Shown here: positions 1 through 39,808 of the stretch, piece after piece
How the letters are laid out: each line of letters starts with the position of its first letter
How positions within the stretch are numbered: the stretch's first letter is position 1
Source: Thermoplasmatota archaeon
GTDB lineage: Archaea > Thermoplasmatota > JAKEGO01 > JANQNJ01
Reading direction: 5' to 3'
Length of the DNA: 39,808 bases
Assembly: GCA_028279645.1 (NCBI GenBank)
Contig: JANQNJ010000160.1
Span: 1 to 39,808, forward strand
Made by a program: the position numbers and the translations under genes
The notes under the pieces: model-generated
Database searches by the model: none
Seen by the model: only the letters and a program-made list of their open reading frames with translations
Told to the model about the DNA's origin: nothing

Positions 1-1
1 T

Positions 2-3000
2 GTTGCCCCCACAGCCAGCCACGGCGGCCCCTACTCCATCAATGAGGGTCAGTCCGTTGATCTTGACGCTAGCGGCAGTAGCGATCCCTGCGCCGACGAC
101 ACACTTACCTACGCCTGGGACCTGGATGACGATGGTCAGTATGATGACGCGACCGGTGCAACACCGACGGTCAGCTGGTCCACGCTCCAGTCACTCCTGA
201 CCAACGACGGCCAGTACGATATCAGCGTCGAGGTGAGTGATGACGACACATCATCCACTGCGGATACCACATTAACCATCAGCAATGTCGCTCCGACAGC
301 TAGCCATGGCGGCCCCTACAGCATCAACGAGGGTCAGTCTGTCGACCTGGATGCAAGCGGCAGCAGCGACCCGTGCGCGGATGACACGCTTACATACGCT
401 TGGGACCTCGACGACGATGGACAGTACGATGATGCCACTGGTGCAACTCCGACCGTGTCCTGGGCCACACTGCAGAGCCTTCTCACCAACGACGGGCAAT
501 ACGACATCAGTGTTGAGGTAAGTGACGACGATACATCATCGACGGCAGACACTACCTTGACAATAGCCAACGTTGCTCCAACTGCCAGCCACGGCGGTCC
601 CTACTCGATAAATGAGGGTCAGTCGGTGGACCTAGATGCAAGTGGCAGCAGCGATCCATGCGCTGGCGATACACTAACCTACGCCTGGGACCTGGACGAC
701 GACGGACAGTACGACGATGCTACAGGCGCAACACCAACGGTCAGCTGGTCCGCCCTACAAGCTCTTCTGAACAACGACGGCCAGTACGACATCAGCTTGG
801 AGGTAAGCGATGACGACACCTCTTCCACCGCCGATACTACCCTGACAATAGCCAACGTCGCTCCCACCGCGAGCCACGGCGGCCCATACACCATCAATGA
901 GGGCGAATCCGTCGATCTCGATGCGAGCGGCAGCAGCGACCCATGCGCGGATGACACGCTCACCTATGCATGGGACCTTGACGACGACGGTCAGTACGAC
1001 GATGCAACTGGTGCTACCCCGACTATCGCATGGTCCGCACTCGAGGCATTGGGCTTGAACGACGGGACCCATGATATCAGCATTGAGGTCAGCGACGACG
1101 ACACTTCATCCACTGCCGACACAACCCTCACCATCACCAACATCGCACCGACCGCCGATGCAGGCGGACCGTATACCATCGACGAGGGCGACGACCTCGA
1201 TCTGGATGCGAGTGGATCATCGGATCCGAGCAACGATGTTCTAACGTATGCCTGGGACCTGGACAATGACGGTCAGTACGATGATGCCACCGGTGAGACA
1301 CCGACAGTGAGCTGGTCTACCCTGGAAGGGTTAGGTCTTAACGACGGTTCCTCGACCGTAGGTGTGGAAGTTAGCGACGACGATACATCATCAACCGACA
1401 CGGCATCACTGACCATCAGCAACATTGCCCCGACAGCGGACACGGGAGGACCCTACTCCATCAACGAAGGTGATCAGCTTGACCTCGATGGCAGCGGTTC
1501 GAGCGATCCCAACGCAAATGATCTGCTAACCTATGCCTGGGACCTTGATAACGACGGTCAGTACGATGACGCAACAGGCGAATCCCCAACCGTTGCCTGG
1601 TCGACCCTCGAGGCGCTGGGCCTCAATGATGGTGCTCTCCCGATCGGTCTGGAGGTCACTGATGACGATACCACTACTACAGACACCGGGACCTTGAACC
1701 TCGCAAATATTGCGCCAACTGCGGAAGCAGGCGGCCCCTACAGTATCGATGAGGGTGACGCACTGACCGTGGCAGGCTCGGGAGGCGATTCCAACAGCAA
1801 TGACCTTCTGACCTACGCCTGGGATCTGGACGACGATGGATCCTACGAGACATCGGCCCCGGCTGCCGGGACGATCCCGTGGTCTGTTCTTGAGGCTCTC
1901 GGTCTCAATGACGGGAGCCATACCGTCACACTTCGCGTCAGCGACGATGATACATTCACGACCGACACCGCCGCCCTCCTGCTTGCGAACGTAGCACCAA
2001 CGGCAGATGCGGGCGGACCCTACGCCTTCGATGAAGGTGACAGCCTTCCGCTGTCAGGGAGCGGTACAGACTCTAACGCCAACGATCTCATGACATACGC
2101 CTGGGACCTCGACAACGACGGTCAGTACGACGATGCTATCGGCTCGGTGGCCGAACCCACTTGGAACATGTTCCGGGACTTCGGCTGGAACGACGGCGAC
2201 CATACTATTGGCCTCAAGGTGAGCGACGATGACACCTTCACCACTGACTCGACGACAGTCACTCTCAACAACATCGGACCGACCGCGGAGACCGACGGCC
2301 CACACACAATAGACGAAGGGGATGATGTGACCCTGGACGCGAGCTCCTCAAGCGATCCCAACGCCAATGATGTACTATCCTACTCCTGGGACCTTGACAA
2401 CGACGGCCAGTACGACGACGCCACCGGCGAATCCCCGACAGTCGCTTGGTCGACACTCGAAGGCCTCGGTCTCAACGACGGCGACCATACGATCGGCCTC
2501 AGGGTTTCGGATGACGACACGGATGACACCGATTCAACGACCCTTTCCATCGACAACGTCGGACCTACGGCAGAGACCGATGGTCCCTATACCATCGACG
2601 AGGGCAGCGATGCCGCCATGGATGCCAGCTCCTCTTCCGAACCGAACGGAAATGATGTGCTCACCTACGAATGGGACCTTGACAATGATGGACAATACGA
2701 CGATGCTACCGGCGAATCGCCGACAGTTGCATGGTCGACGCTCGAAGGCCTCGGTCTGAACGATGGCGACAACACGATCGGTCTCCGGGTATCCGATGAC
2801 GACACAGACGACACGACCACAACGACCCTAACCATCGACAACGTAGGGCCGACAGCTGAGACCGATGGCCCACACGCCATAGACGAAGGCGACGACGTCA
2901 CCCTTGACGCGAGTTCTTCGGACGATCCGAACGGAAATGATGTGCTCACCTACGAGTGGGACCTTGACAATGACGGCCAATACGACGATGCTACAGGTGA

Positions 3001-4267
3001 AGCTCCGACGGTGAGCTGGGCCACACTTGAGGGTCTCGGACTAAACGACGGCGACAATCCGATCGGCCTCCGGGTGTCGGATGACGATACCGATGACACC
3101 GATTCAACGACACTCACTATCGACAACGTTGGACCGACCGCTGAGACCGATGGACCTTACACCATCGACGAGGGGAGCGATGCCATCATCGATGCTAGCT
3201 CTTCGAGCGATCCGAATGCGAACGATGTACTGACATACGAGTGGGATCTGGACAACGATGGACAGTATGACGATGCAACAGGCGAATCACCGACTGTCTC
3301 CTGGTCCACTCTGGAGGGTCTCGGCCTCAACGATGGCGATAACACGATAGGTCTACGGGTATCGGACGACGATACCGATGACACCACCTCGACGACCCTT
3401 ACCATCAACAACGTTGGACCGACCGGTGATGCTAACGGACCGCACACCATCGACGAAGGCGATGACGTCACCCTTGACGCCAGCTCTTCAAGCGATCCGA
3501 ACGCGAACGATGTACTGACATACGAATGGGACCTGGACAACGACGGTCAATACGACGATGCCACCGGCGAATCTCCGACAGTTTCCTGGTCCACTCTTGA
3601 AGGCCTCGGCCTCAACGACGGTGACAATCCGATCGGCCTCCGGGTGTCAGACGACGATACCGATGACACCACCTCGACGACCCTTACCATAGACAACGTG
3701 GCACCAAGCGCAGATGCCGGTGGTCCGTACACCATCAACGAGGGCGATCAGCTAGATCTTTCCGGCAGCGGTTCGGACGAGAACGGTAACGACGTCCTGA
3801 CCTACTCCTGGGACATCGACGATGATGGCGAACATGACGACGCGACCGGTACAACCCCCTCGATATCTTGGGCAACCCTCGAGACGCTATTGACCAATGA
3901 TGGAATCTATACCATCGAGCTGAAGGTCGGCGATGACGATACGTTCACACTGGACACCGCTCAGGTGACCATCGATAATGTCGCACCCACGGCCGAAGCT
4001 GGTGGGCCGTATTCGATCGACGAGGGTGATCCTGTCGACCTCTCGGGAAGCGGTTCGGATGTGTGCTCGGTCGATGATGGGGCATTGACCTACGCCTGGG
4101 ATCTCGACGACGACGGCGCCTTCGACGACGCAACTGGAACAACTCCAACTGTTTCCTGGGCCACTCTGGATGCCCTTGGACTCAACGACGGCACTCACAC
4201 TTTAGAGCTCAGGGTGAGCGACGACGACACATCGACAATGGACACTGCTCAGCTGACAATAAACAAC
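2..4267 (+). repeat. Fifteen tandem PKD-domain repeats (94-96 codons each)
   Basis: Repeat starts are at 2, 287, 572, 857, 1142, 1424, 1709, 1991, 2273, 2558, 2843, 3128, 3413, 3698 and 3980, giving periods of 282, 285 or 288 bp. The common theme is APTA..GGPY.I.EG, LTYAWDLD.DGQYDD and LNDG..T, ending V.DDDT. Three subfamilies lie in blocks: copies 1-4 (SHGGPY with SDPC, one Cys each), copies 5-8, and copies 9-13 (ETDGPH or ETDGPY with DDTDDT). Copies 14-15 are closer to the PKD copies in gene 2. The periods keep frame throughout. Neighbouring copies are almost identical in protein but differ widely at synonymous sites. Confidence 0.95.
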
Positions 4268-5293
4268 ATCGAACCGACGATAACCTTGGACAGCCCGACA
4301 GGAGGAGAGCAGTGGGCCGGTTCCAACGATATCGAGTGGACCGCATATGATCCCGGGGACACCCTTACCATCGACATCGAGTATTGGGACGGAAGCGGCT
4401 GGTCCTCGATCGCGACCGCAGAGGCCGATGACGGTTCCTACTCCTGGGACACTTCGACAGAAGCGGACAACGATGAGGCCAAGATCCGCGTCACCGCGAA
4501 CGATAATCAGGGATCCGTCGACGATGAATCGGCATCCTTCTTCGAGATAGACAACACCGCGCCAACAACCACCGATGACTACGTCAGCACCTGGCACGAT
4601 GCCGACGTTGACATCACCCTGACACCATCCGATGCTGGTGTCGGAGTGGACTACACATGGTATCGTATCAACGGCGGAGATTGGCAGACCGGAACAGCTT
4701 TGACCATTACTGTCTCAGGAGATGGTGTCCACACAGTTGACTACGGCAGCATCGACCTGGTCGGCAACAACGAATCCGCGAACCAGATAATAGTGACCAT
4801 CGATACCACCCCGCCGGAGCTGAAGGTGTATTTCGACCAGACCGCAAAGAAGCCCAAGTTCGAACCGACCGACAACCTTGACAGCGCACCCGACATGACA
4901 CTGCTCAGCAAGTTCGGAAAGAACCGTGTCTACAAGGTTACCGATCATGCCGGGAACACGGCCACGATCAAGCTCAGGATAAACAAGCAGAAGATCGCTG
5001 GCTGGAAGATCAAGACTGTCACCCTGAAATGGGCATCGTACAACGACGGCTCACAGCAGAGCTTCGGGGATGCGAAGTTCAGGGTTCAGTTCAAGATGAG
5101 CAGCGGTGTCTACAAATCATTGAAGCAGGCGATCTCCGGAGGAACGTTCTGGATCGACGCGAACTACCGTAAATCCCTCGGAGTAACGAAGATGAAGATA
5201 TTCGATGGCGCGTTGGATGTGGACATCTATGCCGGTATCAAGACGGCGGAGATGCTGACCGACGCGGGCGCTGTGGATTACAATATACCATAA
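2..5293 (+). CDS. Giant PKD-repeat surface protein, 5' partial (gene 1)
   Basis: The reading frame is open from base 2 to a TAA at 5291-5293, so the true start lies left of the window; the ATG at 233 is internal to a repeat. In order it encodes 15 tandem PKD domains (2-4267), an Ig-like domain opening SPTGGEQW (4268-4555), an Ig-like domain opening TTTDDYVSTWHD (4556-4810), and a Lys-rich C-terminal domain of about 160 aa (4811-5290) ending DYNIP. PKD domains are extracellular beta-sandwiches that act as spacers or adhesion modules. The array is strongly Asp-rich and each copy has a DxDxDG loop that could bind calcium. There is no C-terminal membrane helix, LPXTG or PGF-type sorting tail. The last three domains recur in gene 2, so the two are paralogs. 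Surface location is inferred; no catalytic residues were seen. Confidence 0.93.
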   Translation, partial: VAPTASHGGPYSINEGQSVDLDASGSSDPCADDTLTYAWDLDDDGQYDDATGATPTVSWSTLQSLLTNDGQYDISVEVSDDDTSSTADTTLTISNVAPTASHGGPYSINEGQSVDLDASGSSDPCADDTLTYAWDLDDDGQYDDATGATPTVSWATLQSLLTNDGQYDISVEVSDDDTSSTADTTLTIANVAPTASHGGPYSINEGQSVDLDASGSSDPCAGDTLTYAWDLDDDGQYDDATGATPTVSWSALQALLNNDGQYDISLEVSDDDTSSTADTTLTIANVAPTASHGGPYTINEGESVDLDASGSSDPCADDTLTYAWDLDDDGQYDDATGATPTIAWSALEALGLNDGTHDISIEVSDDDTSSTADTTLTITNIAPTADAGGPYTIDEGDDLDLDASGSSDPSNDVLTYAWDLDNDGQYDDATGETPTVSWSTLEGLGLNDGSSTVGVEVSDDDTSSTDTASLTISNIAPTADTGGPYSINEGDQLDLDGSGSSDPNANDLLTYAWDLDNDGQYDDATGESPTVAWSTLEALGLNDGALPIGLEVTDDDTTTTDTGTLNLANIAPTAEAGGPYSIDEGDALTVAGSGGDSNSNDLLTYAWDLDDDGSYETSAPAAGTIPWSVLEALGLNDGSHTVTLRVSDDDTFTTDTAALLLANVAPTADAGGPYAFDEGDSLPLSGSGTDSNANDLMTYAWDLDNDGQYDDAIGSVAEPTWNMFRDFGWNDGDHTIGLKVSDDDTFTTDSTTVTLNNIGPTAETDGPHTIDEGDDVTLDASSSSDPNANDVLSYSWDLDNDGQYDDATGESPTVAWSTLEGLGLNDGDHTIGLRVSDDDTDDTDSTTLSIDNVGPTAETDGPYTIDEGSDAAMDASSSSEPNGNDVLTYEWDLDNDGQYDDATGESPTVAWSTLEGLGLNDGDNTIGLRVSDDDTDDTTTTTLTIDNVGPTAETDGPHAIDEGDDVTLDASSSDDPNGNDVLTYEWDLDNDGQYDDATGEAPTVSWATLEGLGLNDGDNPIGLRVSDDDTDDTDSTTLTIDNVGPTAETDGPYTIDEGSDAIIDASSSSDPNANDVLTYEWDLDNDGQYDDATGESPTVSWSTLEGLGLNDGDNTIGLRVSDDDTDDTTSTTLTINNVGPTGDANGPHTIDEGDDVTLDASSSSDPNANDVLTYEWDLDNDGQYDDATGESPTVSWSTLEGLGLNDGDNPIGLRVSDDDTDDTTSTTLTIDNVAPSADAGGPYTINEGDQLDLSGSGSDENGNDVLTYSWDIDDDGEHDDATGTTPSISWATLETLLTNDGIYTIELKVGDDDTFTLDTAQVTIDNVAPTAEAGGPYSIDEGDPVDLSGSGSDVCSVDDGALTYAWDLDDDGAFDDATGTTPTVSWATLDALGLNDGTHTLELRVSDDDTSTMDTAQLTINNIEPTITLDSPTGGEQWAGSNDIEWTAYDPGDTLTIDIEYWDGSGWSSIATAEADDGSYSWDTSTEADNDEAKIRVTANDNQGSVDDESASFFEIDNTAPTTTDDYVSTWHDADVDITLTPSDAGVGVDYTWYRINGGDWQTGTALTITVSGDGVHTVDYGSIDLVGNNESANQIIVTIDTTPPELKVYFDQTAKKPKFEPTDNLDSAPDMTLLSKFGKNRVYKVTDHAGNTATIKLRINKQKIAGWKIKTVTLKWASYNDGSQQSFGDAKFRVQFKMSSGVYKSLKQAISGGTFWIDANYRKSLGVTKMKIFDGALDVDIYAGIKTAEMLTDAGAVDYNIP
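4811..5290 (+). other. Shared C-terminal domain, copy in gene 1
   Basis: A domain of 160 aa follows the last Ig-like domain. It matches the ends of genes 2 and 3 in order: PEL..YF, a Lys-rich strand, SAPD, KFGKNR.YK, DHAGNTA, KIAGWKIK, SYNDG.QQSF, LKQ, VTKMKIFDG and a final Y..P before the stop. It is Lys-rich, in contrast to the Asp-rich repeats before it. I do not recognise a named family. A sorting, anchoring or polysaccharide-binding role is inferred from its fixed terminal position. Confidence 0.8.
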
Positions 5294-5348
5294 GGCGAAC
5301 ACCACTAGAGATGTGTCCAAGCATGGTGCAATAGCCAACCTTAAGATC

Positions 5349-5383
5349 GGAGGGGCCGACGCCCCTCCTTCTTTATTATATTA
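5349..5383 (+). terminator. Hairpin plus T-rich terminator after gene 1
   Basis: A perfect 8-bp stem, GGAGGGGC (5349-5356) with GCCCCTCC (5361-5368), closes a CGAC loop and is followed by TTCTTTATTATATT. It begins 56 bases after the gene 1 stop codon. Confidence 0.8.
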
Positions 5384-5406
5384 AATGCTACCAATAGGTT
5401 TGGCTT

Positions 5407-5448
5407 TTTATAAATATGGCAAAGAATAACATGAACTGTTCACGTTAT
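5407..5448 (+). promoter_or_regulatory. TATA-like box with a 23-bp palindrome at the predicted start site
   Basis: TTTATAAATAT (5407-5417) is a good archaeal TATA box. The arms ATAACATGAAC (5426-5436) and GTTCACGTTAT (5438-5448) pair at 10 of 11 positions around a single T. The dyad centre is about 25 bp downstream of the TATA centre, where transcription would begin, so a repressor could sit there. It is 230 bp upstream of gene 2 and would give a long leader. This may be an alternative gene 2 promoter. Confidence 0.4.
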
Positions 5449-5525
5449 ATGTAGAAACAATTAAAAATCCTTATAATTTAGTTCGTTTTGGAATTCTTAA
5501 AATGACAACTAACTATAATAAAAAG

Positions 5526-5568
5526 TATTATATCATCTCAGTCAGTTCTGGCTGGCTGTCGGAGGGAC
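5526..5568 (+). promoter_or_regulatory. Proximal promoter and leader element of gene 2
   Basis: TATTATAT (5526-5533) is followed 35 bp later, start to start, by GGAGGGAC (5561-5568). Genes 3 and 4 have the same arrangement with 33-bp spacing, which supports this as the functional promoter rather than the TATA box at 5407. The distance from box to ATG is 144 bp. Confidence 0.45.
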
Positions 5569-5658
5569 TTAGAGGTCTATATGATACTCGGTTGCACAAG
5601 ACGCAAAACACCTCCTTTAATACTCCTACATGGCCCGGGAGCCCCTTCGCGATAAGAT

Positions 5659-5665
5659 GAGGTGA
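5659..5665 (+). promoter_or_regulatory. Ribosome binding site of gene 2
   Basis: GAGGTGA with a 4-base spacer to ATG 5670. The surrounding GATGAGGTGACGTA is identical before gene 4. It decides for ATG 5670 over the in-frame ATG at 5700, which has no such site. Confidence 0.85.
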
Positions 5666-5669
5666 CGTA

Positions 5670-8600
5670 ATGAGAGATGCGAATTCTAGCAAGAGCGCAA
5701 TGAAGTTGATAGTCCTGGCACTGCTGGGAATATTCGTTCTGATGGCACTCGGTTCTGCATCAGGGGCAGATATCTACGTGGACACCACCGGGAGCGATAC
5801 GACGGGTGATGGCAGCAGTGGAAATCCATATGCTACCATCCAGAAGGGTGTGGACGAGGCGAGCGATGGAGATACCATCAATATCGCCGATGGAACATAC
5901 ACCGAGGATGTCGAGATAGACGGTTATGGTCTCATATTCTCCGGTGAGAGCGAAGCAGGGACCATAGTCCAGGCCGGCGCGACTGCTCCAGGGTCGACTA
6001 ATGTATTCTATATCGACACTGCATCCACTGGCTATGATTTCGAGTTCCACAACATGACCATCAGGAACGGTCTCTACGGGATCAGGTCAAAGGAAGGGAA
6101 CATCGAAGTCTACCATTGTACCTTCTATCACAACGGTTGGGACGGAACCGGAAGGGATTCCGACCCTAGCCAGACCGAGATGGCCGACCTGTGGGCCAGC
6201 TCCAACACCACCAGCGGGGGTGCTTTCAGGTTGGAGGACTCATCCAATACCAAGATCCTTGATTGCACTGTTTATGATAACCTTAGGGGTGCGAGGCTCC
6301 AGGATACCTCGACCGGCAAGGTCACCGGGAACACCATCTACGGCAACATCGACTCCGGTCTATACATGGCATCCTCGACCTACACGATCGCCGCAGGATG
6401 TGACGATGTTGTTATCAAGAACAACACGATCTACGAGAACAACAACAACGGTCTTCTCCTGATCGGCGGTCACAACTTCGATGTCTACGACAACGAGATC
6501 TACGACAACTGGAACACCGGGGTCCAGAGCTGGATGACCGGTGAGTTGACACTTGTCAACAACGAGATCACCGGCAACAGCATCTATCAATACAACGGTC
6601 TTGGACTTCTCGGCGACTCTTATGGCGGTATCGACTTCCAGGGTTCTTCGAACGCGAACGAGGATATCCAGGCAGGCGCCGCTTTCCTCATAGACATGAG
6701 AAAGAATGTGGTTGCTGACAACAATGCCGGCCGTTACACATACGCCACCGGTTTCACCATCAACAATAAGATGGACGACGTTGGCACCAAGACCGCCACG
6801 ATCAAGAACAACGTGTTCAGCGGTCATGAGGTCGATATCTGGCTCGAGGATCACGCGGATTATGTCGCCATAACCGGCAATAGTTTCTCCGATGCCACCG
6901 AATTCGGTGTTGACAACGACGACACCGGCGTTGAGGTCGATGCGGAGAACAACTGGTGGGGCGCTGGCGATGGTCCCAGCGGCGAGGGTGCTGGAAGCGG
7001 TGTGGCCGTTTCCACCGATGTGGACTACGACCCCTACACTGCAGCACCGTCGACCGTTTGGGTCGACGATGACTACACGGCAACCGATGCCGGTGGTCAC
7101 ACGTGGGGCTACGATGCCTTCGCAACCATTCAGGGCGGATTGGACGTGATATCTGACAACGCTACTGTAACGGTTGCCGCGGGAACCTATACCGAGTATG
7201 TTCAGATCTTTAACGACGGAGTAACGCTGGACGGCGCCGGGATCGACCAGACCATCCTCGACCTAGATGGAGTGGAACCCTACAACCAGTTCGCGTTCCA
7301 GCCTTCAGGATACAGCGTTGGCGGTATTTTGATCTCCGGCTACAATCAGGACGATGGCAAGACCTACGGTGTTACCGTGCAGGACCTGACAGTTCAGGAT
7401 GCGGGCCTTAACTCGGGTACGAGCTGGACCGGCGCTCGTGATGACGACTCGAACGGTGACGGCGATGTGAACGGCATCTCTGCGGTCGCAGCATACTATA
7501 CCACGATCGACAACGTTAAGGTCGACGGTGCCACCAAACACGGTGTACATTTCGACCGACCTGTGACCAGCACTCACTCGGCGAGGTGGCATTGCAAGGA
7601 CGGTAGCGTAACAGACAGCACGTTCACTAACAATGACAACTCCGGTATATACTTCGGTTTCTTCCACGGGGACGCGACGATCACCGGAAACACTGTCGAT
7701 GACAACTTCAAGAACGGTATCTTCCTCGCAGGCAGCAAAAAGGACAAGGGAGACAACGTTAAGAAATACGCTACTGGCACGATCAACAACAACGATGTGG
7801 ACGGAAATTCCGCTAACGAGGGCAGTAACGGCGGTATCTTCGTGAAAGCCTACAGCACCGATATAACCGTCTACGAGAACACTGTAACCGGTCACAACCT
7901 CTGGAGCGAGTCCTTTGGAATAATGACTGGGTATGCTGAGAACACCGGCACCGACATTTACGACAACACTGTGACTGGCAACATGCGAGCGATCATTGCA
8001 TTCTACGGTGCTTCTGGCGGATCGATCTACGGCAACACCATCACGACGGATAGCGGAACATACGACACCGGCCAGGCGGCGATCAAGATGGACGGCGTCT
8101 CCGGCTTCGATGTCTACAACAACGACCTATCTAGCCTCTCCGGTGTTGGCATTATGTTCAACAACTGGGGCGATTGGGCTGGTGTCCCTGGGTCTAACAA
8201 CAACAGCATCTATCAGAACACCATCGATGAGCCTATGTTCGCAGGCATCTATCTTAAGGAGGATGCTCGATACAACACCTTCACGAACAATGTCATCACC
8301 AGTGTGGCTAGCGATACCTTCTCACACAACCACGATTGGGGCACCCACGACGGAGCTAACGATGCCTCCGTTCTGACCGATTCCACGCAATCCTGGACAA
8401 CGGATTACTTTGTCGGTTGGACCCTCGAGAACGACGATGACGGTAGTTCAGGAACAGTCACGGCCAACACTGCGACCACGATAACGGCGACCCTCTCCGG
8501 CGGAACGGAGGACGACTGGGACACAGGGGATTCGTGGGACCTTTGGTTCGACGTAACCAGGCAGTGCGGCATCTACCTCGAGGGCGGCGACAGCAGCTCA

Positions 8601-11600
8601 GATATGCATGCAGGTCCGATGAACACCTTCGAGGACAACTCGATTACTGGATGGACCACCTACGCTGTGGACAATGAGATCACGGACACTCTGGACGCTT
8701 CAGGTAACTGGTGGGGGTCCTACAACTATGCTACCGTCGGCAACGGCATGAACGGTAATGTGGACTACACACCGTGGCTCCGCTCAGGAACGGACACCGA
8801 TAGTGGAACGATGGGCTTCCAGGGCGATTTCACCAGCCTCCATGTGGACGATGACAGCGACCAGACGGGAGCAATGGACATAATCGAGGAAGGCATCGAC
8901 ATGGTGACGGCGAGCACGGTGTACATCTCACCTGGCACATATTCAGAGGATGTGTCCATCGATAAGGCTTTGACGCTCAATGGGCCCGGGACCGCTACTG
9001 GTACATTAACTGGCCAGATCACCGTTACAGCAAGCAGCGTTACGATCCGAAGCTTTACCCTTGAGGTCGATTCTAACGAGGTCGGTATCAATATCGACTC
9101 CTCGGGAGGAGCACTCGGCACCTTCCTGATACAGAACATCATCTTCGATATGGACACTAGTCCGGTGGTGGGCATCTACGTTGGCGGTGGTGCGACTAAC
9201 GAGGTATCTGATATCGATATCAGGTCCTGTACCTTCAATGGACCCACGAACAAGATATGCAACCCGTTCAAGGTCGGCGGAGGCTTTGGCGCACCATTGA
9301 GCACTCCGATCGATAACCTTGATTTCATCGACAACGAGGTAAACTACGGCTCGATCCCATTGAACCTGGAGGACGCGAATCTGAACGACCTTCTCTTCGA
9401 CAACAATACCTTCCGCAACACGGATGGCCTGATCTATATCTGGGGAGACAGCAGCCCGACAGGTGTTATCAGCAACTTCGTGTTCACCTCGAACGATGCT
9501 GACAGTACGAACTCATACGGAGTGGCCTTCGGATATCCATCAGGGACGTTCACGGCATCCAACTTCGGTACCGGGAATCTGATCGCCTACAACGATCTTG
9601 ATAGCATTCCAGGTGCATACGGGATGGAGACCGTGACGAACTACATGGGATCCTCCGTCCTCAAGACCGAAAAGAACTACTGGGGGACGACAGACGAAAC
9701 GGATCTGGTCGACCTTATCGTGAGCCCAACAACCGTTGACTACAGTCCATGGTACGACGGCACGTTCACCACTAAGTACTGGGCGGACGTTGTTGCTCCG
9801 ACTACGACCAAGACCGTCACAGGACCCAAGTACGGTGTCGATGACGCCTACGTACGATCGAACACCACCTTCTCATTGAGTGGAGATGACGGCAATGGCA
9901 CAGGCGTCGACGCAATCTGGTATCGTATCAAGTACGGGACCTGGGGTCCATGGACAGAATATTCCGGAACTTTCTCCTTGACAAGCGGTGAGGGAGAGTA
10001 CGAGATCGAGTTCAATGCCACTGACAACATGGGAAATGTCGAAACAACACAGAGCCAGACCCACACGGTCGACGACACCGCCCCAACGGTTGACATAGGC
10101 GGACCATACAGTGGTGACGAAGCAAGTGCCATTAACTTGGATGCTAGCGGTTCATCGGACTCGGGCAGCGGGATCATGTCCTACCAGTGGGACCTTGACG
10201 AAGGCGGCGCTTTCGATGACGACACGGGTAGCACGATCAGCGAGACATGGGATGTGGACGGTTCATATACGGTCGGTGTGAAGGTCAAGGACAACCTTGG
10301 TAACTATGCCACCGATACGGTCGGTGTCACCGTGAACAACGTCGCACCTACTGCCGATGCCGGAGGTCCCTACGAGATCGACGAGGGCGATGACGTCGAC
10401 CTCGACGCATCCGGAAGCAGCGATCCTGCAGATGCCCTGACCTATGCCTGGGACATCGACGACGACGGGCAGTTCGATGATGCAACAGGTGAGACACCGA
10501 CGGTGAGCTGGGCGACCCTTGATTCTTTAGGCCTGAACGACGGCACACACACGATAGAGGTCAAGGTCAGCGATGATGATACCTTCACGACCGATACTGC
10601 AGACTTGACCATCAACAACGTCGAACCCACGATCGGCCTCGACTCTCCCACTGGCGGTGAGCAGTGGGCCGGAACCCATGACATCGAGTGGACCGCGACC
10701 GACGACGGCGATACGCTTACCATCGACATCGACTACTGGGACGGCTCCGGCTGGTCCTCCATAGCCACCGGCGAGGAAAACGACGGCAGCTATTCGTGGG
10801 ACACCAAGACCGAATTGGACAACGATGAGGCCAAGATTCGCGTGACCGCGGATGATGGCACAACGACCGTCGACGATGAGTCCGGCTCGTTCTTCGAGAT
10901 CGACAACACGAAACCGACGACCACCGACGATTACGTCAGCACCTGGCACGACGAGGATGTCACGATAACACTGACGCCTTCGGACACTGGTGTCGGGGTC
11001 GACTTCACCTGGTACAGGATTGACGGCGGCGACTGGCAGACCGGTACCACCATTGATGTGACCGGCGACGGATCGCATACTGTTGACTACGGCAGCACCG
11101 ACCTCGTGGGCAACAATGAGTCGGCGAATCAGATCATCGTGCTCATCGACACCACCGCTCCGGAACTGAAGGTCTACTACCAGAACAAGAAGATCAAGTT
11201 CGAGGGCTCAGACAATCTGGACAGCGCACCTGATTTCGCACTACTCAGCAAGTTCGGTAAGAACAGGGTCTACAAGATCACCGACCACGCGGGTAACACC
11301 GCTACGGTCAAGCTGAGATACAACAAACAGAGCATCGCCGGCTGGAAGATCAAGACCGTTCGATTGAAGTGGATCTCGTACAACGACGGCCCGCAGCAGA
11401 GCTTCGCCGATGGGACCTTCAGGGTTCAGTTCAAGAAATCTGGAGGTAGCATCAAGACGCTGAAGCAGTATATCTCCGGTGGCACCTTCTGGCTTGACGG
11501 GAAATACCGACAATCCCTTGCGGTGACGAAAATGAAGATATTCGACGGCACTCTGACCGTGGATATACACGCGGGCCTGAAAGTGGGGGAGATGCTCACG

Positions 11601-11633
11601 AACGCCGGTATGGTGGACTACAACGTGCCTTAG
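5670..11633 (+). CDS. Secreted beta-helix, Ig-like and PKD surface protein (gene 2)
   Basis: 1987 aa. A signal peptide covers about residues 1-33 (basic start, then a hydrophobic run, then SASGA). Three right-handed parallel beta-helix domains follow, at about 34-462, 463-1057 and 1058-1375. Each opens with a VDT or VDDD strand and a PGTY/AGTY/DGTY-type turn, and each ends in a cap with W-W-G or Y-W-G then VDY.PW. Next come one cysteine-less Ig-like unit of the gene 3/4 kind (1376-1470), two PKD domains (1471-1650), the SPTGGEQW domain (1651-1746), the TTTDDY domain (1747-1829) and the shared C-terminal domain (1830-1987). Helices of this NosD/PbH1 type commonly bind or process polysaccharides; no catalytic residues can be assigned here. 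The architecture joins the gene 1 end to the repeat type of genes 3 and 4, so it bridges the family. Confidence 0.95.
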   Translation: MRDANSSKSAMKLIVLALLGIFVLMALGSASGADIYVDTTGSDTTGDGSSGNPYATIQKGVDEASDGDTINIADGTYTEDVEIDGYGLIFSGESEAGTIVQAGATAPGSTNVFYIDTASTGYDFEFHNMTIRNGLYGIRSKEGNIEVYHCTFYHNGWDGTGRDSDPSQTEMADLWASSNTTSGGAFRLEDSSNTKILDCTVYDNLRGARLQDTSTGKVTGNTIYGNIDSGLYMASSTYTIAAGCDDVVIKNNTIYENNNNGLLLIGGHNFDVYDNEIYDNWNTGVQSWMTGELTLVNNEITGNSIYQYNGLGLLGDSYGGIDFQGSSNANEDIQAGAAFLIDMRKNVVADNNAGRYTYATGFTINNKMDDVGTKTATIKNNVFSGHEVDIWLEDHADYVAITGNSFSDATEFGVDNDDTGVEVDAENNWWGAGDGPSGEGAGSGVAVSTDVDYDPYTAAPSTVWVDDDYTATDAGGHTWGYDAFATIQGGLDVISDNATVTVAAGTYTEYVQIFNDGVTLDGAGIDQTILDLDGVEPYNQFAFQPSGYSVGGILISGYNQDDGKTYGVTVQDLTVQDAGLNSGTSWTGARDDDSNGDGDVNGISAVAAYYTTIDNVKVDGATKHGVHFDRPVTSTHSARWHCKDGSVTDSTFTNNDNSGIYFGFFHGDATITGNTVDDNFKNGIFLAGSKKDKGDNVKKYATGTINNNDVDGNSANEGSNGGIFVKAYSTDITVYENTVTGHNLWSESFGIMTGYAENTGTDIYDNTVTGNMRAIIAFYGASGGSIYGNTITTDSGTYDTGQAAIKMDGVSGFDVYNNDLSSLSGVGIMFNNWGDWAGVPGSNNNSIYQNTIDEPMFAGIYLKEDARYNTFTNNVITSVASDTFSHNHDWGTHDGANDASVLTDSTQSWTTDYFVGWTLENDDDGSSGTVTANTATTITATLSGGTEDDWDTGDSWDLWFDVTRQCGIYLEGGDSSSDMHAGPMNTFEDNSITGWTTYAVDNEITDTLDASGNWWGSYNYATVGNGMNGNVDYTPWLRSGTDTDSGTMGFQGDFTSLHVDDDSDQTGAMDIIEEGIDMVTASTVYISPGTYSEDVSIDKALTLNGPGTATGTLTGQITVTASSVTIRSFTLEVDSNEVGINIDSSGGALGTFLIQNIIFDMDTSPVVGIYVGGGATNEVSDIDIRSCTFNGPTNKICNPFKVGGGFGAPLSTPIDNLDFIDNEVNYGSIPLNLEDANLNDLLFDNNTFRNTDGLIYIWGDSSPTGVISNFVFTSNDADSTNSYGVAFGYPSGTFTASNFGTGNLIAYNDLDSIPGAYGMETVTNYMGSSVLKTEKNYWGTTDETDLVDLIVSPTTVDYSPWYDGTFTTKYWADVVAPTTTKTVTGPKYGVDDAYVRSNTTFSLSGDDGNGTGVDAIWYRIKYGTWGPWTEYSGTFSLTSGEGEYEIEFNATDNMGNVETTQSQTHTVDDTAPTVDIGGPYSGDEASAINLDASGSSDSGSGIMSYQWDLDEGGAFDDDTGSTISETWDVDGSYTVGVKVKDNLGNYATDTVGVTVNNVAPTADAGGPYEIDEGDDVDLDASGSSDPADALTYAWDIDDDGQFDDATGETPTVSWATLDSLGLNDGTHTIEVKVSDDDTFTTDTADLTINNVEPTIGLDSPTGGEQWAGTHDIEWTATDDGDTLTIDIDYWDGSGWSSIATGEENDGSYSWDTKTELDNDEAKIRVTADDGTTTVDDESGSFFEIDNTKPTTTDDYVSTWHDEDVTITLTPSDTGVGVDFTWYRIDGGDWQTGTTIDVTGDGSHTVDYGSTDLVGNNESANQIIVLIDTTAPELKVYYQNKKIKFEGSDNLDSAPDFALLSKFGKNRVYKITDHAGNTATVKLRYNKQSIAGWKIKTVRLKWISYNDGPQQSFADGTFRVQFKKSGGSIKTLKQYISGGTFWLDGKYRQSLAVTKMKIFDGTLTVDIHAGLKVGEMLTNAGMVDYNVP
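11157..11630 (+). other. Shared C-terminal domain, copy in gene 2
   Basis: 158 aa, very close to the gene 1 copy (KFGKNRVYK, DHAGNTAT, SYNDG.QQSF, VTKMKIFDG, final VDYNVP). It follows the same two preceding domains as in gene 1. Confidence 0.8.
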
Positions 11634-11668
11634 GGGCCCTGGCCCGAGCGAACCTAGATTGAATATCT

Positions 11669-11706
11669 CAGGGGGAACACTGGTTCCCCCTGCCTTTTCC
11701 TTTTAT
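11669..11706 (+). terminator. Hairpin plus T-rich terminator after gene 2
   Basis: A perfect 10-bp stem, CAGGGGGAAC (11669-11678) with GTTCCCCCTG (11683-11692), closes an ACTG loop and is followed by CCTTTTCCTTTTAT. It begins 36 bases after the stop codon. Confidence 0.85.
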
Positions 11707-11743
11707 AACGATACAGCCAGCGGTAGTTTCTATCTTGATAAGG

Positions 11744-11796
11744 GTCCTGATCAGGACGTTATCATACGGATATTTTGGATGTTATCCTACGGATAT
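11744..11796 (+). promoter_or_regulatory. Operator-like palindrome and direct repeats upstream of gene 3
   Basis: A perfect 14-bp palindrome, GTCCTGATCAGGAC (11744-11757), abuts GTTATCATACGGATAT (11758-11773). That sequence recurs at 11781-11796 as GTTATCCTACGGATAT (15 of 16 identical, 23 bp apart). The second copy is itself a dyad, TATCC-TAC-GGATA. The cluster ends 14 bp before the TATA-like box, the usual place for an activator or a TFB-region regulator. No regulator gene is in the window. Confidence 0.5.
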
Positions 11797-11810
11797 CATG
11801 GTGAATAAAC

Positions 11811-11851
11811 TATTAATATCCATAAATCGGTACAATTGTTGACGGTAGGAC
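11811..11851 (+). promoter_or_regulatory. Promoter and leader element of gene 3
   Basis: TATTAATA (11811-11818), AATCGGTACAA (11825-11835) and GGTAGGAC (11844-11851). Offsets from the box are +14 and +33, exactly as before gene 4. Transcription would begin near 11840, giving a leader of about 80 bases. Confidence 0.65.
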
Positions 11852-11906
11852 GGTCCGGGAAGACCTTGGTCAGGTTGGCGACCAGTCCATCTGTTATCCG
11901 GAAAAC

Positions 11907-11913
11907 GAGGTGA
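11907..11913 (+). promoter_or_regulatory. Ribosome binding site of gene 3
   Basis: GAGGTGA, with a 6-base spacer to ATG 11920. Confidence 0.85.
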
Positions 11914-11919
11914 CATCTC

Positions 11920-14900
11920 ATGCGCGACAGGTCTGTTTCATTAGGTATAGTAATCGGGGCTCTATTTGTAATAGCGATCTTCCTCTTTCTGGCCACGGCC
12001 ACGGAGGAAGCTAGCGGCATCATCGCAACCAAGACGATCGGAGACCCGAAGTATGACGACGGCGATATCGTCTGGGTCACTGACCAGACTGAGTTCAATC
12101 TGACAACAGGCAATCCAGACCATTACATCCAGTACAGGGTCTGGTACAACGGGACCTGGTCTGAATGGATCAATTATACCGAGAACTTCACTCTGGACGG
12201 TGAATGTCTCCATGAGCTGGAATGGAGAGCTTCGGAGTTCTACGGCCAGTGGCATGAGATCCAGAACCAGACCCACTTCGTCGACAGCACCCCGCCGATC
12301 ACCGAGAAATACGTAGGCTTGCCGTACTACCTCGATTCGGAGACCAATGTCACCTGGGTCACCAACGAGACGAAGTTCGAGCTCGATCCCCACGATGACG
12401 GATGCGAAGGAGGCGTCGGTATGAACGAGACCTGGTACCGGATATGGTACAACGGGAACTGGACCGGTTGGACCTTCTACAACTATACAAATCCCAATGA
12501 GAACTTCACCCTCGACGGCGAATGCATCCACTATATCGAGTATTACTCAACAGACCTGCTCGGTAATATGGAAACGATCAATAATCAGACGGATTACGTC
12601 GATCTCACTCCCCCGGAGAGCTTTAAGGTCATAATCGGCCCGCAGCTCAATCAGACCATGGCGAACGAGACCACCAACTGGGTCTCCAGCAAGACGGTCC
12701 TGAACATCACGGCCGAGGATCACGGATGCGAGGGCGGCTCGGGGATCGATCACGTGTCTTATAGGATATGGTGGCGCGGCAAATGGAGCGATTGGTACAA
12801 GGAGACCGGATATGGTGGAACCACCCCCACCGGACCCGGTAACGGGTTCAGCTTCGATGTAACCCTTATCGGTGAGTGCAAGCATGTCATCGAATGGTAT
12901 ACAGAGGATCGGGTAGGCCATGTCAGTCCGACCTACAATCAGACCCACTATGTCGACAACAAGGGCCCCATTGTCAACAAGACCATCGGGGAACCGAAGT
13001 ACTGGATGGGTCTCGAGGCCAAGTACGAGGACTCATTCGTCAACGGCACGTACGTAATACCTTTCGATGAAAAACAGGGCGACATCCTTCATGCGTTCGG
13101 CTTCGTCCAGAAGGTCCTCGAGACCGGCCATGCATACCGCGTGATCGAAAGGCCGAATGCCACATTGTACACCAACCTGACGCCACAGGGCGCAGTCTAT
13201 ACCGGAGGTCCGATCCTCGTTCCATGGTATTATGGCTCCGAGGTCGGCGCCGCGATCCAGATGTTTCCGAACGTGACGGTCCTCAGCCTTACCCAGACCT
13301 TCTCCTGGCAGAACATGCTTCGCCTCGGGAAGGCTACGGAGATCCTGATCATCAACGGGACGTGGGGACATACATATGAATGTCTGGATAGCCTCGGGAT
13401 ACCTTATGACATCGTGGAGAGATCCGAATACGAGGACAATCCGATGATGGCCTATGGATACGACCTCATTGTGATCGATTGTCCCGGCTGGGGGTTCGAA
13501 ACGATCCCTTACGACGTCGCGACCATCCTTGAGGATTTCGCGTACAGGGGCGGCGAGCTGATGTTCAACGACATCTCGCTGCTGGATATGGAGGTGCTCT
13601 TCCCGGAGTACGTTGAAGTGGAAGGCAACGTGGATACCGTCCACAACTTCACCTTCCACTATACCGACGAGTTCCCGGGACAGTATCATGGCCGAACCGT
13701 ACTCGATATCTATACAATGGGCGGCGGCAACATCATCAGCCAGGCCCTGCATAATGATGTGAAGATAATGCTCGATACGGATGACTATCCCTACTTCACC
13801 GGGAGCGGATATGCCATTGGCGCCGCATACTGGCAGTATGGGGAGGGTATAGTCGAGGGGTTCGCATATCACCCCCAGGAACAGACGCCTGCCTATGGCT
13901 GCAGCAACGACTCGTACAATCTGAGCTGCATCTTCTACGGCAACAAGTTCATCCATGCGGCCATCGAGAAGGGGCACTGGGAGGTCAACCTTTCCACCGA
14001 GATCAACCTCACTGCATACGACATCGGATGCGAGGGCGGTGTCGGCGTGGACCAGTTCGAGTACAGGGTCTACTGGAATGGCTCATGGTCAAACTGGACC
14101 CTCTACGACGGGAACTTCACGTTCACGGAGGAGTGCTACCATATACTCGAGGTCAATGTTTCCGATAAGCTTGGCAACTGGAGGATCCACAATCAGACCA
14201 TGACAGTGGACGAGACCCCACCGGTCACGCAGAAGATCATCGGCACTCCTCAGTATGGCGAAGGGATGTGGGTGACCGAGGAGACGATGTTCACACTGAC
14301 CGCGACCGACGAGGGATGCGACGAGGGCGGGGTCGGTGTGAACGCCACCTACTATCGCATCTGGTACAACGGTTCCTGGTCCAACTGGACCGTTTACAGC
14401 CAACCGTTCTACCTCGTTGGCGAGTGCATCCATCACATCGAATTCTACTCGGTGGACAACCTCGGTAACGTGGAGATGATCACCAACCAGACGCACTACG
14501 TCGACATCACGGCACCCGTGGTCAACAAATCGTTCGATGGTCCTACCTACGGACAGGACGACCTCTGGGTCACTCAGAACACCGATATCTATCTTATCGG
14601 CACGGACAAGGGATGCATGGGCGGCGTCGGTATGGATAAGGTCTGGTACCGTATCTGGTGGAACGGGTCCTGGTCCTCTTGGACCGAGTACGAGGGTATG
14701 TTCAATTTCACCGAGGACTGCTTCCACTATCTTGAATGGTACGGCGTCGATCTTCTGGGGAACCAGGGAGAGGTCCTCAACCAGACCCACTATGTCGACA
14801 CTGAGGGGCCCACCGTCGATAAATGGTTCGACGGGCCTACCTCCGGCAGCGGCGACCTTTGGCTCACCCAAGGAACTCACGTCTTCCTGAACGCCACCGA

Positions 14901-17900
14901 TATCGGCTGTATGGACGGCGTTGGGGTCGACGTCATCTATTACAGGACCTGGTGGAACGGTTCATGGTCCTCCTGGATAGAGTACGATCGGTGGTTCTCG
15001 TTCTCGGAGGATTGCCTCCACTACCTCGAATGGTACAGCATCGATCTCCTCGGGAACATCGGCCGGACCATGAACCAGACCCACTATGTCGATACTGTCG
15101 CACCCGAGACACACAAGACCATAACCGGCGATCAGTATGGCGAGGATTCTCTGTGGATCGACGACGAGAACTACTTCTATCTCAATGCAACCGACTACGG
15201 CTGTGAAGGCGGAGTAGGGGTCAATATGACCTATTACCGCGTCTGGTACAATGGGTCCTGGTCCGCATGGCTGGAGTATGAGCAGGGCTTCTTCCTCTAT
15301 GGTGAATGCGTCCACTACCTCGAGTGGTACTCGGTGGACTGGCTGGGGAACACGGAGCAGGTGCAGAACCAGACACACTATCTCGATCTGACCGCTCCTT
15401 CCACCACCAAGGGAATAGGCTCTCCGAAATATGACGATGGGAACGTGACCTGGGTAACGAACAATACACAGTTCTGGCTCAATGCCACCGATGATGGTTG
15501 CATGGACGGCGTAGGCGTCAACCACACATGGTATCGTATCTGGTGGAACGGCTCCTGGACCAGCTGGATCGAGTATGAAGGATCCTTCACGTTCGACGAG
15601 GACTGCACCCACATTCTTGAATGGTATTCGGAGGATATGCTTGGTAACGCCGAGCAGGTCCACAACCAGACGCATTACGTGGACTCTACCAAGCCGACGA
15701 TCCTCAATAGAGGATTTGTTGGATACGGGTATTACAAAGGTGAATCTTTCTGGTGTGAGGATGGTTACCGTAGAACGTTAGAATCGACAGATCGAGGGTG
15801 CAACAACGGGGTCGGCATCAATATCACCGCTTGGCGCATGTGGTACAACGGCTCATGGAGCAATTGGACCTACTACAATGGATTCGCCTATTTCAACGTG
15901 AACCTCACCGGTGAATGCACCCATGTGCTCGAGGTAAAGGCCATGGACCATCTGGAACTGTGGAGCGATGTCTACAACGAGACCTTCTTCGTGGATGTCA
16001 CTCCGCCCGTTACAACCAAGACGATCATAGGCACCCAGTACGATGACGGCAATGTGATATGGGTCACCGAGAGCACCGAGTTCAACCTGTCCGCGACCGA
16101 CTACGGATGCGGTGGTGGTGCTGGTGTTGGCAAGACGTGGTATAACGGATCAGAACTTCGAGAGATCTGTTATCGTATCTGGTACGACGGTAACTGGACG
16201 AGCTGGATGGTATACAACGGTACGTTCACGCTGAAGGGCGAGTGCGAACATATCATCGAATGGTATGCCGTTGACTGGGTCAACAACACCGAGGAGACCC
16301 ATAATCAGACCCACTACGTCGATCTGACAGCTCCCAGTTCACTGAAGACGATCACGGGCCCTGGAGTCGAGGGTTACACATGGGTATCGAACCAGACGGA
16401 GTTCAACCTGACCTCGACCGATAACGGCTGCATGGGCGGCGTCGGCGTCGATGTGATCAAATACCGCATCTGGTACGACGGTAGGTGGTCCAGCTGGACA
16501 GATTACGACGGCAACTTCACCATGGACGGTGACTGTATCCATCACCTGCAATGGTATGCAGTGGACCTGCTTGGAAATCAGGAGCAGATCAACAACCAGA
16601 CGCACTATGTCGATATCACTGGCCCGGAGATCAACAAGACCTTCGAGGGACCGACCTACGGCCAGGACGACCTATGGATCACCAAGTATACGGTCATCTA
16701 CCTTTCCGGCTCTGACCTGGGCTGCATGGGCGGTGCTGGTCTTGAGGAGATCTATTACAGGTTCTGGTGGAACGGGTCCTGGACCCAGTGGCGGCTGTTC
16801 GAGGAATCGATCAATTTCACTGAGGACTGCGTTCACTATCTTGAGTGGTACGGTGTCGATGCCCTGGGGAACGAGGGCGAGATCAAGAACCAGACCCACT
16901 ACGTCGATACGGAAGCTCCTGTTGTGATCAAGGAGTTCTCAGGCCCCACCTATGGCCAGGACGACCTCTGGGTCTCCTACTGGACGGATATCTATCTAAA
17001 TGGTACAGATAAGGGATGCATGGGTGGCGTAGGCATGAACAAGGTCTGGTACCGTATCTGGTGGAACGGCTCTTGGTCCTCCTGGACCGAGTACGACGGT
17101 TACTTCTTCTTCGATGAGGATTGCGTCCATTACCTAGAGTGGTACGGTGTGGACCTCCTGGGGAACCAGGGAGAGGTCCTGAACCAGACGCACTATGTCG
17201 ACACGGAAGGACCGTCTGTCGACAAGTGGTTCGGCGGCCCGACCTATGGCCAGGACGACCTCTGGCTCACCCAGGGAACGGACATCTACCTTAACGCCAC
17301 CGATATCGGCTGTATGGACGGCGTCGGCGTTGATGAGATATGGTACCGCATCTGGTGGAACGGTTCCTGGTCGAACTGGACCCTGTTCGAGGAATACTTC
17401 TGGTTCGATGAGGACTGCATGCACTACCTCGAATGGTACGCTATCGATCTGCTGGGGAACACTGGCGAGACCATGAACCAGACCCACTATGTCGACACGG
17501 TGGCCCCGACCACGAGCAAATCGTTCTCAGGAGCCTCCTATGGTCAGGACTTCCTTTGGATCTCCGAGGACCATTACTTCTTCCTCAATGCTTCGGATGA
17601 CGGATGCGACGGTGGTGTTGGTGTGAACGTTACCTGGTATCGTGTCTGGTATAATGGGACCTGGAGCCAGTGGATGGAGCATCAAGATGGGTTCTGGCTC
17701 ATCAGTGAATGCGTCCACTATCTCGAATGGTACTCAGTGGATTGGCTCGGCAATGAAGAGCAAGTTAACAACCAGACGCATTATCTCGATGCGACTGCAC
17801 CGAACACGACCAAGGGTATCGGAGCACCTCAATATGATGACGGCGAGGTCATATGGGTGACCAATGAGACCCAGTTCTGGCTGAACGCCACCGACGAGGG

Positions 17901-20900
17901 CTGTATGGGCGGCGTCGGCATCAACCACACCTGGTATCGTATCTGGTGGAACGGCTCCTGGACCAACTGGACCGAGTATAACGGCTCCTTCACTTTTGAC
18001 GAGGACTGCGTCCACTACCTCGAGTGGTACTCGGAGGACATACTTGGAAACATGGAGGAGGTGCACAATCAGACCCACAACGTCGACAGCTGGAACGCCT
18101 CCATAACGTTCAGTATGTCGCCGGGATACGTCGAATCGATGGATCCGCTCAGCTTCTGGATATCGAACCAGAGCAATCTTAGTGTCTACGGTTACGATGA
18201 TGGATGCCTGCGCGGTGTAGGCCTTGACCACTGGGGCTGGCGCATCTGGTATGATGGTTCCTGGACCCAGTGGAGCAACAGCACCGAGACGTTCTGGATA
18301 CTCGATGAGTGCACCCACTACCTCCATACATATGCTGTCGATCTCCTTGGCAACAACGGGACGTCGAACATAACGCTCTACGTCGACAACACACCGCCGA
18401 CCTCTCGACGTTATACCGGCGGATGGCCCACTGTCGATGACGGGGAAGGCAACTTTTTCGCATCAGAATCCTCCCTCTGGAGCATTGGAGCCAACGATTA
18501 CGGATGTAACGGCGGCATAGGTGTCAACATTACCTACTACAGGATCTGGTACAACGGCACATGGACCGATTGGTCCGAGGCGACCCATGCCTACCGGTTC
18601 GACGGCGAATGCACCCATTCTCTGGAGTACTACTTGGTGGACGACCTGGGGAACACGGAGGCCGTGCAGAACGATACCTACTTCATCGATATGACCGCAC
18701 CGGTCTCGACCAAGACCATCACTGGCCCGCAGTACGACGATCAGGAGACGATCTGGGTGACCGACCAGACCTCGTTCAATTTCAGCGCGGTCGACTTTGG
18801 ATGCAATGGCGGGGCCGGCGTGCTCAACATCACCTACCGTATCTGGTACAACGGCTCATGGTCCAGTTGGATGGAGTATGATGGCAACTTCACCCTCGAG
18901 GGTGAGTGCCTGCACCACATCGAGTGGTATGCGATGGACCGCGTCTGGAACGCTGAACAGGTCCACAACCAATCACACTATGTCGATATCACGGGTCCGA
19001 AGATCAACAAGTCGTTCGAGGGATCGACCTACGGCGTGGACGATCTCTGGGTCACTCAGTATACCTACATATATCTATCCGGCTCTGACCTGGGCTGCAT
19101 TGGCGGCGTCGGCCTTGACGTGATATACTACAGGATCTGGTGGAATGGCTCATGGTCCGTGTGGAAGCAGTTCGATGAATCGATCTACTTCATGGAGGAC
19201 TGCGTCCACTACCTGGAATGGTACGGCGTTGACCTCCTCGGTAACGAGGGCGAGGTCAAGAACCAGACCCACTACGTCGACACCGAAGCACCTGTGGTCA
19301 TCAAATACTTCAGCGGACCAACCTATGGCCAGGATGATCTATGGGTATCCTACTGGACCGATATCTATTTCAACGCGACCGACCGGGGCTGCATGGGCGG
19401 CGTGGGCGTTAACAAGACGTGGTACCGTATCTGGTGGAACGGATCGTGGTCTGGATGGAGGGAGTACGATGGTGGTTTCTGGTTCCCGGATGACTGCCTG
19501 CATTACCTTGAATGGTTTGCTGTCGACCTTCTTGGAAATACCGGTCAAACGATCAATCAGACCCACTATGTCGACACCGAGGCGCCTACATCGTTCAAGG
19601 AGATCAGAGGTCCGGAGGTTGAAGAGTACACATGGATCTCCAATATCACCTGGTTCAATCTCACCGCCTATGACAACGGTTGCATGGGCGGTGTCGGAGT
19701 GAACTACATCGAATACCGCATCTGGTACGACGGAACGTGGTCGAACTGGACCAAGTTCAAGGAGAACTTCTCCATGGAGGGCGACTGCATCCACATCATC
19801 GAGTGGCGCGCTGTGGACCTTCTGGGAAATTCTGAGGACGTTCACAACCAGACACACTATGTCGATGTCACTGCACCCGAGACGATCAAGTCGGTTAGCG
19901 GTCTGTCATATGGAAGGAATTACCTTTGGATAACAGAGGAGAACGTCTTCTATCTCAACGCCACCGATTACGGCTGCATGGACGGCGCAGGAGTGAACCA
20001 TACCTATTATCGTATATGGTACAATGGATCCTGGACACAGTGGATGGAGTACACCCAGCCGTTCATGTTGATCGGTGAGTGCGTGCACTATCTGGAGTGG
20101 TATTCGGTAGACTACCTTGGGAACTACGAGGAGGTCCGCAATCAGACCCACTATGTCGACCTAAGCGGTCCGACCGTTGACAAGTGGTTCGACGGTCCGA
20201 CCTACGGCCAAGACGATCTATGGCTCTCATTCTGGACCGATATCCATCTCAACGCGACGGACAAGGGCTGTATGGACGGCGTCGGGGTCGATACGATATA
20301 CTACCGGTTCTGGTGGAACGGCTCCTGGACACAGTGGACGGAGTACGACGAGATGTTCTATTTCGAGGAGGACTGCGTCCATTACCTTGAGTGGTATGCG
20401 GTCGACCTTCTCGGCAACATCGGAGAGACGAGGAACCAAACACACTATGTCGATACGGATGGGCCATCGACCTCGGTATCCATCGAGGGACCATGGTATA
20501 ATTACTCATATGATGCAGGTAACCGGACATATTATGTCTGGATATCCGACATGACGAACATCACGCCAAGCCTATCGATAGATAATGGATGTATGGGTGG
20601 CGTGGGTGTTGACTACCTAGAATATCGGACCTGGTACAATGGCTCCTGGACGAATTGGACCAGTGTAGGGCTCTACGTGACCCTTTCTTTCGATGAGGAG
20701 TGTCTTCATTTGATCGAATGGCGGGGCATCGACCTCCTCGGGAACCTTGGCCCATTATCAACCTTCTACCTCTATGTGGACATCACTCCACCCGTAACGA
20801 CGAAGACGATCACTGGCACTCAATATGATGACGGTGAGGTGATCTGGGTCACAGAGGACACGGAGTTCAACCTAACGGCCGTCGACCATGGCTGCGAGGG

Positions 20901-23900
20901 CGGCGTTGGCCCCCTATGGACATGGTATCGCATCTGGTACAACGGCTCATGGTCCAACTGGACGGAATACACTGGCAACTTCACCCTCGAGGGAGAGTGT
21001 ATGCACATCATCGAATGGTATTCCACGGACCTGGTAAATAACACCGAGACCATCCACAACCAGACCCACTATGTGGATCTCACCGGCCCGACCGTGGACA
21101 AGTGGTTCGACGGTCCGACATACGGTGTGGAAGACCTGTGGGTGTCATTCTCGACGATCATCCATCTCAACGCGACCGACCATGGATGCATGGGCGGTGT
21201 TGGCGTCGATAAGATGTATTATAGGGTATGGTGGAACGGTTCATGGACCTCATGGCAGGAGATCGAGGATTGGTTCCACTTCGCAGAGGACTGCATCCAC
21301 TATCTTGAGTGGTACGCTGTGGACCTGCTAGGAAACATTGGCGAGACCAGGAACCAGACGCACTATGTCGACACCGAGGGGCCCATCGTGGGCAAGTTCT
21401 TCGACGGACAGACCTACGGCCAGGACGACCTCTGGATGACGAACTGGACCGATATCTACCTGACCGCACTGGACCAGGGCTGCATGGGCGGCGTCGGCGT
21501 GGATGAGATCTGGTACAGGGTCTGGTGGAACGGGTCCTGGACCAACTGGACGAAGTATGATGACGTCATCATCTTCGAGGACTGTGTGCACTACCTGGAA
21601 TGGTATGCGGTGGACCTTCTCGGGAATAACGGCTCGACCAGGAACCAGACACATTACGTGGACACCGTCGGACCGACGGTCGGCAAATACTTCGAGGGAC
21701 CGACCTACGATGAGGACCTATGGCTTACGAACAATACGTTCATCGGACTCACTGGAACGGATCAGGGCTGCATGGGCGGCGTCGGCCTCTCATCAATATG
21801 GTACCGCATCTGGTGGAACGGCTCATGGAGTCAGTGGACCCAGTACACGGGCAGCCTCTATTTCGATGAGGACTGCTTCCATATCCTTGAATGGTACGGC
21901 GTCGATCACCTCGGCAACATGGGTCCGATAAGGAACCAGACCCATTATGTCGACTCGATAGGCCCATACGTCGACAAGTGGTTCTCGGGTCCGACGTTCG
22001 GTCGTGAGAACCTCTGGGTCTCGTACTGGACCAACATCTATCTCAACGCGACCGACCAGGGATGCAACGACGGCGTCGGCGTCGACGAGATATGGTACCG
22101 CATCTGGTGGAACGGGTCATGGTCCAAATGGATCGAGTACGAGGACCTGTTCCACTTTGAGGAGGATTGCGTCCACTATCTGGAGTGGTATGCTGTTGAC
22201 CTTCTTGGGAACGAAGGCGAGATCCGGAACCAGACACACTTCGTCGACACCGAGGCACCCACCTCGACCAAGGACATCTCGGGACCACAGTGGGGAAACA
22301 ATAGTCTCTGGGTGACGGACGAGACGTTGTTCTACCTCAGCGCTTACGACAATGGATGCAATGACGGCGTTGGTGTGAAGCATATCGAGTACCGCATATG
22401 GTACAACGGAACCTGGTCCAATTGGACGGTATATAATGGCAACTTCACTCTCGAGGGCGAATGCATACACTATCTCCAATGGCGCGCTATCGATCTACTC
22501 GATAACTATGAGATCACCCACAACCAGACACATAATGTCGACATCACTGCACCCTGGACCAGAAAGAACGTTGGGACACCATCCTTCGGCGAAGATGACC
22601 TCTGGGTCACGTCATCGACGCTCTTCGGATTCACAGCGTTCGAACAGGGTTGCGAAGGCGGAGCAGGCCTGGCCGGAACGAACTACCGTATTTGGTGGCA
22701 GGGAAGCTGGACACAATGGACGACCTATGACGAGCTCTTCACTCTTGAAAGGGAAGGTAACTTCTCCTCCCAGGAATGCGTCCACTATCTCGAGTGGTAT
22801 GCATGGGACATTTTAGGTAATGTTGAGGAAGTGAACAACCAGACTCATTATGTCGACGACACCGCACCGATAACGAACAAGACCATCACCGGTCCTCAGT
22901 ACGACGACGGAGAGGTGATCTGGGTAACGAACGAGACCACTTTCGAACTGACGGCCGAGGACGACGGTTGCATGGGCGGCGCCGGTGTGAAGGAGATATG
23001 GTTCAGGATCTGGTGGAACGGTTCATGGACGAACTGGACCCAGTTTGTAGAACCGTTCACCCTGGACGGAGAATGTGTTCACTATATCGAATGGTATGCC
23101 GTCGATCATCTGGGCAATACCGAGATCATCCACAACCAGACCCATTTCGTCGACATCACACCCCCAGAGACCGCGAAATCCATCGAGGGCGCTTACGGTC
23201 AGGACGACCTTTGGGTCACGAACAACACCTACTTCTTCTGGAGCGGGTTCGACAAGGAGTGCAACGGCGGTGTCGGCCTAGCCAACATCTACGTACGTGT
23301 CTGGTACAACGGCTCATGGTCGAACTGGCTCGATGTCTACAATTGGAACGGCTCATTCAGGCTCGAGGGCGAATGCGTCCACTACCTGGAATGGTACGGG
23401 GTCGATCGTCTTGGGAACGAGGAAGATGTACACAACCAGACGCACTATCTGGACATGACCCCACCGGAGACCAAGAAGATCATCACTGGCTTCCAGTGGG
23501 GACCCGATTCGATCATAGTTAACAATGAGACGGTCTTCACACTGGTTCCCACCGACCACGGCTGTATGGGCGGGGTCGGTGTGCGAGATACCTGGTACCG
23601 GATATGGTACCTGGGCAACTGGTCCCAGTGGATCCAGTACGAGGGCAACTTCACCATGGAAGGTAACTGCACTCATTACCTGGAGTGGTACTCCGTTGAC
23701 CACCTTGGAAACATGGAGATGGTCAACAACCAGACCCACAAGGTTAACCATATCGTTCGACCAACCACCAATAAGACCATTGTTGGACCGCAGTTCGGCA
23801 ACAACAGTCTATGGGTGACCGAGGAGACCGTCTTCAACCTTACCGCCACACCGGGGACCTTCAATTACAGCGCCACTTACTATCGCATCTGGTACAACGG

Positions 23901-26900
23901 ATCCTGGTCCAACTGGACACTCTATACGGGCAACTTCACCCTGGAGGGTGAGTGTGTACACTATCTCGAATGGTATTCAGTGGACGAAAAAGGATACGAG
24001 GAGACCGTACGGAACCAGACCCATTATGTTGATCTCTCCGGCCCTGACGTTGGCAAGTACTTCCAGGGCCCGGTATTCGGTCGAAATTCTTTATGGGTGT
24101 CCTACTGGACCGACATCTATCTCTTCGCCATTGACAATGGCTGCATGGAGGGCGTCGGTGTTGACAAGGTCCTCTACCGGATATGGTGGAACGGGTCATG
24201 GTCGAACTGGACAGAGCTTCAGGAGTTCTTCTGGTTCGAGGAGGACTGCGTCCATTATCTTGAGTGGTATGCCATCGATCTACTGGGCAATGTCGGTGAG
24301 ACACAGAACCAGACCCACTACGTCGATACGGTAGCACCGACATCGTGGAAGACGATCACCGGGCCACAGTATGGAAACAACAGCCTATGGGTGACCGAGG
24401 ATACTGTGTTCAACCTGTCTGCCTATGACGAAGGCTGCATGGACGGAGCCGGGATCGATTACATCGAATACCGTATCTGGTACAAGGGAAAATGGTCGAA
24501 ATGGACGATCTACAAGGATAATTTCACCCTTGAGGGCGAATGTATGCATATCATCGAATGGCGCGCGGTGGACTATCTGGAGAACTCTGAGCTCGTCCAC
24601 AATCAGACACACTACGTCGATATATCCGGTCCAAGCGTATCAAAGCTCTTCTTCGGGCCGGTCTATGGCGAGGATGACCTCTGGCTGGCCAACTGGACCG
24701 GGATATACCTCACTGCAGAGGATACTGGTTGCAATGGCGGCGTCGGCCTCGACAGGATCAACTACCGGACTTGGTGGAACGGAAGCTGGAGCAATTGGGC
24801 CGTCTACGACGGACCCTTCTCCTTCCCGGAGGAGTGCGTTCACTATATCCAGTGGTACGCCGTCGATCTTCTCGGGAACTATGGACAGATCAGGAACCAG
24901 ACACACTACGTTGATACCTCTGCACCAACCAGTTTCAAGTACATCAACGGACCACAATATGGTACTGACTCCCTCTGGGTGACCGATGAGACCCAGTTCA
25001 CATTCTATGGTAATGATGCAGGATGCATGGACGGGGTCGGACTGGACAAGATCTATTATCGTATCTGGTACAACGGCTCATGGACGTTCTGGACCGAGCT
25101 CGAGGAGTCGTTCACCCTTAACGGCGAGTGTGTCCACTATATCGAATGGTATGCTGTCGATCATCTTGGCAACAAGGAAACGGTGCACAACCAGACCCAT
25201 TACGTAGATCTCACTGGTCCATCGGTCGGAAAGTACTTCGACGGACCGACCTACGGCCAGGACCACTTGTGGATATCCTCAGGGACAGACATCTACCTGA
25301 CGGCAACGGACGATGGATGCAACGGCGGCGTCGGCGTGGACGAGATATGGTATCGCTACCTTTGGAAGGGTCGTTGGACCCAGTGGATGCTGTATAGCGG
25401 TGGTTTCTACTTCTACGAGGAATGCGTCCACATCCTTGAATGGTTCGCGGTCGACCATCTCGGTAATGCAGGGGATACCGTTAACCAGACACACTATGTG
25501 GACAACGAGGCTCCGACGACGGATAAAGTGATCACCGGTCCTCAATACGGGAATAACAGCCTCTGGGTGACGAACGAGACCAAGTTCTATCTCAATGCGT
25601 CGGATGGCGGATGCCAGGACGGCGTCGGCCTTGACTATATCGAGTTCCGCATCTGGTACAACGGCACATGGACCGATTGGATCACGTACAACGGCTTATT
25701 CACCCTCGATGATGAGTGCACGCATTACCTTGAATGGCGGTCGGTCGACCTTCTCGGCAACTGGGAGCAGGTGAACAATCAGACCCACTATGTCGACAAC
25801 AGCGCACCCATCACCGTTGAGTTCATCTTCATGAACTATGGGCAGGACCCCATATGGATAGACAATGAGACCGAGATATACCTGACCGCTGTTGACGTCG
25901 GATGCCAGCAGAACGGTGTAGGTATCGATTATACCATGTACCGTATCTGGTACGACGGCTCCTGGTCCAACTGGACGACATACGAGAGCTACTTCTCGCT
26001 TGAGGATGAGTGCGTCCATCACATCGAATGGTATTCGGTCGACAGGCTAGGCAATGTCGAGTCGATCGGCAATGAGACCCACTACGTCGACATCTCAGGT
26101 CCGATCGTGATGAAGGACCTCAACGGACCGGTCTTTGGCCATGACATGCTATGGGTGACCAACGAGACAAGGGTCTCCCTCAATGCGCTGGACCAGGGCT
26201 GCATGGGCGGTGTCGGCCTTCGAAGTATCTACTATCGTATCTGGTGGAACGGAAGCTGGACGAACTGGACCGAGGATATCGTAGGGTTCTACTTCGAGGA
26301 AGATTGTGTTCACATCATCGAATGGTACGCGGTCGACATGCTGTACAACGAAGGCCCCACAAGGAACCAGACGCATTTCGTGGACTCGGTAGCACCGACC
26401 TCGAGCAAGGAGATAGCCGGTCCGGGCTACAATAACTATGAATGGGTCACCAACGAGACCGAGTTCAACCTCACCGCATATGACAGCGGATGCATGGGCG
26501 GTGTTGGTGTCGAATATACAGAATACAGGATCTGGCACAACGGCTCCTGGTCCGAATGGACGGTCTACACCGAGGACTTCAATCTCGAAGGCGACTGCAA
26601 GCATCATCTCGAGTGGCGCGCAGTTGACTATCTCGGCAATGCCGAGGAGGTGCACAATCAGACGCATTTCGTTGATTCCTCGGCTCCGATCACCAACAAG
26701 TCGGTCGGAAGACCCAACTTTGGACAGGATGCACTCTATGTGACCGAACAGACCCAGTTCACCCTGACAGCGATGGACCAGGGCTGTGATGGGGGTGTCG
26801 GTATCGCCTACACCGCCTACCGGATCTGGTACAACGGATCCTGGGACACCTGGACGCTCTACACTGGACCGTTCAGCCTGAATGGTGAGTGCACGCATTA

Positions 26901-27720
26901 CCTTGAATGGTTCTCTGAGGACCTTCTTGGGAACGTGGAGCAGTTCCACAACCAGACACACGAGGTCGACTTAACAGCACCGGTCACAACCGACGATCAT
27001 ACTGGTGGCTGGCGAAACACCGATGTCTTCGTCTACCTGAACGCTTACGATGCGAAATCCGGTGCGATCACATATTGGCGGGTTGACGGCGGTAACTGGA
27101 CGGCCGGAAACCTTGTGGTGGTATACGCACCGACCGATCACTCCAACGACGGCAACCATACGGTCGAGTACTACAGCGTCGACAACGTTGGCAACACCGA
27201 ATCAACACACAGCTTCCTCGTCCAGATCGATACGCGACCACCCGAACTGATAACGTACTTCGACGAGGGCCTCAAGAAGATCAAGTTCGACGTCGAGGAC
27301 GACAGAGATCCGGCTCCGACGCTCACACTTATGGTGAAGTTCGGGACGACGAGGATCTACAAGCTCGAGGATGATGCAGGCAACGTCGTGATCGTCAAGT
27401 TGAGGTACAAGACACAGAAGATCTCCGGATGGAAGATCCGAAAGGTGAACTTCAAGTGGATCTCATACAACAGCGGCCCGCAGCAGAGCCTTGCAGGAAC
27501 AGTATACGAGATCAAGTACAAGGCGAAGTCCGGCACCATCAAGAAGCTGAAGCAGAACGCGAAGACCAGAACATGGGTGATCGACGGTCAATATTCGACC
27601 GATACGGGGATGACAAGGATGCTCGTGTTCGATTCTGGAGTATCGTTCTACTTCTACGGTGGTCTAGAGACTGCTACGATGAGGACGAACGAGGGTATGA
27701 TGGAGTACATCTTGCCATAG
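11920..27720 (+). CDS. 5266-aa Ig-like repeat surface protein with inserted alpha/beta domain (gene 3)
   Basis: A signal peptide covers about residues 1-33 (MRDR start, hydrophobic 9-25). Residues 36-5021 are 47 Ig-like units of about 98 aa resembling OmpL47-type repeats. The usual unit reads TKTITGP.YDDG, WVTNET.FNLTA.D.GC, GGVGV..TWYRIWYNGSW, FTLEGEC.HYLEWY and a closing LGN..NQTHYVD. Most units carry two cysteines (D.GC and GEC.H), three to six N-X-S/T sequons and five or more tryptophans. Unit 4 is interrupted by a domain of about 320 aa (residues 368-687). A degenerate unit 48 (5022-5106, matching the TTTDDY domain of genes 1 and 2) and the shared C-terminal domain (5107-5266, ending YILP) close the protein. 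No membrane anchor is seen. A long, glycosylated, disulfide-pinned fibre or adhesin is inferred. No clear terminator follows, so readthrough into gene 4 is possible. Confidence 0.95.
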   Translation: MRDRSVSLGIVIGALFVIAIFLFLATATEEASGIIATKTIGDPKYDDGDIVWVTDQTEFNLTTGNPDHYIQYRVWYNGTWSEWINYTENFTLDGECLHELEWRASEFYGQWHEIQNQTHFVDSTPPITEKYVGLPYYLDSETNVTWVTNETKFELDPHDDGCEGGVGMNETWYRIWYNGNWTGWTFYNYTNPNENFTLDGECIHYIEYYSTDLLGNMETINNQTDYVDLTPPESFKVIIGPQLNQTMANETTNWVSSKTVLNITAEDHGCEGGSGIDHVSYRIWWRGKWSDWYKETGYGGTTPTGPGNGFSFDVTLIGECKHVIEWYTEDRVGHVSPTYNQTHYVDNKGPIVNKTIGEPKYWMGLEAKYEDSFVNGTYVIPFDEKQGDILHAFGFVQKVLETGHAYRVIERPNATLYTNLTPQGAVYTGGPILVPWYYGSEVGAAIQMFPNVTVLSLTQTFSWQNMLRLGKATEILIINGTWGHTYECLDSLGIPYDIVERSEYEDNPMMAYGYDLIVIDCPGWGFETIPYDVATILEDFAYRGGELMFNDISLLDMEVLFPEYVEVEGNVDTVHNFTFHYTDEFPGQYHGRTVLDIYTMGGGNIISQALHNDVKIMLDTDDYPYFTGSGYAIGAAYWQYGEGIVEGFAYHPQEQTPAYGCSNDSYNLSCIFYGNKFIHAAIEKGHWEVNLSTEINLTAYDIGCEGGVGVDQFEYRVYWNGSWSNWTLYDGNFTFTEECYHILEVNVSDKLGNWRIHNQTMTVDETPPVTQKIIGTPQYGEGMWVTEETMFTLTATDEGCDEGGVGVNATYYRIWYNGSWSNWTVYSQPFYLVGECIHHIEFYSVDNLGNVEMITNQTHYVDITAPVVNKSFDGPTYGQDDLWVTQNTDIYLIGTDKGCMGGVGMDKVWYRIWWNGSWSSWTEYEGMFNFTEDCFHYLEWYGVDLLGNQGEVLNQTHYVDTEGPTVDKWFDGPTSGSGDLWLTQGTHVFLNATDIGCMDGVGVDVIYYRTWWNGSWSSWIEYDRWFSFSEDCLHYLEWYSIDLLGNIGRTMNQTHYVDTVAPETHKTITGDQYGEDSLWIDDENYFYLNATDYGCEGGVGVNMTYYRVWYNGSWSAWLEYEQGFFLYGECVHYLEWYSVDWLGNTEQVQNQTHYLDLTAPSTTKGIGSPKYDDGNVTWVTNNTQFWLNATDDGCMDGVGVNHTWYRIWWNGSWTSWIEYEGSFTFDEDCTHILEWYSEDMLGNAEQVHNQTHYVDSTKPTILNRGFVGYGYYKGESFWCEDGYRRTLESTDRGCNNGVGINITAWRMWYNGSWSNWTYYNGFAYFNVNLTGECTHVLEVKAMDHLELWSDVYNETFFVDVTPPVTTKTIIGTQYDDGNVIWVTESTEFNLSATDYGCGGGAGVGKTWYNGSELREICYRIWYDGNWTSWMVYNGTFTLKGECEHIIEWYAVDWVNNTEETHNQTHYVDLTAPSSLKTITGPGVEGYTWVSNQTEFNLTSTDNGCMGGVGVDVIKYRIWYDGRWSSWTDYDGNFTMDGDCIHHLQWYAVDLLGNQEQINNQTHYVDITGPEINKTFEGPTYGQDDLWITKYTVIYLSGSDLGCMGGAGLEEIYYRFWWNGSWTQWRLFEESINFTEDCVHYLEWYGVDALGNEGEIKNQTHYVDTEAPVVIKEFSGPTYGQDDLWVSYWTDIYLNGTDKGCMGGVGMNKVWYRIWWNGSWSSWTEYDGYFFFDEDCVHYLEWYGVDLLGNQGEVLNQTHYVDTEGPSVDKWFGGPTYGQDDLWLTQGTDIYLNATDIGCMDGVGVDEIWYRIWWNGSWSNWTLFEEYFWFDEDCMHYLEWYAIDLLGNTGETMNQTHYVDTVAPTTSKSFSGASYGQDFLWISEDHYFFLNASDDGCDGGVGVNVTWYRVWYNGTWSQWMEHQDGFWLISECVHYLEWYSVDWLGNEEQVNNQTHYLDATAPNTTKGIGAPQYDDGEVIWVTNETQFWLNATDEGCMGGVGINHTWYRIWWNGSWTNWTEYNGSFTFDEDCVHYLEWYSEDILGNMEEVHNQTHNVDSWNASITFSMSPGYVESMDPLSFWISNQSNLSVYGYDDGCLRGVGLDHWGWRIWYDGSWTQWSNSTETFWILDECTHYLHTYAVDLLGNNGTSNITLYVDNTPPTSRRYTGGWPTVDDGEGNFFASESSLWSIGANDYGCNGGIGVNITYYRIWYNGTWTDWSEATHAYRFDGECTHSLEYYLVDDLGNTEAVQNDTYFIDMTAPVSTKTITGPQYDDQETIWVTDQTSFNFSAVDFGCNGGAGVLNITYRIWYNGSWSSWMEYDGNFTLEGECLHHIEWYAMDRVWNAEQVHNQSHYVDITGPKINKSFEGSTYGVDDLWVTQYTYIYLSGSDLGCIGGVGLDVIYYRIWWNGSWSVWKQFDESIYFMEDCVHYLEWYGVDLLGNEGEVKNQTHYVDTEAPVVIKYFSGPTYGQDDLWVSYWTDIYFNATDRGCMGGVGVNKTWYRIWWNGSWSGWREYDGGFWFPDDCLHYLEWFAVDLLGNTGQTINQTHYVDTEAPTSFKEIRGPEVEEYTWISNITWFNLTAYDNGCMGGVGVNYIEYRIWYDGTWSNWTKFKENFSMEGDCIHIIEWRAVDLLGNSEDVHNQTHYVDVTAPETIKSVSGLSYGRNYLWITEENVFYLNATDYGCMDGAGVNHTYYRIWYNGSWTQWMEYTQPFMLIGECVHYLEWYSVDYLGNYEEVRNQTHYVDLSGPTVDKWFDGPTYGQDDLWLSFWTDIHLNATDKGCMDGVGVDTIYYRFWWNGSWTQWTEYDEMFYFEEDCVHYLEWYAVDLLGNIGETRNQTHYVDTDGPSTSVSIEGPWYNYSYDAGNRTYYVWISDMTNITPSLSIDNGCMGGVGVDYLEYRTWYNGSWTNWTSVGLYVTLSFDEECLHLIEWRGIDLLGNLGPLSTFYLYVDITPPVTTKTITGTQYDDGEVIWVTEDTEFNLTAVDHGCEGGVGPLWTWYRIWYNGSWSNWTEYTGNFTLEGECMHIIEWYSTDLVNNTETIHNQTHYVDLTGPTVDKWFDGPTYGVEDLWVSFSTIIHLNATDHGCMGGVGVDKMYYRVWWNGSWTSWQEIEDWFHFAEDCIHYLEWYAVDLLGNIGETRNQTHYVDTEGPIVGKFFDGQTYGQDDLWMTNWTDIYLTALDQGCMGGVGVDEIWYRVWWNGSWTNWTKYDDVIIFEDCVHYLEWYAVDLLGNNGSTRNQTHYVDTVGPTVGKYFEGPTYDEDLWLTNNTFIGLTGTDQGCMGGVGLSSIWYRIWWNGSWSQWTQYTGSLYFDEDCFHILEWYGVDHLGNMGPIRNQTHYVDSIGPYVDKWFSGPTFGRENLWVSYWTNIYLNATDQGCNDGVGVDEIWYRIWWNGSWSKWIEYEDLFHFEEDCVHYLEWYAVDLLGNEGEIRNQTHFVDTEAPTSTKDISGPQWGNNSLWVTDETLFYLSAYDNGCNDGVGVKHIEYRIWYNGTWSNWTVYNGNFTLEGECIHYLQWRAIDLLDNYEITHNQTHNVDITAPWTRKNVGTPSFGEDDLWVTSSTLFGFTAFEQGCEGGAGLAGTNYRIWWQGSWTQWTTYDELFTLEREGNFSSQECVHYLEWYAWDILGNVEEVNNQTHYVDDTAPITNKTITGPQYDDGEVIWVTNETTFELTAEDDGCMGGAGVKEIWFRIWWNGSWTNWTQFVEPFTLDGECVHYIEWYAVDHLGNTEIIHNQTHFVDITPPETAKSIEGAYGQDDLWVTNNTYFFWSGFDKECNGGVGLANIYVRVWYNGSWSNWLDVYNWNGSFRLEGECVHYLEWYGVDRLGNEEDVHNQTHYLDMTPPETKKIITGFQWGPDSIIVNNETVFTLVPTDHGCMGGVGVRDTWYRIWYLGNWSQWIQYEGNFTMEGNCTHYLEWYSVDHLGNMEMVNNQTHKVNHIVRPTTNKTIVGPQFGNNSLWVTEETVFNLTATPGTFNYSATYYRIWYNGSWSNWTLYTGNFTLEGECVHYLEWYSVDEKGYEETVRNQTHYVDLSGPDVGKYFQGPVFGRNSLWVSYWTDIYLFAIDNGCMEGVGVDKVLYRIWWNGSWSNWTELQEFFWFEEDCVHYLEWYAIDLLGNVGETQNQTHYVDTVAPTSWKTITGPQYGNNSLWVTEDTVFNLSAYDEGCMDGAGIDYIEYRIWYKGKWSKWTIYKDNFTLEGECMHIIEWRAVDYLENSELVHNQTHYVDISGPSVSKLFFGPVYGEDDLWLANWTGIYLTAEDTGCNGGVGLDRINYRTWWNGSWSNWAVYDGPFSFPEECVHYIQWYAVDLLGNYGQIRNQTHYVDTSAPTSFKYINGPQYGTDSLWVTDETQFTFYGNDAGCMDGVGLDKIYYRIWYNGSWTFWTELEESFTLNGECVHYIEWYAVDHLGNKETVHNQTHYVDLTGPSVGKYFDGPTYGQDHLWISSGTDIYLTATDDGCNGGVGVDEIWYRYLWKGRWTQWMLYSGGFYFYEECVHILEWFAVDHLGNAGDTVNQTHYVDNEAPTTDKVITGPQYGNNSLWVTNETKFYLNASDGGCQDGVGLDYIEFRIWYNGTWTDWITYNGLFTLDDECTHYLEWRSVDLLGNWEQVNNQTHYVDNSAPITVEFIFMNYGQDPIWIDNETEIYLTAVDVGCQQNGVGIDYTMYRIWYDGSWSNWTTYESYFSLEDECVHHIEWYSVDRLGNVESIGNETHYVDISGPIVMKDLNGPVFGHDMLWVTNETRVSLNALDQGCMGGVGLRSIYYRIWWNGSWTNWTEDIVGFYFEEDCVHIIEWYAVDMLYNEGPTRNQTHFVDSVAPTSSKEIAGPGYNNYEWVTNETEFNLTAYDSGCMGGVGVEYTEYRIWHNGSWSEWTVYTEDFNLEGDCKHHLEWRAVDYLGNAEEVHNQTHFVDSSAPITNKSVGRPNFGQDALYVTEQTQFTLTAMDQGCDGGVGIAYTAYRIWYNGSWDTWTLYTGPFSLNGECTHYLEWFSEDLLGNVEQFHNQTHEVDLTAPVTTDDHTGGWRNTDVFVYLNAYDAKSGAITYWRVDGGNWTAGNLVVVYAPTDHSNDGNHTVEYYSVDNVGNTESTHSFLVQIDTRPPELITYFDEGLKKIKFDVEDDRDPAPTLTLMVKFGTTRIYKLEDDAGNVVIVKLRYKTQKISGWKIRKVNFKWISYNSGPQQSLAGTVYEIKYKAKSGTIKKLKQNAKTRTWVIDGQYSTDTGMTRMLVFDSGVSFYFYGGLETATMRTNEGMMEYILP
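13021..13980 (+). other. Alpha/beta (GATase1/ThuA-like?) domain inserted in an Ig-like unit, gene 3
   Basis: Residues 368-687 interrupt unit 4 between its KTIGEPKY strand and its NLTAYDIGC strand. Strand-helix alternation is clear: VIPFDEKQ, AFGFVQKVL, TGGPILVP, EILIINGTWGHTYECL, YDLIVIDCPGW, EDFAYRGGELMFND. The central part resembles the Rossmann-like fold of class I glutamine amidotransferase-like or ThuA-like domains, from recall only. A Cys in IDCPGW is kept in the gene 4 copy (VDCEGW), but it is not in the usual GxCxG elbow. No activity can be claimed. Confidence 0.6.
14518..18096 (+). repeat. Higher-order repeat: units 6-9 duplicated as units 14-17
   Basis: Units 6, 7, 8 and 9 (14518-15696) match units 14, 15, 16 and 17 (16921-18096) in order. 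Examples: D.GCMGGVGM.KVWYR with QGEVLNQTHY in 6 and 14; LTQGT and ATDIGCMDGVGVD in 7 and 15; SVDWLGN with NQTHYLD in 8 and 16; TTKGIG.P.YDDG and WYSEDMLGN/WYSEDILGN in 9 and 17. The offset is about 2.4 kb (eight units). Units 13-14 also match 21-22, extending the period. Confidence 0.75.
27238..27717 (+). other. Shared C-terminal domain, copy in gene 3
   Basis: 160 aa, the most diverged of the three copies but collinear: PPELITYF, KKIKF, KFGTTR.YK, DDAGN, KISGWKIRK, KWISYNSGPQQS, LKQ, MTRM.VFD and final EYILP. This shows the domain is shared by PKD-type and Ig-type proteins. Confidence 0.8.
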
Positions 27721-27882
27721 ATACCATTGAACTCGCAGATCGCGAAATTAAAACCCCATGGTGGCGGCATCGCCTGGTGTTATGCCGTCACCCGTCTTCC
27801 AATTATGTCACTGCACCGTCAAGCCCTGTTAACATAGTTCTATTCGGTCTCTATATCCCGTGATCCGTTCGATATGGATAAT
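27721..27882 (+). other. Intergenic stretch after gene 3 without a clear terminator
   Basis: Only a weak 6-bp stem, CGGCAT (27765-27770) with ATGCCG (27782-27787), was seen, with an 11-base loop and no T-tract. No gene is apparent. Confidence 0.5.
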
Positions 27883-27940
27883 TATTAATACGCTAAAATC
27901 GCTACAAATAAGGACGGAGGGACCAGGTCCTAGGAACCTG
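27883..27940 (+). promoter_or_regulatory. Promoter and leader element of gene 4
   Basis: TATTAATA (27883-27890), AATCGCTACAA (27897-27907) and GGAGGGAC (27916-27923) repeat the gene 3 promoter with identical spacing. A small stem, CAGGT (27924-27928) with ACCTG (27936-27940), follows at once in the predicted leader. Confidence 0.65.
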
Positions 27941-27981
27941 TCATAGAGCCAATGGCATCTTCCTTTTGTCCCGACAGAGAT

Positions 27982-27988
27982 GAGGTGA
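27982..27988 (+). promoter_or_regulatory. Ribosome binding site of gene 4
   Basis: GAGGTGA, with a 5-base spacer to ATG 27994. The 14 bases GATGAGGTGACGTA (27979-27992) are identical to those before gene 2. Confidence 0.85.
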
Positions 27989-27993
27989 CGTAA

Positions 27994-30900
27994 ATGAGAG
28001 AAAGGTCTGCTTTTAAAGGTATAGTTATTGCCATCGCTGTTCTCATAACGGGAATGGCCTTGCTGATGTTGATCGGCGGGAACGCCGACGCGGCGATATT
28101 GGTCGTGGATGACACAGCGGGGGGGTGGCGTGATCATTCCACCATCCAGGCAGCGATAAATGCGGCAAGTGCGGGTGATGAGATCCATGTCTATGCCGGA
28201 ACTTACAACGAGAACGTGGTCGTCGACGAGGAGATCGAGCTCAAGGGGAACGGCTCGGCGACGACGATCATCGACGGCGGGGACGCGGGAGATGTGATGT
28301 CCATTACCGCCAACAACGTTCTGGTCTGGGGTGGATTCAATATTTCGGATGGCGGTGATGATGTGGACCCCGATCCCGGTTCGTCGGTCCGCATCTATGG
28401 CAACAACGTGACGTTGACCGGCTGCATCTTCCATGGTAGCTCTCACGGGGTGTATTTCAGTGGCAAGGAGTCCGAGGTCCAGGCCTCCCGATTCCATTAT
28501 AACATAAGAGGAGCGATCATTCGCAACGAGGAGAACGAGATACTGACATCGAACTTCACATCGAACGTAGACAACGTCAATATCTACGTCAATTCGAATG
28601 GTTCGGACGTTGTCAACTGCGAACTGAACGGAGGTATCTATGGCGTCTATGTCTCCTCCGACCATGTCTCGATCAGCAGCTGCACAATATGGGGTGCTGA
28701 GTATGGTATCGATGTGGCCGGTGTCAAGGGCCTGAACGTCCGGTCGACGACGGTAAAGAAATCGACCAAGCACGGAATGAGGTTCATGAACACCGCTACG
28801 CAGATCCCACTTGTGAACAATTCCATGATCACGGGCTCAACGGTCTATGACGCCAGCCTCTACTCGGCCGATGTCATATTTATGGACACGACCTTCAGGG
28901 ATGGCGGATATCTTCTCGTCAACTCCACCTCGACCCTCTGGCTCAAGCAATGGCTCCACGTGAAGGTAAAGACGGATAACGGGGATCCCGTCGATAGCGC
29001 CGACGTTAGGATCACCGAGGGGACGACGAACCTTTACAAGACCCATGGATACGGTGGTGGCGATCCGGTTACCAACAACAAGGGAAATATACTGCCGCGA
29101 ATGGTCGCATATGGGAAGTATGACGCCTCATCACAGCAGACCGCCGTCAACTCTTCCATCGATGCGAAGAAAGAGGGCTGGAGCGAATCAAGAGCGATGA
29201 ACATGAGCTCGACTCATACCGAGACCTTTACGATATCGACCGCAATTGCATCCCTTTCTGTCGGTCAACCGCTCTACAATGATGGTTCCAACCTCTGGGT
29301 GACGGATGCCACACCTTTCAACCTTTCATCGGGCACCCCTGGTGCGATCATTCAATACAGGGTCTGGTATCAAGGAAACTGGACCTCGTGGTCCAACTAT
29401 ACTGGCAATTTCACTCTAACCGGGGAATGCATACATCATATCGAACACAGGGCTGGAGTATATTACGGTGTCTGGAGCTCCGTGACGAACCAGACGTTCA
29501 ATTTGGATCTAACAAAACCCAGAAGCGGTATCGCGTACACTGGCGTTTTTATAACGAAAGCGGGTTACTTCATCACTAACACCACTCTCATCACATTGAG
29601 CGGGGCGGATGAAGGATGCAATGGCGGTAGTGGAACCGATTCGACCTGGTACCGGATATGGTACAACGGTTCCTGGACCGGTTGGACCGAATATAGCTAT
29701 CCGTTCATGATGGGCGAAGAATGCATACACCATCTCGAATATTATTCGGTTGACAATCTGAACAATGTCGAGGATACCATCAACGAAACGTATTACGTTG
29801 ATCTAACGCCTCCATCGTCGACGAAGACGATCGGCGGTCCGAAGTACTGGGACGTTCACAGTCAGGCTTGGTGGGTGAATCACACAACTCCCTTCAACCT
29901 ATCAGCAACGGATGCCGGCTGCAATGGTGGTGTGGGGGTCAAGAATATCTGGTACCGGATCGGACTCTGGGACGAATGGACGTTCAACTATACATGGACG
30001 AACTGGACCAAGTACACCGGCGATTTCAACATATCCGAGGATTGCGAACATGTCATCGAATGGTACGCACAGGACTGGTGCCTCAACAATGAGACCGTGA
30101 ACACACAGACACATTACGTCGACGGCACACCGCCGGAAACCTCCAAGAGTTGGACGGAGCCGTTCTACGAGGATTACGAGAACGGCATCCTCTGGGTCAC
30201 AGATGAGACCGAGTTCAGTTTCACTCCATGGGATTCCGGATGTCAAGGGACCGGTGTCGGAGCGAACAAGACCTATTACAGGATATGGTACAATGGGACC
30301 TGGTCTGGCTGGACCGAGTTCAATTGGACAGATCTCAACGAATCATTCACGCTCAACGGTGAGTGTATCCATTATATCGAATGGTACTCGATCGATCTCC
30401 TCGGCAACAAGGAGCCTACGCAGAACGAGACAGATTACGTTGACCTAACACCACCCAATACCACGAAGACCATAGGATCACCACAGATGACCCGTTATGC
30501 TGGCAACCCAGTTGATTTCGGAACCTCACCTGTCCTTGAGGTCGACATGACCTATGATACGATCAACGACCGGACGGTAACGGTCTATCTTTTCGACAGC
30601 AACGGCACGACTGCAGGTGCGGCTCACGTAAGCCGGGTTCTTGGGACCCGCATGATATATGGTCCACCGCAATCGTTCTATAATGGTAATATCCGCGATC
30701 TATCGATAACCACTGCAGTATCCGGCAACAGCTCGAGCATTGTGATCACGTACAGCGATCTTGATAATTACGGCTACGGTACCGCAGTGGTTGGAAACCT
30801 AGTTGGGAACACCATTACCTTCGGATCGCCCACCGTGTTCACGAACGCTTCGGTCAATAATACTGCCGTTTGCTACGACACGGTGAACAGCACGCTGATA

Positions 30901-33900
30901 ATCGCCTATACGAACCAGTCATCCGGTAACTCATCGATGGTCGTACTGGGAACAATCACTGGCGCTCTTCTCTCCTTCGGGGAACCAACGCAGATCGACG
31001 CCACCACCACATGGAACATCGATTCGTTCTTCGATATCGAGACCGAGCTCGCGGTGTTCACTTACATCTCCGGCGGTCTAGGAATGGCGATGATGGGTCA
31101 TGTGAACGGAACATCCGGAGAGATCACGCTTGGTCCCGCAGCACCTTTCGAGATAGGTGGATGTGCCGCGGTCGACGCGAGGCCGCTGGGGAACAATCTG
31201 TTCCTCGTGGCCTGGATCAACGGTTCAGGCGACGGTCTGTACCGGTTAGGCTCCCACAATGGCGCCCAGACAATCAGCTTCACGGCAACGCAGGTGTTCG
31301 ACACTGGCCCCGTTCTCGATGTAGATGTCATATCGAGCACCGTCACTGAGGACTTCTTCATCTTCTACGAGCTGAACAGCGGTACCAAACTTACCCGTCC
31401 ATCCATGGACGGACCGGCTATCGATATCGGAATGTTCTTCGATGACAGCGCACCCGCTGGCCAGTACGAGGCGATCTTCGCGTTTGATGCCAACACTGGT
31501 GATTGGGAAGGCGACATCGTCCTTGTTGCTGCCGGCCACCCAACCGGTGCACAGGCACGTTCAAAGCTCGTACATTTCGATGGCGAAAAGGTGGGAACCC
31601 ATTGGGTCACCGGCAGAACGATATTCAACCTGAACGGAAGCGACGAGGGCTGCGAGGGCGGCGTCGGGACCGATGTCATCTATTACCGTATCTACTGGCG
31701 TGGAAGGTGGACCGATTGGATCGAGGTGAGGGACTATGGCTACGGCCAGGAGAACGCCTCAGGTGAGCTCGAGGTGAACTTCAGTCTCAGAGGGGATTGC
31801 AAACATATCCTTGAATGGTATTCGGTGGACCTCTTGAACAACAGTGAGACCGTTCATAACCAGACCCATTACGTGGACAATACGCCTCCGGAGATCTCGA
31901 AGACCATCGGCTCACCGAAGTACTGGTATCAGCAGTATCAGGACCTGGACACCTTCTGGTATGGGGACTATGTCATCCCGTTCGACGAGCACCAGGCCGA
32001 TATCGTCAAGGCCTTCGGCTTCGTACAGGAGGTCCTATCCGCCGGAGGACTGGCATTCAGGATCATCGAGAAGCCTGACATTACCCTCCGAACGAATGCA
32101 ACCCCCTCGGGGGAGCTATTCACCGGCGGTCCTATCATCATCCCGTCCTGGTACTGGATCGAGGTCGAGGGTGCTATGGAGAGCTTCGAGAACGTCACCG
32201 TTCTGACCCTCCAAGAGAACTTCACTTGGAACAAGACCCTGACGCTGATCCGGGACACGAACATCCTGATCATCAACGGGACCTGGGGGCATACGTACAA
32301 GTGCCTCGACGACATGGGACTCCCGTACGAGCTCGTCGAACGATGGGAGTTCGAGAACGACACGGCAATGGCCTACGAGTACGATCTGATCGTCGTCGAT
32401 TGCGAGGGATGGGTAAGCATGAACCTCGATAGCTCCACGATGCCTGCGAACGTCAGCTCGACCCTGGAGAACTTCGCTTATCATGGCGGTGAGCTGATCT
32501 TCACCGATATCGCTCTCCTTAATATGGAAGCTATGTTTCCTGACTATGTGGACGTCGTAACGAACGTTGACACGACACACAACTTCACCTTCCATAACAC
32601 CGACGAGTTCCCGAGCCAGTACTACGGACGATCACCACTGGATATTTACACAATGGTATCGGGCCAGATCATTGGCGATGTATATCATCCCGATGTCAAG
32701 GTGATGCTTGATACCGATGATTATCCGTACAGCAACGAACACAACAAGTTGGATGGCTACGCAGCGGCAGCAGTATACTGGCAGTATGGCGCGGGTATAG
32801 TGGAGGCTTTCGCCTACCATCCACCTGAACAGACACCCGCCTACAACTGCAGCGAGGACTCATACAACCTCAGCTGTATCTTCTACGGCAACAAGTTCAT
32901 CCATGCCGTGTTCGAGGAGGGTCACTGGGAGGTCAACCTGAGCACTTTGATCAATCTCACTGCCGTTGACGAGGGATGCGACGGCGGTGTCGGCCTCGAC
33001 TACATGGAATATCGCATCTACTGGAATGGCTCTTGGTCCGCATGGACAACGTATGTCGGCGATTTCAACTTCACCGAGGAGTGCTACCATATACTCGAGG
33101 CGAGGGCATACGATGCACTTGGAAACGTACGATACCACAACCAGACCATGACTGTTGACGAGACACCACCTGTATCCTACAAGGTTGTCGGTCAGCCGAA
33201 CCTGAACAATGGGTCGATAGTCGGACCCAACACCGAGTTCAACCTCACGGCGGTCGACTTCGGATGCCAACAGGGTGGTGTCGGCATCAGCGCGATCTGG
33301 TATCGTGTATGGTACAACGGGACCTGGAAGAACTGGACGAAATATGCAGGTAATTTCACTATGTCCGGCGATTGCACGCACTATCTGGAGTGGTACGCAG
33401 TTGATAATCTAGGCAATAAGGAAGCCGTGAGGAACCAGACGCACTATGTTGATGCGACCCCTCCGGATTCGATGAAGACGATCACCGGACCTCATGTGAG
33501 GCGACCTGTCGGCGATGTTGTGACCTATGATACTGATGTCAACGACCACGATGCTGTCGCTGTTGGAGATAACAAGTTCGTAATTGCATATACAACATAT
33601 TATAATGGTACGACAAGAACATTGCGAGCGATAGTCGGCTGGGTAGATTACGATACTCCTTATTACGGAACCCCGATCGAGCTTTATAATGGCAGTACAG
33701 GAAAGGTCCTTAAAGGAGTTGTATTCGACTCAGTCAACGATAGGATTATCGTTCTATACAATGAGATCGTGAATGGAACATATACCGGCTATGTCAGAGT
33801 CGGCGAGGTTTCCGGAATCACGATAAGCTTCGGTTCACCAGTGTCGTTAGGCAATGGATCACGAATCCTGTCCGCCGTAAGCGATCCAACAACAGGGACA

Positions 33901-36900
33901 GTCCTGATCGCATACAGGAACGAGGTCGATCTCAATGGCAAGGTTGTCGTGGGCAATGTGTCAGGAATGACGATCTCGTTCGGTACGCCGACGACCTTCC
34001 ATGCCAACGCGACGGGCACTGTGGAAATGGCAGTGGACACCGACGATGGCGGTATTCTCATCTGTTATATGAACATGACAAACGTAACTAACACGCGGCA
34101 TTACGCTTTGGTTGGCCTTGTGAACGGTTCATCAGTAGATCTAGGGGACATTGCGCTAGTTCAGAACCAATCCCTCAGCAGATTAACAATGGTATATGAT
34201 CCTGGCAATGACGCTTTTGCCATCGCTTTCACCGAGTCTTTGAATCCCGCTAAGATCGGTAAGGTATTGGTTGCACGAGTGAATGGAACAGCGATCTCCT
34301 TCGGAACTCCAAGTGTTTTCCATAATGCCGACCTCCCCGATCAGATGCTCTATACCCTCAGGTCAGCGTTCGATCCTGTTAACAATAAGTTCATTATCAC
34401 ATACGCTTCCGGTGGCACTCATACGGTTACAATGACCGGAAATGTAACGATCGGTCAGATCAGCGGTATGAATATCAATATCGGTCCTCCAGTTAGCTAT
34501 CATGTGTACCATACTGTGGATGCCCCTGTTCTATATCTCAACGATCATGGAGGCTTCGTCATCGCATGGAGATGTATGAACAGTACGAACCAACAGCGCG
34601 GCGAGTCCGCATTCACCAGGATCAGCGGATTCAAGATCGCGGAGGAGATCATTTGGGTGAACCAGACCACAATGTTCAACCTCACTGCGATCGACTCTGG
34701 CTGTAATGGCGGTTCAGGGATCTCGGATATCTGGTATCGCATCTGGTACAACGAAAGTTGGACCCAGTGGACAAACGACACAGGGAACTTCTCGCTGAGC
34801 GGTGAATGCAAGCACATCATTCAGTGGTACGCTGTAGACCGCATGGGGAACAATGAATCCCCCCATACTCAGGTCCACTATGTCGATCTTACTCCACCGG
34901 TGACCCAGAAATATATGAACACCGCATACGTACACGGGATGTACATACGAAACGACACCTTCTTCCTCTTTAGGGCCATAGATTGGGGATGCAACCTTGG
35001 TGTGGGTGTCAAGTACACGAAATATAGGATCTGGTACAACGGGTCATGGTCTACGTGGACCCGTTTCAATAGGACCAGGTTCTACATGCCCGAAGAATGC
35101 GTCCATCACATCCAATGGTATTCAGTTGATAAACTAGGTAACAAAGAGGTATCGAACAACCAGACACATTATGTGGATAGAACTCCTCCTGTCTCAGAGA
35201 AGGATATCGGTCTTCCACACTACGGTAATAACTCCCTCTGGGTCAATAGCTCATCCAAGTTCACATTGACAGCAGAGGATTATGGTTGTATGAACGGTTC
35301 TGGCGTCGGGAGTATATACTATAGGATATGGTGGAACGGGTCATGGACGAACTATTACCCCTCCTCCGGCGGTTGGCAAAGGTACACGGGGCCATTCAAC
35401 TTCACCGAGGAATGTCTGCATTATCTCGAGTGGTATGCCGTTGATATGAACAATAACAGGGAAGCTATCCGAAACCAGACCCATTATGTTGACCTCACTG
35501 CTCCAACCACCACGGTTAATGTTACAGGTCCGCAGTACGGCACATCACCATTGTGGATAACCGAATCCACTGTTTTCACTCTTAACGGCTCGGATAGCGG
35601 TTGCATGGGCGGTGTCGGCCTGGACGGTATCATGTACCGTATATGGTACAATGGCACTTGGGATACATGGAAGCTGTACACAGGCCCGTTCACAATGGCC
35701 GGTGAATGTGTTCATTACCTGCAGTGGTATGGCTTCGACAAGCTTGGAAATGAGGAAGCAAAACATAACAACACCTATTATTTGGACAAGACCGCACCGA
35801 TCACGAACAAGTCGATCGGAAACCCGAAGTTCCCATATGTTTACATAATGGGCGGTGACCCGATCGGCACATGGGTAACCAACACCACGCAATTCAACCT
35901 CAGTGCGACCGACCAGGGCTGCCAGAACGGAGTTGGTATCGACTGGACCACCTACCGTATCTGGTACAATGGAACCTGGAGTGCATGGCTTCTCTATATC
36001 GGCAACTTCACCATGGATGGCGAGTGCACTCATATTCTCGAATGGTACTCGATGGACCTCCTAGGTAACACTGAGACCGTGAACAATCAGACACACTATG
36101 TCGACAACTCGCCACCAGTTTCAACGAAGGCGGTTGGATCCCCGAGCTACAACGGAACTTGGTGGGTTACAAGCACCACGGAGTTCGAGCTCACAGCAGA
36201 AGACTTCGGTTGTGAGGAGAGTCCAGCTGGTATCGAGAAGATAATGTACAGGATATGGTACAACGGAACTTGGTCTGCTTGGAAGGTTTACAACGGTTCA
36301 TTCTCGCTCCAAGGAGACTGCATCCACTACCTCGAATGGTATGCTATCGACTACCTTGGAAACAAGGAGCAAACGCACAATCAGACGCATTACGTCGACA
36401 ATCTGGCTCCTGTGACAACGTTGAGCTATTCCAATCCGTGGTATTCGGACGGGGACCTGTGGGTGAACACGGATACATACATATATCTCAACGCTACCGA
36501 TCAAGGATGCAACGGTACGGGTGTTGGAGTCAAATTCACGAAGTTCAAGATCTGGTGGGACGGCGAATGGTCTGCGTGGATGAACTACACCGGACCTTTC
36601 CAGTTCACGGAAGAATGCTTGCACCATCTCGAGTGGTATTCTGAGGACCACCTTGGCAACTTCGAGAGTGTGAGGAATCAGACCTTTAAAGTAGACTCCA
36701 CCTATCCCATCGCAGGCATCTCCATTTCTGGACCCCGTTCAGGTGACTGGGCCACAAGTTCGACGGAGATCAGTTTATCTGCATTTGATCTGGGTTGTGA
36801 CGGTGGTGTCGGGGTGTCGTACCTCAAGTACAGGATCTGGTACGATGGTAATTGGACGCCTCTACTGACCCATAATGGTTCAACAATATACTTGGCCGGA

Positions 36901-39808
36901 GAATGCACTCATCATCTGGAGGGGTTCGCTGTTGACCATCTTGGAAACATGGAACCCGCCTGGAACACGACCTTCTACGTCGACAACACACCTCCGAACA
37001 CCACGAAGGAGTTCGGCTGGCCAAGATACGATGATGGCAACATCACCTGGTTGACTAGCCTGACTGATATTTGGATCAATGCCACGGATTATGGTTGTAT
37101 GCCGAACGGATCAGGGGTAAAGGAAAGCAAGTACAGGGTCTATTACAACAATCATTGGTCGGATTGGACGCATATCACCGGTTCCTTCACATTGAACGGC
37201 GAGTGCGTCCATATCCTGGAATGGTATTCGGTGGATAATCTCGGAAATAACCGTACCTGGAACCAGACCCATTACGTTGACGACACAGCTCCCAACGCTA
37301 CAAAAGAGGTAGGCGGACCATGGTATGGGACGAACTATACGTGGCTGAACACTAATTCGTGGATCTATCTGAATGCTACTGATGAAGGATGTCAGGGCGG
37401 TGTAGGGATGCAGTTCATCAAGTACAAGTACTGGTACAACGGCTCGTGGACCGGATGGATCACCTATACAGGGCCATTCAGGTTCTACGAGAACTGCACC
37501 CATATTCTTGAATGGTATGCAATGGATAAGCTTGGCAATAGTGATGGTATTCACAACTGGACGCACTATGTAGATGACGATTCTCCGATCACCGAATTCA
37601 GACTGTTCAATGTCTTCTACACCTTGAATACGCATGAATATGTCATTCCCACAAGCAGCGTCTTCGAAATGAACGGAACCGATAGCGGATGCAATGGAGG
37701 AGTAGGGATCGGATTCTACAGGTTTAGGAAGTGGTACAATGGAACATGGGACCCGTGGCTCGTAGATAATACCATTTCAATAACCTGGTCCTTCAGTACC
37801 GGATGCACGAGGATATTCGAGTTCCAGGCGATCGACAGAGTCGGAAATACTGGGCAAATGGTGAACGTTACGGTACATGTAGATGTCAAACCACCGATCA
37901 CCAATCTTACTACAACAGGACCTAGGTTCGGCCAGTATGTCACAAACACGACAAGGTTCCATCTGAATGCTGTTGAGCAAGGGTGCGTCAATGGAACAGT
38001 CGTGAACGAAACCAGATATAGGGTATGGCATTCAGGTAGTTGGAGTGGTTGGACCAACTATGTTGGTAACTTCACCCTCGCAAACGAATGTGTTCACATC
38101 ATTGAATGGAACTCTTCCGATCTCTTTGGTAACTATGAGACTACCCACAATCAGACCTTCTACGTAGATCTCATCGGTCCGACCAGCCATTACTCATTGA
38201 ATGCCAAGACCTATAGCAATGGGACCACCTCGTGGATCGGTAGTGGTGCCACTCCATACATCGTGCTACTCCCATCCGAAAACGGCTGCAACGGCGGTGC
38301 TGGAGTGAATAAGTCATACTATCGTATCTACTACCAAGGATCATGGACCAACTGGACCGATTATGGTCTAATGATCAACTTCCTTGGTGATTGCCAGCAC
38401 ACGTTCGAGTTCTATACGGTGGATAAGCTTGGCAACATCGGTGTAACGAATTCGGTCAATTACAACTATGACCGTACTCGCCCGAACTCCACTCTCAGGA
38501 TAGGACAACCGAACCAGACCAATGGTCTGTGGATCACGAACCAAACTCCGATCAATATCAGTGCTGTCGATTATGGTTGTCTAGGTGGTTCTGGGGTACA
38601 GGGAATCCTCTATATGACCTATTATAACGGTTCATGGTCGACCACCCAAGCCTATACGGGTAATTTCACGCTAACGAACGAAGGCCTCCATTATATCGTT
38701 CGATATGCGGTGGATAATGTTGATACCCAGGAACTCGCTCAGAACACTACTCATTACGTTGACCTCTCGGCACCAGAGACCACGAAGACCATTACTGGAA
38801 CCCAATACGGCCAGAACGGTCTGTACGTCACGGACACAACGTTGTTCAACTTGACCGCTGTGGAAAAAGGACCGAATGGAGGTGTCGGGGTTGCTGGAAC
38901 TTGGTACCGTGTTTGGTATAATGGCTCATGGACCTCCTGGATCGGATATACAGAACCGTTCTACCTTAGCGGCAACTGCACACACATCCTCGAGTATTAT
39001 TCGAAGGACAAGCTCGGAAATGAAGAGGCCCATCACAATCAGACGCACAAGGTCAACCACTTCGTTCCGCCGACCACCGTGAAGACCATAATCGGGCCGA
39101 AACACGGTCAGAACGACGAATACGTCCTAGATACAACGATATTCAACCTAACAACGATCAACGGCAGCGCTGCTGTCAATCACACATATTACCGGATCTG
39201 GTACAATGGCACATGGACGAACTGGACCGAGTACTCTGGCAATTTCACTCTATCCGGTGAATGCACCCATTATATCGAATGGTACTCCGTGGATGTATTA
39301 GGCTTCACTGAGGCAACGAACAACCAGACACATTATGTAGACCTTTCGGCGCCAGAGACGATTCATACCATCACGGGAATACTTGAATCTATCAATGATA
39401 CAGCCAGCTGGGTCGTGAAAGGGACCACTCTATCCCTCACAGAGAATGATAAAGGATGCAACCTTGGCTCCGGGGTCATGCTGATCTATCATCGTACATG
39501 GTTCAACGGAAGTTGGACGAACTGGTCGGTTTACAGCGGAGACTACCATCATAACATTGAGGGCAAGTATCATCATGAGTTCAGGTCGGTCGATAACCTG
39601 GGCAATTGGGAGGACGTGGTCAATGAAACCTTGATCGTCGATGATTCAGCCCCCACGACCGAGATCACCTGGTACGGGAACACATTCGATGACGGCCGGT
39701 TCTGGGTAGGCCACCACTCAGCGAACTTCACACTAACTGGCACTGACCAAGGTCCTGCCGGCGGTGTAGGTCTTGAATCGACCTGGGTCCGGATATGGGA
39801 TGACGGTT
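27994..39808 (+). CDS. Giant beta-helix and Ig-like repeat surface protein, 3' partial (gene 4)
   Basis: The frame is open for at least 3938 codons to the right edge, where it breaks off inside a repeat (WVRIWDDG). A signal peptide covers about residues 1-34 (MRERSAF start, hydrophobic 9-28, then NADAA). A right-handed beta-helix (about 35-315, opening STIQAAINAASAGDEI) is followed by a CarboxypepD_reg-like Ig domain (WLHVKVKTDNGDPVDSADV, to about 418). At least 25 Ig-like units of the gene 3 type follow from residue 419. Units 5, 6 and 8 carry inserts: propeller-like block 1 (832-1199), the alpha/beta domain (about 1310-1649) and propeller-like block 2 (1834-2216). Sequons are dense. Units 1 to 7 line up with units 1 to 5 of gene 3, so the genes are paralogs. 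The end is expected to carry the shared C-terminal domain, but this is not visible. Confidence 0.93.
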   Translation, partial: MRERSAFKGIVIAIAVLITGMALLMLIGGNADAAILVVDDTAGGWRDHSTIQAAINAASAGDEIHVYAGTYNENVVVDEEIELKGNGSATTIIDGGDAGDVMSITANNVLVWGGFNISDGGDDVDPDPGSSVRIYGNNVTLTGCIFHGSSHGVYFSGKESEVQASRFHYNIRGAIIRNEENEILTSNFTSNVDNVNIYVNSNGSDVVNCELNGGIYGVYVSSDHVSISSCTIWGAEYGIDVAGVKGLNVRSTTVKKSTKHGMRFMNTATQIPLVNNSMITGSTVYDASLYSADVIFMDTTFRDGGYLLVNSTSTLWLKQWLHVKVKTDNGDPVDSADVRITEGTTNLYKTHGYGGGDPVTNNKGNILPRMVAYGKYDASSQQTAVNSSIDAKKEGWSESRAMNMSSTHTETFTISTAIASLSVGQPLYNDGSNLWVTDATPFNLSSGTPGAIIQYRVWYQGNWTSWSNYTGNFTLTGECIHHIEHRAGVYYGVWSSVTNQTFNLDLTKPRSGIAYTGVFITKAGYFITNTTLITLSGADEGCNGGSGTDSTWYRIWYNGSWTGWTEYSYPFMMGEECIHHLEYYSVDNLNNVEDTINETYYVDLTPPSSTKTIGGPKYWDVHSQAWWVNHTTPFNLSATDAGCNGGVGVKNIWYRIGLWDEWTFNYTWTNWTKYTGDFNISEDCEHVIEWYAQDWCLNNETVNTQTHYVDGTPPETSKSWTEPFYEDYENGILWVTDETEFSFTPWDSGCQGTGVGANKTYYRIWYNGTWSGWTEFNWTDLNESFTLNGECIHYIEWYSIDLLGNKEPTQNETDYVDLTPPNTTKTIGSPQMTRYAGNPVDFGTSPVLEVDMTYDTINDRTVTVYLFDSNGTTAGAAHVSRVLGTRMIYGPPQSFYNGNIRDLSITTAVSGNSSSIVITYSDLDNYGYGTAVVGNLVGNTITFGSPTVFTNASVNNTAVCYDTVNSTLIIAYTNQSSGNSSMVVLGTITGALLSFGEPTQIDATTTWNIDSFFDIETELAVFTYISGGLGMAMMGHVNGTSGEITLGPAAPFEIGGCAAVDARPLGNNLFLVAWINGSGDGLYRLGSHNGAQTISFTATQVFDTGPVLDVDVISSTVTEDFFIFYELNSGTKLTRPSMDGPAIDIGMFFDDSAPAGQYEAIFAFDANTGDWEGDIVLVAAGHPTGAQARSKLVHFDGEKVGTHWVTGRTIFNLNGSDEGCEGGVGTDVIYYRIYWRGRWTDWIEVRDYGYGQENASGELEVNFSLRGDCKHILEWYSVDLLNNSETVHNQTHYVDNTPPEISKTIGSPKYWYQQYQDLDTFWYGDYVIPFDEHQADIVKAFGFVQEVLSAGGLAFRIIEKPDITLRTNATPSGELFTGGPIIIPSWYWIEVEGAMESFENVTVLTLQENFTWNKTLTLIRDTNILIINGTWGHTYKCLDDMGLPYELVERWEFENDTAMAYEYDLIVVDCEGWVSMNLDSSTMPANVSSTLENFAYHGGELIFTDIALLNMEAMFPDYVDVVTNVDTTHNFTFHNTDEFPSQYYGRSPLDIYTMVSGQIIGDVYHPDVKVMLDTDDYPYSNEHNKLDGYAAAAVYWQYGAGIVEAFAYHPPEQTPAYNCSEDSYNLSCIFYGNKFIHAVFEEGHWEVNLSTLINLTAVDEGCDGGVGLDYMEYRIYWNGSWSAWTTYVGDFNFTEECYHILEARAYDALGNVRYHNQTMTVDETPPVSYKVVGQPNLNNGSIVGPNTEFNLTAVDFGCQQGGVGISAIWYRVWYNGTWKNWTKYAGNFTMSGDCTHYLEWYAVDNLGNKEAVRNQTHYVDATPPDSMKTITGPHVRRPVGDVVTYDTDVNDHDAVAVGDNKFVIAYTTYYNGTTRTLRAIVGWVDYDTPYYGTPIELYNGSTGKVLKGVVFDSVNDRIIVLYNEIVNGTYTGYVRVGEVSGITISFGSPVSLGNGSRILSAVSDPTTGTVLIAYRNEVDLNGKVVVGNVSGMTISFGTPTTFHANATGTVEMAVDTDDGGILICYMNMTNVTNTRHYALVGLVNGSSVDLGDIALVQNQSLSRLTMVYDPGNDAFAIAFTESLNPAKIGKVLVARVNGTAISFGTPSVFHNADLPDQMLYTLRSAFDPVNNKFIITYASGGTHTVTMTGNVTIGQISGMNINIGPPVSYHVYHTVDAPVLYLNDHGGFVIAWRCMNSTNQQRGESAFTRISGFKIAEEIIWVNQTTMFNLTAIDSGCNGGSGISDIWYRIWYNESWTQWTNDTGNFSLSGECKHIIQWYAVDRMGNNESPHTQVHYVDLTPPVTQKYMNTAYVHGMYIRNDTFFLFRAIDWGCNLGVGVKYTKYRIWYNGSWSTWTRFNRTRFYMPEECVHHIQWYSVDKLGNKEVSNNQTHYVDRTPPVSEKDIGLPHYGNNSLWVNSSSKFTLTAEDYGCMNGSGVGSIYYRIWWNGSWTNYYPSSGGWQRYTGPFNFTEECLHYLEWYAVDMNNNREAIRNQTHYVDLTAPTTTVNVTGPQYGTSPLWITESTVFTLNGSDSGCMGGVGLDGIMYRIWYNGTWDTWKLYTGPFTMAGECVHYLQWYGFDKLGNEEAKHNNTYYLDKTAPITNKSIGNPKFPYVYIMGGDPIGTWVTNTTQFNLSATDQGCQNGVGIDWTTYRIWYNGTWSAWLLYIGNFTMDGECTHILEWYSMDLLGNTETVNNQTHYVDNSPPVSTKAVGSPSYNGTWWVTSTTEFELTAEDFGCEESPAGIEKIMYRIWYNGTWSAWKVYNGSFSLQGDCIHYLEWYAIDYLGNKEQTHNQTHYVDNLAPVTTLSYSNPWYSDGDLWVNTDTYIYLNATDQGCNGTGVGVKFTKFKIWWDGEWSAWMNYTGPFQFTEECLHHLEWYSEDHLGNFESVRNQTFKVDSTYPIAGISISGPRSGDWATSSTEISLSAFDLGCDGGVGVSYLKYRIWYDGNWTPLLTHNGSTIYLAGECTHHLEGFAVDHLGNMEPAWNTTFYVDNTPPNTTKEFGWPRYDDGNITWLTSLTDIWINATDYGCMPNGSGVKESKYRVYYNNHWSDWTHITGSFTLNGECVHILEWYSVDNLGNNRTWNQTHYVDDTAPNATKEVGGPWYGTNYTWLNTNSWIYLNATDEGCQGGVGMQFIKYKYWYNGSWTGWITYTGPFRFYENCTHILEWYAMDKLGNSDGIHNWTHYVDDDSPITEFRLFNVFYTLNTHEYVIPTSSVFEMNGTDSGCNGGVGIGFYRFRKWYNGTWDPWLVDNTISITWSFSTGCTRIFEFQAIDRVGNTGQMVNVTVHVDVKPPITNLTTTGPRFGQYVTNTTRFHLNAVEQGCVNGTVVNETRYRVWHSGSWSGWTNYVGNFTLANECVHIIEWNSSDLFGNYETTHNQTFYVDLIGPTSHYSLNAKTYSNGTTSWIGSGATPYIVLLPSENGCNGGAGVNKSYYRIYYQGSWTNWTDYGLMINFLGDCQHTFEFYTVDKLGNIGVTNSVNYNYDRTRPNSTLRIGQPNQTNGLWITNQTPINISAVDYGCLGGSGVQGILYMTYYNGSWSTTQAYTGNFTLTNEGLHYIVRYAVDNVDTQELAQNTTHYVDLSAPETTKTITGTQYGQNGLYVTDTTLFNLTAVEKGPNGGVGVAGTWYRVWYNGSWTSWIGYTEPFYLSGNCTHILEYYSKDKLGNEEAHHNQTHKVNHFVPPTTVKTIIGPKHGQNDEYVLDTTIFNLTTINGSAAVNHTYYRIWYNGTWTNWTEYSGNFTLSGECTHYIEWYSVDVLGFTEATNNQTHYVDLSAPETIHTITGILESINDTASWVVKGTTLSLTENDKGCNLGSGVMLIYHRTWFNGSWTNWSVYSGDYHHNIEGKYHHEFRSVDNLGNWEDVVNETLIVDDSAPTTEITWYGNTFDDGRFWVGHHSANFTLTGTDQGPAGGVGLESTWVRIWDDG
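30487..31590 (+). other. Beta-propeller-like block 1 inserted in Ig-like unit 5 of gene 4
   Basis: About 368 aa between KTIGSP and GTHWVTGRTIFNL. Short repeats recur: FGSPTVFTNA, FGEPTQI, YGPPQSFYNG, and V.YD...STLIIAYTN. From memory, the theme V.G..I.FG.P..F with YD..N...IAY occurs as multi-copy repeats in phage-tail-like and marine giant proteins. Five or six blades are likely. The fold is inferred. Confidence 0.5.
31921..32940 (+). other. Alpha/beta domain inserted in Ig-like unit 6 of gene 4
   Basis: The second copy of the gene 3 insert, at the same place in the repeat. Shared landmarks in order are YVIPFDE.Q, TGGP, ILIINGTWGHTY.CL, YDLIV.DC.GW, FAY.GGEL.F.DI, DEFP.QY.GR, LDIYTM, MLDTDDYPY, YWQYG.GIVE.FAYHP, EQTPAY.C and IFYGNKFIHA. 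Conservation is markedly higher than in the surrounding repeats, suggesting a constrained function. Confidence 0.65.
33493..34641 (+). other. Beta-propeller-like block 2 inserted in Ig-like unit 8 of gene 4
   Basis: About 383 aa between KTITGP and EEIIWVNQTTMFNL. Six motif copies are visible: YGTPIELYNG, FGSPVSLGNG, FGTPTTFHAN, LGDIALVQNQ, FGTPSVFHNA and IGPPVSYHVY, about 60 aa apart, each followed by a D...N..IIAY-like strand. This fits a six-bladed propeller. Confidence 0.5.

Follow-up and report, generated by a model that had tools for sequence, protein, structure and literature searches.

The Gram-positive pilus adhesin RrgA carries a ligand-binding VWA domain nested within an Ig-like domain. 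In bacterial RTX adhesins, such arrangements are known as 'split Ig-like domains', in which a single first strand precedes the insert (PMC10865825). In FrhA of Vibrio cholerae, for example, a first strand of 12 residues is followed by the ligand-binding domain and then by 106 residues, a single-strand split that is based on an AlphaFold2 model fitted by its authors to a SAXS envelope, and in AhLap of Aeromonas hydrophila the chain exits after the first strand as well. The giant adhesin SiiE comprises 53 tandem Ig-like units.

Here, we describe split Ig-like units in a window of 39 808 nucleotides, i.e. the whole stretch of DNA analysed (contig G000:C168), which is part of the genome of a Thermoplasmatota archaeon (2.24 Mb, 82 % complete). 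The window contains four giant ORFs, all on the forward strand. The main constituent of genes 3 and 4 is a 98-residue unit belonging to the NCBIfam OmpL47-type domain (NF047446), with roughly 75 Ig-like units in the two giant proteins (Table 1). Gene 4 scored 507.6 bits against this family, the curated cut-off of which is 40, and the gene 3 units match it likewise. Among named genomes, the closest repeats were found nearly all in MAGs of Thermoplasmatota.

Gene 1 (positions 2-5293) is an array of near-alike PKD domains, and the high similarity of these sequences suggests a recent expansion of the array. Genes 1, 2 and 3 all end with a domain of ~160 residues (4799-5290, 11145-11630 and 27226-27717, respectively), which was found only once elsewhere in the genome (G000:C40:3500-3976) and may function in cell anchoring or in sorting.

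Table 1. Giant genes 3 and 4 with their split and selected plain units and inserts (positions within the window)
Feature	Position	Strand	Description	Basis
Gene 3	11920..27720	+	5266-aa protein of ~47 OmpL47-type Ig-like units, of which one close to the N-terminus is split	ORF, unit profile, NF047446 matches
Gene 3 unit 3	12598..12951	+	Uninterrupted; counterpart of gene 4 unit 5; candidate 'empty site'	Colinear alignment
Split Ig-like unit (unit 4 of gene 3)	12952..14205	+		Profile
Alpha/beta insert, gene 3 unit 4	13003..13962	+	P0002 residues ~362-681	
Gene 3 C-terminal domain	27226..27717	+	Candidate cell anchor, also present in genes 1 and 2	
Gene 4	27994..39808	+	Giant protein, open at contig end; at least 28 Ig-like units following a beta-helix-like N-terminal region	
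Split Ig-like unit (unit 5 of gene 4)	30439..31872	+		Profile
First beta-propeller insert (unit 5)	30493..31596	+	P0001 residues ~834-1201	
Split Ig-like unit (unit 6 of gene 4)	31873..33153	+		Profile, AF2
Alpha/beta insert of unit 6	31924..32913	+	P0001 residues ~1311-1640	
Gene 4 unit 7	33154..33447	+	Plain, flanked by split units 6 and 8	Profile, AF2
Split Ig-like unit (unit 8 of gene 4)	33448..34881	+		Profile, AF2
Second beta-propeller insert (unit 8)	33499..34644	+	P0001 residues ~1836-2217; seven blades counted in model	

The insertion point within the repeat unit

A repeat profile of 98 positions was built from 39 uninterrupted units and run over genes 1 to 4. Its columns were kept fixed; iteration without fixed columns swelled the profile to 280 positions and was abandoned. 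The first-pass annotation, which was made from the sequence of the window, had claimed that units 5, 6 and 8 of gene 4 are interrupted at one fixed site and that an insert in gene 3 uses the same point. By the profile, all four insert-bearing units, i.e. these three and unit 4 of gene 3, indeed share one break: the left pieces correspond to profile positions 1-17 or 1-18, profile matches of the right pieces begin at position 15-16, and the unit is resumed by about position 23. In gene 4 unit 8, the profile matches extend into the insert from both sides (1-58 and 10-98), with the break in the sequence unchanged. The break falls in the consensus stretch YGEDSL, which links the first strand to the WVTxxTxFxLTA strand, and every insert of the window lies 3' of a VDxTPPxxxKTIxxPx segment and 5' of a WxxxTxFxLTAxD segment. 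MAFFT alignment of plain unit pairs with unit 6, for which no break point was supplied, likewise gave a split at position 17. Mapping of the boundaries, proposed at the outset as a check, hence places them in one position in all four units, the flanking halves of which fit one repeat profile. Moreover, the insert boundaries are supported by more than the repeat profile, since free-standing homologues of the alpha/beta insert start and end at approximately the same points. Among 64 plain units, small changes in length within the unit were commonest at the same stretch, i.e. the A-B loop.

Structure prediction, the second check proposed, supported the Ig-like host and yielded a propeller for the insert of unit 8; the alpha/beta insert was modelled with a pLDDT below 50. 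In the AF2 model of units 6-7, this insert was covered by two sequences of the alignment, while the left piece of the split unit reached a pLDDT of 83-89 and the bulk on the right was mostly at or above 90. The model of units 7-9 had a mean pLDDT of 85 and showed the unit 8 insert as repeated beta structure, in which seven blades were counted by eye from the sequence and the strand list. Foldseek searches of the PDB and viral sets returned propellers for this insert, including Sec12 with a TM-score of 0.70 by target length, and by AF2 and Foldseek together it has a propeller fold. For the Ig-like part, the closest solved fold was that of the BIg domains of SiiE, and the extender domains of RTX adhesins were matched too. 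As modelled, the host unit is of the Ig-like (BIg) fold; it is discontinuous, i.e. the first strand is followed by the insert and then by the bulk of the domain. The secondary-structure strings of both AF2 models contain short strands on either side of the insertion point (16-19/351-354 and 114-117/499-502), which may form a two-stranded neck.

It could be argued that the repeat was cut wrongly, i.e. that the true start of the domain lies past the loop and strand A is part of the preceding unit, making the inserts ordinary inter-unit domains, and NF047446 indeed spans only 68 positions, starting at about position 23, just past the insertion point. However, the left segment was modelled confidently as a strand in both AF2 models with the preceding unit absent (pLDDT 83-89), while the last unit folds well in the models without a following strand A. 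The spacing of the units is also rigid, with 568 of the 660 inter-unit pairs at most 2 residues off the expected value, and in FrhA the model fitted to the SAXS envelope likewise has a split after a single strand. We therefore regard a misplaced repeat boundary as very unlikely.

Insert families and their relatives

The inserts of units 5, 6 and 8 had been taken for three unrelated domains, but they fall into two families. The propellers of units 5 and 8 are homologous, with 30 % identity in an alignment of 518 columns (E 1e-41), and the two alpha/beta inserts, in gene 4 unit 6 and gene 3 unit 4, share 63 % identity. The alpha/beta pair lies within a longer colinear stretch, in which residues 252-875 of gene 3 correspond to residues 1202-1833 of gene 4 with 58 % identity over ~630 residues (636 columns), and therefore represents one insertion followed by duplication. 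Considering the two insert families and the duplicated alpha/beta segment, the window accounts for two or three independent events. Gene 3 unit 3 shares 46 % identity and a long W-to-F loop with the joined flanks of gene 4 unit 5, suggesting from their alignment that these are the empty and filled copies of one unit; it is not the best match to the joined flanks, two other gene 3 units being slightly higher.

GC content and codon use of three of the four inserts are close to those of the gene 3 units. In codon use, the second propeller (33499-34638) departs from these units, with a value of 9.3 vs a control mean of 4.8 (SD 1.5).

Relatives of the propeller are viral-contig proteins built of the same blades, and the family is also present in a few genomes of Thermoplasmatota. 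At locus L016, the propeller family is part of an ORF with an N-terminus reading like an archaellin or pilin; it is also found in L015, the C-terminus of which reads like that of a sorted surface protein. Free-standing homologues of the alpha/beta insert were detected by a wider genome search in two other Thermoplasmatota genomes, which belong to two other families. These proteins match the insert over nearly its full length and have an apparent signal peptide, as read by eye; one of them (L197:2626-3645) adjoins an ORF reading like signal peptidase I and a membrane protein. No relatives of the alpha/beta insert were found in GTDB r220, which was searched with a peptide pattern, or in viral contigs, and when a GATase-like or ThuA-like fold was checked, there was no Pfam match and no significant PDB match. 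The second alpha/beta-like domain of L063 showed no detectable relation to the alpha/beta insert of the window.

Sialidases were among the Foldseek matches of the propeller, and the C-termini of three related giant proteins (L028, L151 and L156) appear dockerin-like by eye, with two Ca-binding-like loops, as might be expected if the inserts were catalytic rather than adhesive, e.g. glycan-degrading propellers, and the stalk an extracellular enzyme scaffold. No catalytic Pfam family matched the inserts, however, and the sequence relatives of the propeller are the viral and archaeal repeated-blade proteins mentioned above, which makes an enzymatic role quite improbable.

Insertion sites across Thermoplasmatota

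Several dozen loci were surveyed from Thermoplasmatota genomes rich in the OmpL47-type repeat, some of them chosen for a partial match seen. Units were parsed by four anchors, replacing a dynamic-programming parse with free-length inserts that had forced false units into unrelated domains. This resulted in 33 long gaps in the A-B loop, 14 in the B-C loop, 12 in the C-F region and nine between units. After quality filtering and merging of similar inserts, there were 28 distinct events, a count that varies with the clustering threshold, i.e. 16 in the A-B loop, eight in the B-C loop, three between units and one in the C-F region. The share of the A-B loop (16 of 28) compares with 7.2 events expected (p 4e-4), and with the window left out this loop still holds 13 of 25 distinct domain-sized events vs 6.4 expected (p ~0.004). 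The A-B loop is the preferred insertion site, and other loops are used too.

The first-pass annotation had proposed that the loop is a general docking point for functional domains. This stands insofar as nine insert families, mutually unrelated by BLAST, occupy it across Thermoplasmatota; it does not stand as an exclusive rule, since the B-C loop, the C-F region and the inter-unit gaps receive domains too. The further insert types that had been anticipated at the same loop in other genomes do occur in relatives: LamG (Laminin_G_3, E 1e-28), MAM-like (choice_anch_J/MAM, E 7e-28), VWA with a match just at the cut-off, choice_anch_R with a weak match, and several inserts without a family name. 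The A-B insert of L060 is choice_anch_R-like, and L063 and L151 carry longer, composite inserts at this site, in which the same domain is accompanied by a second one. MAM-like inserts are also found in the B-C loop (L143 and L140). One unit (L073:7999-9132) apparently bears two MAM-like inserts, of which the first occupies the A-B loop and the second a later position. In addition, a 165-residue A-B insert (L142:10571-11065) contains the motifs GWCVDQ and DIQEAIWYF, which resemble thioester adhesion domains; it had no match in Pfam or NCBIfam.

Considering that the A-B loop varies in length in plain units also, that other loops accept inserts too and that most inserts have no known function, the A-B loop might be merely the most permissive surface loop and its inserts neutral passengers without a shared role. 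On the other hand, the nameable inserts are typical extracellular binding or adhesion domains, i.e. LamG, MAM-like and VWA, the inserts of the window are all confined to the first eight units of each array, and the alpha/beta domain has kept its 63 % identity between paralogues. Neutral passengers are therefore an unlikely explanation.

Proposed role and comparison with known systems

We consider it likely that the products of genes 3 and 4 are adhesins or attachment proteins, in which a stalk of Ig-like units includes split units presenting domains at the A-B loop. Both genes encode giant, probably secreted, sequon-rich stalk proteins of tandem bacterial-Ig-like units, presumably located at the cell surface with the N-terminus facing outward. 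While the plain units would form the stalk, the split units would hold domains projecting sideways, which most likely bind sugars, proteins or surfaces; among the roles considered, that of an adhesin appears the most likely for genes 3 and 4. In a split unit, strand A would come first, the chain would then exit at the A-B loop, run through a complete extra domain and return to form strands B to G. The loop may be tolerant because its two ends make up a short two-stranded neck, so that a domain with its own ends close together could be inserted while leaving both the sandwich and the adjacent units intact. In the course of evolution, the site would have received different domains, been duplicated and grown by further additions.

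Most giant surface proteins of archaea lack annotation. If a split unit marks a binding domain, as proposed for RTX adhesins, their functional parts could be found by sequence alone and many unnamed inserts would become testable candidates. The inserts also provide a natural record of which Ig-like loop takes whole domains, which is of use in protein engineering. It is tempting, if still tentative, to see in the A-B loop of OmpL47-type units a plug-in site for binding domains throughout the phylum Thermoplasmatota that arose independently of the bacterial RTX adhesins; scanning for split units would then reveal where many uncharacterised giant proteins of archaea have their binding domains.

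A limited search of the open-access literature returned no description of archaeal split Ig-like domains. The general principle is nevertheless already known, and what had been put forward as a design rule of this family has been described as 'split Ig-like domains' in bacterial RTX adhesins. With FrhA, AhLap and MpIBP, the proteins of the window share a sequence-discontinuous Ig-like domain within very long tandem Ig-like arrays. In contrast to these, they are archaeal, belong to the OmpL47-type Ig-like family, carry other insert families and have their split units near the N-terminus instead of in the C-terminal part. The RTX nonapeptide GGxGxDxx[LIVF] was not found in the four proteins of the window, of which that of gene 4 has an incomplete C-terminus; as judged by this motif, they are not RTX adhesins. 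While the archaeal units score above the curated cut-off of the OmpL47-type family, its name implies a beta-barrel, whereas the model of the archaeal unit is Ig-like. SiiE resembles them as the closest solved fold and as a giant adhesin of tandem Ig-like units, but it is a type I secretion substrate with only ~16 % sequence identity to the archaeal units. RrgA likewise has a domain nested within an Ig-like domain, although of another Ig-like family. Taken together, the split units of genes 3 and 4 are an archaeal variant of the known split Ig-like design.
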